Source: Lishizhenia tianjinensis (lineage in GTDB: Bacteria; Bacteroidota; Bacteroidia; Flavobacteriales_D; Crocinitomicaceae). From it: a stretch of 64,000 bases of DNA. The stretch's first letter is position 1. Each line of letters starts with the position of its first letter. A program made the position numbers and the translations under genes. The stretch covers positions 1-64,000 of the forward strand of contig NZ_FPAS01000002.1 of NCBI RefSeq assembly GCF_900116425.1, read 5' to 3'. Of the stretch, positions 1-64,000 are shown in pieces. Below the pieces are notes generated by a model. That model did no database searches and was not told the DNA's origin. It saw nothing but the letters and a program-made list of their open reading frames with translations.

Positions 1-1060
1 TGCCGTCCAAGTCACTGTAGTAGTACCTAAGTTGAACTCTTGACCCAGTAAAGTCGTACCTGAACCAAGTGTAGCACCAGTTAATTCGAAAGTTAAACTA
101 ACTACCGAACAGTTATCATCTGCATTTGCATCCCAAGCGTCCGTAGTTTGCTCGAAAGTACACACTCCCGCGTCAGCTACCACCTCAGGATTAGTTGTTA
201 AACAAGTGATTTCTGGATCTTGATCATCGGTAACAATTACATCGTAGTTACAGCTTACTTCATTTCCTGCAGTATCAACTGCCGTCCAAGTCACTGTAGT
301 AGTACCTAAGTTGAACTCTTGGCCATTCAAAGTATCGCCGGATCCAATGGTTGCACCACTAAGCTCGTAAGTAAGCGATACTACCGTACAATTATCGAAG
401 GCTTTTGCATCCCATAAGTTATTGGTGTGTGTGTAATTACACTCACCCGCGTCTACAACCACGGCGGGGTTGGAAGTTAAACAAGTGATAGTAGGATCTA
501 TATTGTCGAATACAGACACCTCGTAGGTACAAGAATCTAAATTTCCAACCGTATCAACAGCTATCCATTTCACAAAAGTTGTTCCGAGGTTAAAATCAAC
601 ACCGCTTAAAGAAACTCCAGTTCCAGTTGTAGCGCCTGTTAATATGTAAGATATAGAACTTACCGTACAATTGTCGATAGCCTCAGCATCCCATGAATCA
701 TCGCCAACAGTGTAAATACAATCATTGTTCGGTGTAAATACATTTTGATCTCCAAGTCCACAATTTACGATTGAAGGTTTTGTGTCATCTGTAATGATTA
801 CCTCCACATAACATGTATCGGTATTACCAGAACCATCTGTAATTACCCATGTTACAAGGGTAGTGTCTAGGTTGAAGTTTACTCCATCTAAAGTTGTTCC
901 TGAACCAGTTGTTGCACCGCTTAAAGTATAAACAATGGAAGCAACCAAACAATTATCTGTTGCTGTTGCATCTAATCCAGTTCCTGAATTCATGTAGTAA
1001 CAATCGTTGTTGGTACTAATGTTTAAGTTAGCTGGACAGTAAGTAATCGTAGGAGGAGTA
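1..1060 (-). repeat. Tandem HYR-domain repeats, 279-bp period
   Basis: Inside the adhesin gene equivalent points recur at 1, 280, 559 and 838, an exact 279-bp (93-codon) period. The 42 bases at 1-42 and 280-321 are identical, while the two units further right are clearly diverged. Each unit encodes an immunoglobulin-like HYR domain with a TVTWTAVD-like core and a TDDQDP-like linker. The array continues beyond the left edge. Confidence 0.88.
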
Positions 1061-4000
1061 ACATCTGGCGTTGTTGTAACAAGTACAGAATCCATTACCA
1101 CACAATTACTATCGTCTGTAACTGTTACGTAGTACATTCCTGCAACTAGTCCTGTTAGGTCTTCCATAGCACTTGTAAATCCGTTTGGACCTGTCCAAGA
1201 AATGACGTAAGGCGTTGTTCCGCCACTTATGGCAAGATCAACGACTCCGTCACTTTCATCCGGACAACTTACCTCTCCTGTTAATGTGGGTTTAGCTATA
1301 AAAGGAGGGGCGATGGTAATAGGCCAAGCGGTTGATTCACATCCGTTCTGGTCTCTTATTACTATGTTGTAGGTATTGTCAACTGCTAATGAAATCACGT
1401 AATTTCCAGCAGGGTTGTAAGTAGTTCCTCCATCTGAAGACACCTCATACGGTCCTCCGTCACCACCTGTTGGCGTAACGGTAACATTGATATGAGTAGT
1501 TCCTTCAGGAACACAAGGGTCAAAACTTACATCTTGAATAGCGACGTTGCTATCAATATCAATTGGGGTAGGTAATGGAGTAGTACATCCATTGCTGTCT
1601 AAGGCGTATAAGTTATAAGAAGCGTCAACGCCAAGTTGGGCTGAGTAATCACCATAAGCTTGATAAGTATTACCATTGTCAAAGGAAACACGGTAGCTGC
1701 CAAGAGCTCCACCTGAGATAGAATCTATGGTTACTAATGTTGTTGCTTCACCGGGTACCGGACAATCAATGATGATCGTTTCGATAATTACGCTGTCTGG
1801 TTCATTGATGAAACTTTGTAATTTGGTTCCAAGTGTACAACCATTTCCGTCTGTAATTTCTACTTCATATAAACCGATATCAAGAGAAGATACATCTTCT
1901 TGGTTACTTGTAAATCCATTTGGACCTGTCCAAGAATAACCGTAAGGCAAAATTCCTCCAGTCGTAGTAACGTCTATAAATCCATCATCACTATCTCTAC
2001 ACGTAATGTTTCCAAAATCAAAAGTGGATACTAACTTCTCTGGTTCCTCAACGCCTGTGCTGTCTTCTAGTGTACAACCGTTAGCATCAGTTACTTCGAT
2101 AACGTAAGTGTTTGGCGATAATAAAACCAAATCCTGCGTTTGCGCTACTGGTGAACCACCGGTAGTCCAGTTGTATGTGTAAGGGAAAACTCCACCCTGA
2201 ACGGTTAAATCTATCGTTGCGTTGTCATCGCCAAAACATACTGAATTGGTAGGAACGAGTGCGATAGAAAGCTGTTCAGGTTGGGCAATGTTAAAGGTCT
2301 TAAAGGTTGTACAACCTTGTGCATCTGTGATGGTCACATCATAATCACCCGCAGCTAAACCACTTACGTTGGTTACGTCTATTTCACCGCTTGACCAAGC
2401 AATGGAGTAGGGAGCAGTACCTTGAGAAACGATTAAAGTTGCACCTCCATTTGTTAATCCGTAACACGTGATATTTTGTGTAAGTACGCTTATTTTGAAA
2501 TTTTGACAAGGAGGCTCGTTGATCTGAACACTATCTTCTTTCACACAAGAGTTGGCATCTAATATCTCTACATAGTAAATATCAGCTCCAAGGTTTGTTG
2601 CGGTTTGTGTAGTTTGTCCAGATGGGGTCCACGTGTACGTATATCCAGGGGTACCACCGGCTGGGTTTGCAGTTGCATCCCCGTCTGTTCCACCTATAGA
2701 CGATGGATCTGTATGTGTAATTGTATTGGTTATCTGACTTGGTTGAAATACATCAACGCTAGCGATGTCAATACAGCCGTTGTCATCAGCCACTGTAACG
2801 GTGTAAGTTCCAGAGCTTAAATTGGTTACGCTTGGGGTGGTTTGTACTGGAGAGGTGTTCCATGAATAAAGATAAGGAGGTGTACCTCCTGTAACAAAGG
2901 CTGTTGCCTCTGCATCCGCATCTCCAAAACACTCTAAGTGCGTATTACTTGCCGTTACTTGTAATCCTGAACAAGTGGGGTTGTTAACTACAACACTTCC
3001 AGTTGAAGTACATCCGTTTGCGTCGGTAACAGTAACCGTAGCAATTCCATAACAAAGAGAGTCTGCCGTTAAGGTTAAATCTCCGTTTGACCAAACTTGT
3101 GTGTAGGGTGCTGTTCCACCTGTAATCACAACGGAAGCTGTACCATCACAAGTAGCATCTGTACTGGTGTTTGTACTTGAAAGCGAGAGTTGTAATGCCG
3201 TGGGTTCTATTACTTGTATAGCGCTCTCTACCGAACAACCAATAGAGTCGGTAACAATCACACTATAGGTTCCTCCAGAAGCAATAATCGAAGCAGCAGC
3301 AGTTCCTGTTGACCAGGCATAGGTGTAAGGAAGTATTCCTCCAGAAGCACCTGCATGTAAAGTGGTTGTTCCATCAATACAGGCTATGGGTGCATAGTTT
3401 GGATTTGCCTTAAGGGTATCAGAAAAACGAATTACTACAGAATCCATTGTGTTGATACATCCTCCTCCGGCTCCTGTAGATTCTAAGTAGAGTTTAACAC
3501 TTCCTGCATTTATTTCCGCTGCAGTAGGTGTGTAGGTGGTTGTAATGGTGGTATTGTTAGGGTCAAAAGTTCCTGAACCACCCGACCACAAAATGGAAGT
3601 TGTATTGGTGGAATTTCCTTCTAGGAAAGCACTCGGACTTGTTGCACATAAGATTTGGTTCTCACCTGCATCAACTGTGGGAGGTTGACTCTCGATAATG
3701 GAAACAGGTAAATTAAAGGAAGGACAAGTAGATGTGAATAAAGCATCACTAATTTTTGCCGTGTAAGAACCTTGCGTATCGAATATGTATGAAGGGGCAG
3801 TCGCTAACGTGTCGTTTTGATCATCTACCCAATCTATGGTAAAAGATCCGAAACCTCCAGAAGCCGAAGCTGTAACTTCAACACTTCCTCCTGCACAAAT
3901 TTCTGCTGGATTGGGCGCGTAAGACGCTGTTAAGGCATCGAATGTATACAGTCTTACGGTATCCATGGTTTGATACGTTCCACAATCTGTTGAAACCTGC

Positions 4001-4712
4001 TGACTTCCTGCAATTACATAATCTATCCAATCAGGTGCTCCGGCAAGGGGTGCAAACTCTGGTGAGCTACAATCCAAACAACTCAAGTAAGAATCGTAGA
4101 GAGCAAGGTTTGTATTTCCATCCGATGAGTTGATTGCGGAAATAGTAATGTTTTCTAAACCGAAAATGTTGACCGGTAAGATACAACCAACACGAGTTGA
4201 ATCGTCATTGGGGAAAGTTGGTTTTAACACTTGTCTTAGGAAAAAAGTGTTAGAGTTATTTCCCGGTTTACCAAAGGCAATTTTATAATTCGGCCCTGGA
4301 ATGTAGGGTGGGATACACACGGCTTGACCCGCAGGTGCTGTGGTATCACAGGTTCCCAATATTGTTGTGTCACCCCCGTTGATGAAGTGATAAACTCCTG
4401 AACCAGAGGGGTTGGCTCCGTCCGCAATTCCTATTTCCACCGCGGCTACATTTGGGTGTAACGTGGCATAGAAAGAGATGAAATTGATATTAGACGCTTC
4501 TCCACAACATTGTCCATCTCTAGTCACTAGAGGAGAAACATAGGTACTGTCGGGGTATTCGGAGAGATCAACCGTGAAGTGGGGTACGGTTGCGTCACAT
4601 TCGGGTAATGACTGGGCCATTACGTTTAGGTTCAGCATTGCTGTTAACATCCCCAAAAAATAGAGGAGACGAGGTTTAGCAACGGAACCTGTAAAAGGTT
4701 TCGTTCGTTTCA
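1..4712 (-). CDS. Giant secreted repeat adhesin (SprB/HYR repeats), 5' part
   Basis: The minus-strand frame opens with ATG at 4712 and stays open to the left edge (1,570 codons), so the C-terminus is missing. Residues 1-34 form a signal peptide (basic start, hydrophobic core, ending VMAQ). A roughly 350-residue Cys-containing N-terminal region follows. Then come many SprB-type/Ig-like repeats with the pattern C-x-GGT-x-PY-x-W-(S/T)-G ... VTDxxGC, and finally tandem HYR-type repeats (TxTxxVTWTAxDxxGN, TDDxxPxI) up to the edge. Proteins of this kind in Flavobacteriia are T9SS-exported surface adhesins or gliding-related fibres, usually with a C-terminal sorting domain, which would lie outside the window. 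Export by T9SS is therefore inferred. No plausible operon partner is visible, and a 900-bp AT-rich gap lies upstream. Confidence 0.92.
1060..3420 (-). repeat. SprB-type protein repeats in adhesin
   Basis: The translated adhesin shows about ten diverged modules here, each with GGT-PY-x-x-x-W followed by VTDxNGC (for example AYVTVTD- and EVTDANGC-like strings). This is the SprB-repeat pattern of gliding and adhesion proteins in Flavobacteriia. Unit lengths vary, so this is a domain array rather than a recent DNA duplication. Confidence 0.7.
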
Positions 4713-5624
4713 TAGCAAGTAAGTTTTATTGTCTTACATACAAACAAAAAGTGCGTGTTGATCACGGTATGAAGATGGTAGGTGAATTTTATTTTTTGGT
4801 AGGGTCAAAAATTCAAACACCAAGTGCCGTTTGTGTATAATCCAATTGTAAAAGTTGATATGAAGGTAAGTCAAGTTTTTTAATTACACAACAGATTTAG
4901 GGTCGTCACCAACGATGTAATTAGTTGGAAAAGAGGGGTGTAATTATTTTTTTAGTTGATATGTTCTTAGTAAACATTGGTGTTTTATTTAACAAAAATG
5001 AAATTTTGAGTTAAAGATTTATTAACATAAAAATGTGAAAAAAAATATCAACTTTTTTTAAATCGAGGGTTTAAAATGATATTTTAAGCGAAAATCAACG
5101 AAGAAAATAACGATGTGGTAGGGTGTGATTTTTTCATTAACTAGGAATGCAGTTTTAAATTGACTCTATTTTTCTCAAACAAATTAAAATGCTCGTATTT
5201 TGAGAAATAAATTGGCCTTATCATCTTTTTCGTTGAAAGCTCCTTTTAGGTTACGTTTTACTAAGAAATAAACTAAAAAAGTTGGGTTGAGTTTTTGTCG
5301 ATTTCAAAAAATAAAGGGAGTTACTGTTGTCCCCAAATTTAGAAAGGGGAAAGAATGAAGTTGCCAATTGGGGCTTTTTTCCTTCGCGTCAAATAGACAC
5401 TCTTTTCAACTAAAAATTTAACCCTTCCTATTGCTTTCGAAAATAAGTGCTTATTCCACCCCGGAAAAGGGGAGAAACCCCTGTCTGAAAACCAAAGGAA
5501 TAAACAAAAATAGAACGGATAACAGAAATAATTTCTTTTCCTAAGAAAGTGACTAGCTTTGATTTCTTTTAAATAGCCCAAAAGAAATAGCCCATAATTT
5601 TCGAACACAGCTAAATCAAAACAT
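4713..5624. other. Long AT-rich intergenic region
   Basis: These 912 bases separate the start of the adhesin gene from a broken gene on the other strand. They are very AT-rich with many A and T runs. I find no TAnnTTTG promoter in the first 150 bases before the adhesin start, no tRNA-like fold and no convincing ORF. A 107-codon minus-strand frame (5339-5662) has no recognisable composition and overlaps the pseudogene start. Confidence 0.6.
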
Positions 5625-6220
5625 ATGAGAATAAATTTACTATCTATCGCTCTTGCTTTCAATTTTATAGGAGCGGCTCAAGTCTCCCAAAAGAAAATAG
5701 AAAGCTACCTCAATGCAGCATATATCGAGAAAGGAAGAAACGCCAAAACGGCTATTAATGCTCCCGATGATGTTTTTATAGACTCAAATGAAATCAAAGT
5801 GTTGTCTGATACTCTTTTGAGTGTGAAACTTTTTGTACAAGTTAATTATGTGAAAGACACATTGGGCGGTGAGTTGTATTAATTTCGTGGGTTGGGAGAA
5901 TTTGGTGTTGGACCTTATGGTTATGAAGATAGTGTTCTAAATTCGGAGACCTTGGATAAAATCTATTTAGGCACTCATTTCTTTGATTTTGGTGCGTTCA
6001 ACAAATATGATTCAGGCTTGGTTTTAGTAGCAAAAGGAGGAAAAGTTCAAATATTGAGCTCTTTATTGTTGGAGGTTTCTAAAGCTTACTATGGGAGCTT
6101 AAAAAAGAGTAAGAAAGTTAAATTGGCTATGCTGACCCGTGGAACAAATGTCCGAACAAGAAGAACGATTTGGGGCTGGGAATGAGTAGAATCTGGACAT
6201 GTTATAAAAGTGAGGTTTAA
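5625..6220 (+). pseudogene. Broken secreted-protein gene (in-frame TAA plus frameshift)
   Basis: ATG at 5625 starts a clear signal peptide (MRINLLSIALAFNFIGAAQ). The frame is interrupted by TAA at 5880-5882 (codon 86) and continues in the same frame from 5883 with protein-like sequence (FRGLGEFGVGPYGYED), with no ATG to restart it. Near 6128 plausible coding shifts to another frame (YADPWNKCPNKKNDLG) and ends with TAA at 6218-6220. The simplest reading is a former secreted protein of about 195 residues with one nonsense codon and one frameshift. I do not recognise the family. Alternatives are two short unrelated ORFs or sequencing errors. Confidence 0.55.
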
Positions 6221-6324
6221 AAAAGGTGGAGTTCCCATTATTAATAAGATTAAGTGAATTCTGCAGAGCGAACATGATTGTCAAATTCACATCAACAGTT
6301 GCTATATAAATTCCTAAATCTTCC

Positions 6325-7242
6325 TCAAACAACCTCCTCCACACTGCTCAACTGATCCAACTCCACCCTGGCTTTACCATTTTTACTCTTGCCCAAAATG
6401 CGTTTGAATTTCTTGTTGAAAAGGATTTCTGATCCCTTGAATGAGGTGCGCGAATGTATGCTTTGGGCATAGGTTTCGTCGTAGCCTTCTAGAAATAGTA
6501 GGACTTCCATGTCTATGTTTTGCATGTCGTTCGGACTCATGTTTTTCAGCGGACTGTTATCGTCTATAGGATGAACAATGGTCCAACTCGAGGCCAAGAG
6601 ATTAATCATATCCATTTCCAAGGGTAAGAAGTAGAATTCTCTTTTCTCCTTATGGACCATGGAAAAAGCCAGTTTTGCCTTTAAATTGATAAGTTGACTG
6701 TCTCGCTGATTGGCCACGCGTATCATCAAACCGTAGCCTTCCTTATAAGGTGCAATCAAGGCATTTTCACTAAACATCAATTTAGCCTTGGGTTTGGAGA
6801 ATCTTCCGTAGAGGAGTCCCGTTGCTAAGGCAAAGCCCGATAAGCCTAGGAAAGATTCAAAAGAAGAGACCAAAGCTATGCTTTTAGTTTCCGGACTCAT
6901 AGCGCCATAACCCACGGTTGTTAAGGTTTGTGAACTAAAAAAGAAGGCGTCTAAAAATTCATTCCATCCACCATTTTCATAGGTGCCAGAAATTCCTTCA
7001 GTGCCCAAGAACATATAAACAAGCGCAAATACAATGTTGACCAGGATGTATCCCAACAACATAATACTAAAGAAAGTCAACCAAGAAGTATTGATTAAAT
7101 AATGAAAGAGACTAAAGCGTTGAAAAAAGCTCAAACCCGCCTTCTCCGTATTAAACGAGCCATCTTTATTCAGAAGTCGCGTTCCTTCATTGTTGGTATT
7201 CGATCCAAAGCCCGTATTTAAACTTTCCATTCTCAGTTTCAT
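6325..7242 (-). CDS. Inward-rectifier K+ channel (KirBac type)
   Basis: A 305-residue inner-membrane potassium channel. An N-terminal segment is followed by TM1 (about 54-80), a pore helix, the K+ selectivity filter TVGYG at about 109-113, and TM2 (about 122-146). The rest is a cytoplasmic beta-sandwich of the Kir type, with motifs such as LMIRVANQR and a long acidic strand region. Length and domain order match KirBac channels of Bacteroidota and Proteobacteria. ATG at 7242 is used, but an in-frame ATG four codons later (MESLN) is equally possible. It stands alone, divergent from a small unknown ORF at 7317, and its 3' end lies about 100 bp from the broken gene. Confidence 0.93.
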   Translation of the reverse strand: MKLRMESLNTGFGSNTNNEGTRLLNKDGSFNTEKAGLSFFQRFSLFHYLINTSWLTFFSIMLLGYILVNIVFALVYMFLGTEGISGTYENGGWNEFLDAFFFSSQTLTTVGYGAMSPETKSIALVSSFESFLGLSGFALATGLLYGRFSKPKAKLMFSENALIAPYKEGYGLMIRVANQRDSQLINLKAKLAFSMVHKEKREFYFLPLEMDMINLLASSWTIVHPIDDNSPLKNMSPNDMQNIDMEVLLFLEGYDETYAQSIHSRTSFKGSEILFNKKFKRILGKSKNGKARVELDQLSSVEEVV

Positions 7243-7316
7243 AGCTTAAAAATAAGGAAAAACTGGGTGAGATGGAGAGGGAGTTAAGCGTACATCTTAA
7301 TTTGTATTTTTAGGGG

Positions 7317-7559
7317 GTGATTTTAATTCAACTCCTTCTCGCCTTACTTATAACTCTAATGTTTTTTAGCTTGTTTGTTTTGTTTCACCCGAGCTATTTG
7401 AGGTGTTTTAAAACCAAACACTTATTTCTTTTCACCCTTGTGGCCGGAAATACCGGATGTAGTACTGTGAACTTGGTTTTAAGAGTATTCTATGAATTGT
7501 CAGATTTGATCGAATATAAGTTGGTAACAACCCAAGAGGCGAAATTTTCGAAAATTTAA
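7317..7559 (+). CDS. Small hydrophobic protein, unknown
   Basis: An 80-codon frame with a GTG start, preceded by a G-rich stretch. The N-terminal half holds one or two hydrophobic segments (about residues 2-25 and 34-45) and the C-terminal half is polar. I do not recognise the family. It sits 11 bp before another unknown ORF on the same strand, so the two may be co-transcribed. The lack of an ATG and the short length leave it doubtful. Confidence 0.4.
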   Translation: MILIQLLLALLITLMFFSLFVLFHPSYLRCFKTKHLFLFTLVAGNTGCSTVNLVLRVFYELSDLIEYKLVTTQEAKFSKI

Positions 7560-7570
7560 AAAGTAAATAA

Positions 7571-8047
7571 GTGATAGAAATAAGATTATTAAGCGACGAT
7601 TTTTCGAACAGAATTAAAGTAAATAGGAAATTAATTAATGCTTTTGAAGCTGAGTTGAACGATTTTGTATTGATGAATAATCCTAAGGTATTTGCAAAGG
7701 GTTATACATACTATATATCACTGTATTTTTGTAAGGATAAACGAGAGTATATCGGTGTTATTCCGGTTGAAAAAAGTAGGGTTGAGAAATTTTTCAAATA
7801 CAATTATCTTATATCAAACGAAAATTATGATGGTGACTCTGAAAAGGGAGCTGTTTTATTGTTGGAAAGAATTGTATTACTCTTTTTTCTACAATCGGGA
7901 TTGTTAAAGAAGGGAGGAGAGCAATTAGAAAAATTTTTCTTTGAATTTATATCTAATAATTGCAATAGAAATGAATATCCTGCTAGTAGTGAGGATCAAA
8001 ATTTTAATTTTACAAGAATTGAAAGTTTGAAATTTGTTAGTAAATAG
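7571..8047 (+). CDS. Hypothetical cytoplasmic protein
   Basis: A 158-codon frame with a GTG start. It is rich in Phe, Asn, Lys and Glu, with alternating hydrophobic and charged segments typical of a globular soluble protein. It has no signal peptide or clear membrane segment (VLLLERIVLLFFLQSGLL is short and amphipathic). I do not recognise the family. It follows the small hydrophobic ORF by 11 bp, a possible pair. A 71-codon frame nested in it is a shadow. Confidence 0.5.
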   Translation: MIEIRLLSDDFSNRIKVNRKLINAFEAELNDFVLMNNPKVFAKGYTYYISLYFCKDKREYIGVIPVEKSRVEKFFKYNYLISNENYDGDSEKGAVLLLERIVLLFFLQSGLLKKGGEQLEKFFFEFISNNCNRNEYPASSEDQNFNFTRIESLKFVSK

Positions 8048-8318
8048 TTGATTGCGATAAATAAATCTAAGAAGAATAATACGCTCCATTTTGAAGACAA
8101 CATATTACATTGTAATTCTCTTAAAGAATGAGTTCATATAAGGTTCAGTTTTTTAGTACACAAGGGGAACTGATTTTAAAATAATAGGAACCAAATCTAT
8201 CCATCTTATCCAAAAGGAAATTTTGGTGTGAGTCAGAGTGTGAGTCTAGAGGGACAAAACACTTTTTCGTGCAAGTATGTCGTCTCAAGACTCCATACTC
8301 ACACTCCAAACTGTTTTG

Positions 8319-8392
8319 TGACCCTGGAGGGATTCAAACCCCCAACCGTTGGAGCCGAAATCCAATGCTCTATTCAATTGAGCTACAGGGCC
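8319..8392 (-). tRNA. tRNA-Arg(UCG)
   Basis: The minus strand folds as a complete 74-nt cloverleaf. The 7-bp acceptor stem (GGCCCTG/CAGGGTC, one G-U) has discriminator A. The D arm is GCTC/GAGC, and the anticodon stem TTGGA/TCCAA has loop TTTCGGC (anticodon UCG). The T arm has loop TTTGAAT. CCA is not encoded. The DNA beside its 5' end holds repeats containing copies of that end. Confidence 0.93.
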
Positions 8393-8527
8393 TTTTTCTG
8401 GGCCCGGCGAAACGCCTGTCCCGCACTTTAGTCGGGAAGCTACAGGGCCTTTTTGTAGGCCTGTGGCGAAATGCCTGTCCCGCACTTTAGTCGGGAAGCT
8501 TCAACTCGTCCCGTACTTTAGTCGGGA
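8381..8527. repeat. Tandem repeat with tRNA 5'-end fragments and TCCCG hairpins
   Basis: From the 5' end of tRNA-Arg a unit of about 57 bp is repeated. AGCTACAGGGCCT (the complement of the tRNA 5' end) occurs at 8381 inside the tRNA and again at 8438. Each unit ends in a 19-bp imperfect hairpin TCCCG-N-ACTTTAGTCGGGA, at 8419-8437 and 8478-8496, with a third copy at 8509-8527. A more degenerate form is seen near 8557. This looks like slipped duplication of the tRNA leader followed by decay. Confidence 0.8.
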
Positions 8528-8832
8528 GGGCCGATAGCTTTTGTAGTGAAACGCCTGTCCCGAATTTTATCACGTGGGCCTATTCGCAACCGATTTCTAA
8601 ACCTTTTGCGCTTTGCCTTTACTATGTTGTGTGCTTTTGGGCGGTCAACAAGGGAAACGAAAATAACAATTTGAAGGATTTCTAAAAGCGCCAGGAGTAT
8701 GTTTTTTTACGAAAGTTGTGCTAGAACGAAAATCAAACAAGGACAGCAAGGACAGTGCTCAGTGTGAGTATAGAGTGTGAATGAAATAATAACTAGAATG
8801 ATTTTCTATATTTAAGCACTTAAACCCAATCG
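8528..8832. other. Intergenic region before GT-C gene
   Basis: No ORF or RNA fold is supported here. The stretch holds a degenerate fourth TCCCG repeat near 8557 and a GTGAGTATAGAGTGTGA phrase near 8763. That phrase is related to CTCACACT phrases in other gaps of this window (for example near 35574, 37932 and 39090). A TATATTTA box near 8808 resembles a -7 element but lacks the final G. Confidence 0.5.
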
Positions 8833-10590
8833 ATGAACACTTTGAAAAGATTTTGGTCGGAATTCCTGGTACTATTCGTATTACTTCTGTTGATGCTGGT
8901 TTCTTTTAATCCGAAAGACGGTTATTACAGAAGTGCTGTGGTTCGTTCTGATGGTCAAGGTTATTTTGCGTATTTACCCGCCATAGTTGCCCACCAAGAT
9001 TTGACCTGGGAGAAATCGACGCAGGATGAAGCGAGTTTACCAGAGTTCAATGGGAGACACTACTTACATCAGAATGCGGAAGGGGTGCTGTTTGATAAAT
9101 ATTACCCGGGAGTGGCGGTATTACAGCTGCCCTTTTACACCCTGGGTTACGCCTTAGAAAGCCTCATCGCTGAAGGTAATAGTTACGGGATACTTCCCAT
9201 TTTCTTTTTCCATTTGGGTTCCATTTTTTACGGTTTTTTGGGCTTTATTTTCTTAAAGCGTTTCTTGTTGAAGAGTTTCGAAAACAAGCGCTACGTGATT
9301 TTAAGCAGTTTGCTCATTTTCTTTGGAACCAATGTGTTTTACCAAATCGTTTTTCACCCCAGTTTTTCACATCAGTACTCCTTTACGATGATGAGTTTAT
9401 TTGCCTTGTTGGCAAGGGTGTATGTAGAAAAACAAACACCTAAAAATGCCTTGCTTTTGGGCTTGACATTAGGGATGATTTTCTTGATTCGTCCGACGAA
9501 TGTTTTGATTGTTTTTGCCTTGCCCTTACTGATGATACAGAAAGAAAATATCCTACAGTTTTTCATGGGTATTTTCACCTTAAAGAACCTTCATTTATTA
9601 CTGGCCACACTTGGATTTACCGCATGCATTTTAATTCTATTCACCTTAAATTATTTGCAAACCGGCGCAATTTTTAATTGGTCTTACCAAGGAGAAGGTT
9701 TCAATTTTGGGTCGCCAGAAATCATCAACACGCTGTTTAGTTTTAGAACGGGCTTGTTTGTGCATATTCCCATGACCTTGTTTAGCTTGATGGGATTATA
9801 TTTTGCCTATAAAAAGGGATATACTTGGATGCCTTTGGCTTGGGTTTTTTACTTCTTTATTTTGGTGTATTTAACAGCCTCTTGGTGGTGCTGGGATTAC
9901 GGCGGAAGTTGGGGGCATAGGGTGTTTACCGAGCAGATGGTATTTTTTGCTCCACCTATGGTTTTTCTCTTGCAAAACGTCAAACGCAGAAAACTAGTGA
10001 TAGGAGTTCTTTCTCTAATGGCAGTGATGTTTTGCTTTCGTCTCTACCAAGTTAGACACGATCTTGCACCCAGTAGGTTGACCCCTGAGTTGTATGTGCG
10101 CACCCTTTTTAATGTGGAGCATACAGAAGGTGTGAAAAAGTACTATTTCCCGAGAAGTTGTAAACCTTTCGGTACCTGCATAGCAACTACAGATTTGCCC
10201 ATAGAAGGAGGTAGAGAATTGACTTTTACACCTGAAAGAACGTATGGTGGAGGGGCCTTGTTTGTGTATCCTGAAGATAGATCTTACGACAGATTTTTTA
10301 TTCGATGTACGGCGGATAAAACCCTTGCTGAAAATGCAGATTGGAATGACGTACTGTTGGTGTTCGACGGGAGGGATGAGAACGAGGAAACGATAAATTA
10401 TGTGGCACTACCTTTCTATGAATACTACAAAGAGGGGAGAAATGGCCAAAAGCACATTGAAGTTTCACGAGAGATGATAGATTTGTTGGGAGAGGTGAAA
10501 AGCATCAAGATTTACATCTGGAACAAAGGACAATCTACCTTCAAATTACAAAACTTTAAAGTGGTCGTAGAGCAGTACCATGTCAATTAG
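8833..10590 (+). CDS. GT-C-like multispanning membrane protein
   Basis: A 585-residue inner-membrane protein with about ten hydrophobic segments and a soluble C-terminal region of about 150 residues. It looks like a GT-C-fold glycosyltransferase using a polyprenyl-phosphate sugar (dolichyl-mannosyltransferase type). An acidic loop motif SDGQGYFAY follows TM1 (Asp at about residue 40), as expected for a GT-C catalytic loop. It shares FGTNVFY, LIRP-N and YG/QGEEGF-like motifs, in order, with the protein encoded at 17260-18903, so the two are paralogues. Donor and acceptor cannot be read from the sequence. Its stop overlaps the convergent gene at 10587 by 4 bp. Confidence 0.75.
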   Translation: MNTLKRFWSEFLVLFVLLLLMLVSFNPKDGYYRSAVVRSDGQGYFAYLPAIVAHQDLTWEKSTQDEASLPEFNGRHYLHQNAEGVLFDKYYPGVAVLQLPFYTLGYALESLIAEGNSYGILPIFFFHLGSIFYGFLGFIFLKRFLLKSFENKRYVILSSLLIFFGTNVFYQIVFHPSFSHQYSFTMMSLFALLARVYVEKQTPKNALLLGLTLGMIFLIRPTNVLIVFALPLLMIQKENILQFFMGIFTLKNLHLLLATLGFTACILILFTLNYLQTGAIFNWSYQGEGFNFGSPEIINTLFSFRTGLFVHIPMTLFSLMGLYFAYKKGYTWMPLAWVFYFFILVYLTASWWCWDYGGSWGHRVFTEQMVFFAPPMVFLLQNVKRRKLVIGVLSLMAVMFCFRLYQVRHDLAPSRLTPELYVRTLFNVEHTEGVKKYYFPRSCKPFGTCIATTDLPIEGGRELTFTPERTYGGGALFVYPEDRSYDRFFIRCTADKTLAENADWNDVLLVFDGRDENEETINYVALPFYEYYKEGRNGQKHIEVSREMIDLLGEVKSIKIYIWNKGQSTFKLQNFKVVVEQYHVN

Positions 10591-10994
10591 TACGACAATT
10601 GCTTCTGCTTCTCTTGTAACATGCGGTTTAAAAACTTTTCGTTGATGCCAAAGGCTTTGTTTTTTTCAAATTTTAGAAATTCACCCGCTGCATGTATGTT
10701 GTAGGTTTCTGAACTAAAAATAGCCAAGTGATGATAGGCAATTACCCAAGTATAGCGTGTACCTCTTTGGTTGAGGTGTACGAGTATACCTTTGGGACGT
10801 AGTTCTATGTTGGCCGTTAAAGAATCGTTGTTTTTACGCAAAATCTTAAAGCCGTTGGAGAAAGAAACCACCGTCATTTTGTAAGATCCTATACCACCAA
10901 GTTGTAAACGCTTTAAAATAGAAATAGGCTTTCCCACTTTAGCGCGAATTAACTTTTCTTCGTCTTTGGTTGTGTATGTAGAGTCGAGTATCAT
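10587..10994 (-). CDS. Hypothetical protein, 135 aa
   Basis: A soluble 135-residue protein of mostly alternating beta-type sequence (GIGSYKMTVVSFSNGFKIL, RGTRYTWVIAYHHLAIF), with a charged C-terminus. The pattern suggests a small PH-like or beta-barrel domain, but I do not recognise the family. Codon use looks native and the frame is convincing. It is convergent with the GT-C-like gene with overlapping stop codons, and lies downstream of pgk beyond a terminator, so it probably has its own promoter. Confidence 0.7.
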   Translation of the reverse strand: MILDSTYTTKDEEKLIRAKVGKPISILKRLQLGGIGSYKMTVVSFSNGFKILRKNNDSLTANIELRPKGILVHLNQRGTRYTWVIAYHHLAIFSSETYNIHAAGEFLKFEKNKAFGINEKFLNRMLQEKQKQLSY

Positions 10995-11049
10995 CTTGCG
11001 TGGTTTTTGCTAATAACGTACAAGTAAGTGGTTTAGTTTTCTCACCCAT

Positions 11050-11081
11050 AAAAAAAGTCGCGCCTAAAAATAGACACGACT
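11050..11081 (-). terminator. Rho-independent terminator of pgk
   Basis: On the minus strand AGTCGTGTCTA pairs with TAGGCGCGACT (two mismatches) around a TTTT loop, and a run of seven T follows. It lies about 80 bp after the pgk stop. Confidence 0.85.
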
Positions 11082-11160
11082 TCTTTCAATTCTATATACA
11101 AAGTTTAAAACACAAGCTTTTGAAGTCTACTTCATCCCGCTGAATTTTAAACGAAAGTGC

Positions 11161-12351
11161 TTAGTTGTTAATGGCTGCAATTCCTGGCAACACTTTTCCT
11201 TCCAAGTATTCCAACATAGCTCCACCACCTGTAGAAACGTAAGAAACTTTATCTGCCAAGTTAAACTTGTTCACTGCAGCAACAGAATCTCCACCACCTA
11301 CTAAAGAGAAAGCTCCGTTTTCAGTCGCTTTAACAATAGCATTAGCAACAGCAACCGTACCTGCTTGGAAGTTTTCCATTTCGAAAACACCCATAGGTCC
11401 GTTCCATAAAATCAACTTAGAAGCTTCGATCACTTTCGCGAATTCTTCCATAGAGTTTTTAGCGATATCTAATCCCATCCATCCTGCAGGAATTGCATTG
11501 ATATCCACATCTTGTGTGTTTGCATTGTTGTCAAACGCATCAGCAATAATCGTATCTGTAGGAATACAAATGTTAACCCCTTTGTTTTTTGCTTCAGAAA
11601 TAATGTTGCGAGCTGTATCTAAATAATCATCTTCTATTAAAGAGTTACCTACTTCACCACCTTGAGCTTTTACAAATGTGTAGGCCATTCCTCCACCAAT
11701 AATCAAGTTGTCTACTTTATCCAGCAAACGCTCAATAATGGTGATTTTAGAACTAACCTTCGCTCCACCAACAATTGCAGTTAATGGTTTTTCAGTTGAG
11801 TTCAATACTTTCTCAACGCTTTCAATTTCTCCTGCTAATAAGAAACCAAACATTTTATCATTCGGGAAGAACTTGGCAATAATAGCCGTACTTGCGTGTG
11901 CTCTGTGAGCCGTTCCGAAAGCATCGTTTACGTATACATCTCCGTGCGCAGCCAATTGCTCAGCAAAGCTTTCAGTTCCTGTAGTTTCGTGCTTGTAAAA
12001 ACGTAAGTTTTCTAACAACGCAACTTCTCCAGCTTGCAAGTTTGCAGTTACTGCCTCAGCTTCAGCTCCTATACAGTCACTTACAAATTTCACTTCCTTG
12101 TTTAATAAAGTAGACAAATGCGCAACGATGTGTTTTAAAGAGAACTTCTCTTCCGGACCATTTGGTCTACCCAAGTGCGACATCAATACCACTGCACCAC
12201 CATTGTTTAAGATGTGGTTAATTGTAGGTAACGCTGCACGCATTCTCGTGTCATCAGTTATCTCAAAAGTCTCCTTATCTAAAGGAACATTAAAGTCTAC
12301 ACGTACAAGTGCTTTTTTGTTTTGAAAATCGTAAGTTTCAATAGAAGCCAT
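11161..12351 (-). CDS. pgk: Phosphoglycerate kinase
   Basis: Cytoplasmic glycolytic enzyme converting 1,3-bisphosphoglycerate + ADP to 3-phosphoglycerate + ATP. At 396 residues it has normal length. The signature VDFNVPL (18-24) and the substrate loop SHLGRP (58-63) lie in the N-domain. The C-domain has GGAKVSSK, the nucleotide motif [16 protein letters not shown] and the P-loop-like GGGDSVAAV near residue 350. It is a single gene with a TATTTTTG -7 box upstream (12374-12381) and a strong terminator downstream. The upstream 40 bp are almost identical to those before aspS. Confidence 0.98.
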
Positions 12352-12373
12352 ATTTACTTTTTTATTGTGGGTG

Positions 12374-12381
12374 CAAAAATA
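12374..12381 (-). promoter_or_regulatory. pgk -7 promoter element (TATTTTTG)
   Basis: On the minus strand TATTTTTG, a match to the Bacteroidota TAnnTTTG element, ends 22 bp before the pgk ATG. It lies in a 40-bp block (12372-12411) that recurs with one mismatch before aspS (37513-37552). Confidence 0.75.
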
Positions 12382-12517
12382 GGAAGCTTAATTGAGATTT
12401 AAGAATTAAGACCGCAGAATTAATTTGTTAGAAGCTAGATGTCTAGATTTCTAGACACCTATAAAGGTTTGGTTTGAAATGTTTGAATTGTCGAAAATCC
12501 GGCAGATAAACGATAAC

Positions 12518-12540
12518 AGGTTCTCGAGCGAAAACGAGAG
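12518..12540. repeat. CTCG/CGAG hairpin repeat, copy 1
   Basis: AGGTTCTCGAGCG is followed by a short spacer and CGAGAG, forming a hairpin with TCTCG/CGAGA arms. Related copies are at 20895-20918 and 21421-21443. Each is followed by AATCCT/TTCAAATCC-rich DNA. Confidence 0.7.
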
Positions 12541-12592
12541 ATGAATTCCTGAAATCCTTCAAATAACAAACTTTAGTGAGTGTCAAATTTTC

Positions 12593-12629
12593 AAATCATT
12601 GAATCATTGAATCCTTGAATTATTGAATC
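12593..12629. repeat. Degenerate octamer array (NTTGAATC)
   Basis: Four and a half direct units of 8 bp (AAATCATT, GAATCATT, GAATCCTT, GAATTATT, GAATC). The same period-8 family recurs near 21446, 29915, 35404, 35490, 37856, 38827 and 39021. Confidence 0.8.
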
Positions 12630-12815
12630 AACCCCCCCTAGCCTTCCAAGCATTGATAATTATCAAACTTTCAGAATTGAACTTTGTGTTGTACCTTGTG
12701 CAACCTATTGTAGAACAGTGATTTGTTAATTGTTGTTAGACAGTGTTTAGGAGACATTAAGCAGTGGAAAACAAGGGGCTATCCAATTAAAATAGATTAT
12801 CTGCGTTTAATGTCT

Positions 12816-12823
12816 TAAATTTG
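12816..12823 (+). promoter_or_regulatory. Desaturase -7 element (TAAATTTG)
   Basis: TAAATTTG matches TAnnTTTG and lies 41 bp before the desaturase ATG. No clear TTTG -33 box is seen at the usual distance. Confidence 0.6.
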
Positions 12824-12864
12824 CCCCTTCAAGTTGTGCAAGAACTTGCTATAAAACTTATTGA

Positions 12865-13977
12865 ATGAATATATCACAAATTAGATTCGACAAAGAGCAC
12901 AATGTTGAATTTTACAAAACTTTGCAAAAAAGAGTAAGAGATTACTTTAAGGAAAACAATATCGATAGATATGGTAACTGGAACATGAAGATCAAAACAA
13001 TTTTCATGCTTTCGCTATACATCGTTCCTTTGGTATTGATCCTTACAACTTTAGAAAACAACTTGGCCATCGTATTCATGTGGATGTTGATGGGACTTGG
13101 AATGGCCGGTATTGGTCTTTCTGTAATGCACGATGCTTGTCACGGTGCTTACTCAAAAAGAGCATGGGTTAACTCTGTTTTAGGATTTACTTTAAATTGT
13201 TTAGGTGGTTCTGATGTTACATGGAGGATCCAACACAACGTATTGCACCACACTTACACGAATGTAACAGGTATGGATGAGGACATTGATCCTGGAAAAC
13301 TAATGCGTTTTTCTCCACATGCTAAACGTTACAAAGCACACCGTTTCCAACACATTTATGCGTGGTTCTTCTACGGTTTAATGACTATCTCTTGGATTAC
13401 GGCAAAAGACTTCAAACAATTGGCGCGTTACAAGAAATTAGGGTTAACCAAAACACAGCAGAAAAGCTACAACCACATGATGACGGTAACGATTATCTCT
13501 AAAATCATGTACTACGGAGTTACTTTGGTATTGCCATTGATTTTATCTCCTATGGTTTGGTGGGGAACAGTTTTATGTTTCATCATGTTGCACTTCATCG
13601 CAGGTTTAACTTTGGGTTGTATTTTCCAACCAGCACACGTTGTTCCATCTTCTGATTACCCTATGCCAGATGATTCTGGAAATATCAAGGCAGACTGGGC
13701 AGTTAATCAGTTGTTCAACACAGCGAACTTTGCACAGAAAAGCAAATGGTTTACATGGTTCGTAGGTGGATTGAATCACCAAGTAGAACACCACTTGTTC
13801 CCAAATATCTGTCACGTACACTATACTAACCTTTCTCACATTGTTCGTAAAACGGCAGAAGAATACAATTTGCCTTACAACTCTCAAAAGACTTTCTTCA
13901 AAGCATTGAAAGTTCACGGACAAATGTTGAAAGCCTTGGGTACTCAAGATGAATTTGAAAGAGATTTCCACTTGTAG
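12865..13977 (+). CDS. Membrane fatty acid desaturase
   Basis: A 370-residue integral membrane di-iron acyl desaturase that introduces a double bond into membrane-lipid or acyl-CoA chains. The three histidine boxes are HDACH (89-93), HNVLHH (124-129) and NHQVEHH (304-310). The QVEHH form is typical of the front-end/linoleoyl-CoA desaturase (DesA3-like) group; no cytochrome b5 domain is present. Hydrophobic segments at about 43-88 and 210-245 span the membrane. It is monocistronic, with a TAAATTTG promoter box upstream and a strong terminator 20 bp after the stop. Regiospecificity cannot be told from sequence. Confidence 0.93.
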   Translation: MNISQIRFDKEHNVEFYKTLQKRVRDYFKENNIDRYGNWNMKIKTIFMLSLYIVPLVLILTTLENNLAIVFMWMLMGLGMAGIGLSVMHDACHGAYSKRAWVNSVLGFTLNCLGGSDVTWRIQHNVLHHTYTNVTGMDEDIDPGKLMRFSPHAKRYKAHRFQHIYAWFFYGLMTISWITAKDFKQLARYKKLGLTKTQQKSYNHMMTVTIISKIMYYGVTLVLPLILSPMVWWGTVLCFIMLHFIAGLTLGCIFQPAHVVPSSDYPMPDDSGNIKADWAVNQLFNTANFAQKSKWFTWFVGGLNHQVEHHLFPNICHVHYTNLSHIVRKTAEEYNLPYNSQKTFFKALKVHGQMLKALGTQDEFERDFHL

Positions 13978-13997
13978 GAAAAAGAAATAGACTAGTA

Positions 13998-14026
13998 AAG
14001 CTCAAACGAAAGTTTGGGCTTTTTTT
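13998..14026 (+). terminator. Rho-independent terminator of desaturase
   Basis: AGCTCAAAC pairs with GTTTGGGCT (9 bp, one G-U) across a GAAA tetraloop, followed by seven T. Its position shows that a start codon for the next gene at 14027 would be too early. Confidence 0.92.
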
Positions 14027-14074
14027 ATGTTTAAATATTTCATAACCTGTATCTTGCAGGGAAAACCTCACGCT

Positions 14075-16540
14075 ATGAAAACATTATCACTAATCGCTTT
14101 GAGTATGGGTTTTTCTATTTGCCTTCACGGACAAACAGAAAAATCTGTCAACAGTTCTCGCATTTCTCCAAGTCAGTCTTTTAATGTCCAAGGGTATAAA
14201 TCAGCTATGCAGCAAGTAAAGGTGCTTAAAGAAAACCAGGCCTTGCAAAAATCGGATTTAGACCAGAGTTGGAACTTAGTTGGAGGTTTGAACCTTGGTG
14301 GATCTGTAACCGAACTGTTTGCACCTCGTCTTGGTGGTGATACCATTTATGCTGGAGCGGCAAATGGAGGGGTGTTTAGAACTGAAGATGGTGGTTTAAA
14401 CTGGCAGCCCTTGTTTGATGATCAGGTTTTTTTGAGTGTTTCAAGCATTCTGTCCCTTCCTTCTAATGATAGTGTTTTGTTAGTAGGTACAGGAGATATC
14501 AACTTTTCAGATCCTTCCTACGTGGGTGATGGGGTATATAAGTCAACCGACTACGGGAATACTTGGACCAATATAGGATTGAATGCGATGGGTGTTGTTG
14601 CAGAACTGTCGGTTAACCCAAGCAATGAAAATGAAATCATCGCCGCTTGTTTAGGGAGCCCTTTTGAGAAGAATAACAATAGAGGTGTATATAAATCTAT
14701 AGATGGTGGACTCACCTGGCAACAGACCCTTTTTGTGAGTGATTCGAGTGGTGTGGTGGATATTAGCAGAAGTAAACAAAACCCCAATGTGCTCTATGCG
14801 GCAAACTACAACCGTATGCTTCAAGTTGGGAAAAGAGTGCATACAGGTCCAGATACTAAATTGTACAAAAGTATAGATGGAGGAGATACGTGGCAACTGG
14901 TTAATTTGAATCTACCTTATACTATAAACGGAAGAATGGGAGTTGAGATTGCCCCATCGAATGAAGATTATGTGTACGTAATTGTTGCGCAAAACAATGG
15001 GAAAGGTTTGTTGGTACTTGGGTCTACAGATGGAGGAGTAAGCTGGCAAATTTTAAAAGATGATCCTAGTTATGAGGATATTTTCGACTATCATCCTTAT
15101 CTCAATAAACCATGGGAATTTACAAGAATCTACGTCGACCCCTTGGATGAAGAACATATTGTAATGCCGGGAATGGATATTTGGAGTTCAACGAATGCAG
15201 GGTTGTCTTGGGATAAAGTATCCGAATGGTTCAGGATAAATTCAACTTCTTGCATTCATGATGTATTGTTCGATGATAATTCTACCTATAAAGTGGCTTC
15301 TATACACGGTGTTTTTGAAAATAGTGGCTTAGAATGGCATCCACTCGGATATTTGCCCATAACACAATATTATGATGTCATCTCTCTTAGTAGCTATCCT
15401 GACTTTTACATGGGTGCCGCGAAGGATATAGGTCTTGTATACGGAAGTGAACAGAACAATCAAGCGTGGAAAAGAGAACACTATTACCCTGAAAATAGCG
15501 CTTACAGCGTTTTTGCCAATGATACGAACAATTATGTGTACAGTACAGCGCTTAGCTTAAAGTCAAAAACTTCAGACCTTTTTGAATTCCCTGATAACTT
15601 GCCCTTTCATACAAATCCAGCGGTACATTATTTTAATATTTCCGGACAATTGTTGTTTGGGTCAGATAGGTTAAATGAAGTGAGCAATTTGCCCAATGCG
15701 TTCTATTCCATCCTTTCAAATGATTTAACCAATAACCAAGGGTTGCAAAGTGAATTCCACACCCTCACAGAGATAGAAGTCGGTTTGCAGAACACCAATG
15801 TTGTTTACACCGGAAGCACGGATGGAAAAATATTCGAATCAAGCAATTTTCAAAATGGTCCGGCTTCATTTGTAGATCTTACATCAGGTTCTTTTTTGAC
15901 TCAAAAATATGTTACAGATATCAAGTTGAGTTACGAAAATCTCAATGTGGTATATGCAAGTTTTAACGGATATTTCAACAGTGATAGCACCTCTTTTTTA
16001 TTTCGAAAAACAGCAAATAGTAATACGTGGGTTGATATTTCTGGAGATCTTCCCCCTATAGGTGTGAACAGTATATGCATAGCGAATGGTACAACAGATA
16101 GTGTGCTGTTTATAGGAACTGACGCCGGAGTGTTTATCACCCAAAATGCAGGAACTAATTGGACGTATTTAGGCATGGACATGCCTATAATTGCGGTGAC
16201 AGATCTAGAGATAGACTATGCGAGTCAAAAGTTGATTGCTGCCACCTTTGGAAGGTCTATGTACACCTACGATATTTCCTTCTTAAACTTAGTAACCCCA
16301 CCATTGGCTGTTGAACAAGAAATGACCGCAGAATTCATACTTTATCCAAACCCAGCTACAGACAAGTTACATGTTTCTGGCGTTGAAAATGAATCTTATC
16401 TAATTCTAAATACCCTGGGAGAGCAAATACGTAAGGGTGAACTTAAAGGAGAGGGAGAAATTGGTCTTCAGAACTTATCCAGTGGAGTTTATTTTCTTAA
16501 AATTGGACAAAGCACAAAGCGTTTTGTAATTTCGCGTTAA
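14075..16540 (+). CDS. T9SS-secreted beta-propeller (BNR/sortilin-like) protein
   Basis: An 821-residue exported protein. The start at 14075 gives a clean signal peptide (MKTLSLIALSMGFSICLHGQ); the longer frame from 14027 would begin inside a terminator. The body carries repeated S-x-DGG-x-TW motifs (TEDGGLNWQ, STDYGNTWT, SIDGGLTWQ, SIDGGDTWQ, STDGGVSWQ), the BNR/Asp-box blades of a sortilin-type beta-propeller. The last ~70 residues (from FILYPNPATDKLHVSG) form a T9SS type A sorting domain ending KRFVISR. The substrate is unknown; relatives are extracellular or cell-surface. The stop overlaps the next ATG (TAATG), so it is coupled to the YjbR-like gene, an unexpected partner. Confidence 0.9.
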   Translation: MKTLSLIALSMGFSICLHGQTEKSVNSSRISPSQSFNVQGYKSAMQQVKVLKENQALQKSDLDQSWNLVGGLNLGGSVTELFAPRLGGDTIYAGAANGGVFRTEDGGLNWQPLFDDQVFLSVSSILSLPSNDSVLLVGTGDINFSDPSYVGDGVYKSTDYGNTWTNIGLNAMGVVAELSVNPSNENEIIAACLGSPFEKNNNRGVYKSIDGGLTWQQTLFVSDSSGVVDISRSKQNPNVLYAANYNRMLQVGKRVHTGPDTKLYKSIDGGDTWQLVNLNLPYTINGRMGVEIAPSNEDYVYVIVAQNNGKGLLVLGSTDGGVSWQILKDDPSYEDIFDYHPYLNKPWEFTRIYVDPLDEEHIVMPGMDIWSSTNAGLSWDKVSEWFRINSTSCIHDVLFDDNSTYKVASIHGVFENSGLEWHPLGYLPITQYYDVISLSSYPDFYMGAAKDIGLVYGSEQNNQAWKREHYYPENSAYSVFANDTNNYVYSTALSLKSKTSDLFEFPDNLPFHTNPAVHYFNISGQLLFGSDRLNEVSNLPNAFYSILSNDLTNNQGLQSEFHTLTEIEVGLQNTNVVYTGSTDGKIFESSNFQNGPASFVDLTSGSFLTQKYVTDIKLSYENLNVVYASFNGYFNSDSTSFLFRKTANSNTWVDISGDLPPIGVNSICIANGTTDSVLFIGTDAGVFITQNAGTNWTYLGMDMPIIAVTDLEIDYASQKLIAATFGRSMYTYDISFLNLVTPPLAVEQEMTAEFILYPNPATDKLHVSGVENESYLILNTLGEQIRKGELKGEGEIGLQNLSSGVYFLKIGQSTKRFVISR

Positions 16541-16887
16541 TGAACATCGAAGAAATAAGAACTTACTGTTTACAGAAGAAAAGCGTGGAAGAAAGTTTTC
16601 CTTTCGACGCGGAAACTTTGGTGTTCAAAGTGGCCGGTAAAATGTTTGCGTTAATGGCTTTGGAAAAAGGAGATGGGGTTAACCTCAAATGTGATCCTGA
16701 AAGAGCCCTTGAATTGCGCGACAGATACGAAGGTGTTTTACCGGGTTACCACATGAGCAAAGTTCATTGGAACACGGTGAAAATTAATAGTGATGTACCC
16801 GATGCTTTGTTCTTTGAATTAATAGATCATTCTTACGAATTGGTGGTGCAAAAACTGCCAAAGAAAATACAAAAGACCTTAGAGTAA
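16540..16887 (+). CDS. MmcQ/YjbR family protein
   Basis: A 115-residue protein of the MmcQ/YjbR family (cyclophilin-like double-wing fold, often called DNA-binding-like). Recognisable features are the N-terminal helix with SVEESFPFD, the central FKVAGKMFAL, the CDPE motif and the C-terminal PGYHMSKVHWNTV followed by LIDHSYELV. Length is normal. The cellular role of the family is poorly defined. ATG overlaps the stop of the preceding T9SS-cargo gene by one base, and the S4-domain gene follows after 1 bp, so the three are probably one transcript. Confidence 0.9.
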   Translation: MNIEEIRTYCLQKKSVEESFPFDAETLVFKVAGKMFALMALEKGDGVNLKCDPERALELRDRYEGVLPGYHMSKVHWNTVKINSDVPDALFFELIDHSYELVVQKLPKKIQKTLE

Positions 16888-16888
16888 C

Positions 16889-17263
16889 ATGGGAGTACGT
16901 GTAGATAAGTTTGTGTGGTGTGTACGTTTAGCCAAAACGAGATCCATTGCCACGGAAATGGTGAAGAAAGGAAAAGTTCGTGTAAACGATGAGGGAATCA
17001 AACCTTCGAAAGATATCAAAGGTGGTGATGTGATTAGTATTACCAAACACAATGCTGTTTTTAAGTACAGGGTTAAAGAGTTGCTCGACAAAAGAGTGGG
17101 GGCCAAATTGGTAGAAAACCATATTCAAGACATAACTTCTCCAGTTGAATTAGAAAAATTCAAGACCTACCAGGAAGCTCAGAAAACTTACAGGAATTAC
17201 GGTACAGGAAAACCTTCTAAAAAAGACAGAAGAGATTTGGAAGATTATCTTTCGTGGGACTAA
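16889..17263 (+). CDS. S4-domain RNA-binding protein (Hsp15-like)
   Basis: A 124-residue protein with an N-terminal S4 domain (about 3-60; RVDKFVWCVRLAKTRSIATE, GKVRVN, GDVIS) and a basic C-terminal tail. This is the layout of Hsp15/HslR, which binds stalled 50S subunits carrying nascent-chain tRNA. Its place after the YjbR-like gene with 1 bp spacing indicates translational coupling. Its stop overlaps that of the convergent GT-C-like gene. Assignment to Hsp15 rather than another short S4 protein is by length and motif order only. Confidence 0.85.
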   Translation: MGVRVDKFVWCVRLAKTRSIATEMVKKGKVRVNDEGIKPSKDIKGGDVISITKHNAVFKYRVKELLDKRVGAKLVENHIQDITSPVELEKFKTYQEAQKTYRNYGTGKPSKKDRRDLEDYLSWD

Positions 17264-18903
17264 TCGATTTTTAAACGTAAGCTTTTCAGATAAAGGGTGT
17301 CTGAACCCTGATTCCAAAGGTAGCACTGCAGATGCTGTCCGTTAAGCTCTTCGTTGCTTTTACCAATGTTTATATAGTAGTTTTGGTAAGTGTTTGGCGT
17401 AGAGAATTGATCTTTTAAAGGAAAGCCAGACCACATTACGACCTTACCACTATCGTTGCTAGAACTAAAGACTAAGGTGCTTTCTGTAAGCGCATGTTTA
17501 CTTTTGATTTCAGCCCAAATCGAACAAATTTGATCATCTACCAAGGAGTTGTTTCTGCCCTTTAATTCAAGAGCTTTGCTGAATGCTCCAGGTAAAATTT
17601 CTACAGGTTCCTCAAAGGTTATTGCTTCGTGTTGAGAACGCAGTTGATAATAACTCAAATAATACTTCCAATCCCATCGATCACCGCCAAAACAATAATT
17701 GTAATTGTACATGGTGGTTAAACATGCAAGAGTAAAGAGTCCTAATAAAGGGTAAGTAAATCTCAATATTTTTGGTTTTACATGATGGATAAACTGTACA
17801 AGTGGGAACACTAAAAAAGGAGCGTACTCTACCATGTTTCTAGCGCCAAAACCACATCCAAAGTAATATTGGTGCCATGAGGCTGAAATATAACTAATGA
17901 GTAGAAAGAATACCAATCCTATAATAGCGTTTATCCTTCCTTTCACGCTGTAGTAAATCAAGAAGATTACGGCCAATAGCAGTAGTGGAGTATAAGGAAA
18001 CATACCATTTTTAGGCGCGAACCAAAAGGCGAGTAACTGCGGGTTGTATTTGTAGATAAATCCTTCCTCGCCATAAGAATAGTTAATCCATTCTCCAGAA
18101 ATGGAATGCCAGTATAAGAATTGAGGAAGAAGCGTTAGACCTATGATAAGGACAGCAGGAATTATCCTTTTGGGTGCTAAACAATACTTCAGACGCGCCA
18201 GTAAATCTGCCTTAGAACTTATATTCCAGAAGAGCAACAATAGTATCAAAAGATTAATGGGACGTATTAGGATGATGAGTCCGAACGTTAGGGCCAAGAG
18301 AAAAAAGAGATAGTTTTTCTTGTGCTTAAAAATGAAAAGCTCGTGTACGATTCTCCAAAAGGCGATGAAGAGGAAAAAAGAGTAAATGTGCGACATCCCA
18401 TTTTGTGCCACCGTGTAGTAAAAGACGTTGGTGCCAAAGGTGAGAAGAACAAGGTAAATGATGCTGTTTCTTTCGGTAAAGTAATGTCGTAATACAGGAA
18501 TCAAGAGGTAAAGTGCTGCTAAGAAATAAAAGAGAGCGGAGAAATTAATGACCTTGTGATAGGCTCCTGAAAAACCATCTCTAACACCACCTGAAAGTTG
18601 AACGTAAATATCTACGAGTATAAAGAAGGGTAACTGTAAAGCCGCTACACCAGAAGTGTATTTGGTTTTCATTTTTCCCTCTACAACACGAAAACCTATA
18701 CCTGTTCGCTCGTCTATTCGCTCAGGAAAAGCTGAGGCGTCTAAGTCATAAATGAAAAAGTAAGGATTGTAGGCGTAATACCCGGCTTGATCTGTCCAGA
18801 TTTCACTTTGCCAATTGAAGTAGCCTTTTTTTTGGTGTACAAGTGTGCACGTGGTGATGGTGATCACCGCAATCAAGATGTACCACCACTTTAGCTTATT
18901 CAT
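17260..18903 (-). CDS. GT-C-like multispanning membrane protein, paralogue
   Basis: A 547-residue membrane protein with about ten hydrophobic segments and a C-terminal soluble domain. ATG at 18903 is chosen because it overlaps the TGA of the upstream transporter gene (ATGA) and gives an N-terminus directly before TM1; the longer frame would run 28 codons into that gene. The loop after TM1 has WTDQAGYYAY (Asp at about 38), matching SDGQGYFAY of the protein at 8833. FGTNVFYY, LIRPINLL and YGEEGFIYKYNP also match in order. It is probably a polyprenyl-phosphate-sugar-dependent glycosyltransferase; the substrate is unknown. Coupling to a sugar symporter is suggestive but not proof of a shared pathway. 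Confidence 0.75.
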   Translation of the reverse strand: MNKLKWWYILIAVITITTCTLVHQKKGYFNWQSEIWTDQAGYYAYNPYFFIYDLDASAFPERIDERTGIGFRVVEGKMKTKYTSGVAALQLPFFILVDIYVQLSGGVRDGFSGAYHKVINFSALFYFLAALYLLIPVLRHYFTERNSIIYLVLLTFGTNVFYYTVAQNGMSHIYSFFLFIAFWRIVHELFIFKHKKNYLFFLLALTFGLIILIRPINLLILLLLFWNISSKADLLARLKYCLAPKRIIPAVLIIGLTLLPQFLYWHSISGEWINYSYGEEGFIYKYNPQLLAFWFAPKNGMFPYTPLLLLAVIFLIYYSVKGRINAIIGLVFFLLISYISASWHQYYFGCGFGARNMVEYAPFLVFPLVQFIHHVKPKILRFTYPLLGLFTLACLTTMYNYNYCFGGDRWDWKYYLSYYQLRSQHEAITFEEPVEILPGAFSKALELKGRNNSLVDDQICSIWAEIKSKHALTESTLVFSSSNDSGKVVMWSGFPLKDQFSTPNTYQNYYINIGKSNEELNGQHLQCYLWNQGSDTLYLKSLRLKID

Positions 18904-20351
18904 GATTTTACTTTCGCTGCTTCTGCTAAGTTTCTTTTGTGTATAGGTCCTGTTATTAAGGCAAAGACAAACAAATACACAAAGCACAATACATCAATGA
19001 AAAATGAGAAGCGTACGTCCCATCCGTCCATAAGCGCTCCTTGTAAGGTAGAAATAATTGCCCCTCCTATTATCATCATTACCAAGTAACTCGATCCTTG
19101 TGCGCTGTGTTTACCCAAACCAGAAATCGCTAAGGTGAAAATACACGGCCATAAAGTTGAACAGAACAAGCCAACACTCATCAATCCATAAATGGCTGTC
19201 ATGCCTTCTCCAAAAATTCCTATGAGTAGTGAAATAATTCCCAAAACAGAGAAAACAGCCAATTGAGAATAAGGTTTTTCTTTAGTAACAAAGTCAGCTA
19301 TAATCAAAACTGGAATTACAAAGACGTAATTGTAGAACGGACTCACATCCTTCCCGAACAAATAGCTGGTAAATAAGAAAACACCAAATGCCAAGTAGGG
19401 CAAAATTATTTTGAGAAGTATGCGTGTGTTTTGTTTATCTGTAAACGCTCCTGCAGAGCTCGCCCAACGACCTATCATCAAAGATCCCCAGTAAAGGGCT
19501 ACGAAAGGACCAATGGTACTGTCTGTATAACTAAATTCTTGTTTTAAATATTCCCCCAAATTTCCGGCTGTTGCAACTTCAACACCTACATAAAAGAAGA
19601 TGGCACCCATACCCAAAAGGAGTTGAAGGTAATTCAAGGCAGATTTTTTTTCAGGATTCGTAGTAAGCTTGAGTGTTTCTTCTTCCTCTTTAAAGGAAGC
19701 TGTATCTACCAAATCGTCGTGTAAAGATTTTCGTGGAGCTGTAAACCAAAAAACGGCAGCTGCAAAGATGAAGGCCAACCCGAGTAGGAGGTAGGGAATT
19801 TTTACGTCTTCTATGGTTTTGGTAACGGCATTGTCCGTGTCCAAAGTACCAAAAATGGCCATAGAGATTAATAGAGGCGCAACCGTAGTACCTACATTGT
19901 TGATACCTCCCGCTAAACTCAAACGTTGTGAACCTTTGGCAGGATCACCCAATTGTATGGCAAAAGGATTAGCTGCTGTTTGTTGAAGTGAAAATCCGAG
20001 TCCAACCACAAACAATCCGCTCAACATAAGTGCGTACGAGTTTAAACTGGCAGCGGGTATAAAAAGTAAGGTTCCTAATGCGGATAGTACTAATCCCAGA
20101 GAGATAGATTTCTGATAACCAAAAATGGTAATCAAATCCTTTCCTTTAAAATGTGCGATGAGGTTGTAGAGAATAGATCCGAAAAAATAAGCCCCGTAAA
20201 AGGCTAAATTAATCAACTGCGATTGCCAGTTTTCTAAATCAAAAGCTCCTTTAAATACGGGAATAAGGATGTCGTTACTCGCCGCAACAAAACCCCAAAA
20301 GAAAAATACAGAGACCAATATCGCAAAGGTCGAACGCTGATTATTTTGCAT
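18900..20351 (-). CDS. MFS sugar:H+ symporter (FHS family, FucP/GluP-like)
   Basis: A 483-residue, 12-TM major facilitator. The N-terminal FFFWGFVAASNDILIPVFK segment and the Q-QTAANPFAIQLG motif near residue 125 are typical of the fucose/glucose-galactose:H+ symporter (FHS) family. So are GGAIISTLQGALMD and the conserved SLFWPCIFT-like (here STLWPCIF) segment. It imports a hexose or deoxyhexose across the inner membrane, but the exact sugar cannot be read. A charged loop of about 40 residues between the two halves (near 205-245) is normal. Its stop overlaps the ATG of the downstream GT-C-like gene by 4 bp. Confidence 0.9.
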   Translation of the reverse strand: MQNNQRSTFAILVSVFFFWGFVAASNDILIPVFKGAFDLENWQSQLINLAFYGAYFFGSILYNLIAHFKGKDLITIFGYQKSISLGLVLSALGTLLFIPAASLNSYALMLSGLFVVGLGFSLQQTAANPFAIQLGDPAKGSQRLSLAGGINNVGTTVAPLLISMAIFGTLDTDNAVTKTIEDVKIPYLLLGLAFIFAAAVFWFTAPRKSLHDDLVDTASFKEEEETLKLTTNPEKKSALNYLQLLLGMGAIFFYVGVEVATAGNLGEYLKQEFSYTDSTIGPFVALYWGSLMIGRWASSAGAFTDKQNTRILLKIILPYLAFGVFLFTSYLFGKDVSPFYNYVFVIPVLIIADFVTKEKPYSQLAVFSVLGIISLLIGIFGEGMTAIYGLMSVGLFCSTLWPCIFTLAISGLGKHSAQGSSYLVMMIIGGAIISTLQGALMDGWDVRFSFFIDVLCFVYLFVFALITGPIHKRNLAEAAKVKS

Positions 20352-20493
20352 GGATCAGAAATATCTATGGTTTACGGCCTTGAAAGTAGTAATTAATGTT
20401 GAAATGCTTATGCACTCTACTTCATACGTAAACACTTATCTGAAATAACACAATCCTCTAAATGTCTAAGTGTCTAAAAGTCTTGGTGTCTCC

Positions 20494-20527
20494 AAAAAAA
20501 ATCCCTTCACTTTGCGAATGAAGGGAT
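20494..20527 (-). terminator. Rho-independent terminator, far from any stop codon
   Basis: On the minus strand ATCCCTTCA pairs perfectly with TGAAGGGAT (9 bp) around a 9-nt loop, followed by eight T. It lies about 410 bp downstream of the VF530-family gene and 140 bp upstream of the transporter start, so it ends either a long 3' UTR or an unseen small transcript. Confidence 0.85.
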
Positions 20528-20894
20528 GAATCTTGCAAGCTGAGAGTGCATCTCATTTTACGTTAATAAATAATCTGTCACTACTAAAATAGGGAATAAA
20601 TTGAGATTTTAGAATGCAGAATAAAGAATTTTTTAGCCTCTTGTTTTAGCGCGACAAATGGGTGGCGACTAAGCTTTTCATTGTCAGTGATTATAGGTGT
20701 TTCACTGAATTGTAAGCACTGAAGTGTCGAGATAAACCTAGTCACCTGCAAACAAACCTTTGCAAAGGGTCAGAACTCCAAATCCTATTGAAGCACCAAA
20801 TCGCTAATTGCATTGAGTACTCAAATCCCTCAAATTTTCAAATTAATTTGAATTCAAACCAGTGAATAAGCGATATCATGTTACCGAGTAATAA

Positions 20895-20918
20895 AGGTTC
20901 TCGAGTCCTAGTCGAGAG
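20895..20918. repeat. CTCG/CGAG hairpin repeat, copy 2
   Basis: AGGTTCTCGAGTCC followed by TAGTCGAGAG; the core CTCGA/TCGAG is palindromic. It lies 20 bp past the stop of the VF530-family gene. Confidence 0.7.
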
Positions 20919-20938
20919 ACAAACCTTCAAATCCTTCC

Positions 20939-21310
20939 TTATCTCAACGTATACTTACTTCCACTATTGGTCTCCTTCGTCTTAACCGGACCTTTAGGTT
21001 TATTCACCTTCTTCGCCTTAGGTTTTTCTTTCGCTTTGGGTGGAGGGGTAGCTTTAACTTTCAACGGAAAAGGCGGGTTCGGCATGGCTTTGCCACTTTT
21101 TTGGGTGTCTAAGTAAAGTTTCTCCACCTTGTTTCTTGCCCAAGGTGTTCTTCTTAAAAACTTTAAGCTTGACCCCACAGTTGGGTTCAAATTAAAACAT
21201 CGTATGTCTATACGTTTACCCAATTCTTCCCATCCGTAGAATTGTACCAAGTATTCTACGATGTCCTGCAGCTTAACGCCATGTAAAGGATTATTGGGTT
21301 GTTCTTCCAT
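20939..21310 (-). CDS. VF530 family DNA-binding protein
   Basis: A 123-residue protein whose first ~75 residues match the VF530 (DUF2132) family. The motifs in order are [49 protein letters not shown] and KVE-LYL. The family forms a small helical domain reported as DNA-binding. The C-terminal ~45 residues are a Lys/Pro-rich tail ([17 protein letters not shown]), a plausible nonspecific nucleic-acid contact. It is a single gene with TACTTTTG promoter box at 21325-21332. No terminator is found until 20494. Confidence 0.9.
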
Positions 21311-21324
21311 CTTTAAGTTTTTTC

Positions 21325-21332
21325 CAAAAGTA
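21325..21332 (-). promoter_or_regulatory. VF530-family gene -7 element (TACTTTTG)
   Basis: On the minus strand TACTTTTG matches TAnnTTTG and ends 14 bp before the ATG, giving a very short leader. Confidence 0.7.
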
Positions 21333-21420
21333 GGAAAACAGGATGGAGTAAGAGCAAAAAACAGTGACGAGTGTGAGAAATGAGCAAGAGAATTTTTAAT
21401 TCACCAGTAAAATACCTCAT

Positions 21421-21443
21421 AGGTTCTCGAGCGGAGCCGAGAG
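21421..21443. repeat. CTCG/CGAG hairpin repeat, copy 3
   Basis: AGGTTCTCGAGCGGAG followed by CCGAGAG, with a TCTCG/CGAGA stem. It directly abuts the octamer array at 21446. Confidence 0.75.
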
Positions 21444-21445
21444 GC

Positions 21446-21509
21446 AAATCCTCGAATTGTTGAATCCTTGAATTGTTGAATCTTTGAATTCTTGAATCCT
21501 CTAATTGTC
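21446..21509. repeat. Degenerate octamer array, eight units
   Basis: Eight direct 8-bp units read AAATCCTC, GAATTGTT, GAATCCTT, GAATTGTT, GAATCTTT, GAATTCTT, GAATCCTC, TAATTGTC. Because 8 is not a multiple of 3 the array gives a false minus-strand ORF with an SRIQRFNN-like peptide. Confidence 0.88.
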
Positions 21510-21581
21510 CCGTCTCCAAAACCCCATTTCACACCTATATACATTCTTCATTATTAATTCTGAATTTTAAATTGTAATGTG

Positions 21582-21589
21582 TATCTTTG
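21582..21589 (+). promoter_or_regulatory. purH -7 element (TATCTTTG)
   Basis: TATCTTTG lies 22 bp before the ATG at 21612 and overlaps the region a longer purH frame (from 21579) would occupy. This excludes the upstream start. Confidence 0.85.
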
Positions 21590-21611
21590 CGCCCTTAAAT
21601 TCAACGCAATT

Positions 21612-23138
21612 ATGGGTGTCAAGAAAATCAAAAGTGCTTTAATTTCAGTATTTAACAAAGACGGTCTAGATGAAATCGTTAAAAATCTAGATAAGAACGG
21701 AGTAACAATTTATTCAACAGGTGGAACACAATCTTTTATTGAAGGATTGGGAATCAATGTTGAAAGAGTAGAAGATTTAACTTCTTACCCTTCTATTTTA
21801 GGAGGAAGAGTAAAAACTTTACACCCAAAAGTGTTCGGTGGTATCTTGAACCGTCGTGGTTTAGAAAAAGACCAAGAGCAAATTGCAGAATTTGAAATTC
21901 CAGAATTGGATTTAGTGATCGTTGACCTATACCCATTCGAGGATACAGTAGCTTCAGGTGCAGCTCACCAGGATATTATCGAGAAAATTGACATCGGTGG
22001 TATATCTTTAATCAGAGCGGCAGCGAAAAACTACGAAGATGTGGTAATTATCCCATCTATGGATAACTATGAGGAGTTCAACGCCATCTTGGAAGCAAGA
22101 GGAGCTGAGACTTCATTAGAAGAAAGAAAATCATTCGCAAGAGATGCTTTCCAAGTATCTTCTCACTACGATACACACATCTTTAACTACTTCAACCAAG
22201 GAGAAAAAGAGGTGTTCAAACAATCTATTAACCAATCGCAAGTATTGCGTTACGGAGAAAACCCTCACCAAAAAGGGATTTTCCACGGTGATATGGATGC
22301 AATGTTTGACAAGTTACACGGTAAAGAACTTTCTTACAACAACTTGTTAGACGTTGATGCAGCAGTGAACTTAATGGGTGAATTCAAAAATGATGCACCT
22401 ACTTTCGCTATCTTGAAGCACAACAACGCGTGTGGAGTTGCAACAAGAGCAACGATTTTAGAAGCTTACAACGACGCTTTAGCTGGAGATCCAGTTTCTG
22501 CATTCGGTGGAATCTTGATTTCAAACACTGTAATCGATGTACCTACAGCGGAAGAGATTCACAAGTTGTTCTGTGAGGTGGTTATCGCACCAGGATACGA
22601 TGCTGAGGCTTTGGAGATCTTGAAAGGAAAGAAAAACAGAGTAATCTTAGTTCAAAAAGATATAGAATTACCAAAACGTCAGTTTAGAACGATCTTGAAC
22701 GGGGTATTGGAACAAGATAAAGACTTTATTACAGACGAAATTGCAAACTTCGAAGCAAGAACGAATGCTACTTGCTCTGAGCAAGAATTGAAAGATTTAG
22801 AGTTTGCGAACAAATTGGTAAAGCACACAAAATCGAACACAATTATCTTGGCGAAAAACGGACAGTTATTGGCAAGTGGAACTGGACAAACATCAAGAGT
22901 GGATGCTTTAAGACAAGCAATTCACAAAGCGCAATCCTTCAACTTTGATTTACAAGGTGCGGTGATGGCATCTGATGCCTTCTTCCCTTTCCCAGACTGT
23001 GTTGAAATCGCAGACAAAGCAGGGATTACAGCTGTAATTCAGCCGGGTGGATCTATCAAAGATCAATTGTCTATCGACTACTGTAACGAGAACAACGTAG
23101 CGATGGTATTTACCGGAAACAGACACTTTAAACACTAA
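21612..23138 (+). CDS. purH: Bifunctional AICAR transformylase / IMP cyclohydrolase
   Basis: A cytoplasmic enzyme for the last two steps of de novo IMP synthesis. It formylates AICAR with 10-formyl-THF, then closes the ring. From the corrected start it has 508 residues, the family's usual length. The N-terminal IMP cyclohydrolase domain has SVFNKDGL, STGGT, and GGRVKTLHPKVFGG. The C-terminal transformylase domain has RYGENPHQ, LKHNNACGVA, DPVSAFGG, SDAFFPFPD and the terminal MVFTGNRHFKH. The start at 21612 is fixed by the TATCTTTG box just upstream. A strong hairpin separates it from mreB. Confidence 0.98.
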   Translation: MGVKKIKSALISVFNKDGLDEIVKNLDKNGVTIYSTGGTQSFIEGLGINVERVEDLTSYPSILGGRVKTLHPKVFGGILNRRGLEKDQEQIAEFEIPELDLVIVDLYPFEDTVASGAAHQDIIEKIDIGGISLIRAAAKNYEDVVIIPSMDNYEEFNAILEARGAETSLEERKSFARDAFQVSSHYDTHIFNYFNQGEKEVFKQSINQSQVLRYGENPHQKGIFHGDMDAMFDKLHGKELSYNNLLDVDAAVNLMGEFKNDAPTFAILKHNNACGVATRATILEAYNDALAGDPVSAFGGILISNTVIDVPTAEEIHKLFCEVVIAPGYDAEALEILKGKKNRVILVQKDIELPKRQFRTILNGVLEQDKDFITDEIANFEARTNATCSEQELKDLEFANKLVKHTKSNTIILAKNGQLLASGTGQTSRVDALRQAIHKAQSFNFDLQGAVMASDAFFPFPDCVEIADKAGITAVIQPGGSIKDQLSIDYCNENNVAMVFTGNRHFKH

Positions 23139-23170
23139 TAATAGAAAATTACTAAGTTTTCGAATTTTTA

Positions 23171-23208
23171 TCCCCCTAAGTGGTGAATTATTACTAAACT
23201 TAGGGGGA
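23171..23208. other. Strong GC-rich inverted repeat, purH-mreB gap
   Basis: TCCCCCTAAGT (23171-23181) is perfectly complementary to ACTTAGGGGGA (23198-23208), an 11-bp stem with a 16-nt loop. It is not followed by a T run on either strand, so it is not a typical terminator. It lies 25 bp before the mreB ATG and could be an mRNA-stability or translational control element, or an operator. Confidence 0.75.
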
Positions 23209-23233
23209 CTAAAAAGATTGCTCTACACATCAC

Positions 23234-24259
23234 ATGGGATTATTTGATTTTTTAACGCAAGAAATTGCGATCGATCTAGGTACAGCAAATACGCTTATCA
23301 TTCAAAATGACAAGGTAGTTGTTGACGAACCTTCTATTGTAGCGAAAAACATCCAAACTGGTAAAATTGTTGCCATTGGAAAGAAAGCACAACAGATGCA
23401 TGGGAAAACCCACAAGTTGATCGAAACGGTCAGGCCCCTAAAAGATGGTGTAATTGCAGATTTCCAGAGTGCGGAAAGCATGATACGTGGGATGATCAAA
23501 ATGATCAAAGGAGGAAAGAGTATGTTCAATCCTTCACTGCGTATGGTAATTTGTATTCCTTCAGGAATTACAGAAGTAGAGAAAAGAGCGGTACGTGATA
23601 GTGCAGAGCACGCACATGCCAAAGAAGTATACTTAATCCACGAACCTATGGCAGCCGCTATCGGTATTGGTATAGACGTGGAAGAGCCTATGGGTAACAT
23701 GATTATCGATATAGGTGGAGGTACTTCAGAAATTGCCGTTATTGCGTTAGGTGGTATCGTTTGTGATAAATCTATCCGTGTTGCGGGTGATGATTTCACA
23801 GCAGATATCGAAGAATACATGCGTCGTCAACACAACATCTTAGTAGGTGAACGTACGGCAGAACAAATTAAAATTGAAGTAGGTGCAGCCATGACTGAAT
23901 TGGACAACCCACCAGCAGATTTCGCCGTTCGTGGTCGAGATTTGATGACAGGTATTCCAAAGGAGATTGTTGTTACTTACTCAGAAATAGCACACGCATT
24001 AGACAAAACGATCTCTAAAATTGAAGAGGCGATTTTAAGTGCCTTGGAGATGACGCCACCAGAACTTTCTGCAGATATCTACAAAACAGGTATCTACTTA
24101 GCAGGTGGAGGATCTATGTTGAGAGGTTTGGATAAGCGTATTGCCATCAAAACAAAATTACCTGTACACATCGCAGAAGATCCGCTTAGAGCAGTAGCGA
24201 GAGGTACGAGTATAGCCTTGAAAAACATCGACAGATTCCAATTCTTGATTAGAGACTAA
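23234..24259 (+). CDS. mreB: Rod-shape actin homologue MreB
   Basis: A 341-residue bacterial actin that polymerises under the inner membrane and guides lateral cell-wall synthesis. The N-terminal membrane helix (MGLFDFLTQ) is followed by phosphate-1 motif IDLGTANTLI and EPMAAAIG. Phosphate-2 motif MIIDIGGGTSEIAVI and the C-terminal adenosine motif LAGGGSMLRGLD come next. Length is normal. It is the first gene of a tightly packed operon with mreC, mreD, pbp2 and rodA. Confidence 0.98.
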   Translation: MGLFDFLTQEIAIDLGTANTLIIQNDKVVVDEPSIVAKNIQTGKIVAIGKKAQQMHGKTHKLIETVRPLKDGVIADFQSAESMIRGMIKMIKGGKSMFNPSLRMVICIPSGITEVEKRAVRDSAEHAHAKEVYLIHEPMAAAIGIGIDVEEPMGNMIIDIGGGTSEIAVIALGGIVCDKSIRVAGDDFTADIEEYMRRQHNILVGERTAEQIKIEVGAAMTELDNPPADFAVRGRDLMTGIPKEIVVTYSEIAHALDKTISKIEEAILSALEMTPPELSADIYKTGIYLAGGGSMLRGLDKRIAIKTKLPVHIAEDPLRAVARGTSIALKNIDRFQFLIRD

Positions 24260-24275
24260 TAAAGGATAGGGTGAA

Positions 24276-25121
24276 ATGCGTAATTTAATTGCTTTTTTTA
24301 GAAGATTTAGAATCTTTCTGGTCTTCCTAATCCTGCAAATTCTTGCGTTAACGTCTTATTTTTCTTGGGTGCAATATCCTAGAACACGTTTTTTTAATTC
24401 CAGTAATGGCGTTGCAGCAACTTTGTTGGATGCCCAGCAAGATGTGACCAAACATTTCTCTTTAGAAGAAGAGAATATTCGTTTGCAAGCAGAAATTGAG
24501 GAGTTGAAAGGAAAGCAATTAGAGAATTATATTGCCCTTTCCGAAGATAGAATCAAGATAGCAGATACCATTTTAGAATTACAGTTCGATTACATTCCCG
24601 CTGTTATTGTAAACTCTACGTATACCTACAAGAATAATTATTTCACTCTGAATAAAGGTGCTTCTTCGGGTATCGCTAGAGATATGGGGGTTATATCCTC
24701 TAACGGTGTAGTAGGAATTGTTTACGATGTTTCTCGTCACTATGCCGTGGTTAAATCTGTGCTTACAGAAAACATCAATATCCCAGCGGAAATTGTAAAT
24801 GTACACGCTGGTGGATTGTTGAAGTGGGAGGGAACAGATAAAGATCCAAGAACCATTACCTTAACGGGTATTTCTAATGATATTCCTGTAGAATTGGGTT
24901 GGGAAGTTGTTACCAATAGTCAATCCGGACTCTTCCCTAAAAATCACCCCGTAGGTACCATAGATGCGATAGAAGAAATAGAAGGTAAGCCAGAATGGAA
25001 AATTACCGTGAAATTAGGTAACGATTTAAGAAGGCTGCAATCTGTTTTTGTGGTGGAGAATATTATGAAACTAGAAAAGGATTCTTTAGAGTCACTTTTC
25101 ATAGATGAATTTATTAATTAG
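24276..25121 (+). CDS. mreC: Rod shape-determining protein MreC
   Basis: A 281-residue periplasmic scaffold of the elongasome. It has one N-terminal TM (about 12-30), a coiled coil (about 60-82; EEENIRLQAEIEELKGKQL), then two beta-barrel domains with GASSGIARDMGVIS and the family motif GVVGIVYDVS. It connects MreB/MreD to PBP2. It lies 16 bp after mreB, and the mreD ATG follows its stop directly. Confidence 0.95.
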   Translation: MRNLIAFFRRFRIFLVFLILQILALTSYFSWVQYPRTRFFNSSNGVAATLLDAQQDVTKHFSLEEENIRLQAEIEELKGKQLENYIALSEDRIKIADTILELQFDYIPAVIVNSTYTYKNNYFTLNKGASSGIARDMGVISSNGVVGIVYDVSRHYAVVKSVLTENINIPAEIVNVHAGGLLKWEGTDKDPRTITLTGISNDIPVELGWEVVTNSQSGLFPKNHPVGTIDAIEEIEGKPEWKITVKLGNDLRRLQSVFVVENIMKLEKDSLESLFIDEFIN

Positions 25122-25637
25122 ATGAATCCTGTAGTTAAACATACGTTACGTTTTATCGTGTTTGTCTTGGTACAGGCATTAATTATAGGTCAAATACCTT
25201 TCCCTCTAGGTATACATCCTATGATATATCCTTTGTTCATCCTGCTTTTACCTTTTGAAATGGGGTTGATAGGCGTGATGATTATTGCTTTTTTCTGCGG
25301 AATGAGCATAGATTTCTTTATGAATACTTTCGGACTCCATGCGAGTTCAGCTGTTTTAATTGCCTACTTACGACCAGAATTGTTTTCCCTTTTCTCTCCA
25401 AGAGATGGTTACGAAGGTTTTGAGGAAGGGAATATTTACCAAATGGGATGGCGTTGGTTCATTCCTGTGTTTGGTATTTTTACACTGGTACACCACCTTT
25501 ACTTTTTCATTGTTGAGTACTTGAGTTTCAAAGAAATACTTTTTGTATTTCAAAAAACTATTTTAAGTGCAGCAATAACCCTATTTTTAGCAATCATCAT
25601 ACAAGTGCTATTCTTTAAGAAGGGGAAAAAGAAATGA
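25122..25637 (+). CDS. mreD: Rod shape-determining protein MreD
   Basis: A 171-residue integral membrane protein with about five hydrophobic segments. Size, hydropathy and position between mreC and pbp2 identify it; primary sequence is weakly conserved in this family, though PFPLGIHPMIYPLFILLLPFE fits Bacteroidota MreD (shown here only as its first residues PFPLGIHP). It acts with MreC in the elongasome. Its stop overlaps the ATG of the next gene (ATGA). Confidence 0.9.
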   Translation: MNPVVKHTLRFIVFVLVQALIIGQIPFPLGIHPMIYPLFILLLPFEMGLIGVMIIAFFCGMSIDFFMNTFGLHASSAVLIAYLRPELFSLFSPRDGYEGFEEGNIYQMGWRWFIPVFGIFTLVHHLYFFIVEYLSFKEILFVFQKTILSAAITLFLAIIIQVLFFKKGKKK

Positions 25638-27499
25638 ATTTAGAAGCTAGAAGACTGGTTTTTTACGGACTTTTTGTTGCCATAGGATTGATCTATTCTA
25701 TGCGTCTTTTCTATATGCAGGTGGTAGATGATAAGTGGAAAGAAAGAGCCGCTGAAGTATCACAAAAGAAACTAGAAATTAAGCCACCCCGTGGTATTAT
25801 CTTCGATAGAAATCACAAGAAAGTAGTCTCTAACCAAACCTTCTATAACTTGATGTTTATTGAAAACAACATCGAAGATTTGGATACGCATGCTTTCGCA
25901 CAGTTATTAAATGTACCGGATAGTTTTATACCTTATCGTTTCAACGAAATACGACGTAAACTAGACAGAAGAACCCGCAGTAAAATTACGGGTAATGATA
26001 CCGTTGTGAACGATTACAGAGGCTATAGTTCTTATGCCTTTCTAACGCAGTTAACCCAAGATGAAATTTCGCGCATAGCTCCACGTTTGAGTCGCTTTAA
26101 AGGCTTTTACGAACAATCTATATCCATGCGTAATTATCCCTATCCGTATGGAGGAAATATTTTTGGTTACTTAAATGAAATTCGCTACAAAGAATTAAAG
26201 GCAGATCCCGTCTTTTATAACCAAGGAGATTATGTAGGAAGAACAGGTTTAGAAAATTATTATGAAAAGGAATTAAGGGGTAGGAAAGGTGTACATTACA
26301 TCATTAAATCGGCTCGTGGTGGTATCGTTGAAACCTATGCCGGTGGAGCTTTGGATACGGCAGCAGAGCAAGGTCCGCCGTTGACCTTAGGTTTGGACAT
26401 AGACTTACAGGCTTACGGAGAAAAATTAATGGTGAATAAGAAGGGATGTATAGTGGCCATAGAACCTTCTACGGGTGAAATTTTAAGTCTGGTATCCGCA
26501 CCGAGTTATGATCCGAACATCATGGTGGGGTCAAGAAAGATCAAAGAGAATTATAAGAAGCTTGTAAATGATAGTTTAAAGCCTTTGTTTGCGCGACCAC
26601 TACAAGCGGAATATCCTCCTGGTTCTATTTTTAAGTTGGTTCAAGCCTTGGTTGGTTTGCAAGAAGGTGTAATTACCGAACATACTGGTTTTCCGTGTAC
26701 TAAATCTATGGTGGGGTGTCACAATCACCCCAATGCACAGAACATTCAAGATGCGGTTAAAATGAGTTGTAATCCTTATTTCTATTACGAAGTAAAACGT
26801 ATTATTCAACAAGGAAAAGACAAGAGTATTTTTAAGGATGCAGCACAGGGATTAGACCTTTGGGAGAAGTACATGAATAGCTTTGGTCTAGGGATAAAAC
26901 TGGGTACAGATATTTATGGAATACGCAGCGGAGTTATTCCAAACAGAGCATTTTACAACCGTTGGTATGGAGAGTATAGATGGGCTTTTAGTACCATTCG
27001 TTCGAATAGTATTGGTCAAGGAGAGGTGAAAGTAACCCCTCTACAAATGGCGAATCTCGCTGCGATAATAGCCAATAGAGGGTATTATTACACCCCGCAC
27101 TTTGTTAAGTCTATAGGTGATGATGGTCCGAAAGAAGAGTATTTAGAACGCCACAACACCATGGTAGAGGCCAAACATTTTGAACCGGTAATCGAAGGAA
27201 TGCGTCGTGTAATTGAAGAAGCAGGTGGTACCGCACGTGGAGCCTTTATCGACGGAATTACGATGGCGGGTAAAACGGGAACGGCTCAAAACCCACATGG
27301 TAAAGACCACTCTGTGTTTATTGCTTTTGCACCCATAGATAATCCAAAAATTGCCATTGCAGTTTTCGTAGAGAATGCTGGTTTTGGTGGAACATGGGCG
27401 GCCCCTATTGCGAGTTTGATGATAGAAAAATATTTGCGTGGTGAAATTACAAACGCACATAAGGAAGAAAGAATTCTAGAGGCGAACTTATTAGAGTAA
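25634..27499 (+). CDS. mrdA: Penicillin-binding protein 2 (elongation transpeptidase)
   Basis: A 621-residue class B PBP that cross-links peptidoglycan during elongation. It has an N-terminal membrane anchor (about 8-26), a dimerisation/pedestal domain containing RGIIFDRN and GRTGLE-YE, and a C-terminal transpeptidase domain. The active-site serine is in SIFK (Ser331, Lys334), the second motif SCN follows near residue 380, and KTG is at 547-549 (GKTGTAQNP). The gene overlaps mreD by 4 bp and is followed without a gap by rodA, its glycosyltransferase partner. Confidence 0.97.
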   Translation: MNLEARRLVFYGLFVAIGLIYSMRLFYMQVVDDKWKERAAEVSQKKLEIKPPRGIIFDRNHKKVVSNQTFYNLMFIENNIEDLDTHAFAQLLNVPDSFIPYRFNEIRRKLDRRTRSKITGNDTVVNDYRGYSSYAFLTQLTQDEISRIAPRLSRFKGFYEQSISMRNYPYPYGGNIFGYLNEIRYKELKADPVFYNQGDYVGRTGLENYYEKELRGRKGVHYIIKSARGGIVETYAGGALDTAAEQGPPLTLGLDIDLQAYGEKLMVNKKGCIVAIEPSTGEILSLVSAPSYDPNIMVGSRKIKENYKKLVNDSLKPLFARPLQAEYPPGSIFKLVQALVGLQEGVITEHTGFPCTKSMVGCHNHPNAQNIQDAVKMSCNPYFYYEVKRIIQQGKDKSIFKDAAQGLDLWEKYMNSFGLGIKLGTDIYGIRSGVIPNRAFYNRWYGEYRWAFSTIRSNSIGQGEVKVTPLQMANLAAIIANRGYYYTPHFVKSIGDDGPKEEYLERHNTMVEAKHFEPVIEGMRRVIEEAGGTARGAFIDGITMAGKTGTAQNPHGKDHSVFIAFAPIDNPKIAIAVFVENAGFGGTWAAPIASLMIEKYLRGEITNAHKEERILEANLLE

Positions 27500-28912
27500 A
27501 TGGAGAGAAAGAATACATACGCCAAAAATTTAGATTGGTCCTTAATTTTTATTGTTGTAGCCATTATTATTATGGGTATAATTAATCTCTATTCGGCTGC
27601 TTACAATGAGGATAGACCCTTTTTATTGAATCTTAAAACCTTGTATGGTAAACAAATCATGTGGTTTGGTTTCGCGTGTTTTGCTGGCTTTGTAATAAGT
27701 TTAATTGATGCGCGGCATCTTAGAAAACTTACCATTCCAATTTACCTTTTTACCGTTTCTCTTTTAGTTGCAGTACTTTTTACAACTCCTATTAATGGTG
27801 CTCGTTCTTGGTTGGGCTTTGGTTCTTTCGGTATACAACCTTCTGAGTTTGCCAAATTGGGTATGGCCATGATGTTGGCTTATCAAATTTCAGGTATCAA
27901 ATCTAAGGTGGTAAACATAAAAACGGTTACCGGAATCATAGCGGTATTATTGGTAACAATGGCCTTAATTTTAGCCCAAAATGATACCGGAACTTTTTTG
28001 GTATTCACGGCATTTTTGTTTGTGATGTATAGGGAAGGAATAACCTTTGATCCTTACGTACTGTTACTTACAAACAATATTTTGGGCTTGCGTTTGAAAC
28101 ATACGTGGGTAGGTGTTCACTTTATTCCTGTATTGTTCGTAGTGGTTTTCTTTAGTGTGATTGCATTAATTTTCGCAGATTCTGATCAATCCTTTACCCT
28201 GGGGTCTTTTGTACTCAATATACCTGGTTGGGCCTATGTATTAATTGTTTTATTGATAGGAGCACTCTTGGCTATATTTTTAATCAGCAGGTTTGCAACA
28301 ACACGTAATAAGAAAAGACTAACCCTTATTGTAATCATCGGTTACATCAGTTTTTCAGTATTGAATGGTTTAATAGCAGTAGGATATCTAAAAGTCTTTC
28401 AGTCCCACCAGCGTACGCGTATAGATTTAGTGTTGGGGAAAATTAATTCTGAAGATGAGAAGGACGGTAAGGATTATAACCGTAACCGCGGTATGGCGGC
28501 TGTTGGTTCTGGCGGACTCCTAGGAAATGGATATAGAAACGCACATTTAGCTTCACCAGAAAGTGGGCACGTACCGGAAAGTGAAACCGATTTTATCTTC
28601 TGTGTGTTTGCCGAAGAATGGGGTTTTGTAGGATCTTTCATTGTAGTAATTCTCTTTACAGCGCTATTGATCAAGATCGTTACGATTGCTGAACGTCAGC
28701 GAAGCACATATTCTCGAGTATATGCCTATTCGGTGGCTATGATTATCTTTTATCACTTTGCCATTAATATTGGAATGAACCTAGGAGTTGCACCGGTAAT
28801 AGGTATTCCCTTACCCTTTTTTAGTTATGGTGGAAGTTCTATGATTTCTTTTACGGTGATGATTTTTATCTTGCTCAAATTAGATGCACAACGTAAAGAA
28901 GTATTGTTTTAA
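27500..28912 (+). CDS. rodA: SEDS peptidoglycan glycosyltransferase RodA
   Basis: A 470-residue multispanning SEDS protein that polymerises lipid II during elongation with PBP2. Family motifs include NGARSWLGFG--IQPSEFAKL and, near the C-terminus, PESETDFIFCVFAEEWGF and GIPLPFFSYGGSSM (the SEDS signature). It is longer than the E. coli protein (370 residues). The extra length lies between about 190 and 290 and contains added hydrophobic segments, as in other Bacteroidota RodA proteins. ATG follows the pbp2 stop directly. Confidence 0.96.
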   Translation: MERKNTYAKNLDWSLIFIVVAIIIMGIINLYSAAYNEDRPFLLNLKTLYGKQIMWFGFACFAGFVISLIDARHLRKLTIPIYLFTVSLLVAVLFTTPINGARSWLGFGSFGIQPSEFAKLGMAMMLAYQISGIKSKVVNIKTVTGIIAVLLVTMALILAQNDTGTFLVFTAFLFVMYREGITFDPYVLLLTNNILGLRLKHTWVGVHFIPVLFVVVFFSVIALIFADSDQSFTLGSFVLNIPGWAYVLIVLLIGALLAIFLISRFATTRNKKRLTLIVIIGYISFSVLNGLIAVGYLKVFQSHQRTRIDLVLGKINSEDEKDGKDYNRNRGMAAVGSGGLLGNGYRNAHLASPESGHVPESETDFIFCVFAEEWGFVGSFIVVILFTALLIKIVTIAERQRSTYSRVYAYSVAMIIFYHFAINIGMNLGVAPVIGIPLPFFSYGGSSMISFTVMIFILLKLDAQRKEVLF

Positions 28913-28914
28913 GG

Positions 28915-29769
28915 ATGAAGTGGATGAAGCAAATAGAGGATAGGAGTCCTTTTCTACAAGTACTAATCTTAATTTGCTTAGGATTAGTGTTTAGTGTAGT
29001 ACTTGGAGCTATAGCTGTTAGTTTTTACAGTGGTGTTGTAAGTATGAATTTATTGGAGCATCCGTATACCATGGCAAAGGATCAACCTATTGCTTTTTTG
29101 TTGGTCAATCAAGTACCTTTTCAAGTAGGGATGTTTTTATTGCCGGCATTGATCTATAGAAGCTTTGAAAGAACAAAGTCAAAAACACGAAGAAAGGATG
29201 TGATCTGGGCTATTTTACTTTTTGCCAGTGTTATGTTATTACTACCTTTTTTAACTGACATCAATGCTGGATTACTCAAGGCCTTTGGCGCTTATGAAAA
29301 TGCGTTAACTATAAAGGAAAATAGTGATGGCGTGATTCAGAATTTGGTGATGGATCAAAGTCCCATGGTTTTTGTTATGACAGTTCTGGTGATTGGAATA
29401 ATTACAGGTACTGCAGAAGAATTCTTTTTTAGAGGTTTTGTGTACGATCATTTGGCAAAGAATTCAGGAAATAAGTGGTTGGCAATATTAGTGAGCGCTG
29501 CGTTCTTTGGAGTGCTTCATTTTAATTATGTACAAATCCTTCCGCTTTTAAGTTTTGGGATAGCATTAGCCTTGATTTATGAGTTTACCAACTCCTTAGT
29601 CATTAGCGCGGCATTACATGCCTTAAATAATACTGTAAATATTTATTGGATGTATACAGATTCTTTTCCGGAGTTTATGGATGAGCAAAATGTATTCATT
29701 TCAGCCTTAGGTTTAGTATTACTGCTCTCACTCATCCTTTTGAAAAGAAAAGCCCTACGCTTGAAGTAA
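28915..29769 (+). CDS. CPBP-family intramembrane glutamic protease
   Basis: A 284-residue membrane protein with about eight hydrophobic segments and the CPBP (Rce1/Abi) motifs. These are EEFFFRG (motif 1, EExxxR), FFGVLHF (motif 2, FxxxH) and HALNNT (motif 3, HxxxN). The family includes proteases for prenylated proteins, bacteriocin-immunity proteins and enzymes of unknown substrate. It begins 2 bp after rodA and so is probably the last gene of the mre operon, a frequent Bacteroidota arrangement. Confidence 0.88.
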   Translation: MKWMKQIEDRSPFLQVLILICLGLVFSVVLGAIAVSFYSGVVSMNLLEHPYTMAKDQPIAFLLVNQVPFQVGMFLLPALIYRSFERTKSKTRRKDVIWAILLFASVMLLLPFLTDINAGLLKAFGAYENALTIKENSDGVIQNLVMDQSPMVFVMTVLVIGIITGTAEEFFFRGFVYDHLAKNSGNKWLAILVSAAFFGVLHFNYVQILPLLSFGIALALIYEFTNSLVISAALHALNNTVNIYWMYTDSFPEFMDEQNVFISALGLVLLLSLILLKRKALRLK

Positions 29770-29914
29770 ATCAACTTATAAGTGAACTAACAGTTCTTGC
29801 GGAAGTATAAGTCATGGACACCTAATGCAACCACCTTCTTGTTTTTATCTATCCCTGAAGTAATTGTTCTGTCCAGGCATTTTGGTCATGTTGACCTTAC
29901 CCTTTCGATTTCTT

Positions 29915-29986
29915 AAATCTTTGAATCATTCAATCCTTGAATCGTTGAATCCTTGAATTATTGAATCTTTGAATCCTTGATTCATT
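29915..29986. repeat. Degenerate octamer array, nine units
   Basis: Nine uninterrupted 8-bp units fill 72 bp: AAATCTTT, GAATCATT, CAATCCTT, GAATCGTT, GAATCCTT, GAATTATT, GAATCTTT, GAATCCTT, GATTCATT. It lies between the convergent CPBP and ExbD genes, next to the exbD terminator. Confidence 0.9.
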
Positions 29987-29989
29987 CAC

Positions 29990-30025
29990 AAAAAAAAGAG
30001 GCAACCTTAAGGCTACCTCTTTTCA
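29990..30025 (-). terminator. Terminator of the exbB-exbD operon
   Basis: On the minus strand GAGGTAGCC pairs with GGTTGCCTC (9 bp, two G-U) around TTAA, followed by eight T. A weaker T-rich tract on the other side may let it also end transcripts from the mre operon. Confidence 0.88.
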
Positions 30026-30043
30026 ATTATTTTAGAGAGTAAA

Positions 30044-30556
30044 CTAGTTGTTATCGATAGAATAACCCTTGTTGTTTCCTCTTTCTGCTGCGTGATAAGC
30101 AATTGTGTTAAAGTCTGCATTTTGCAATTCCTTTTTAGCATCAAATAAGATACCTACAGGAACTTGCTCATCTACTTTAAAACAAGTAACTACTTTCTCT
30201 TTTGGAGTAGCAAATCCTTTTGGCTTTTGCGTGTATTTGTCAGATTTCCATTCGTCAATCTTGTCAATATTACCCAAAATACCATCGTACTGTACAGCAA
30301 CTCCTTTGTCAAACTTAGAAGCGTCACCAACGATAGGTTTACCTAAGTAAACGAAATCAACTTCACTTCTTTGTTTGTAGGGTGTTAAATCTGTAAGTCC
30401 AACTCCAGTAGCATTGTTTATACGTACCATAGGATCTATATCCTTAGTAGTGGTTGCTACCATGAAGAAGAACAACAACATAAATACAATATCAGGTAAT
30501 GATGAAGTATTAATTGCTGGTGCTGACTTACCTTCGTTCTTTTTAAACTTTGACAT
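30044..30556 (-). CDS. ExbD/TolR-family biopolymer transporter (second copy)
   Basis: A 170-residue protein with a short cytoplasmic N-terminus, one TM (about 20-40) and a periplasmic domain. The TM segment LPDIVFMLLFFFMVATT contains the conserved Asp of ExbD/TolR that carries protons. The C-terminal periplasmic half follows the family layout but lacks strong motifs. It lies 5 bp after the first exbD in a four-gene operon (exbB, unknown membrane protein, exbD, exbD). The set powers TonB-dependent or Tol-like outer membrane processes; which one cannot be decided here. Confidence 0.9.
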   Translation of the reverse strand: MSKFKKNEGKSAPAINTSSLPDIVFMLLFFFMVATTTKDIDPMVRINNATGVGLTDLTPYKQRSEVDFVYLGKPIVGDASKFDKGVAVQYDGILGNIDKIDEWKSDKYTQKPKGFATPKEKVVTCFKVDEQVPVGILFDAKKELQNADFNTIAYHAAERGNNKGYSIDNN

Positions 30557-30561
30557 ATCGT

Positions 30562-31377
30562 TTAATTTTTTGGTGCAACTTCAATGATTTTCTCTGGGAA
30601 AAGAATTTTCAACAATTCAAGTCTTTCTTTGTATAAAGGAAGAATCGTTGGCATGTCTTCATTCTTGTTCTGCTCGTAGAATTTCTCCATTGTAGAGTAT
30701 TTGATGTTGAAAAGCTTCATACTTTCCTCATCTCTCATCTCTGTAATCGCACGTTGAATTTCTGATTGTATCGCAATAAAGGCACTGTAGTCTGTAGCTA
30801 TTTGAGGTACAATTCTAATGTGTGCTTCTCTTGCAATCTCAGGCATGATAGTCGCTCCACTTTCGCTGTATAAATCAAAAGCTCTTTGCTTTTTCTCCCA
30901 CTCAGAAAGCTTGTTCATTTGAAGCTCGTAGTATTGTCCCCAGTAATCTGAAGGATCTCTTTCCATTTCTGCTTCAATACGCTCTATCTCTGCGTTCACT
31001 TGTGCTAAACCACCATCAATCACTTGACGCGTAATGTTTGCGTAGTAAGGGTAATTTAATTTACGCTCACCAGCCGACTTTCCTCTGTTAGCAAGGAAGA
31101 AGTGCTTAATACGTCTGTGTAAGTTGTCGATTTCTTCTACAGGTAAGATAGAGTCACGAACAAACATTTCTTGTCTGTCGTTAATCTTAATCTCGTAGAT
31201 GTTTTTCTCTTCAACTTTTGGTGGTTTTTCCATTTCAATGTCTAATTTCTTCGGGATCTGTCTCAAGTAACCCGCGTCTTTATCCATTGTAGTGGTAACC
31301 AAGAAGAAAATCAAAAGCAAGAACGCGATATCTGCCATCGATCCAGCATTTATTTCCGGTATTTCTCGCTTAGACAT
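30562..31377 (-). CDS. ExbD/TolR-family biopolymer transporter (long form)
   Basis: A 271-residue ExbD with the TM Asp in MADIAFLLLIFFLVTTT (about 14-30). The periplasmic part is much longer than E. coli ExbD (141 residues) and contains a charged, helical insertion (about 100-185; many Glu, Arg and Lys). Long ExbD proteins of this kind are common in Bacteroidota. It is the third gene of the operon, 4 bp after the unknown membrane protein. Confidence 0.9.
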   Translation of the reverse strand: MSKREIPEINAGSMADIAFLLLIFFLVTTTMDKDAGYLRQIPKKLDIEMEKPPKVEEKNIYEIKINDRQEMFVRDSILPVEEIDNLHRRIKHFFLANRGKSAGERKLNYPYYANITRQVIDGGLAQVNAEIERIEAEMERDPSDYWGQYYELQMNKLSEWEKKQRAFDLYSESGATIMPEIAREAHIRIVPQIATDYSAFIAIQSEIQRAITEMRDEESMKLFNIKYSTMEKFYEQNKNEDMPTILPLYKERLELLKILFPEKIIEVAPKN

Positions 31378-31381
31378 ATTC

Positions 31382-31864
31382 TTAATTTTTTCTTACTAAA
31401 TTGATAACTGGCCCTAATAAGATAGCTGCAATACCAACAATTAATGTGATTGCTGCTGTCCAAATTCCAGCTGTAGATGAGTCGATAACACTTTGTTCAA
31501 CTTGTACATCTTCAGCTAATCTTAAGGTTTCATTTGTATCAGCAGTACCGATAGCGTTAAGTATAACGTAAAGGATACCTACTAAAATGATTCCCAAGAT
31601 AGACTTGATTGCTTTTTTAGGCTGTGTAATCAATAAGATTACGAAGAAAGCCAATACTAAAAACGCACATAACCCGATAGCAACGAAGCTAAACATAGTT
31701 GTTGACGTTAATAAACCTCCTTCTCTAAATTCTTCAACTACCTCTGGTGCACTGTTCTCAACGTGAACGCCTGAGAACATAACCGATAGTCCTAAGATCA
31801 ATATAGGGACAATAATGGCCAACTTAATTGCCATCCCTATTATGTTCGTTGTTTTATTTTCCAT
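31382..31864 (-). CDS. Small membrane protein in exb operon
   Basis: A 160-residue protein with four predicted membrane segments (about 10-30, 55-82, 88-105 and 132-155). A periplasmic stretch between the third and fourth segments holds the NETLRLAEDV region. It has no enzyme motif. Its fixed place between exbB and exbD in Bacteroidota operons suggests an accessory subunit of the proton channel complex, but that is inference. I do not recognise a named family. Confidence 0.8.
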   Translation of the reverse strand: MENKTTNIIGMAIKLAIIVPILILGLSVMFSGVHVENSAPEVVEEFREGGLLTSTTMFSFVAIGLCAFLVLAFFVILLITQPKKAIKSILGIILVGILYVILNAIGTADTNETLRLAEDVQVEQSVIDSSTAGIWTAAITLIVGIAAILLGPVINLVRKN

Positions 31865-31902
31865 TATAGTATGGATTTAAAAGTTCGTAACTCGTGCTCT
31901 GC

Positions 31903-32760
31903 TTACTTAGAAGTAATTTTGTACTTCAACATCATATCTACTAAAGAGATAGATGCATTTTCCATTTCATTCACTAAACCGTCAATTTTAGATACGATGT
32001 AGTTGTAGAAAATTTGTAAGAAGATCGCAGCGATCAAACCGAATACTGTAGTCAATAAGGCTACTTTAATACCTGCTGCTACTGTAGTTGGAGATACCTG
32101 ACCATCCTCAACGATTTTATCGAAGGCGAAGATCATACCAATTACTGTACCCATGAACCCTAACATTGGTGCCAATGCGATGAATAAAGAAATCCAAGAA
32201 ACTCCTTTTTCTAATTGTCCCATTTGAACACCACCGTAAGAAACAACTGATTTCTCAACCATTTCGATTCCCTCGTCAGCTCTATCTAAACCTTGGTAGA
32301 AGATAGATGCGATTGGTCCTCTTGTGTTTCTACACAATTCTTTAGCTTCAGCAACTCCACCTTTCGCTAAGGCTGCTTCAACATCTTCTAAGAATTTGTT
32401 TGTGTTGATTGATGCTAAGTTTAAGTAAACGATACGCTCAATACATAAAGCCATACCAATTACTAAACAGATCAATACGAAAGACATCCAGAATGGATCA
32501 CCTTCGATGAACTTTTGCTTTAAAGTACCTGTAAAGTTTAAAGGTGCTTTTTCTTCAGCTGTTGCAGCTTCTGCTGGAGCTGTTTCTGTTTCAGTTGCTT
32601 CTGCAACCGGACTTGCTGTTTCTGAAGAATCTGCTTCAGTCATTGCTGTTGTTTCAACTGCCTGAGTTGTTGTAGAATCACCTTCTTCTGCTAATACTCC
32701 GTTAACAAAACCGAACGTCATCATTCCGGCGATCATCAAAGAACTTATTACTTTTTTCAT
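31903..32760 (-). CDS. exbB: ExbB/TolQ/MotA-family proton channel
   Basis: A 285-residue inner-membrane proton channel subunit. It begins with a signal peptide (about 1-24, ending VLAEE) and has a long Ala/Glu/Thr-rich linker (about 25-75). Three TMs follow: about 90-112, 190-215 and 230-255. The family motif APMLGFMGTVIGMIFAF is in TM2, with VALLTTVFGLIAAI in TM3. The signal peptide plus acidic periplasmic extension is found in many Bacteroidota ExbB proteins and some TolQ/ExbB of other phyla. It is the first gene of the exb operon; a TAATCTTTG string (one base longer than consensus) precedes it. Confidence 0.93.
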   Translation of the reverse strand: MKKVISSLMIAGMMTFGFVNGVLAEEGDSTTTQAVETTAMTEADSSETASPVAEATETETAPAEAATAEEKAPLNFTGTLKQKFIEGDPFWMSFVLICLVIGMALCIERIVYLNLASINTNKFLEDVEAALAKGGVAEAKELCRNTRGPIASIFYQGLDRADEGIEMVEKSVVSYGGVQMGQLEKGVSWISLFIALAPMLGFMGTVIGMIFAFDKIVEDGQVSPTTVAAGIKVALLTTVFGLIAAIFLQIFYNYIVSKIDGLVNEMENASISLVDMMLKYKITSK

Positions 32761-32836
32761 GTTCTCAAAGATTAATTTTAATCGTATTCCTAGTTTATAA
32801 TTATGCCTAAATTAATAAAATTCTGACAGTTCACTG

Positions 32837-32926
32837 CGGAGAGAGAGGGATTCGAACCCTCGGTTCCGATGCAATCGGAACACTCGCTTTCCAGGCGAGC
32901 CAGTTCAGCCACTCCTGCACCTCTCC
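32837..32926 (-). tRNA. tRNA-Ser(GGA)
   Basis: The minus strand folds into a 90-nt class II tRNA. The acceptor is GGAGAGG/TCTCTCC (one G-U) with discriminator G. The anticodon stem CTCGC/GCGAG has loop CTGGAAA (anticodon GGA). The long variable arm is TTCCGAT/ATCGGAA and the T arm is GAGGG-TTCGAAT-CCCTC. CCA is not encoded. Confidence 0.95.
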
Positions 32927-33009
32927 TCAATTTCTTGTCAAAATTAGAGCGCTAATGTACAAAAAAAATGCAACAAGCATTAAGTGCCTAGATTACCAAA
33001 AGGTTAACA

Positions 33010-34038
33010 CTATGGCTGCATTTCCCCTACTATATCTCGCTTTAGTGCGGCAATACACTCATCCTTAGAGCTGTATCTTCCTAATACATACATCAATTTA
33101 GCTAGCGCAGACTCAGTTGTTAAATCTTTTCCGTTTACTACACCTGCTTTATTGAAAAAGGAACTGCTTTCATACAAACCTTGTTGTACAGAACCAGACG
33201 CACATTGTGTAATATTAAGTATTATTCCGCCCGAGGTAGTGAATTTTGTGATTAAGTCTTGTAACTGTTTATTGTGTGGTGCATTTCCTGCTCCAAATGT
33301 TTCCAAAACGATGGCTTTGGTGTGTGCAATGTCAAATAATCCGGCATACATCTTCATGTTGATACCAGGATATAATTTTAACAAGGCGATGTCTTCTTCA
33401 AAGTCGGTAAACAAGGTTAAGTCTTGTATAGAAGTACGGTAAAGATTTTGGAAGTGATAATTTATGTCTACCCCGGCAATGGCTAATTCTTGATAGTTGG
33501 GTGATTGAAACGCTTCAAAATGTTTTGCGGATACTTTTGTAGTTCTGTTTCCTCTGTACAGGGAATATTCAAAGTATATGGCAACCTCTTGAATTAAAGG
33601 CATACCTTTTTCATCCTTACTTGCCGCGATCTCTATAGAGGTGATTAAATTTTCTTTCCCATCCGTTCTTATGGTACCTATGGGAAGTTGAGAACCAGTC
33701 AATATCACAGGTTTTCTTAATCCTTGCAACATGAAACTCAAACCAGAAGCTGTAAAAGCCATGGTGTCTGAGCCGTGTAAAACCACAAATCCGTCGTAAT
33801 CGTTGTAGTTTAATTCAATTTGTTGCGCAATACGTGCCCAATCTTTGGGGTGCATGTCCGAAGAATCTATAGGGTCGTCAAAAGAGATGGAAGATAAGTC
33901 TACGTTGAGTCTGTCCAATTCTGGGACCTGGGCATTAAGATGTTCAAAATCAAAGGCACGTAATTCACCCGTGATGTTGTCTTTCATCATTCCTATGGTT
34001 CCACCTGTATATATCAATAAAACTTTTGCGTTTTCCAT
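33010..34038 (-). CDS. ansA: Type I (cytoplasmic) L-asparaginase
   Basis: A 342-residue amidohydrolase converting asparagine to aspartate and ammonia. The two threonine motifs are present: YTGGTIGMM near residues 10-18 and HGSDTMAFTASGLSFML near 88-104. LTGSQLPIG follows, and no signal peptide is present, so it is the cytoplasmic type. It is the last gene of a hemJ-tatD-ansA run with gaps of 1-16 bp, so probably one operon. Confidence 0.95.
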   Translation of the reverse strand: MENAKVLLIYTGGTIGMMKDNITGELRAFDFEHLNAQVPELDRLNVDLSSISFDDPIDSSDMHPKDWARIAQQIELNYNDYDGFVVLHGSDTMAFTASGLSFMLQGLRKPVILTGSQLPIGTIRTDGKENLITSIEIAASKDEKGMPLIQEVAIYFEYSLYRGNRTTKVSAKHFEAFQSPNYQELAIAGVDINYHFQNLYRTSIQDLTLFTDFEEDIALLKLYPGINMKMYAGLFDIAHTKAIVLETFGAGNAPHNKQLQDLITKFTTSGGIILNITQCASGSVQQGLYESSSFFNKAGVVNGKDLTTESALAKLMYVLGRYSSKDECIAALKRDIVGEMQP

Positions 34039-34054
34039 TTCCTAGATTCTGGGT

Positions 34055-34834
34055 TTAAGCATTTTGTATTTTGGGAAAAAGCTCCTCCGCATTTTGTGTA
34101 GTAATCCTTGCTATTTCCTCTACAGGAATCTCATAAATATCGGATAATTTATCGGCAATAAAAGGAATGTATGCGCTTTCATTTCTTTTTCCTCTGTTGG
34201 GTGAAGGCGCTAAGTAAGGCGAGTCTGTTTCAAGAACAAGATGTTCTAAAGGAATTTCCTTCACAACTTTATCAAGTCCTGCCTTTTTAAAGGTAACAAC
34301 ACCACCTATTCCCATTTTAAACCCTCCATAGTTGATGATTTTCTGGGCTTGTTCTACGGTTCCTGTAAAACAATGGAAAACACCCGTTAAGTTTTCATCG
34401 TTGTGTTGGTTAACAATCTCAAAGATTTCATCAAAAGATTCTCGGGCATGTATAACGATAGGAAGTTTTAGCTCTTTGGCCCAAAGCAATTGTTGTTCAA
34501 AGGCTTTTTGTTGTTGTGCTAAAAGTGTTTTGTCCCAGTACAAATCTATCCCTATTTCTCCAACCGCAACATAGGGTCTAGCAAACAATTCTGCCCTAAC
34601 CTGTGCTAATTGCTGGTCAACATCTTCGCTAACGTTAGAAGGATGTAGTCCCATCATACTGAAACAATTCTCAGGGTACTTTTCTTCCAAAGCATTCATC
34701 GCTTCGACCGTATCTAGATCTATGTTAGGAAGGAGTAATTTATGCACTCCGGCATCTAATGCACGTTGAATAACAGCGTCGTATTCTCCTTCGAATTTTT
34801 CTGAAAATAAATGGGTGTGTGTATCTATGTACAT
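34055..34834 (-). CDS. tatD: TatD-family metal-dependent hydrolase
   Basis: A 259-residue TIM-barrel nuclease/hydrolase of the TatD family (3'-5' DNA/RNA exonuclease or D-aminoacyl-tRNA deacylase-like roles in known members). Metal ligands appear in DTHTHL (about 4-9), VGEIGIDLYW (Glu near 93), PIVIHARES (His near 129), VFHCFTGT (His near 155) and LETDSPYLAP (Asp near 204). Length and motifs are complete. It lies between hemJ and ansA. Confidence 0.95.
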   Translation of the reverse strand: MYIDTHTHLFSEKFEGEYDAVIQRALDAGVHKLLLPNIDLDTVEAMNALEEKYPENCFSMMGLHPSNVSEDVDQQLAQVRAELFARPYVAVGEIGIDLYWDKTLLAQQQKAFEQQLLWAKELKLPIVIHARESFDEIFEIVNQHNDENLTGVFHCFTGTVEQAQKIINYGGFKMGIGGVVTFKKAGLDKVVKEIPLEHLVLETDSPYLAPSPNRGKRNESAYIPFIADKLSDIYEIPVEEIARITTQNAEELFPKIQNA

Positions 34835-34835
34835 C

Positions 34836-35369
34836 TTAAGATTTTCTGAATTTTTTATACAATTTAATGGCGATCATGAGTCCAACGCCAACACCAAAGA
34901 ACCCGAGCGTGGCCAAGACCCAATTTGTAGCGTCTTTTTGCATGACTACAAATACAATTGCGACCATAAATAAAGTTGCGAGTTCATTCCAAAACCTCAA
35001 TTGAGTTGAGCTCCATTTGATTTCGTCGCTCTGGAATTTTTTAAATATGCGATGACAAACAAGATTGTAGACAACCAAAAGCACCAACAAATTAAGTTTT
35101 ACATGCATCCATCCTGCTTTGAGAAGGAAAGGCTGTTCTATAAAAAGCCAAACTCCGAAACAAATGGTTAAGAGCATTGCAGGTAGGGTAATGATGTACC
35201 AAAGTTTACGCTGCATAAACTTAAGTTGGTCTGAAATAATTTCCTTTTCAGGGGAAGCTTTTAATTGCGCTTCAGCATGATAAATAAAGAGACGGACGAT
35301 GTAAAAGAGTCCGGCAAACCAAGAAATCACAAAGATGATGTGCAGGGCTTTAATTGCTTGTATACTCAT
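34836..35369 (-). CDS. hemJ: Protoporphyrinogen IX oxidase HemJ
   Basis: A 177-residue membrane protein with four to five TMs that oxidises protoporphyrinogen IX in haem synthesis. The conserved His in ALHIIFVISWFAGLFY, the YH in LFIYHAEA, and GWMHVKLNLL are the HemJ/UPF0093 hallmarks. I start it at 35369 (MSIQAIKALHII). A longer frame to 35426 would translate the octamer repeat and run upstream of a TAACTTTG promoter box at 35375-35382. The box is so close that the mRNA would be nearly leaderless. It is the first gene of the operon with tatD and ansA. Confidence 0.88.
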   Translation of the reverse strand: MSIQAIKALHIIFVISWFAGLFYIVRLFIYHAEAQLKASPEKEIISDQLKFMQRKLWYIITLPAMLLTICFGVWLFIEQPFLLKAGWMHVKLNLLVLLVVYNLVCHRIFKKFQSDEIKWSSTQLRFWNELATLFMVAIVFVVMQKDATNWVLATLGFFGVGVGLMIAIKLYKKFRKS

Positions 35370-35374
35370 GGCCC

Positions 35375-35382
35375 CAAAGTTA
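35375..35382 (-). promoter_or_regulatory. hemJ -7 element (TAACTTTG)
   Basis: On the minus strand TAACTTTG ends 5 bp before the chosen hemJ ATG. It implies transcription starting at or within a few bases of the start codon. Confidence 0.65.
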
Positions 35383-35403
35383 TGGATTATTTGGAAGATG
35401 CGT

Positions 35404-35547
35404 GATTCAAAGATTTGAGAATTCAAAGATTCAAGAAATCGTCTCCCAGTTATCGCTCAGCATGAAGCTCAGCTCGGGAATCGGTAATTGAACGATTAAA
35501 CGATTCAATGATTAAACGATTCAAATTTGAGGGATTTGAAAGATTTG
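35404..35547. repeat. Two octamer arrays upstream of hemJ
   Basis: Units of 8 bp run from 35404 (GATTCAAA, GATTTGAG, AATTCAAA, GATTCAAG). They resume from 35490 (GAACGATT, AAACGATT, CAATGATT, AAACGATT, then CAAATTTG, AGGGATTT, GAAAGATT). The spacer between them (about 35436-35489) is unrelated. Confidence 0.8.
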
Positions 35548-35593
35548 TCTTTCTATATTTAGTCAATACACACTACTCACACTCAGTACTGTT

Positions 35594-35643
35594 TTTAAAT
35601 CTTTAAATAGCAAACTGCAAGTTTGCACTTAAATTTTTAAATC
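35594..35643. repeat. TTTAAAT-flanked hairpin repeat, copy 1
   Basis: TTTAAATCTTTAAAT and CTTAAATTTTTAAATC flank a hairpin CAAACTGCAAGTTTG. Related elements with changed but still paired centres are at 37971, 38512 and 39150. Confidence 0.75.
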
Positions 35644-35682
35644 AATCCCTCGAATGCTTCGAATCATTCAAATCCCTCAAAT

Positions 35683-35713
35683 AAAAAAAGGTCAACCCTA
35701 AAGTTGACCTTTT
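35683..35713 (-). terminator. Rho-independent terminator of aspS
   Basis: On the minus strand AAGGTCAAC pairs with GTTGACCTT around a 6-nt loop, followed by seven T, 22 bp after the aspS stop. Confidence 0.92.
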
Positions 35714-35734
35714 CAATCATTTATTCAAGTAAAC

Positions 35735-37495
35735 TTACTCAGCACTTTGAATGTTCAAAGCCAAGCTCAATTCAGTTAATTGTTCGTCGTTCAAGGCAGC
35801 AGGTGCATCTATCATTACGTCTCTACCGCTGTTGTTTTTAGGGAAGGCAATGTAATCTCTAATAGAAGCAGATCCACCCATGGTAGCGACCAATCTATCC
35901 AATCCGAAAGCCAATCCTCCGTGTGGGGGCGCTCCGTATTCGAAGGCACTCATTAGGAAACCAAATTGTTCTTCAGCTTCTTCTTTTGTGAATCCTAGTA
36001 AATCGAACATCTTCGCCTGTAATTCTCTATCGTGAATACGTATAGATCCTCCACCTAATTCAACACCATTCATGGCCAAATCGTAAGCATTTGCTCTTAC
36101 CTTACCTGGTTCTGTTTGTATCAAGGCAATATCCTCTTGTTTTGGTGAAGTGAAAGGGTGGTGCATTGCGTGGTAACGACCGCTTTCCTCATCCCATTCC
36201 AAAAGAGGGAAATCTACAACCCATAGCGGTTTGAATACATTTGGATTTCTTAATCCCAATTCATCTCCCATATGTAAACGCAATTCATTCATTTGATTGC
36301 GTGTTGTATTTAAATCACCAGATAATACCAATAATAAGTCACCTGGTTTTGCATTGGCTTTATCAGCCCACGCTTGTAAATCTTCTTGTGAGTAGAACTT
36401 GTCTACAGAAGATTTGAAAGATCCATCTTCGTTACACTTCACGTAAACCAATCCTTTCGCACCAATTTGCGGACGTTGTACCCACTTTGTTAAAGCGTCT
36501 AATTGTTTTCTGGTGTAAACTGAACATTGCTCAGCATTAATTGCTAATACAACTTCTGCATCATCAAAAACTTTGAACCCTTTGTTTTGAGCAACATCGT
36601 TTAAGTTGACGAACTCCATACCAAAACGTATGTCTGGTTTATCAGAACCATACTTCTCCATCGCTTCAGCGTAGGTCATACGTGGGAAAGTCTCATCCAA
36701 TTCCACATTTCTACACGTTCTGAACAGGTGTTGTACCATTTTTTCGAAAGTGTTCAAAATGTCTTCCTGCTCAACAAAGGACATCTCACAGTCTATCTGT
36801 GTAAACTCTGGCTGACGGTCGGCTCTTAAATCCTCATCTCTAAAACACTTCACAATTTGGTAGTAACGGTCGTAACCAGAAACCATCAATAATTGTTTGA
36901 AAGTCTGTGGAGATTGTGGCAAAGCGTAAAACTCACCTTCATTCATTCTACTTGGAACAACGAAATCACGTGCACCTTCAGGTGTAGATTTAATCAAGTA
37001 AGGAGTTTCAACATCTATGAAAGCTTCAGAGTCTAAGAACTTACGCGTTTCTAAAGCTACTTTATTACGCAATGCAAGTTTTTCTTTCACTACATTTCTA
37101 CGTAAATCCAAGTAACGGTATTTTGCTCTAAGCTCTTCACCACCATCTGTATCATCCTCTATAGTGAAAGGAGGCGTTTTAGAGGCGTTTAAAATATTGA
37201 TTTCAGAAGCGATAATTTCTATCTCTCCAGTTGGAATATTTGTGTTCTTGCTAGATCTTTCCTTAACGGTTCCTTTAACTTGAATGACGAACTCACGTCC
37301 TATTTTTCGAGCTTGAGTAGCCAAATCTGCATTATCATCACTGTTCAATGTGATTTGTGTAATTCCGTAACGGTCTCTAACATCTATAAATGTTAATCCA
37401 CCCAATTCTCGTGAACGTTGAACCCAACCACTTAAGGTTACTTCTTGACCAACGTTATCTATTCTTAATTCACCGCAAGTATGTGATCTATACAT
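35735..37495 (-). CDS. aspS: Aspartyl-tRNA synthetase
   Basis: A 586-residue class II synthetase that charges tRNA-Asp. It has an N-terminal OB-fold anticodon-binding domain (about 1-105; [21 protein letters not shown]). The catalytic core carries motif 2 ([18 protein letters not shown]) and motif 3 ([10 protein letters not shown]), with the bacterial GAD insertion between (about 290-415). Length is typical of the bacterial form. The promoter box TATTTTTG lies in a 40-bp block nearly identical to that upstream of pgk. A terminator follows closely. Confidence 0.98.
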
Positions 37496-37514
37496 TTCAT
37501 TCTATTTAGTGCTG

Positions 37515-37522
37515 CAAAAATA
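37515..37522 (-). promoter_or_regulatory. aspS -7 element (TATTTTTG)
   Basis: On the minus strand TATTTTTG ends 19 bp before the aspS ATG. The surrounding block 37513-37552 matches 12372-12411 (pgk) at 39 of 40 positions. Confidence 0.75.
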
Positions 37523-37855
37523 GGAAGCTTAATTGAGAATTAAGAATTAAGAAGAAAGAATTACTGGGGTGGATTAGAATCTAGAGCGTCTTTTAATTCA
37601 TTAAACTTTGTTTAGGTTGAAATATGAATGATCGAGTGTGACTCAATTTGTAACCAGTGAAGCGTTCTCTAAATACGCTTTTAATTTTTAAGTTAAAGCA
37701 ACAACACAAGGATTGCATAATGTAATAGGTGTTAAATATTTTGCATTTTGTCAAAATTCCAATACTTTTAAGCAAGTAAGTAAATTAGCTTATAAATTTC
37801 GACCCCTAAATCCTCACTGTTCCTAGTGGGGATTTAATTTTAATCACCTTACTTA

Positions 37856-37890
37856 AATTCAACAATTCAACAATTCAAGGATTCAAATTT
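37856..37890. repeat. Octamer array
   Basis: Units AATTCAAC, AATTCAAC, AATTCAAG, GATTCAAA at 8-bp spacing, in the orientation opposite to the arrays near purH, matching the minus-strand orientation of neighbouring genes. Confidence 0.75.
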
Positions 37891-38082
37891 GATTAATTTG
37901 TAATTTAAACCACGCCTAAACTTCTTGCTCTATACTCACACTATGAACTGTCTCTGCTCATTGTTATTCTTTAAATCCTTAAAAAATTCACGCAGTGAAG
38001 ACTTAAATTTTTAAATCTCCCTGGTTCTAATCCCAAACTCTCAAACCATCAAACAACAGCACCCACTTGCGAGAATCCACAG

Positions 38083-38113
38083 TTGACAAGTGTTCCTTCA
38101 TGTCCTATCTTTG
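38083..38113 (+). promoter_or_regulatory. Promoter of putative sRNA A
   Basis: TTGACA at 38083-38088 and TATCTTTG at 38106-38113 are separated by 20 bp between TTG and TA, fitting the Bacteroidota TTTG-N19-21-TAnnTTTG consensus apart from the first T. Confidence 0.75.
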
Positions 38114-38117
38114 AAAC

Positions 38118-38208
38118 AAGCTAATCAACCTAACCTAGCCCCGACCTAAAAACCTATCTAACCTAACCAATGTAAAAGTAAAGCCTCGTTTAATCCGCGG
38201 GGCTTTTT
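38118..38208 (+). ncRNA. Putative small RNA A (~90 nt)
   Basis: A Bacteroidota promoter is followed, with no ORF, by about 65 nt of A/C-rich, apparently unpaired sequence containing five ACCTA pentamers (as in CAACCTAACCTAG and CTATCTAACCTAACC). An intrinsic terminator with AGCCTCG/CGGGGCT stem and TTTTT tail then follows. A near-identical unit with its own promoter and terminator lies 549 bp to the right. I do not recognise it as a known RNA family. The transcript ends are inferred from the promoter and terminator. Confidence 0.6.
38182..38208 (+). terminator. Terminator of putative sRNA A
   Basis: AGCCTCG pairs with CGGGGCT (one G-U) around a 9-nt loop, followed by TTTTT. Confidence 0.85.
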
Positions 38209-38631
38209 GCTTTTGACTACGTGCTAGGGTTCTGTTCATTTCTTTTCCATCGATGAAAAGAAACGAACCAAAGAAAAATCTAGTCGAATCTTAGGAGATT
38301 TTCCAACTTTTATCAAAGTTGAAAACCGTGGCTCAGACTACGCTACGTGCTCTTTTCCGATTAACATCGGAACGCATCTCCGCAAGTCAGACCACTATCT
38401 CTTAAGATACGACGACTTTCATAGAATACTACCGCTTCATTTTGTAGGAACATTATTATTTCGTTCATACTTCCTGCCCAATACTCCATCCTAATACTGT
38501 ATTTCCTTTTTTTAAATCTTTAAAAAATTCACGCAGTGAAGACTTAAATTTTTAAATCTCCTTGTTTCCAACCTCTAACTATCGAACAGTCAAACCATCA
38601 AACAAAAGCACCCACTTGCGAGAATCCACAG

Positions 38632-38662
38632 TTGACAAGTGTTCCTTCATGACTTAACTTTG
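38632..38662 (+). promoter_or_regulatory. Promoter of putative sRNA B
   Basis: TTGACA at 38632-38637 and TAACTTTG at 38655-38662, with the same 20-bp spacing. Compared with copy A the bases around and inside the box differ, yet TAnnTTTG is kept. Confidence 0.75.
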
Positions 38663-38666
38663 AAAC

Positions 38667-38756
38667 AAGCTAATCAACCTAACCTAGCCCAGACCTAAAA
38701 CCTATCTAACCTAACCAATGTAAAAATAAAGCCTCGTTTAATCCGCGGGGCTTTTT
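38667..38756 (+). ncRNA. Putative small RNA B (~90 nt)
   Basis: Near-identical to putative sRNA A. Within the transcribed part I see only a C-to-A change, loss of one A in a run, and a G-to-A change. All five ACCTA motifs and the terminator stem are unchanged. Confidence 0.6.
38730..38756 (+). terminator. Terminator of putative sRNA B
   Basis: The same AGCCTCG/CGGGGCT stem-loop and TTTTT tail as in copy A. Confidence 0.85.
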
Positions 38757-38826
38757 GCTTTTGACTACGTGCTAGGGTTCTGTTCATTTCTTTTCCATCG
38801 ATGAAAAGAAACGAACCAACTTGGAC

Positions 38827-38896
38827 GATTCAAAGATTCAACAATTCAATAATTCAAGGATTTAAATTTGATGGATTTGAGGAATTTGATGATTTA
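38827..38896. repeat. Octamer array
   Basis: Units GATTCAAA, GATTCAAC, AATTCAAT, AATTCAAG, GATTTAAA, TTTGATGG, ATTTGAGG, AATTTGAT at 8-bp spacing. Related short arrays follow at 39021-39053 and about 39203-39241. Confidence 0.78.
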
Positions 38897-39149
38897 TTTT
38901 AACAGGTTTTATCACACAATTTCTTCTATACTCACTACTCAAACTCTTTGCTGTTTTTGCTGGGTTCACTTCCCGTCGCTTATTCTTGTTTTAATAAAAA
39001 ATGTTTTCAAGGCCAGGGTAGATTCAACAATTTGAGCGATTTGAAGAATTTGTAATTTAAACCACGCCTAAACTTCTTGCTCAATACTCACACTGTATGC
39101 TGTTTTTTCTCACACTGTATGCTGCTTTTTCTCACGCTCATCACTGTCC

Positions 39150-39198
39150 TTAAATCTTTAAATAGTAAACCAAAAGTTTGCACTTAAATTTTTAAATC
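39150..39198. repeat. TTTAAAT-flanked hairpin repeat
   Basis: TTAAATCTTTAAATAG, hairpin AAACCAAAAGTTT, then CTTAAATTTTTAAATC. It is the same architecture as 35594-35643, with a different paired centre. Just upstream, near 39090-39132, CTCACACTGTATGCTG is tandemly repeated twice. Confidence 0.72.
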
Positions 39199-39242
39199 AA
39201 CCCCTCAAATCTTTCAAATCATCAAATACTTGAATTTTTGAA

Positions 39243-39281
39243 TAAAAAAAAGAGGCTAACCCAATCAGGTAGCCTCTTTTT
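39243..39281 (-). terminator. Terminator of the OmpA-family gene
   Basis: On the minus strand AGAGGCTACC pairs with GGTTAGCCTCT (one bulge) around a short loop, followed by eight T, 20 bp after the stop codon. Confidence 0.9.
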
Positions 39282-39300
39282 GTTTGAAAGTTATTATTAA

Positions 39301-40587
39301 TTATTTCGCAAAAGAGAATTCAGCTCTTCTGTTAATAGCTCTACCTTCAGCAGTTGCATTAGAAGCGATTGGTTGCGTTTCACCGTATTCGTTCATAGTA
39401 ATTCTGCTTGACTCAACACCTTGTGTAGTTAAGAAGTTCATTACTGCTGCAGCTCTCTGCTTAGATAAGTTTTGATTGTATTTTTCAGATCCAGAGTTAT
39501 CTGTGTGACCGTCAACTACTAATTTGTAAGATGGGTTGTCTTTCATCACTTTCGCAACGTTTTTCAAGATCAATTTATCACCTTCTTTCAAGATAGCTTT
39601 GTTTAAGTCAAAGTTAACCATCATGTTTGGCATGATTCCTCCGAAGTCACCGCCTTTAGATGGACATCCACCTTCTGAAGCAACACCTGCTTCGTTTGGA
39701 CAGTTGTCTTTATCATCAGCAACACCATCACCATCAGCATCAGGACATCCGTTAGCAGAGAATAAACCTGCAGTTTCAGGACACGCATCAAACTCATCAG
39801 CAACACCATCACCGTCAGTGTCAACCATTACTTCGATTTCTTCACCTTTAGTATTAACTGTAGCTCCTTCTGGAGTATTGTTGTCTTGGTCTAAGTAGTT
39901 TGCAACACCATCGTTGTCATCATCCTTCATACCTTGCTCTATCGCGTCCAAACGAGCTTCGTACTCAGCATTTCTATTTCCAGTTGGTGTCCAATCAGCG
40001 TGAGAATCTTTTTTACCTAAGTAAACGTTTAATCCTACAGACTGTGTCCAGAAGTATCCATCGAATCCATTTCTGTCATAACCTGGTTCAAAATCGAAAT
40101 TTGTTTGCTTCGACATAAACATTACTGCAGAAAGATCTAAGTACATAGACACTCTTTCACCTAACTTCACTCTCGGGGATAGACCCATGGTAAAGTTAGG
40201 AAATTTATCATCAAAACCAAAGTTTCCTCTTTCCCATGAAGCTCCCCAACCTCCACCAAAATGGTAGGTTAAACCAAGGTGATTTGTAAAAGTTTCAAGG
40301 TTTAGGATATCAGTTAAATTAAATACTCCTTGTATGCTTGAGTGCATTAAGTTGGTGTTCTCATAAGTTTCAAAAGCAAGATTGGCCATTAAACCTACTT
40401 TAGAGTTAAACATGTAACGAACATTTCCTCCCATGTGATGGAAAATTTGTCCTCCATGACTTTCTTGAATTACATTAGGAAAGTGCGATCCGTACTCTAA
40501 ACCGAGAGACCACTTGTTCATGTCAATTTGTTGGCCGAATAAGGATCCAAAGCTTAGGATGCTTACAAAAGTTAGAATTTTTTTCAT
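39301..40587 (-). CDS. OmpA-family outer membrane protein with TSP3 repeats
   Basis: A 428-residue outer membrane protein that anchors the membrane to peptidoglycan. A signal peptide (about 1-18, ending LFGQ) precedes a beta-barrel-like domain (about 20-205). Thrombospondin type 3 Ca-binding repeats follow (about 225-310; DTDGDGVADEFDACPET, DADGDGVADDKDNCPNE). A C-terminal OmpA peptidoglycan-binding domain ends the protein (about 325-428; VVDGHTDNSGS-YN--LS--RA--V). It is monocistronic with TATCTTTG promoter and strong terminator, and likely abundant. Such proteins are typical major outer membrane proteins of Flavobacteriia. Confidence 0.95.
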   Translation of the reverse strand: MKKILTFVSILSFGSLFGQQIDMNKWSLGLEYGSHFPNVIQESHGGQIFHHMGGNVRYMFNSKVGLMANLAFETYENTNLMHSSIQGVFNLTDILNLETFTNHLGLTYHFGGGWGASWERGNFGFDDKFPNFTMGLSPRVKLGERVSMYLDLSAVMFMSKQTNFDFEPGYDRNGFDGYFWTQSVGLNVYLGKKDSHADWTPTGNRNAEYEARLDAIEQGMKDDDNDGVANYLDQDNNTPEGATVNTKGEEIEVMVDTDGDGVADEFDACPETAGLFSANGCPDADGDGVADDKDNCPNEAGVASEGGCPSKGGDFGGIMPNMMVNFDLNKAILKEGDKLILKNVAKVMKDNPSYKLVVDGHTDNSGSEKYNQNLSKQRAAAVMNFLTTQGVESSRITMNEYGETQPIASNATAEGRAINRRAEFSFAK

Positions 40588-40609
40588 AGTTATTGTTTTT
40601 CAAACGCCA

Positions 40610-40617
40610 CAAAGATA
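40610..40617 (-). promoter_or_regulatory. OmpA-family gene -7 element (TATCTTTG)
   Basis: On the minus strand TATCTTTG ends 22 bp before the ATG, the same box and spacing as for purH. Confidence 0.82.
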
Positions 40618-40987
40618 ACTTTTCTGATAAATCAGCTTCTAAAAAGAGAAATTAATTTAATGTTACCAATGGGCTGTTATGTTAGCTGTTACGACGTGAT
40701 TGTCAAATTAGTTACAGTCAAAATAAAAATAAATTTCAACTCTACTAAGGGAATAGTGAGATAATTGTGTTTGGTTATTGAGTATGGTGCCAGAAGTTTG
40801 AGCGGAATTCGACGATTATTGTAGTTGTAAAATTTAGGTTTTTCCCTAACTAGTTTAAGAGAGACCCCCCCCCTGAAAAGTGTCGAAGTACACCAGATTG
40901 AGTATTAATGACCGCCGAGGTAGGTGCTATTCAATTATTAACTCAAGCTTAACGAATATGAAGTCATGGATTTGACAATTATTATAC

Positions 40988-40995
40988 TATTTTTG
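40988..40995 (+). promoter_or_regulatory. Likely promoter of the polysaccharide cluster (TATTTTTG)
   Basis: TATTTTTG matches the -7 consensus 30 bp before the first ATG of the cluster. The nearest TTTG (40971-40974) is closer than normal, so strength and regulation are uncertain. Confidence 0.6.
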
Positions 40996-41025
40996 CGACG
41001 TTTATAGAGAAAAACAATCAACTCA

Positions 41026-41982
41026 ATGCACGAAAAAATACTAATTACTGGTGGAGCTGGTTTTATAGGCTCGAATCTTTGTGAATATTTTCTAAGTAAG
41101 GGTTTTGATGTTGTTTGTTTGGATAACCTGTCAACAGGTCGCTTGTCTAATATAGAAGAATAAAGAGGTCAGGATGGTTTTTTGTTTGTTGAAGGGGATG
41201 TTAGAGATATAGGAACATGTAAAAAGGCGGTACAGGGTTGTGCCTATGTTTTACATCAAGCAGCGATTGGTTCTGTTCCACGTTCTATTGACAATCCTTT
41301 GCGAACAAATGACAACAATGTCAATGGCTTTTTAAACGTTTTAGTGGCTGCTAGGGACGAGAAGGTGAAACGTATGGTCTACGCTGCGAGTTCATCTACA
41401 TATGGAGATTTGGCTGAAATGCCAAAAGTGGAAGACAGAATAGGGATGCCCTTGTCTCCTTACGCGGTTTCAAAATATGTGAATGAATTGTATGCCCATG
41501 TATTCGCATTAAATTATGGAATGCAACTCGTAGGCTTGCGGTACTTTAATGTATTTGGAAAGAACCAAGATCCGAATGGTGCGTATGCTGCTGTAATACC
41601 GAAATTTATCGAGATGATGAAGAAGGGTGTTTCTCCGACGGTATATGGTGATGGAACACAATCACGGGACTTTACACATGTGAGTAATGTTCTTTTGATG
41701 AATGAGCTTGCACTGTTTTCGGAAGATGAAAGGGTGTTGAATACGGTTTTTAATACGGCTTGTGGGCAAAACACGAGTCTCTTGGAGTTGTTTGAGATGA
41801 TCAAAGAACAACTTTTGACCAAAGATGCTGGCTTTGATAAGCTTGAATTGAAATTTGAGACAGAGCGTTTAGGAGATGTTAAACATTCTCAGGCAAGTAT
41901 AGAAAAAGCATATCAAATTTTAGGATATAAACCCGTGACGAAAATTAGGGATGGTATAAGAGAATTGGTTGGAGAATTATAA
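41026..41982 (+). pseudogene. UDP-HexNAc C4-epimerase (WbpP/TviC-like), in-frame stop
   Basis: ATG at 41026 begins an SDR Rossmann motif ([12 protein letters not shown]). After 45 codons TAA at 41161-41163 interrupts it, and the same frame continues without shift (RGQDGFLFVEGDVRD) to 41982. Without the stop it would be a normal ~318-residue extended SDR with SSSTYGD, YAVSKYVNELYA (Tyr/Lys pair) and RYFNVFG. The closest motif pattern is that of UDP-GlcNAc/GlcNAcA 4-epimerases (WbpP, TviC), matching the WbpO/TviB-type dehydrogenase that follows by 7 bp. A restart after the stop would lose the NAD-binding motif. A single substitution, such as CAA to TAA, explains it; readthrough or a sequence error are alternatives. 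Confidence 0.85.
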
Positions 41983-41989
41983 TAATAGA

Positions 41990-43270
41990 ATGAGTAAAGA
42001 TAAGATAGCAATAATAGGTTTAGGGTATGTTGGTCTTCCTTTGGCGAGGTTACTAGCTACGAAATACCCGGTTGTCGGATTTGATATTAATAAAGATAGA
42101 GTTGATGAGTTAAACAGCGGACATGATTTTACCCTTGAGGTAGAGGACGACGTGTTAAAAGCTGTTTTGAAATCAGCTCCGAACAACGAGATAGGTTTGT
42201 ATAATTCCGCTGCATTGGAAGATATTGCGGATGCAAATATTTATATAGTTACCGTACCTACTCCCGTGGATAGACACAATAAACCAGACTTAACACCTTT
42301 GTATAGAGCATCGGAAACAGTTGGTAAGGTGTTAACGAAGGGAGACATAGTGATCTATGAATCTACCGTGTACCCGGGTGTGACAGAAGAAGAATGTGTT
42401 CCGGTATTAGAGCGTGTAAGTGGCTTGAAGTTCAATGAAGATTTTTATGCGGGATACTCACCAGAGCGTATCAACCCAGGGGATAAAGAACATACCGTTG
42501 AGAAAATCTTAAAAGTGACTTCTGGATCAACGCCCGAAATAGGACAAAGAGTAGATGCTTTGTATAGAAGTGTAATAATTGCAGGAACGCATTTAGCACC
42601 TACCATTAAAGTGGCGGAGGCTTCAAAAGTGATAGAAAACTCACAACGAGATATCAACATTGCTTTTGTAAATGAATTGGCGAAAATATTTAATCTGTTA
42701 GAGATAGATACCCAAGCAGTGTTAGACGCAGCTTCTACAAAATGGAACTTCCTGCCCTTCAAGCCAGGATTAGTTGGCGGACATTGTATAGGCGTAGACC
42801 CTTACTATTTGGCTCAAAAAGCCCAAGAGAAAGGATACCATCCAGAAATTATTTTAGCAGGACGTAGAATGAACGATGGCATGGGAGAATACGTAGCCTC
42901 TCAAATTGTGAAACAAATGATTAAAAAGGGGATTTCTATTTTAGATTCTACCCTTTTAATGATGGGAGTAACTTTTAAGGAGAACTGTCCAGATGTTCGT
43001 AATACAAAAATTGTGGATGTCATTAAATCATTAGAATCTTACGGAATAACAGTGGATATCTTTGATCCATGGGCAGAAAAAGAAGAAGTGATGGCGGAAT
43101 ACGGATTGGAGATTTACAATGAACAACCCGATAGTAAGTATGATGCTTTGGTGTTAGGAGTATCGCACAAAAAATTTCTATCCACAGATTTAACCATAAA
43201 TAAAAAGGCAGTGTCCATTGTATACGACGTGAAAAGTGTATTGGGAGATGTTGCTGATGCTAAATTATAA
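41990..43270 (+). CDS. UDP-N-acetyl-hexosamine 6-dehydrogenase (WbpO/TviB-like)
   Basis: A 426-residue UDP-sugar dehydrogenase that oxidises C6 of UDP-GlcNAc or UDP-GalNAc to the uronic acid with NAD+. I start at 41990 (MSKDKIAIIGLGYVGLP) as the residues before it are not conserved. NAD motif IGLGYVGLPLA is followed by VPTPVD, YESTVYPGVTEE, the central AEASKVIENSQRDINIAF and the catalytic Cys motif GGHCIGVDPYYL. The C-terminal UDP-binding motif is GVTFKENCPDVRN. This motif set is closer to WbpO/TviB than to UDP-glucose dehydrogenase. It pairs with the broken epimerase gene upstream. Confidence 0.9.
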   Translation: MSKDKIAIIGLGYVGLPLARLLATKYPVVGFDINKDRVDELNSGHDFTLEVEDDVLKAVLKSAPNNEIGLYNSAALEDIADANIYIVTVPTPVDRHNKPDLTPLYRASETVGKVLTKGDIVIYESTVYPGVTEEECVPVLERVSGLKFNEDFYAGYSPERINPGDKEHTVEKILKVTSGSTPEIGQRVDALYRSVIIAGTHLAPTIKVAEASKVIENSQRDINIAFVNELAKIFNLLEIDTQAVLDAASTKWNFLPFKPGLVGGHCIGVDPYYLAQKAQEKGYHPEIILAGRRMNDGMGEYVASQIVKQMIKKGISILDSTLLMMGVTFKENCPDVRNTKIVDVIKSLESYGITVDIFDPWAEKEEVMAEYGLEIYNEQPDSKYDALVLGVSHKKFLSTDLTINKKAVSIVYDVKSVLGDVADAKL

Positions 43271-43285
43271 TCACATTCCTACTTA

Positions 43286-44707
43286 ATGAATTTATCTATG
43301 CCTAATAAATCTGAAATTATATCGGAACATAGAAATGTTAGTATAGCTGATATTGAGTTAGATTTTTCTTTGTCAAAATTGAATGATGGAAAAGTAGACA
43401 GAAGTTTGGAGGAGTTTTTATTAGATGAGAAATTTATTACAGGAATAAAGTCCCTTTTTGGAGACAACAAGTTGAATTTAAGCGAAAATCGATCAGAGGA
43501 TCATATTGCTTTAAGAGATTTAGAAGAAAATTATAAGTTTTCAATTGCTGAAGAAGTTAAAGCTGTAGAAGTCAAACAAAGTGACTTTATCAAACAGTTT
43601 CATAATGACGTCGATAGTGGTTTATTCGAAGCTGTTATTATTTTAGGAGTTGGTGGGAGTACTTTAGGTATTAGTTTGGTAGCTCAAGCACTTGAGGTAA
43701 ATTTTGATACAAGTGTTGACTACTTGGTTGTTGATAATGTGGATAGTTTTTTTGTAAACAAAGTAAGGAAAGACTACGATTTGTCCAAATGTCTGTTTGT
43801 GATTTCATCGAAAACATTTACAACACTTGAAACCATGACAATGGCTCGGGTTTTTAAGGATGAGTTAATTACATTAAAGGGAAGTAAAAGCACATGGCAA
43901 AGTAATTTCATTGCGATTACAGCAAATGAAAGTTTAGCACAAGATTTTGGGTTGGAAAAAAAGCGAGTATTTAGGTTTTGGGATTCTATTTCTGGACGAT
44001 TTAGTATTTGGTCAGCAATAGGTATGCCTTTGGATTTAATTTTTGGTTCAGAAACTCATCTTGAATTAAGAAAAGGTGCTGCGAAATTGGATAAGGAAGT
44101 TATTGAAAATTTATCCATAGAAAACTCGGTGTTTCAATATGCTTACAGGCAGTATGTAAATTTGAAAGTTTTCGATTCAAAGGCTGAAGCCATCGTTGCT
44201 TATGATTCGTCATTGAGTAAATTGAGTGATTATTTGCAACAGCTCTATATGGAAAGCCTTGGTAAGGCATATACATCAGAAGGTGAACAGATACTTCAGT
44301 ATACATGTCCACTTATATTTGGAGGTGTGGGGACAAATGATCAACATAGTTACTTCCAATTGTTACATCAAGGTAAGCAAGTAATTCCTGTCACTTTCAT
44401 TGAAGTGAAAAATAAAAAAAGAGATAAGTATAACTTGCAAGGTGTGTTAAATAAAAACTTATCAGCACAGAGAAAAGCATTGTTTGAAGGCCGTTTACAA
44501 GAAGGAAAACCTTTGTGTAGGCAATTCTATGGAGGTAGACCAAATGTTAAGTTGAGTATGGAAGAATTGACTCCCTTTACGCTTGGACAGTTAATGGCGT
44601 TTTATGAGCATGTCGTGTTCGCTTTAAGCCAATTCCAACAAGTGAATTGCTTTGATCAATGGGGCGTAGAATTAGGTAAGGAACTTTACAAGGAAAATCA
44701 AAAGTGA
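43286..44707 (+). CDS. pgi: Glucose-6-phosphate isomerase
   Basis: A 473-residue cytoplasmic enzyme interconverting glucose-6-P and fructose-6-P. Evidence: the sugar-phosphate SIS-like motif ILGVGGSTLGISL, SKTFTTLETM, the substrate motif FWDSISGRFSIWSAIGMPL, GGVGTNDQHSYFQLLHQG (catalytic Glu/His region) and VNCFDQWGVELGKEL. It is shorter than the 545-residue E. coli type. Its place in a polysaccharide cluster suggests it feeds fructose-6-P toward UDP-GlcNAc and glucose-6-P toward dTDP-glucose. Its stop overlaps the GTG start of wecB. A second pgi elsewhere in the genome is possible. Confidence 0.92.
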   Translation: MNLSMPNKSEIISEHRNVSIADIELDFSLSKLNDGKVDRSLEEFLLDEKFITGIKSLFGDNKLNLSENRSEDHIALRDLEENYKFSIAEEVKAVEVKQSDFIKQFHNDVDSGLFEAVIILGVGGSTLGISLVAQALEVNFDTSVDYLVVDNVDSFFVNKVRKDYDLSKCLFVISSKTFTTLETMTMARVFKDELITLKGSKSTWQSNFIAITANESLAQDFGLEKKRVFRFWDSISGRFSIWSAIGMPLDLIFGSETHLELRKGAAKLDKEVIENLSIENSVFQYAYRQYVNLKVFDSKAEAIVAYDSSLSKLSDYLQQLYMESLGKAYTSEGEQILQYTCPLIFGGVGTNDQHSYFQLLHQGKQVIPVTFIEVKNKKRDKYNLQGVLNKNLSAQRKALFEGRLQEGKPLCRQFYGGRPNVKLSMEELTPFTLGQLMAFYEHVVFALSQFQQVNCFDQWGVELGKELYKENQK

Positions 44708-45846
44708 GAAACAATAAATTGAAAACTACGAAGAAAGCACTGATTGTATTTGGTACGAGACCAGAGGCAATAAAAATGGCTCCTTTAGTTAAGGAGTTTC
44801 AAAAATCGAAGGAAATAGTAACTAGGGTCGCTGTTACTGGTCAACATAAAGAAATGTTGGATCAAGTATTAGCTTTTTTTGAAATTACTCCCGACTATGA
44901 CTTAAGCTTGATGAAACCTAACCAAAACTTGTACAACTTAACCGGTGAAGTTATTGGTGGGATGAAACCCATTTTGGAAGAATTTCAACCTGACTATGTT
45001 TTTGTACATGGAGATACTACTACGACTATGGCAGCGGGCATAGCTGGCTTTTATTCAGGGGCTAAAGTCTGTCATGTAGAGGCAGGATTGAGAACGCACA
45101 ATATGATGTCGCCGTTTCCAGAAGAAATGAATCGACAAGTCGCAGGAAGGGTAAGTACCTTTCATTTTGCACCAACAGATAAGTCAAAGTCAAATTTGAT
45201 TCAAGAAAACGTTCCAGAAGCAAAAATTTTGGTAACGGGAAATACGGTAATCGATGCTTTGTTTGAATCTTCCAAGCGTGTGGAAACCTTAGAGAATGAT
45301 GAAGTAAAAGCACTAAAAAAGGATGTCGATTTTTCTAAGCGAATTATTTTGGTTACGGGACATAGAAGAGAAAATCATGGTCAAGGTTTTATCAATATAT
45401 GTGCTGCTTTAAAGGAGATAGCTGTAAATAATCAAGATGTAGAAATTGTTTATCCAGTTCACTTAAATCCCAATGTTCTTAAGCCGGTTAATGCATTATT
45501 AGGAGAGGTAAAGAATATACATTTGGTGGCTCCACTTTCATACCCCAGTTTTGTTTGGATGATGAACAAGTCCTACATGATCATTACCGATAGCGGAGGT
45601 GTACAAGAAGAGGCACCAAGTTTAGGAAAGCCTGTTTTAGTTATGCGTGATACAACGGAAAGACCAGAAGCTGTTGAAGCAGGAACGGTTATTTTAGTTG
45701 GTACGAATACAGATAAAATTGTCAGTGAAGCAGAGGCATTACTGCAGAATAAGGAAAAGTATAATTCAATGAGTGCACTACACAACCCTTATGGAGACGG
45801 AAAGGCGTGTAAAAGAATTGTTGAGTTCATACTTAAAGATAAGTAA
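44704..45846 (+). CDS. wecB: UDP-GlcNAc 2-epimerase (non-hydrolysing)
   Basis: A 380-residue enzyme that converts UDP-GlcNAc to UDP-ManNAc. Signatures: FGTRPEAIKMAPL at the N-terminus, VHGDTTTTMAAG, HVEAGLRTHNMMSPFPEE-N, TGHRRENHG and TDSGGVQEEAPSLGKPVLVMRDTTERPE. The start is GTG at 44704, overlapping the pgi stop (GTGA). It directly precedes wecC, so the pair makes UDP-ManNAcA, as in enterobacterial common antigen. Confidence 0.95.
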   Translation: MRNNKLKTTKKALIVFGTRPEAIKMAPLVKEFQKSKEIVTRVAVTGQHKEMLDQVLAFFEITPDYDLSLMKPNQNLYNLTGEVIGGMKPILEEFQPDYVFVHGDTTTTMAAGIAGFYSGAKVCHVEAGLRTHNMMSPFPEEMNRQVAGRVSTFHFAPTDKSKSNLIQENVPEAKILVTGNTVIDALFESSKRVETLENDEVKALKKDVDFSKRIILVTGHRRENHGQGFINICAALKEIAVNNQDVEIVYPVHLNPNVLKPVNALLGEVKNIHLVAPLSYPSFVWMMNKSYMIITDSGGVQEEAPSLGKPVLVMRDTTERPEAVEAGTVILVGTNTDKIVSEAEALLQNKEKYNSMSALHNPYGDGKACKRIVEFILKDK

Positions 45847-45868
45847 AAAGGTTTTTAAAAATATAGAA

Positions 45869-47074
45869 ATGAGTCAAGTTGTAACGATAGGTTTAGGATA
45901 CATAGGTCTTCCGACCTCTGCATTGATAGCCCAAAATGGAATTTCTGTTCACGGTGTTGATATCAATCAAAAGGTGGTGGATACTATCAATGCCGGAAAA
46001 ATTCATATAGTAGAACCTAGTTTGGATGAGGCAGTTGCTTCAGCCGTTGAGAAAGGATATTTAAAAGCGGACACAAAACCTGTTGAAGCAAATACCTATT
46101 TGATCGTAGTCCCCACTCCATTTAAAGGAAATCACGAACCTGATATTTCCTTTGTAGAAGCTGCGACCAAGAATATTCTTCCTTTCTTGAAAGAGGATGA
46201 TTTATACATCATAGAATCTACCTCGCCTATCGGTACTACAGAGAAAATGATGGACTTGATTTATACGTCAAGACCAGAATTAAAGAATAAGTTAAACATA
46301 GCTTATTGTCCAGAACGTGTATTGCCAGGGAATGTGATGCATGAACTCGTATATAACGATAGAGTAATTGGTGGAGTGGATGAAAAATCAACACAGAAGG
46401 CCATTGCTTTTTACAGTCAATTCGTGAAAGGGGAGTTACATCCAACCAATGCGCGTACAGCTGAGATGTGTAAACTAACAGAAAACTCATCACGTGATGT
46501 GCAAATTGCATTTGCGAATGAACTTTCTTTGATTTGCGATAAAGCCGGTATCAATGTTTGGGAATTAATAGAATTAGCCAATAAGCACCCAAGAGTAAAC
46601 ATCTTACAACCTGGATGTGGTGTTGGGGGACATTGTATTGCAGTTGATCCTTATTTTATCACTGCGGAGTATCCTTTAGAATCAAAAATTATTGGTACGG
46701 CAAGAGAGGTAAATAATTACAAGTCTTTCTGGTGTGCTGAAAAGGTGAAAACGGCCAAGTTAGAATTCCAATTAAAACATGGAAGACGCCCAAGTGTTGC
46801 GATTATGGGACTTGCATTCAAACCAAATATTGACGATTTAAGAGAGTCTCCTGCAAAATACATCGCGCAAAAGATTTTGCAAGATGCGCAAGATGAGGAG
46901 TACTTTGTAGTAGAGCCAAATATTGAGGACCACAACGTTTTCAAATTAACGGATTACAAAACTGCTGTGGAAAAAGCAGACATCATCGCTTTATTGGTGG
47001 CACATGATGAATTTAAAGGAATGGATATCTCTGAAGATAAGGTTGTTCTTGATTTTTGTGGAGTTAAGAAATAA
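45869..47074 (+). CDS. wecC: UDP-ManNAc 6-dehydrogenase
   Basis: A 401-residue NAD-dependent dehydrogenase that makes UDP-ManNAcA. I start at 45869 (MSQVVTIGLGYIGLPTSA); the longer frame would overlap wecB by more than 70 bp. Motifs: GLGYIGLP, VPTPFKG, ESTSPIGTTEKM, YCPERVLPGN, AEMCKLTENSSRDVQIAF, catalytic GCGVGGHCIAVDPYF and GLAFKPNIDDLRESPA. The IESTSPIGTT and CKLTENS variants separate it from the WbpO-like enzyme at 41990. Confidence 0.95.
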   Translation: MSQVVTIGLGYIGLPTSALIAQNGISVHGVDINQKVVDTINAGKIHIVEPSLDEAVASAVEKGYLKADTKPVEANTYLIVVPTPFKGNHEPDISFVEAATKNILPFLKEDDLYIIESTSPIGTTEKMMDLIYTSRPELKNKLNIAYCPERVLPGNVMHELVYNDRVIGGVDEKSTQKAIAFYSQFVKGELHPTNARTAEMCKLTENSSRDVQIAFANELSLICDKAGINVWELIELANKHPRVNILQPGCGVGGHCIAVDPYFITAEYPLESKIIGTAREVNNYKSFWCAEKVKTAKLEFQLKHGRRPSVAIMGLAFKPNIDDLRESPAKYIAQKILQDAQDEEYFVVEPNIEDHNVFKLTDYKTAVEKADIIALLVAHDEFKGMDISEDKVVLDFCGVKK

Positions 47075-47148
47075 CCAACAAAAATGGATGAGGGTATGTT
47101 AGAGGAGCCCAGGAGAATAGAATTGTTATTGAATTAAGAAGTAAAAAA

Positions 47149-48174
47149 ATGCAAAATATACTTATTACTGGAGGGGCTGGATTTATTGGAAGTCACGTTG
47201 TGCGTCAATTTCTAACAGATTACCCAGAGGCAAATATTGTTAATTTAGATTTACTCACTTATGCCGGTAATTTGGAAAATTTATCCGATGTAATAAATCA
47301 TCCAAATTATCATTTTGTTCAAGGAGATATAGCTGATGAAGAACTTGTAAATAATTTGTTTGCCAAATTTCAGTTTACAGGTGTAGTTCATTTGGCGGCA
47401 GAGTCACATGTTGATCGATCAATAAAAGAACCATTAGCTTTTGCGCGAACGAATATTATGGGTACAATGGTTCTTTTGAATGCCTTTAAGAATTTATGGA
47501 AGAATGATTGGGAAGGAAAAAGATTCTATCACATTAGTACAGATGAAGTGTATGGAACTTTAGGAGAAACAGGTTTGTTTACAGAATCTACTCCTTATGA
47601 TCCCAATTCACCCTATTCTGCAAGTAAAGCGAGTTCTGATCATTTTGTAAGGGCCTACGGTGAGACTTATGGCTTGCCTTATGTTATAAGTAATTGCTCT
47701 AATAATTATGGACCTAATCAGTATCCAGAAAAGTTAATCCCTCTTTTCATCAATAATATCATCGAGAATAAGTCTCTGCCTGTTTATGGTGATGGAAAAT
47801 ACACGAGGGATTGGTTGTATGTAATTGATCATGCAAGGGCAATATCATTATTGTTTGATAAAGCCACGAATGGGGAGACTTATAATATCGGTGGGTTCAA
47901 TGAATGGCAGAATATTGATCTTATAAAGGAATTGTGCAAGCAAATGGATAAGTGTTTAGAGCGTACACCTGGTGAGAGTGAGAAGTTAATCACTTTTGTG
48001 AAAGACAGACCCGGTCATGATTTACGCTATGCCATTGATGCCTCTAAAATTAATAAGGATTTTGGTTGGAAACCATCAGTTACCTTTGAAGAAGGCTTGG
48101 CTAAAACCTTGGATTGGTATATGAAGAATGAGGATTGGTTAGCTTCTTTAAGAAAGAGAAAAGTTGAGTTGTAA
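47149..48174 (+). CDS. rfbB: dTDP-glucose 4,6-dehydratase
   Basis: A 341-residue extended SDR that makes dTDP-4-keto-6-deoxyglucose. Motifs: [25 protein letters not shown], the catalytic [13 protein letters not shown] (Asp-Glu pair), and [22 protein letters not shown]. Length is normal. It is followed 17 bp later by rfbA. No rfbC/rfbD (needed for rhamnose) is seen in the window, so the 4-keto sugar probably goes to the aminotransferase at 50501. Confidence 0.96.
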
Positions 48175-48191
48175 CTATAAAACCTAAAAGC

Positions 48192-49064
48192 ATGAAAGGA
48201 ATTATATTAGCGGGAGGATCAGGTACAAGGCTACACCCCTTAACAATGGCTGTAAGTAAACAGCTTTTACCCATTTATGATAAGCCGATGATCTATTATC
48301 CGCTATCAGTATTAATGTTGGCAGGAATTAGGGAAATATTAATTATTTCGACACCACATGACCTTCCGAATTTTGAAAAATTATTAGGTGATGGTAGTCA
48401 ATTTGGGGTTCAATTAAGTTACAAAGTTCAACCGAGTCCTGATGGTTTAGCACAAGCTTTTATTCTAGGAGAAGAGTTTATTGGACAGGAAGATGTTTGT
48501 CTCGTTTTAGGTGACAATATTTTCTATGGTGCTGGTTTACAAAAATTACTTAGTGACTCTGTTCAAACTGTAAAACAAGAACAAAAAGCAGTTGTTTTTG
48601 GTAATTATGTAAATGATCCTGAAAGATATGGCGTTGCAGAATTTGATGAGAACAGAAATGTAATCAGTTTAGAAGAGAAACCAAAGCAGCCAAAATCAAA
48701 CTACGCTGTTGTAGGTTTGTATTTTTATCCAAACTCTGTAATAGAAATAGCAAAAGATGTAAAACCATCAGATCGAGGAGAATTAGAAATTACGACTGTA
48801 AACCAAAGCTATCTTCACCAAGAAAATTTAAAAATGCAAATTTTAAGTAGAGGATTCGCATGGTTGGATACTGGAACTCATGAAGCTTTAACAGAGGCCA
48901 CGGAGTTTGTAAAAGCAGTAGAGAAACGAACAGGGTTAAAAATTGCTTGTTTAGAAGAGATAGCATTAAATTACAAATGGATAACTAAAGAAAGCGTAGA
49001 AGAAAACCTAAAAGGAATGAAGGGTGACTACTTTGACTACATAAAAAAAATTACGCTTAAATAA
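48192..49064 (+). CDS. rfbA: Glucose-1-phosphate thymidylyltransferase
   Basis: A 290-residue nucleotidyltransferase that makes dTDP-glucose from glucose-1-P and dTTP. Motifs: [42 protein letters not shown] (metal Asp) and [19 protein letters not shown]. The C-terminal [11 protein letters not shown] region follows. Length is standard. It stands between rfbB and the flippase; the next ATG follows its stop directly. Confidence 0.97.
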
Positions 49065-50504
49065 ATGTCGCTAAAAAAACAAACATTCTCAGGTGTATTC
49101 TGGACTTTCGTTGATACGTTTCTAGTACGTGGATTAACATTCTTAGCAATGGTTTTGTTGGCGAGATGGTTAGGACCAAAGGATTTTGGTTTAGTAGGAA
49201 TGATCGCAGTTTTTATTGCAATTGGAACTACATTGACTGATAGCGGTTTAACTAACTCTCTAATTAGAACAAAGGATCCTGATCAAGGTGATTATTCAAC
49301 GGTGTTTTATGTGAATATTGTGATGAGTTGCTCAGTCTATACCATTATATACTTTTCAGCACCTGGAATTGCACATTTTTTTGATCAGAAAGTTCTTATC
49401 GATATTATTAGAGTTTATTCCTTACTTTTTATTGTGCTCGCTTTTTCAGCTGTTCAATTGGCAATTTTTACAAGAGATATGGAATTTAAAACAATAACCA
49501 AGGTCAATACACCAAGTACAATAATCGGTGTGTCTATTGGTCTGTATTTGGGATACAATGGTTATGGGGTTTGGAGTATAGTTTGGATGTATCTTAGTAC
49601 TCAACTTGTAAAAGCGGCGTTACTTTGGTTATTTTCTAGTTGGAAACCAAAGCTTCTTTTTTCAAAAGAAAAGTTTATTTACCACTACAATTTTGGTTAC
49701 AAATTACTTCTGTCTGCTTTGATAGATACTATCTTTAAAAATAGTTACAACATATTAATTGGGAAGTATTTCTCTGCCCAAACTTTGGGGTTTTACGAGC
49801 GAGCAAAACAATTTGGAGAATATCCATCTTCCACGTTGACGAATGTGCTTAGTAAAGTAAGTTATCCTATGCTTTCAAAAATTCAAGATGATTCAAAACG
49901 GCTTGAGACTTCTTACAAAAAGCTGATTAGAGTTTCATTTTTCGTAATTGCGCCTTTAATGTTAGGAACTGCGGCAGTTGCTAAGCCACTCTTTTTATTG
50001 GTTTTAGGACAAGAATGGTTGCCTGCAGTTGTGTTTTTCCAGATACTTAGTTTAGCGATGATGCTTTATCCCATCCATGCATTTAACCTTAATATATTGA
50101 AAGTTTATGGTAGAAGTGATTTGTTTTTAAAATTAGAGATTATCAAAAAAAGTATTATAACAGTCTCTATAATAGTCGCATTTCAATTTGGAGTTTTAGG
50201 ATTAGTGTGGTCAAGTGTATTTACATCATTTGCCTCATTAGGCATTAATATGTTTTATTCAAGTCGATTAATAAACTACCCTGTATTCGTACAGTTAAAA
50301 GATCTTGGTCAAATATTTATAACCACTATTTTAACAGCGTTAGCGATGTATAGCTTAACAGTTCTTTTACCTAAAGAACAACTGGAATTACAAGTTGTTT
50401 TAGCATCTATCTTCGGTGCGTTACTTTATATTTGTATCAACTATGTAAATAAAAAAAGTCCATTACATGAAGCTGTGTCACTTTACAAAACAAGAAACCA
50501 ATGA
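49065..50504 (+). CDS. Polysaccharide flippase (Wzx/WzxC-like, MOP family)
   Basis: A 479-residue inner-membrane protein with about 12-14 TMs. The N-terminus KKQTFSGVFWTFVDTFLVRGL and LARWLGPKDFGLVGMI are typical of the polysaccharide-synthase/WzxC branch of MOP exporters. It flips undecaprenyl-linked repeat units to the periplasm. It overlaps the aminotransferase gene by 4 bp. Together with the Wzy-like protein at 57954 this indicates a Wzx/Wzy-dependent pathway. Confidence 0.92.
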   Translation: MSLKKQTFSGVFWTFVDTFLVRGLTFLAMVLLARWLGPKDFGLVGMIAVFIAIGTTLTDSGLTNSLIRTKDPDQGDYSTVFYVNIVMSCSVYTIIYFSAPGIAHFFDQKVLIDIIRVYSLLFIVLAFSAVQLAIFTRDMEFKTITKVNTPSTIIGVSIGLYLGYNGYGVWSIVWMYLSTQLVKAALLWLFSSWKPKLLFSKEKFIYHYNFGYKLLLSALIDTIFKNSYNILIGKYFSAQTLGFYERAKQFGEYPSSTLTNVLSKVSYPMLSKIQDDSKRLETSYKKLIRVSFFVIAPLMLGTAAVAKPLFLLVLGQEWLPAVVFFQILSLAMMLYPIHAFNLNILKVYGRSDLFLKLEIIKKSIITVSIIVAFQFGVLGLVWSSVFTSFASLGINMFYSSRLINYPVFVQLKDLGQIFITTILTALAMYSLTVLLPKEQLELQVVLASIFGALLYICINYVNKKSPLHEAVSLYKTRNQ

Positions 50505-51580
50505 TTCCTGTTACTAAGCCCTTTTTACCTCCGAAAGAGGAATACCTAGAGTATATTTCAACAGTTTGGGATACACAATGGCTCACCAATATGGGTCCGT
50601 TGTCTGTTCAACTAGAGGATAAGCTTTCTAATTTTTTAAAGTTAGAAAACTTACTCTATGTAACCAATGGAACAATTGCCTTACAAATGGCGATTAAAGC
50701 CTTGAATTTAGGTGGTGAGATTATTACTACACCATTTTCATTCATAGCTACCACCAGTAGTATTGTTTGGGAAGGTTGTACTCCTGTTTTTGTTGATATT
50801 GATGAAAATTCTTTAAACATCGATCCTAAGAAAATAGAAGAAGCCATTACTGAAAAAACAACGGCCATATTAGCAACCCATGTCTATGGTAATCCTTGCG
50901 ATGTAGTAGCGATTGAAGAAATTGCAAAAAAGCACAAGTTAAAGGTGATATATGATGGTGCCCACGCATTTGGGGTGGAGATAAATGATAGATCGATTTT
51001 TGAATATGGGGATATTAGTATTTGTAGCCTACACGCTACAAAACTTTATCACTCCACAGAGGGTGGATTAATCATCACCAAAGATCAAAAATTATATTCA
51101 AAACTCAAGTCTATGCGAAATTTTGGTTTTGCCGGACCTGAATCTTTCAGTGAGTTGGGTATAAATGGGAAGAACTCGGAGTTTCATGCGGCAATGGGGC
51201 TCGCAAATTTGCCTTATATAGAAGGTATTATTCAAAAAAGAGGAGAATTATCAGCAAGATATGATGCTAATTTAGCCGAGTTTAAGTCGAGGAAGCCTCA
51301 ATGGTATCATCAAACTTTGCAAAATTATGCATATTATCCTATTGTTTTAGAATCAGAAGCCTTGCTTTTAAAGTGCTCTGATTTTCTCAAAAAAAGAGAA
51401 ATATTTGTTAGGCGATACTTTTACCCTTCACTAGCAACTTCTCTTCCATACCTTCCGAATAAGTCGCTAAATATTACCGATGATGTTTCTAAACGAGTTT
51501 TATGTCTTCCTTTGTATGTAGATTTAACTATTGCAGAGATAGATATGATATGTAGTTTAATGTTAAAATGTACTGATTAA
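50501..51580 (+). CDS. DegT/DnrJ/EryC1-family sugar aminotransferase
   Basis: A 359-residue PLP enzyme that transfers an amino group to a nucleotide keto-sugar. Evidence: VTKPFLPP start, NGTIALQMAIKAL, TTPFSFIATTSSIVWEG, PVFVDID, ATHVYGNPC, the PLP Asp in YDGAHAFG and the Schiff-base Lys in SLHATKLYHSTEGG. Given rfbA/rfbB nearby, the likely substrate is dTDP-4-keto-6-deoxyglucose, giving a 4-amino-4,6-dideoxyhexose (VioA/WecE role). A C3 aminotransferase is less likely because no 3,4-ketoisomerase is seen. It overlaps the flippase gene by 4 bp. Confidence 0.9.
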   Translation: MIPVTKPFLPPKEEYLEYISTVWDTQWLTNMGPLSVQLEDKLSNFLKLENLLYVTNGTIALQMAIKALNLGGEIITTPFSFIATTSSIVWEGCTPVFVDIDENSLNIDPKKIEEAITEKTTAILATHVYGNPCDVVAIEEIAKKHKLKVIYDGAHAFGVEINDRSIFEYGDISICSLHATKLYHSTEGGLIITKDQKLYSKLKSMRNFGFAGPESFSELGINGKNSEFHAAMGLANLPYIEGIIQKRGELSARYDANLAEFKSRKPQWYHQTLQNYAYYPIVLESEALLLKCSDFLKKREIFVRRYFYPSLATSLPYLPNKSLNITDDVSKRVLCLPLYVDLTIAEIDMICSLMLKCTD

Positions 51581-51616
51581 TTAGGGTTAGGTTTCCTTTA
51601 AAATCTTTTTTAGAAA

Positions 51617-52816
51617 ATGAAAAAATTGTTACTACTAGGAGGTCTTAGATATTTAGTACCGGTAATACAAAAAGCGAAAGCCTTAGGGTATTATGTTATT
51701 ACTTGTGACTATTTGCCAAGTAATATTGCACATAAGTACTCGGATGAGTACCATAACGTGAGTGTTACAGATAAAGAAGCTGTATTGCAATTAGCTAGTT
51801 CACTTAAAATTGATGGGATTTTGTCTTTTGCTGTTGATCCCGGAGTAACTACTGCAGCCTACGTTTGTGAAAAATTGAATTTACCAAGTTCAGGGCCGTA
51901 TGAGTCAATAAGGATTCTTCAAAATAAAGGGTTGTTTAGAGAATTCCTAGAGAAACATGGCTTTAACGTACCTAAATCAAGAAGTTATAAAATAAAGGAT
52001 GAAGCATTAGTATCATTTGACGAATTTGATTTGCCTGTTATTGTCAAACCAGTAGACTCTGCAGGTAGCAAAGGTGTTTCAAAGGTAGAAAGAAAAGAGG
52101 AATTGGATGAGGCAATCGAACATGCGCTTTCAAACTCACCTTCTAATACATTTATAATAGAAGATTTTTTAGAATGTAAGTCATATTCATCGGATACTGA
52201 TTGTTTCTCCATAGATGGTGAGTTTAGGTTTATATCTTTTTCAAACCAAAGGTTTGATAAAAATTCGCCAAACCCATACACCCCTTCGGCATATAGTTGG
52301 CCTTCATCTATTTCTTCTAAAAATCAAGAGGAACTCAAAAGAGAACTTCAACGATTAGTAAGTTTGTTGAAAATGAGGACTTCTATATATAATGTTGAAG
52401 TTAGAGAGACCACAAATAACAAGGCTTACATAATGGAAATTTCACCTAGAGGTGGAGGGAATAGATTGGCTGAAATGATAGAGTATGCTACGGGGGTAGA
52501 TTTGATTACTTGTTCGATCCAGGCAGCTTTAGGGGAACCTATATCGGTTATTGAGCAGCCAAAATATAATGGTAATTGGGCTGAAATAATTTTGTATAGT
52601 AATAAAGCAGGATTGTTTCATGAAGTTATTATTGATAAGCGCATACAGGAGAATGTTGTTGAATTGGATTTGTGGATTAAAAAAGGTGAGGTCGTAAATG
52701 CTTTTACCGGTGCAAACGAGGCTATTGGAACTTTGGTTTTAAAGTTTGATAATCCTATTACATTGGAATCGATAGTTTCTGATTATACAAATTATATTGA
52801 AGTAGTGGTTAATTAA
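51617..52816 (+). CDS. ATP-grasp carboxylate-amine ligase
   Basis: A 399-residue ATP-grasp enzyme. It has an N-terminal pre-ATP-grasp Rossmann-like domain (about 1-90; LLLGGLRYLVPVIQKAKALG). The ATP-binding fold follows (about 105-300), with FDLPVIVKPVDSAGSKGVSKV as the glycine-rich loop region, IIEDFLE and the Mg motif EISPRGGGNR. A C-terminal domain follows. Such enzymes join a carboxylic acid to an amine through an acyl-phosphate. In this cluster it could link an amino acid or hydroxy acid to an amino sugar or its N-acyl group. The substrate is unknown. A second ATP-grasp gene starts at 63100. Confidence 0.88.
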   Translation: MKKLLLLGGLRYLVPVIQKAKALGYYVITCDYLPSNIAHKYSDEYHNVSVTDKEAVLQLASSLKIDGILSFAVDPGVTTAAYVCEKLNLPSSGPYESIRILQNKGLFREFLEKHGFNVPKSRSYKIKDEALVSFDEFDLPVIVKPVDSAGSKGVSKVERKEELDEAIEHALSNSPSNTFIIEDFLECKSYSSDTDCFSIDGEFRFISFSNQRFDKNSPNPYTPSAYSWPSSISSKNQEELKRELQRLVSLLKMRTSIYNVEVRETTNNKAYIMEISPRGGGNRLAEMIEYATGVDLITCSIQAALGEPISVIEQPKYNGNWAEIILYSNKAGLFHEVIIDKRIQENVVELDLWIKKGEVVNAFTGANEAIGTLVLKFDNPITLESIVSDYTNYIEVVVN

Positions 52817-52825
52817 TCGAGTAAA

Positions 52826-53800
52826 ATGAAAGCTATAGGTGGATATTTTGAATTAGAACTTTCAAATAATAAAGAGTATCATAGTAATGCGATTTGTCTT
52901 AATTCTGGGCGAAATGCTTTTGAATATATCCTTAGAGCAAAGGAATATAAAAAAGTCTATTTACCGTATTATACATGCGAGGTAATGCTAGAACCAATTG
53001 AGAAATTAAACATAGAAATTGAGTTTTATTCTATAAATGAAAAGTTTACACCAATATTTGATTTTACTCAGCTAGGAAAAACAGATGTCTTTGTCTATAC
53101 AAATTATTTCGGAATTTGTGATAAACAAGTTTTAAAGTTAAGTAAAGAGGTTGATAATCTAATAGTGGACAATTCACAAGCGTTTTATTCTATCCCTTTA
53201 CCAAATATAGATACTTTTTACTCTCCTCGAAAATTTTTCGGGTTGGCAGATGGTGCTTATCTTTTTACTGATAAGAAGCTAAATCTGAATATCAAACAAG
53301 ATATATCCATGCACAGAGTTCAACATCTTTTAGGGAGGATAGAGAAAGGGGCTGAAGAGTATTATAAGTTCTTTCAGGAAAATGACAATAAATTAAAGAA
53401 TCAGCCTATAAAAAGAATGTCCGAGTTAACAAAAAGGATGTTAAAAAGTATTGACTATGATGATGTAGCTTATAAACGGCGAACTAACTTTAAGACGATA
53501 CATAATATTTTAAAAGAGTTTAATAATTTAACATTTAATCTAGAAAATACCTCGGTTCCCATGGTGTATCCATTTTGGATTTCAAACGGATCTGAATTGA
53601 AAAAAGTTTTAATAAATAATAAAGTGTTTACATCTACATATTGGGAGAATGTTAAGGATTGGACGTCTTCAGGAACTTTAGAATATGAATTTACAGAGAA
53701 CGTGCTTTTTATACCTATAGATCAAAGGTATAATGAAAAAGATCTTTTGCTTATCGTAGATTTACTAGGTCTAGAAAAAGGTAGAATTACAAGTGCATAA
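52826..53800 (+). CDS. Atypical DegT-like PLP aminotransferase
   Basis: A 324-residue protein with the DegT fold order but low similarity. NSGRNAFEYILRAK replaces the usual N-G-T-A-L motif, and YLPYYTCEVMLEPIE matches the substrate loop. IVDNSQAFYSIP supplies the PLP-pyridine Asp, and FYSPRKFFGLADGAYLF supplies a Lys at the Schiff-base position. It is about 40 residues shorter than typical. It may be a real aminotransferase on an uncommon substrate; the key Asp and Lys remain, so loss of activity is not implied. It lies between the ATP-grasp and first CitE-like genes (9 and 3 bp gaps). Confidence 0.75.
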   Translation: MKAIGGYFELELSNNKEYHSNAICLNSGRNAFEYILRAKEYKKVYLPYYTCEVMLEPIEKLNIEIEFYSINEKFTPIFDFTQLGKTDVFVYTNYFGICDKQVLKLSKEVDNLIVDNSQAFYSIPLPNIDTFYSPRKFFGLADGAYLFTDKKLNLNIKQDISMHRVQHLLGRIEKGAEEYYKFFQENDNKLKNQPIKRMSELTKRMLKSIDYDDVAYKRRTNFKTIHNILKEFNNLTFNLENTSVPMVYPFWISNGSELKKVLINNKVFTSTYWENVKDWTSSGTLEYEFTENVLFIPIDQRYNEKDLLLIVDLLGLEKGRITSA

Positions 53801-53803
53801 TTT

Positions 53804-54619
53804 ATGTTAGACTCATATTTCTTTATTCCCGGAGATAAAAAAAAGTATATTGATAAAATAGAAAGCATTCCATCTGATTTTCTTGTTGTCGATTTGGAGG
53901 ATTCGGTACCTGTAAAATCTAAAGGTTTGGCGCAGGAGTTAGCTTTGAAAGTAGCGATTAAAGATAACTACTACATTAGAATTCCATTTTTTGAAAACAG
54001 ATATACAGATGAAGAATTAAAAAAGCTCATCCTCCATTATGAGGGAAGGATTGCAGTTCCAAAAGTAAATGATGTTGATGAGATTTATAGAATAAAAACT
54101 TTAGCGCCTGATTTAAAGTTGAAGATGATTATTCTGGTTGAAACACCGAGGTGTCTAATTAATATTAAGGAAATTTTTGATCAGTTCTCAACGGACATAC
54201 ACGGTGTTACATTTGGGAGTCATGACTTTTGTTCCTTAACAGGAATTAAACCTACTGAGGAAAATATCAATACATACAAAAGAGATCTTGTGTTGTACAC
54301 CAAAGCATATAATGTGAAATTTATAGACGGTGTAAATTTGGATTTAAGTAATTTCTCTCAATTCAGAAAAGAGTGTGTTTCTGCTTTTGAAATGGGGATG
54401 GAGGGTAAGTTTTTAATCCATCCAATGCAACTCGATAAACTTAAAGAAATAGAATATTTTACAAAGGATGAAATGATGGAGATCAAGGAAGTATATGAGC
54501 ATATAAAATCAATTCCTTCTGATTCCATTGAAGTTTATAAAATAAATGGAAAGGTGTATGAGAAACCACACCTTTTAAGAATCAAAAAAATAATGTCTAA
54601 GCTAGACCCAAAAAAATAA
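53804..54619 (+). CDS. CitE-like (HpcH/HpaI) CoA-ester lyase, first copy
   Basis: A 271-residue TIM-barrel protein of the citrate lyase beta/malyl-CoA lyase family, which cleave or form C-C bonds of CoA thioesters with glyoxylate, pyruvate or oxaloacetate. Motifs: FFIPGDKKKYIDKI, VVDLEDSVP (Asp/Glu near 30), the Mg-binding Glu in ILVETPRCLINI, the Mg-binding Asp in FGSHDFCSLTG, and KFLIHPMQLD. It is only distantly similar to the second copy at 55077. The two flank a MaoC-like hydratase, and all are packed within a few bases. Reaction direction and substrate are unknown. Confidence 0.83.
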   Translation: MLDSYFFIPGDKKKYIDKIESIPSDFLVVDLEDSVPVKSKGLAQELALKVAIKDNYYIRIPFFENRYTDEELKKLILHYEGRIAVPKVNDVDEIYRIKTLAPDLKLKMIILVETPRCLINIKEIFDQFSTDIHGVTFGSHDFCSLTGIKPTEENINTYKRDLVLYTKAYNVKFIDGVNLDLSNFSQFRKECVSAFEMGMEGKFLIHPMQLDKLKEIEYFTKDEMMEIKEVYEHIKSIPSDSIEVYKINGKVYEKPHLLRIKKIMSKLDPKK

Positions 54620-54624
54620 ATGAT

Positions 54625-55077
54625 ATGGAAGCAAATGAAATGGGAAACTATTTTGAAGACTTTGTTGTCGGTGAAGTTATACAACACAGTCAAACAAAAA
54701 CTATCTTTGAGTCAGACAACAATCTTTTTTCATTGTTAACAATGAATCATCACCCAGTCCACCTTAACTCGGACTATGCAGAACAAAAACAACACGGAAA
54801 AATATTAGTAGTTGGTACTTTAGTCTTTAGTGTTGCTGTTGGAATTACAGTGATGGATATTAGTGGTAAAGCAGTGGCCAATTTAGAATATGAATCTGTG
54901 CAGCATCTCAACCCAGTACATATCAATGATACGTTATATGTTAGAACAAAAGTTTTGGATAAATGGGAGACCTCAAAAGGAGACAGAGGGGTGGTTTATG
55001 TAGAGACATTTGCAAAGAATCAACATGGTGTTGATGTTTTATCATTTAGACGTAAAGTTTTAATTTCTAAGAAATAA
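54625..55077 (+). CDS. MaoC-like CoA hydratase/dehydratase
   Basis: A 150-residue hot-dog protein of the MaoC (R)-hydratase family. The core NHHPVHLNSDYAEQ-QHGK and VVGTLVFSVAVGITVMDISG, followed by VANLEYESV and NDTLYVRTKV, match the branch that includes mesaconyl-CoA and itaconyl-CoA hydratases. That branch has Asn where classical MaoC has the first catalytic Asp, and His is kept. ATG at 54625 is used; MGNYFEDF five codons later is also possible. It is coupled (TAATG) to the CitE-like gene downstream, the pairing seen for hydratase plus citramalyl-/methylmalyl-CoA lyase in C5-acid metabolism. Confidence 0.85.
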   Translation: MEANEMGNYFEDFVVGEVIQHSQTKTIFESDNNLFSLLTMNHHPVHLNSDYAEQKQHGKILVVGTLVFSVAVGITVMDISGKAVANLEYESVQHLNPVHINDTLYVRTKVLDKWETSKGDRGVVYVETFAKNQHGVDVLSFRRKVLISKK

Positions 55078-55973
55078 TGGAGGTGAATGATTTACTACTG
55101 AGAAGTTTAATGTTTGTGCCGAGTCACAATGAAAAATTAATGGATAGCGCTGCTAAGTCAAATGCAGATGTTTTGCTACTTGACGTAGAAGATTCTGTGC
55201 AACCATTTAACAATAAACAAATCGCTAGAGATACTATTTTAAAATACATCCAAGCCAATACTTTTAAGAATAAGAGAATATTTCCTAGGGTTAACGATAG
55301 GGAAAGTGGAGAATTATTAAAAGATGTATTTCAATTGACGGTTGATGGAATCAACGGGTTTATGTATCCTAAAGCTAAACGAGGAGAAGACATCTATTTC
55401 TTCGATAAACTACTTGAAACCATTGAATATGAAAAAGGAATTCCGGTAGGTACTTTTAAAATAATTCCATTAATAGAAACAGCATCGGCTGTAATGAATG
55501 TTCAAGAAATTTGTACGGCTTCTCCAAGAGTTATAGCAATTGCATATGGATCAGAGGATTTTGTTACAGATTTAGAAGGGATTCATGATTTAGAACACCA
55601 AAGTTTATTCACACCAAGGGCTATGATTGCCATGGGTGCAAGAGCGGCTGGTGTAATTCCTATAGATACTGTTCACGTTAGGGTGCATGATTTGGAAGAT
55701 TTGGAGAAAAATCTAAAAATTTCAAAAAACTTGGGCTTTGAAGGAATGTTGGTCTTAAACCCTAAAGAAATCCCACTGGTTCATCAATATTATTCTCCAA
55801 CGAAACAAGAAGTTGAGGATGCTAAAGCTATGCTTTCTATGGCTGACCAAGCTAAGAAAGAAGGTGAAGGAGTAGCAATAATAAACGGAAAATTTATTGG
55901 TCCTCCAATGATTAAAGCAGCTAAAAAAACGCTTATTAAAGAATCATTAATAAACAGAGGTAAGGGCGTTTGA
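55077..55973 (+). CDS. CitE-like CoA-ester lyase, second copy
   Basis: A 298-residue HpcH/HpaI-aldolase/citrate-lyase-beta-like protein with the complete family pattern. This comprises RSLMFVPSHNEKLMDSAA, LLLDVEDSVQP, FPRVNDRESG, MYPKAKRGED, Mg Glu in PLIETASAVMNVQEI, Mg Asp in AYGSEDFVTDL, and GMLVLNPKEIPLVHQYYSPT. Best described as malyl-, methylmalyl- or citramalyl-CoA lyase-like. It overlaps the MaoC-like stop by one base. A lyase beside an (R)-hydratase suggests synthesis or conversion of a hydroxylated dicarboxylic acyl-CoA. No CoA-transferase is seen nearby. Confidence 0.9.
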   Translation: MEVNDLLLRSLMFVPSHNEKLMDSAAKSNADVLLLDVEDSVQPFNNKQIARDTILKYIQANTFKNKRIFPRVNDRESGELLKDVFQLTVDGINGFMYPKAKRGEDIYFFDKLLETIEYEKGIPVGTFKIIPLIETASAVMNVQEICTASPRVIAIAYGSEDFVTDLEGIHDLEHQSLFTPRAMIAMGARAAGVIPIDTVHVRVHDLEDLEKNLKISKNLGFEGMLVLNPKEIPLVHQYYSPTKQEVEDAKAMLSMADQAKKEGEGVAIINGKFIGPPMIKAAKKTLIKESLINRGKGV

Positions 55974-56082
55974 TAAGGTCAATAGAGACTTCTTCGCGTG
56001 AAACGTCTTTTATTCGATCCCATAGAACTCGGGTATTGTCAAAGGAAAAATAGATTATTCTACAAATTATAAAACAAATGAT

Positions 56083-56754
56083 ATGAAAACGAAAGTAATC
56101 GTTATAGGAGGAAAAGGAGGGGCTGTAGTTGTTGGAGAACAGATTTATGATGCTCAAATGAAAGGTGCTAATGTAGAGTTTTTAGGTTATGCTTTTGATG
56201 ATGAAAGTTTTGGTACTGAAATTAATGGTTTTCCGATTGTAGCAAAAACGAAAGAGGTGTATTCGAAATTTAAGGATGATGAAGATGTCAAGTTTATTTT
56301 TCAGCTGTATAGACCTGATTTAATGAATGAAAGAATTGACCTGTTAAAAAGTTATCACATACCTGAGGATAGATTTTATACATTTATTCACCCATCATGT
56401 GTGGTTTCTCCAAGCGCGAAAATTGGTGTTGGAGTGGCTATAATGGCCAATAGCGTTGTTAATTCTAATGTGGTTATTGGTAATCATTGTACAATTCACT
56501 CCAATTCATTAATAGGTCATGATACCAAAATGGGTAATTACAATTTCGTAGCGGCTCATAATGTAATTGGTAGCAATAATAATATAGGAAGGGCTAATTT
56601 TTTAGGACTTAATTCTACGTTTAATAATTATCTGAATATTGGGGACAATTGTTTTGTGGGTATGGCCTCAAATGTTATAAAATCGATTCCTGATAATGTT
56701 AAGGTTTACGGCAACCCAGCCAAGCCTTTTACCAGTAAAATTAAAGCACTTTAA
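56083..56754 (+). CDS. NeuD/PglD-type sugar acyltransferase
   Basis: A 223-residue protein with an N-terminal Rossmann-like nucleotide-sugar binding domain (about 1-95; VIVIGGKGGAVVVGEQI) and a C-terminal left-handed beta-helix of hexapeptide repeats (about 105-205; SPSAKIGVGVAIM, NVVIGNHCTI, NIGDNCFVGM). PglD and NeuD relatives transfer acyl groups from CoA to a sugar amine or hydroxyl. The His usually acting as base may be in HSNSLIGHDT. Here it is the natural acceptor of an acyl-CoA from the upstream lyase/hydratase genes, in place of WecD in the ECA pathway. That link is inference. Confidence 0.88.
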   Translation: MKTKVIVIGGKGGAVVVGEQIYDAQMKGANVEFLGYAFDDESFGTEINGFPIVAKTKEVYSKFKDDEDVKFIFQLYRPDLMNERIDLLKSYHIPEDRFYTFIHPSCVVSPSAKIGVGVAIMANSVVNSNVVIGNHCTIHSNSLIGHDTKMGNYNFVAAHNVIGSNNNIGRANFLGLNSTFNNYLNIGDNCFVGMASNVIKSIPDNVKVYGNPAKPFTSKIKAL

Positions 56755-56783
56755 ATGGAGGGCAAATTCAATATCAGTTATTA

Positions 56784-57914
56784 ATGGATAAATTAAAAGT
56801 TCTACATATACACACAGATAAAAAATTTGTTGGTGCTTATCTTAATTTTGAAGGAGATAACTTTAGCAATAAGTCAATAATTATTAGCGAAAACAACACG
56901 TTAGAGTTACCGAATATTCAGATTTTTAGCAAATTTGATTTAGACGAAATAGTTAAGCTGTGTAATCAATTTGATGTGGTTGTGTTGTACAATCTTGACG
57001 TAGTCAAAAGTAAAATAGCTTTAAAAATTTCAACTGATATTAAAATTATTTGGAGGTTTTTTGGAACGGAATTGTATAGTCTAAAATACCTCAGCTACAT
57101 TAGCAAAGAAGGCTTCCTAAAGGGGCATACTTTCAAACAAAAGGTAAAAAGTAAGTTGAAAGAATATCGTTTTCTTCAAAGCTTTAATAGTCTTATTAAT
57201 AGAAAAGAAAATCCATATAGATTGTTCTTTAAAGCGATTGAACGCATTAATTTTATTTTAGTTATTAGCAAAGAAGAGTATGGTTATCTGAAAAGTGTTT
57301 GGCCAACGATTCCTGCTTTTATTAAGGCGCCACCTGTAAGTTATTCAAAGGAAGTTGAAGCTATTAATTATGAGGAAAAAAATGCTCAAAATAAACCGAG
57401 AATTATTGTGGGAAATAGCCGATCAAAGTATAATAATCATCTAGATATTCTAAATATAATTGAAAAATATTCAACGAAGCATAACTATAACTTTAAGTTG
57501 TTTTTTAGTTATGGAAAAGAAGATATTTACTCACAACGAATTACGAAGGAAGTTTCGAACAAGCCCTACTTTGAATTAATAACAGACTTTCTCTCTAAAG
57601 AAGATTTTAACAGCACCTATAATGGTTCATCTGCACTGGTCATTAATAGTTTTCGTCAATTAGCAGGTGCAAACATTATATTAGCCCTCGAGAAAGGGCT
57701 CAAAGTATATTTAAATGATAAGAACATTCATAAAAATTGGCTGATTAATGAAGGGTTTAAAATATTTTCAATAGCTGAATTTGAGGAAGATCTTAAAAAT
57801 AACAAGCTCTTCTACGATGAAGAAACAGCAAAACACAATAATCAGAATCTTAAAACATTCATCAATAGATACACCAAGGAAGATTTTCAAATCAACGTTA
57901 AGAATTTAATGTAA
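56784..57914 (+). CDS. GT56 (WecF-like) glycosyltransferase
   Basis: A 376-residue protein resembling WecF, the TDP-4-acetamido-4,6-dideoxygalactose:lipid II transferase (GT56). It has an N-terminal LKVLHIHTDKKFVG and a central FFGTELYSLKY. The nucleotide-binding IIVGNSRSKYNNHLDIL and LVINSFRQLAGANIILAL-like region fit the family layout. If correct, it transfers a dTDP-4-amino-dideoxyhexose derivative to a lipid-linked acceptor at the inner membrane, agreeing with rfbA, rfbB and the aminotransferase upstream. Similarity is moderate; another GT-B family is possible. Confidence 0.72.
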   Translation: MDKLKVLHIHTDKKFVGAYLNFEGDNFSNKSIIISENNTLELPNIQIFSKFDLDEIVKLCNQFDVVVLYNLDVVKSKIALKISTDIKIIWRFFGTELYSLKYLSYISKEGFLKGHTFKQKVKSKLKEYRFLQSFNSLINRKENPYRLFFKAIERINFILVISKEEYGYLKSVWPTIPAFIKAPPVSYSKEVEAINYEEKNAQNKPRIIVGNSRSKYNNHLDILNIIEKYSTKHNYNFKLFFSYGKEDIYSQRITKEVSNKPYFELITDFLSKEDFNSTYNGSSALVINSFRQLAGANIILALEKGLKVYLNDKNIHKNWLINEGFKIFSIAEFEEDLKNNKLFYDEETAKHNNQNLKTFINRYTKEDFQINVKNLM

Positions 57915-57953
57915 GTACAAATTTACGCTGAATCAAAAATTGAAAATATATAC

Positions 57954-59186
57954 ATGAATCTAGCTAATTACATATTTTACATTTTACTTTTTGTAGGATT
58001 CTTTCTTCCTACCAATAGTAACATGTATATTCCCCTTCCTGGAGTTCTACTAAAAGTAAATGAATTAGCATTCCTATTGCTTCCCGTAATTAACCTTTTT
58101 TGTAAATCCAATATTGCAAAGCATAAAATTGATAATAAACTTAGAAAAAATATATTCTTTATTTTAATAACGGTTCTAATCACAGAATTTGTATTGAAAC
58201 CATTTCTATTCGGTCAATCCGTAGGAGATTCATTTAAGTCATTTAGAATTGGCCTCCCTCTATTCGCTTCATTACTAATATTGTATCAAGGCATAAGAGT
58301 AAATGTAAGAACATTTTGGAAGGTTTTATTATTTGCAATAGGAATTTCAGTTCTTTTGTCCGTTCTATCTATATTCATCTATTTACCCATTTATTATAAA
58401 GCTGACGAAGAGAATGTACTTAATATGCTGCAAGGAAGGATAGTGAATTCAAATGGATCATTTGGAATTATAGGGTTATATCTTTTGTTTGCCGATAAAG
58501 AAAAATGGTATAATGAAGGAAAGCTAGTGAAAATCGTTTCTGTCTTAAGTGTTATTGCCCTAATTCTAACATTTAACAGAACCTATTTGGCACTTTTAGC
58601 ATTAGAATTATTGTATTTAACTTACAAGTCGTTCTCCTTAAATACACTAAAGCGCTTAGTGGTCTTAACAACAATGTTTTTAGCGGTAATTTCATATTCT
58701 TATTATAACTTTGGTATGATTAGAAGGCAAATGGATAAAAGAATTCTATCAATAATAAATAGTGAGGTAAGCATTCATGAGTCTACAATAAAGGGTAATA
58801 GGGATATGATTTATGAAGGTATTCGATTAAGGATTGATGAAAATTACTGGTTGATAGGATTACCTTATAAAATTCCCATCTTTATTCGGCCTTCTATGTA
58901 TGGAAAAGAATCTCAAGAACTAAGAAAGACGGATACTTCGATTATAAATGTTTTATTACGTTATGGAGTTATACCACTAATCTTAATTACCCTTGTGTTT
59001 AATTTACTCATAAAAAGAGATAAAAATTATGGGTTTAAAACAGTATTTATAATATACCTTCTTGCTTCTTTAAATACAGACTCACTTGTTGGACAAAATG
59101 CCATCTTTTTTCTAATTCTTTTTTTTATAATCAGAAACTCATTTATAAATGAAAAAAATAGTTTTTATAGCCAAAACAGATCTTAA
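57954..59186 (+). CDS. O-antigen polymerase-like membrane protein (Wzy)
   Basis: A 410-residue protein with about 10-12 TMs and a larger soluble loop at about 265-330 that contains EGIRLRIDENYWLIGLPY. This is the layout of Wzy/O-antigen ligase-like proteins, which polymerise or ligate repeat units in the periplasm. Sequence is not conserved in this class, so identification rests on topology and cluster context (Wzx present). Its 3' end overlaps the next glycosyltransferase gene by 38 bp in another frame. Confidence 0.78.
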   Translation: MNLANYIFYILLFVGFFLPTNSNMYIPLPGVLLKVNELAFLLLPVINLFCKSNIAKHKIDNKLRKNIFFILITVLITEFVLKPFLFGQSVGDSFKSFRIGLPLFASLLILYQGIRVNVRTFWKVLLFAIGISVLLSVLSIFIYLPIYYKADEENVLNMLQGRIVNSNGSFGIIGLYLLFADKEKWYNEGKLVKIVSVLSVIALILTFNRTYLALLALELLYLTYKSFSLNTLKRLVVLTTMFLAVISYSYYNFGMIRRQMDKRILSIINSEVSIHESTIKGNRDMIYEGIRLRIDENYWLIGLPYKIPIFIRPSMYGKESQELRKTDTSIINVLLRYGVIPLILITLVFNLLIKRDKNYGFKTVFIIYLLASLNTDSLVGQNAIFFLILFFIIRNSFINEKNSFYSQNRS

Positions 59187-60264
59187 TACAGACGGAAGAA
59201 TTTTAAATCAATTAAAGATTTTAGAAAATACGTACCCTGAACAACTTATTGACTTTATATTGCTCCCAGATAAACCATTAAAAATAAGTTGTGGTGACAA
59301 TGTAAAAATGCATATAATAAATACTCAATTTAGAAACAATAAGTTCTTGAGAGTATTTACTGTTCTTGAGTTTATTGTGAAGTCTTTATATCTATTATTT
59401 AAACTTAAACCTCATATTCTTCACGCTCAAGATACGGCTATAGTTCAACCTGTTATATTATATAAATTTTTTAGAGGTTCAACGTTTAAATTAATTTATG
59501 ATGATCATGAAATTCCTAATGAAAATGAAAGATTTACAAAAAGAATTTTAAATAAAATTGAGGAATTGGTCTTAAAAAAAGCTGATCATAATATATTTGC
59601 TAATGAAGAAAGAATGGAGGTTTTAAGGAAAGAACTTTCACTAAAGACAAATTGTAGTTACTTTCTAAACCTACCTTATTTTGATGATGAGGAAAGTTCT
59701 ATAGAATTAAGTGAAAATGATAAAAACTCATTAAATGAACTTGATAATTCAATTCGCAAAGGTTGTAAGTTTATAGTTCATCAAGGAGTTTTAAGAATTG
59801 AAAGAGGAGAGGAGAGGCTTGCCGAGTTGAGTAGAATTTTACCAGAAAAGTACAAAATATTATTACTTGGCGGGAACGAAATCGAATATGAAAAATTTAT
59901 TGAAAAATATAAACTTGATAAGGCAAAGTTTTATTTTAGAGGAAGCGTAAATTATTTATTTTTACCAAAATATTGGGAACGTGGTATAGCGAGTATCGTA
60001 ATGTATTTACCTACTTACATTAACAACAGATTGTGTGCTCCCAATCGTTTTTATATTTCAATACAAAAAGGCTTGCCTGTAATAGTAAACAAAAACAATC
60101 CCGTTTTGTCAAATTTTATTGAAAAATATCACTGTGGAACATATATTGAAGATCTAAATGCTACAAATATCTCTAGAAGCATTGAAAATCTTAAAATTAA
60201 AGAGGATATGTTTAAATCACTGAAGAAGAAACAAGTCGAAGATTTTCTTAATGCTTATAGGTAA
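59149..60264 (+). CDS. Glycosyltransferase (GT-B, GT4-like)
   Basis: A 371-residue GT-B protein. It starts KKIVFIAKTDLNTDGRILNQ. The N-domain has PHILHAQDTAIVQPVIL and LIYDDHEIPNENERF, a pattern seen in family 4 transferases that use Asp-rich acceptor loops. The C-domain has KFIVHQGVLRIERGEERL and NRLCAPNRFYISIQKGLPVI. The classical E-x7-E motif is weak, so donor binding may be unusual. The start overlaps the Wzy-like gene by 38 bp. A 420-bp non-coding gap follows, the only long break inside the cluster. Confidence 0.82.
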   Translation: MKKIVFIAKTDLNTDGRILNQLKILENTYPEQLIDFILLPDKPLKISCGDNVKMHIINTQFRNNKFLRVFTVLEFIVKSLYLLFKLKPHILHAQDTAIVQPVILYKFFRGSTFKLIYDDHEIPNENERFTKRILNKIEELVLKKADHNIFANEERMEVLRKELSLKTNCSYFLNLPYFDDEESSIELSENDKNSLNELDNSIRKGCKFIVHQGVLRIERGEERLAELSRILPEKYKILLLGGNEIEYEKFIEKYKLDKAKFYFRGSVNYLFLPKYWERGIASIVMYLPTYINNRLCAPNRFYISIQKGLPVIVNKNNPVLSNFIEKYHCGTYIEDLNATNISRSIENLKIKEDMFKSLKKKQVEDFLNAYR

Positions 60265-60684
60265 ATAAAACGAACTTGTTTTTCGAAGTGAACCTTAGTA
60301 ATCTTGTGAAAAAGTTGATTCTTGTTAAAATGTAATCTTAATCGAGTTTTAAACATCATCCAATAGTCTCCTCTTTTGTAGCACTAACAACAATAAATTT
60401 ATGACAAATGTTTTGAAAAATTATAATTACAAAATAGACAGATATTCATTAGCGGATAAGGTCTAAAAGATAATTAATTAGAAACAAAATCTTTAATTTA
60501 AATGTGCTTGGTTTAATAGCCCCGACGAGATTATGAAGAGCTGTTTTGTTGTGGGTAATGGGTTGAAAGTTAGGTTTTACTTTAAAGAAAACAGCAAATT
60601 AAATTAGAAATTGTATTATAGGTTTTGAGGTATAATCACGATCTTGATCCAATACAAGTATAAATAACAAACACATATTTAAGA
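60265..60684 (+). other. Non-coding gap within polysaccharide cluster
   Basis: These 420 bp contain no supported gene. Two very short frames (60400-60465, 21 codons; one near 60532, 24 codons) are seen, too short to call. A TATAGGTTTTG string near 60618 resembles a -7 box with one base too many. The gap may mark a deleted gene or the boundary of an exchanged block. Confidence 0.5.
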
Positions 60685-61806
60685 ATGATGCTTCACTTGA
60701 CAAACGATTATGCTGGATCTCAGGTATATAAGAATCTAATTTGTGAATTAGATAAGTACGGTGTTCAACAAACAATATATTCTCCTATAAGAAATGTAGA
60801 GAGTATAGATAAAAATAAAGTAAAGTTAAGCACAGAAGGATCGAAGATTATTTATAGTCATATTCTTAATACTCATACCGATCGAGCATTCTACAAACGG
60901 AAAGTAAAGAAGATTTTAACCGATGTAGAAGCCAAAATAGATTTTCAATCAATAGAATGTGTTCACGCACACACTTGGTATAGCGATGGGGGAGTGGCTT
61001 ATGAGTTGTATAAAAAATATAACATTCCGTACATAATAGCAATAAGAAATACTGATTTAAACTTGTTTTGGAAACTGCCGCATTTAAAAAAATATGGCTT
61101 GGATATTTTAAAAAATGCCTCTCGAATTATTTTAATTTCAAAAATATATGAGAATAGAATTTTGCTTGATCAAAAAATAAACCCAATTATAACTTCGAAA
61201 TATAATGTTATTCCAAATGGAATTGATGATTATTGGGTTAGAAATAGAGAATGCAACAAGCAAAAAGTCAGCGATACACCTCAATTACTTTTTATTGGTA
61301 AGTTTTCGAGGGTTAAAAATGTTACGACATTAATACATGCTGTTGAATACTTGGAACAAAATGGTATAATCTGTGAGCTTAATCTAGTAGGTGGTGGAGG
61401 TAAACAAGAAGTTAAGGTATTAGATTATATTAAAAATAAAAGGAACATCACCTATCACGGAAAAATAATGGATAAGGATCGTCTCAAAGAGTTTTATAGA
61501 AATGCCGATATTTTCACAATGCCCTCTAAATCCGAAACTTTCGGATTAGTCTATTTAGAGGCATTATCGCAAGGTATTCCTGTGGTTTTTACCAAAAATG
61601 AAGGAATCGATGGACTCTACAGTAACAAAATTGGAGAGGCTGTGGATTGTAATAGTGCTCAAAATATAGCCGAAGGAATTAAAAAAATTATTTTGAATTA
61701 TGATGAATATAGTTTTGATTATAACACAATAACATTGAATCATGACTGGAAGGAAATCGCTTTAGAATATCTGGATATCTATACGACATTAAAAAATGAA
61801 AAATAG
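60685..61806 (+). CDS. Glycosyltransferase family 4
   Basis: A 373-residue GT-B enzyme. The N-terminus LHLTNDYAGSQVYKNLI is a typical acceptor loop, followed by HAHTWYSDGGVAYELYK. The donor domain has LLFIGKFSRVKNVTTLIHA, LVGGGG, YHGKIMDKDRL, and the E-x7-E motif KSETFGLVYLEALSQGIPVV. It adds a sugar to the lipid-linked repeat unit; donor unknown. Two Met codons in a row occur at the start and either may be used. The N-terminus is slightly short relative to family members, and the start follows the 420-bp gap. Confidence 0.9.
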   Translation: MMLHLTNDYAGSQVYKNLICELDKYGVQQTIYSPIRNVESIDKNKVKLSTEGSKIIYSHILNTHTDRAFYKRKVKKILTDVEAKIDFQSIECVHAHTWYSDGGVAYELYKKYNIPYIIAIRNTDLNLFWKLPHLKKYGLDILKNASRIILISKIYENRILLDQKINPIITSKYNVIPNGIDDYWVRNRECNKQKVSDTPQLLFIGKFSRVKNVTTLIHAVEYLEQNGIICELNLVGGGGKQEVKVLDYIKNKRNITYHGKIMDKDRLKEFYRNADIFTMPSKSETFGLVYLEALSQGIPVVFTKNEGIDGLYSNKIGEAVDCNSAQNIAEGIKKIILNYDEYSFDYNTITLNHDWKEIALEYLDIYTTLKNEK

Positions 61807-61873
61807 ACTTTGTGACTTTTAAGGTTGTTTGTCTTGTGTCAAATAATACTAAAACAATAATTCAATTTTAATT

Positions 61874-63103
61874 ATGAAAATTTTATTAATTCATCAATAC
61901 TTTCTAGAACTCGATGATGCGGGAGGTTCCAGATGGAACGAAATGGCTGAAACTTGGACGAGTTTAGGACATGAAGTAACTGTAATAGGGGGGATGATGC
62001 ATCCTAACGGTTCTGAGAAAAGGCTAGAATATAAAGGCAAACATTTCGTTAGAAAGCAGCATGGTAAAGTAAATATACTCAGGTGCCACGTGTCAGAAAG
62101 TTATAATTCTAGTTTTACTGGACGTTTATGGGGTTACTTCTCATTCATGTTTTCTTCACTTTGGGGAGGCCTATTTAAAGTAAAAGGAAAATATGATGTA
62201 GTACTTGTAACTTCACCTCCATTGTTTGTTGGTTTCAGTGGTTATATTGTTTCAAGGCTTAAAAGAATTCCTTTAGTTTTTGAAGTGAGAGATTTGTGGC
62301 CAGAATCAGCCATTGATACGGGAGTTCTTTCAAATAAAATGATTATCAAACTGGCATACTGGTTTGAGAAGTTCATTTATAAGAAATCAAAACTCATTAA
62401 TGTATTGACTCCAGCTTTTTACAACACCTTAAAAGATAAAAAAGGGATTGCAGAAGAAAAACTTGCGATGATACCAAATGCTGCAGACTTTACTTTGTCA
62501 GAAAGAGTGTTGAATAATTTTGATAGGGATAAGTTTAGAAAGGAGCATGACTTGGAAGGAAAATTTGTACTTACTTATGTCGGGGCACATGGAGTTGCAA
62601 ATCATTTGATTCAGGTGTTAGATGCGGCAGAGTTATTAAGAGATACAGCGGTTCTTTTCTTACTCATAGGTCAAGGAATGGAGAAAGAAAAGTTAATTAA
62701 AGAAGCTACAAAACGAAAACTTGAAAATGTTAGGTTTCTGGATCCTGTTCCAAAAGCCGAGGTATTTCAATATATCTTAGCTTCAGAAATGGGAATGAGC
62801 GTATTGAAAAAGGTAGATACATTCAAGACTATTTATTCTAACAAAACTTTCGATTATATGTCTTGTAAAACACCAATATTAATGGCTATTGATGGAGTTT
62901 CGAGAGAACTTTTGGAAAAGGCAGGTGCAGGAAGCTATGTAGAACCTGAAAATGCGGAAGCATTTAATTCTGTAATAAGGGAATACATAAAAAATCCAGA
63001 AAAACTAAAGATTCAAGGAGACAAGGGATATGCGTATGCAAAAGAAAATTTTGACAGGCGAAAATTGGCAAATAAATATTTAAGTTTAATAGAAAAAGTA
63101 TGA
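61874..63103 (+). CDS. Glycosyltransferase family 4 (WbuB-like)
   Basis: A 409-residue GT-B enzyme resembling WbuB/L-fucosamine transferases. Motifs: ILLIHQYFLELDDAGGSRW, the VTSPPLFVGFSG segment, FEVRDLWPESAIDTG, MIPNAADF, LTYVGAHGVANHL, FLDPVPKAEVFQYI and a C-terminal E-rich loop. The DLWPES motif is characteristic of this subgroup, which often adds the second sugar (a deoxy-amino sugar or ManNAcA) of O-antigen units. Its stop overlaps the ATG of the next gene (ATGA). Confidence 0.9.
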   Translation: MKILLIHQYFLELDDAGGSRWNEMAETWTSLGHEVTVIGGMMHPNGSEKRLEYKGKHFVRKQHGKVNILRCHVSESYNSSFTGRLWGYFSFMFSSLWGGLFKVKGKYDVVLVTSPPLFVGFSGYIVSRLKRIPLVFEVRDLWPESAIDTGVLSNKMIIKLAYWFEKFIYKKSKLINVLTPAFYNTLKDKKGIAEEKLAMIPNAADFTLSERVLNNFDRDKFRKEHDLEGKFVLTYVGAHGVANHLIQVLDAAELLRDTAVLFLLIGQGMEKEKLIKEATKRKLENVRFLDPVPKAEVFQYILASEMGMSVLKKVDTFKTIYSNKTFDYMSCKTPILMAIDGVSRELLEKAGAGSYVEPENAEAFNSVIREYIKNPEKLKIQGDKGYAYAKENFDRRKLANKYLSLIEKV

Positions 63104-64000
63104 ATATTTTAATTTCTTCCGCTGGTAGAAGGGTTTCGTTAATAAGAGCTTTTCAGAAAGAATTGAAAATTTCAGGTTTGAAAGGTAAGGTATTTACTAC
63201 AGATTTAAATCCCGCTTTATCTGCGGCTTGTCAAATTAGTGATAAGGCTTTTAAAGTCAGGAAAATATCTATGGAAGGGTCTGTAAATGAACTTTTGAAT
63301 ATTTGTCTCGAAAATATGGTTTCCTTAGTGGTACCAACTATTGATACAGAATTAAAAATTTTAGCCGAGAACAAAGAGTTATTTAGAGAGAAAGGCATAG
63401 AAATTTTAGTATCTGATTTAGATTTTGTCAATAGTTGTAGGGATAAACGAAAAATTCATGATTTCTTCGATAGTTTAGCTATTACAAGAGCTTTAGAATT
63501 TTCAAAAAACGACCTAAGATTTCCGGTTTTTGTGAAACCATATGATGGAAGTCGATCGCAAGGAGTATTTTTGTTTGAAAATATTAGTGAAATACCACAT
63601 GAGGTTTTTCAAAATCCTAAAAACATGTATTTACAATATTTCAATAATAAGGATTATGATGAGTTTACTGTTGATATGTATTTCAATAGAAAAGCAAAAT
63701 TAATTTGTTCTGTACCTCGTGAGCGTATATTTGTCCGTGATGGAGAAGTCAATAAGGGGTGTACTCGTAAAAATGAAATAGTAAATTATCTTAAGAAGAA
63801 ATTTGATGGTATTTCAGGATTGCGAGGATGTATCACTTTACAAATCTTTAAACACAAAACGGAGGATAAATATTGTGCAATTGAAATTAATCCTAGATTC
63901 GGTGGAGGCTTCCCTCTGAGCTATAAAGCAAAAGCTAATTTTCCAAAATGGATCATCCATGAGTATTTATTGGGTGAACAAATAGATGAATATTTTGATG
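63100..64000 (+). CDS. ATP-grasp ligase (PylC/CarB-like), partial at right edge
   Basis: The frame begins at 63100 (MNILISSAGRRVSLIRAF), overlapping the preceding stop, and stays open for 300 codons to the edge. A pre-ATP-grasp domain (about 1-105; TTDLNPALSAACQISDKAF, VPTIDTELKILAEN) is followed by the ATP-binding region. This has FPVFVKPYDGSRSQGVF, the D-x-D-like DEFTVDMYFNRKAK and the Mg motif IEINPRFGGGFPLS. It belongs to the PylC/carbamoyl-phosphate-synthase-like ATP-grasp group often found in capsule and O-antigen clusters. It is only distantly similar to the ATP-grasp protein at 51617. The substrate is unknown. Confidence 0.88.
   Translation, partial: MNILISSAGRRVSLIRAFQKELKISGLKGKVFTTDLNPALSAACQISDKAFKVRKISMEGSVNELLNICLENMVSLVVPTIDTELKILAENKELFREKGIEILVSDLDFVNSCRDKRKIHDFFDSLAITRALEFSKNDLRFPVFVKPYDGSRSQGVFLFENISEIPHEVFQNPKNMYLQYFNNKDYDEFTVDMYFNRKAKLICSVPRERIFVRDGEVNKGCTRKNEIVNYLKKKFDGISGLRGCITLQIFKHKTEDKYCAIEINPRFGGGFPLSYKAKANFPKWIIHEYLLGEQIDEYFD

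Follow-up and report, generated by a model that had tools for sequence, protein, structure and literature searches.

Why should genes for a MaoC-like hydratase and two CitE-like proteins lie within a run of amino-sugar genes? The question is raised by the window analysed here, a 64,000-nucleotide stretch of Lishizhenia tianjinensis DNA. The run noticed in the first-pass annotation, seven genes at 50501-56754, is sound: each of its ORFs is open, and they follow one another closely on the plus strand. We consider it probable that the window holds a surface-polysaccharide cluster, in which a portable block made of MaoC and CitE2, with CitE1 as an optional member, supplies the acyl-CoA for N-acylation of a TDP-4-amino-4,6-dideoxyhexose.

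All the genes described below are on the plus strand. RmlB (dTDP-glucose 4,6-dehydratase, 47149..48174; TIGR01181, 469.5 bits, cut-off 365.1) and RmlA (glucose-1-phosphate thymidylyltransferase, 48192..49064; TIGR01207, 457.5 bits, cut-off 360.65) both score above the NCBIfam cut-off, in keeping with a TDP-4-amino-4,6-dideoxyhexose pathway, and are followed by a Wzx-type flippase (49065..50504; PF13440, 303.6 bits). The DegT sugar aminotransferase (50501..51580; PF01041, 289 bits) and the ATP-grasp ligase (51617..52816; PF13535, 58 bits) were both correctly recognized at first reading. The former is probably an aminotransferase acting at sugar C4, with Qui4N or Fuc4N as product; its best NCBIfam model is DesI (256 bits, cut-off 650), and its nearest solved chain 2po3. 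The ATP-grasp protein, whose solved relatives are 4dim and the L-amino acid ligase 3vot, is possibly an aminoacyl or acyl ligase working on the sugar amine; by analogy with the L-amino acid ligase, it may plausibly add an amide-linked group. The protein denominated p3 (52826..53800) falls outside current family models, having no Pfam or NCBIfam match at E≤0.001. Its AlphaFold model (mean pLDDT 87.9) is matched by Foldseek to DegT sugar aminotransferases such as DesV, WlaRG and WbpE with probability 1.00 and TM about 0.6, and residues D115, Q118 and K136 are invariant in 19/19 homologues. Judging from its position, K136 would be the catalytic lysine. The early label of atypical DegT-like protein thus suits p3, a divergent PLP-type protein of DegT fold. 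A glycosyltransferase weakly similar to WecF (56784..57914; NF002756, 59.8 bits, cut-off 457; no Pfam match) lies past the end of the run.

The block consists of CitE1 (53804..54619; PF03328, 81 bits), MaoC (54625..55077; PF01575, 66 bits) and CitE2 (55077..55973; PF03328, 141 bits). The best NCBIfam model for MaoC is RipB, and the proposed membership in the itaconyl-/mesaconyl-CoA hydratase branch holds at the level of the branch and not beyond, as the match reaches 123.4 bits with a cut-off of 340. Within this branch MaoC, with CitE2 as partner, belongs to a tight subfamily, found at 61-71% identity in 7 other genomes among 395 Bacteroidota-level genomes; next-best relatives in the same set are at 42-43%, and all others at 31% or less. 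In each of 86 pairs the two genes share a strand, and in 83 of the 86 they are spaced by -14 to +38 bp (both counts include four duplicate loci). No MaoC relative at 60% identity or more was found in a plasmid search; the best one, from Streptomyces (L156), is 50% identical and has no sugar-gene match nearby. In the L. tianjinensis genome, which is 99.99% complete, PF03328 has no match other than CitE1 and CitE2, and MaoC retrieves only itself at E≤0.001. The genome has no isocitrate lyase, and the supply of glyoxylate is therefore doubtful.

The survey covered 80 named loci, those of the best 80 among 246 relatives. CitE2 is present in 78 of these, DegT in 64, CitE1 in 28, ATP-grasp in only 24 and p3 in 18; a candidate N-acyltransferase is present in 76, a figure to be read knowing that NeuD is common in glycan clusters generally. 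The acyltransferase directly adjoins the block in 61/80 loci, and is found within three genes in 74/80; adjacent transferases are of either NeuD or AAC(3) type. The four loci lacking an acyltransferase of the three clustered types are L088, L104 and L119, all short or cut contigs, and L122. At least one glycan gene was found in 79/80 loci, and at least two in 62/80. In contrast, DegT, Wzx, RmlA, RmlB, p3 and ATP-grasp were found in none of 24 control loci hosting MaoC relatives at 42% identity or less, which differ from the surveyed loci in gene family as well as in context. The linkage of the block to sugar genes exceeds chance. A stray catabolic insertion, named beforehand as a refuting outcome, is rejected on the survey and the control, and the MaoC-CitE2 pair is instead tied to amino-sugar N-acylation. 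A regular expression for AMP-binding CoA ligases picked up one protein in 89 loci (L084). No description of MaoC/CitE genes in O-antigen or capsule clusters was found in searches of an open-licence set of papers.

In the window the block is indeed linked to rfbA/rfbB; rmlA and rmlB, however, are found together, at 50% identity or more, in only 15/80 loci, and the block occurs also in FdtA-type (10 loci) and nonulosonate (7 loci) pathways; it is therefore a portable module, serving several amino-sugar pathways. Similarly, the full set of seven families co-occurs in a single locus (L061), and in 10/80 if CitE1 is disregarded, so that an invariable unit of seven genes, bound to rfbA/rfbB, is rejected. 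In six of the seven nonulosonate loci the block and NeuD are found directly before pseG. In Maribacter luteus (L081), citE1-maoC-citE2-neuD is flanked by genes for PseB, PseC, PseF and PseI, all scoring above NCBIfam cut-offs; since none of the remaining ORFs, counted from 90 aa upwards, is a GNAT/PseH, NeuD is the candidate N-acyltransferase at this locus. The NeuD/VioB-type hexapeptide N-acyltransferase of the window (56083..56754), which scores 143.3 bits on TIGR03570 (cut-off 160.8) and has VioB 7txp as nearest solved chain, is likewise proposed as the user of the acyl-CoA.

The chemistry of the block is constrained by the lid of the CitE-like proteins, monitored at the position of Asp299 of the R. 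sphaeroides malyl-CoA lyase. This aspartate, which handles the enolate, is described as superfamily-wide in CitE-like proteins (PMC3832036). Among 38 comparison proteins the residue is D in 34, G in 3 (fused CitE-MaoC proteins) and E in one; as three rows repeat L052-L054, there are 35 distinct proteins, 31 with D, 3 with G and one with E. MaoC is sometimes fused to GPP-type CitE in other pathways. CitE2 carries G275-P276-P277 at the lid in 87/87 homologues (83/83 without duplicates), and retains in all 87 the Mg/substrate residues R71, E134 and D161, whose roles are taken from their equivalents in malyl-CoA lyase (PMC3832036). The CitE2 model (pLDDT 93.0) has malyl-CoA lyases as nearest folds, and in the tree the protein forms a clade of its own (100/98). 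CitE1 has glutamate at the lid in 33/35 homologues (30/31 without duplicates), and keeps R59/E113/D141 in 35/35. Glutamate at this position marks the malyl-CoA thioesterase group (PMC3832036), and CitE1 may accordingly be thioesterase-like. Of the 19 CitE1 proteins sampled for the tree, 18 fall into a single group (97/97). Ruegeria L186, which adjoins mdh and a MaoC gene and also has E at the lid, lies outside this group on a long unplaced branch.

The lack of the lid aspartate argues against ordinary CitE chemistry. As read from its residues, the usual mechanism based on the lid Asp is closed to CitE2. Its step would be a Claisen-type reaction in which another base takes over, or else some other reaction of a CoA ester. 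It is thus doubtful that simple lyases work here as condensing enzymes; of the original idea that CitE and MaoC serve amino-sugar acylation, the tie to N-acylation genes stands, and plain lyases run backwards do not. For direction, substrate and product of the block we infer the following route. RmlA, RmlB and the DegT enzyme would form TDP-4-amino-4,6-dideoxyhexose (Qui4N or Fuc4N). MaoC and CitE2, here also CitE1, would produce or remodel a CoA thioester, probably a C4-C5 dicarboxylyl-CoA, hydroxylated or unsaturated, of the malyl, citramalyl, mesaconyl or itaconyl kind. The neighbouring NeuD/VioB-type transferase would move the acyl group onto the sugar amine, or alternatively onto the amine of an amino acid first attached by the ATP-grasp enzyme. 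Only tentatively do we suggest that the GPP-lid CitE2 represents a new class of CoA-ester enzymes and that, with MaoC, it carries out a new two-step synthesis of dicarboxylyl-CoA dedicated to glycan decoration.

Other readings have been weighed. MaoC alone might make the acyl-CoA, for instance by turning crotonyl-CoA into (R)-3-hydroxybutyryl-CoA, and the CitE proteins would then assist as thioesterases or regulators that remove wrong CoA esters. N-Acylation with 3-hydroxybutyryl is known for Qui3N, Fuc3N and Qui4N (PMC4869667, PMC3210612), and the lid glutamate of CitE1 is the residue reported for the thioesterase group (PMC3832036). We regard this as unlikely, however, because CitE2 is as constant as MaoC in the named loci (78/80), and the invariant R71, E134 and D161 would be needless in a dispensable accessory. 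A mixed CitE1-CitE2 complex, in which the lid glutamate of CitE1 serves the CitE2 active site and restores a normal condensing lyase, agrees with the lid of malyl-CoA lyase closing the active site of the neighbouring subunit (PMC3832036), and with the location of CitE1 immediately upstream of maoC in 25/80 loci. It is nonetheless improbable, as CitE1 is absent from 52/80 loci (26/80 hold less than 20 kb) and GPP is kept by CitE2 in all cases examined.

That an itaconate/mesaconate-type catabolic pair ended up in glycan clusters by chance has been largely refuted already, and we give it hardly any credit. It would account for the best NCBIfam models, RipB and CitE/RipC, and MaoC-CitE tandems with a normal lid aspartate do exist elsewhere (L052-L054, L190). 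Yet scores are far below cut-off not only for RipB but also for RipC (72.9 and 121.2 of 375), a profile scan found no CoA-transferase among the cassette proteins, CitE2 belongs to a separate clade, and glycan genes at the surveyed loci are opposed to the absence of core sugar genes from the controls.

If the block supplies acyl groups as proposed, a MaoC of this subfamily adjoining a GPP-type CitE is a sequence marker by which surface sugars with unusual N-acyl groups could be predicted in many Bacteroidota, as well as in a small number of other phyla. Serotype and host recognition hinge on groups of this kind. The block offers also natural CitE-like enzymes devoid of the aspartate that malate synthase needs, and bears on the question, posed in PMC3832036, of lyase versus thioesterase chemistry in the CitE-like superfamily.

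Acyl-supply genes within polysaccharide clusters are already known; the version described here would use MaoC and GPP-type CitE. The block resembles itaconate RipB/RipC and the Mycobacterium Rv2498c-type beta-hydroxyacyl-CoA lyase in the MaoC and CitE-like tandem, folds, and Mg and 2-oxoacid residues. It differs from both in its glycan context, with no CoA-transferase in the cassette scan, in the replacement of the lid aspartate by Gly or Glu, and in scores far under family cut-offs. A likeness is seen also to the Bacillus anthrose operon, in which a hydratase, a DegT aminotransferase and an N-acyltransferase lead to a 3-hydroxyacylated TDP-4-amino sugar; to our knowledge, this operon includes no CitE-like protein. 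The DegT and NeuD proteins, nearest to 2po3 and VioB 7txp, recall the VioA/VioB route to N-acylated viosamine, for which we know of no acyl-supply genes. In the Flavobacterium psychrophilum O-antigen, as described for the R-group genes in PMC6519341, acyl-making genes and a pglD homologue similarly decorate a 4-amino sugar; that system employs ACP, ketoacyl synthases and a reductase, the window block MaoC and CitE-like proteins. Lastly, N-(4-malyl) amino sugars are reported for Pseudoalteromonas rubra and Vibrio vulnificus (PMC3210612). These sugars differ from the one predicted for the window, but they carry what the block might supply, a dicarboxylic hydroxyacyl group in amide linkage, bonded via the carboxyl that malyl-CoA would carry.

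Seven ORFs encoding, in this order, a DegT aminotransferase, an ATP-grasp protein, p3 (a divergent DegT-like protein), CitE1, a MaoC hydratase, CitE2 and NeuD, a NeuD/VioB-type N-acyltransferase, are found on the plus strand at 50501-56754, as the first-pass annotation had it. Family scans (Pfam, NCBIfam) back six of the seven products. p3 matches no Pfam or NCBIfam model, and its assignment comes from the predicted fold, as Foldseek groups its AlphaFold model (pLDDT 87.9) with DegT sugar aminotransferases; K136 is invariant in 19/19 homologues. The genome hosts no PF03328 protein besides CitE1 and CitE2, and no other MaoC relative (E<=0.001). A second ATP-grasp protein, carbamoyl-phosphate-synthase-like with a PylC-like N-terminal domain, crosses the window end (63100-63999).

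In 395 genomes spread over the phylum, MaoC relatives are 61-71% identical in 7 other genomes, 42-43% in 3, and after these 31% or less. Scanning the genomes of 84,980 species with MaoC yielded 246 relatives, the best 80 of which, i.e. the best-matching third, were surveyed. Genes were named after their sequence cluster and their best-matching window protein rather than from curated models, and absences are uncertain because 26/80 loci span less than 20 kb of DNA. Among these best 80 of 246, CitE2 is found in 78, missing only in L088, where the contig stops in maoC, and L098; it adjoins MaoC in 75. A NeuD-, NeuD-b- or AAC(3)-type transferase is found in 76, immediately adjoining the block (MaoC and CitE2, optionally CitE1) in 61 and at most three genes away in 74. 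DegT (64/80), CitE1 (28), ATP-grasp (24) and p3 (18) are less constant. The block might have been a stray catabolic insertion, but 79 of the best 80 loci carry one or more glycan genes, and 62 carry two or more. Control loci, which differ both in gene family and in setting, are those of 24 MaoC relatives of 42% identity or less; DegT, Wzx, RmlA, RmlB, p3 and ATP-grasp occur in 0/24, a CitE-like neighbour in 3, a NeuD-like hexapeptide protein in 2, and in L055 a family III CoA-transferase adjoins the MaoC relative. Linkage to amino-sugar genes is thus upheld. Co-occurrence of all seven families holds in part: DegT, ATP-grasp, p3, NeuD and CitE2 are together in 10 of the best 80, but CitE1 joins them only in L061.

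The MaoC-CitE2 block is portable among sugar pathways. By simple classes, 36 of the best 80 loci carry a DegT sharing 35% or more identity with that of the window, 16 another DegT, 10 an FdtA-type isomerase and 7 nonulosonate genes, while 11 are DegT-less in the examined DNA. The order citE1-maoC-citE2-neuD-pseG is contiguous in 6/7 neuB loci of this set. In Maribacter luteus (L081) the scores of PseB, PseC, PseF and PseI exceed the NCBIfam cut-offs, and PseG has a match that falls short of its own; since no GNAT or PseH is found among the remaining ORFs of 90 aa or longer, this leaves NeuD as the candidate N-acyltransferase of the locus. In the same 80 loci, p3 is accompanied by ATP-grasp in 13/18 cases and by WbqC in 5/18, never by both, hinting that the two do equivalent jobs. 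In 8/80, a class I aminotransferase gene lies among DegT, ATP-grasp and NeuD-b genes (L134:6040-7200, for example), and may supply the amino acid for the ligase.

CitE2 proteins form one clade (support 100/98), and their predicted fold is nearest to malyl-CoA lyases; 18/19 sampled CitE1 form a separate clade (97/97), L124 falling outside on a long branch. R71, E134 and D161 are kept in 87/87 CitE2 (4 duplicate loci counted), and their equivalents in 35/35 CitE1 (duplicates counted). The lid Asp, the catalytic acid/base of CitE-like lyases, is replaced in the same sets by Gly in all 87 CitE2, always as G-P-P, and by Glu in 33/35 CitE1. At this position 38 comparison proteins (three rows repeat others) have Asp (34), Gly (3) or Glu (1). 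According to PMC3832036, Arg and the lid Asp are conserved throughout the superfamily, Glu replaces Asp in the malyl-CoA thioesterase group, and changing the equivalent Asp to Asn abolished the activity of E. coli malate synthase G. Because of the lid residue, ordinary lyase activity should be assumed for neither protein, and the suggestion that they work as ordinary condensing enzymes is not sustained. The three Gly proteins are natural CitE-MaoC fusions, with GPP in the CitE part, from other Crocinitomicaceae (L012:8535-10538, L013:1981-3972, L014:733-2223), sister to CitE2 (93/95) and outside polysaccharide clusters in the examined DNA. The L012 fusion neighbours an iron-containing redox enzyme, a cupin, a methyltransferase, a TauD-type oxygenase and a ferredoxin reductase, which hints at another kind of small-molecule pathway.

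Judging from sequence, the conserved features all point to a block that would supply a CoA thioester for N-acylation. A carboxyl-bearing acyl group is favoured, because the 2-oxoacid/Mg site is retained, and amino sugars bearing malyl amides have been described (PMC3210612). Pyruvate is mildly preferred to glyoxylate as partner, since the L. tianjinensis genome has no isocitrate lyase. ATP-grasp may first attach an amino acid: one of its relatives with a solved structure is an L-amino acid ligase, and amino sugars with N-acyl-alanyl groups occur.

WecB and WecC homologues lie 5' of RmlB and RmlA, all over cut-offs; RmlB, RmlA and a Wzx flippase recognized by family scan are upstream of the seven genes, and a glycosyltransferase weakly matching WecF is 3' of NeuD. 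The set wecB, wecC, rmlB, rmlA, flippase, aminotransferase and WecF-like transferase (44704-50504 and 56784-57914) resembles that of enterobacterial common antigen, ordered wecB-wecC-rffG-rffH-aminotransferase-wecF. By analogy with this order, the block may stand where the acetyltransferase step sits in the enterobacterial common antigen cluster.
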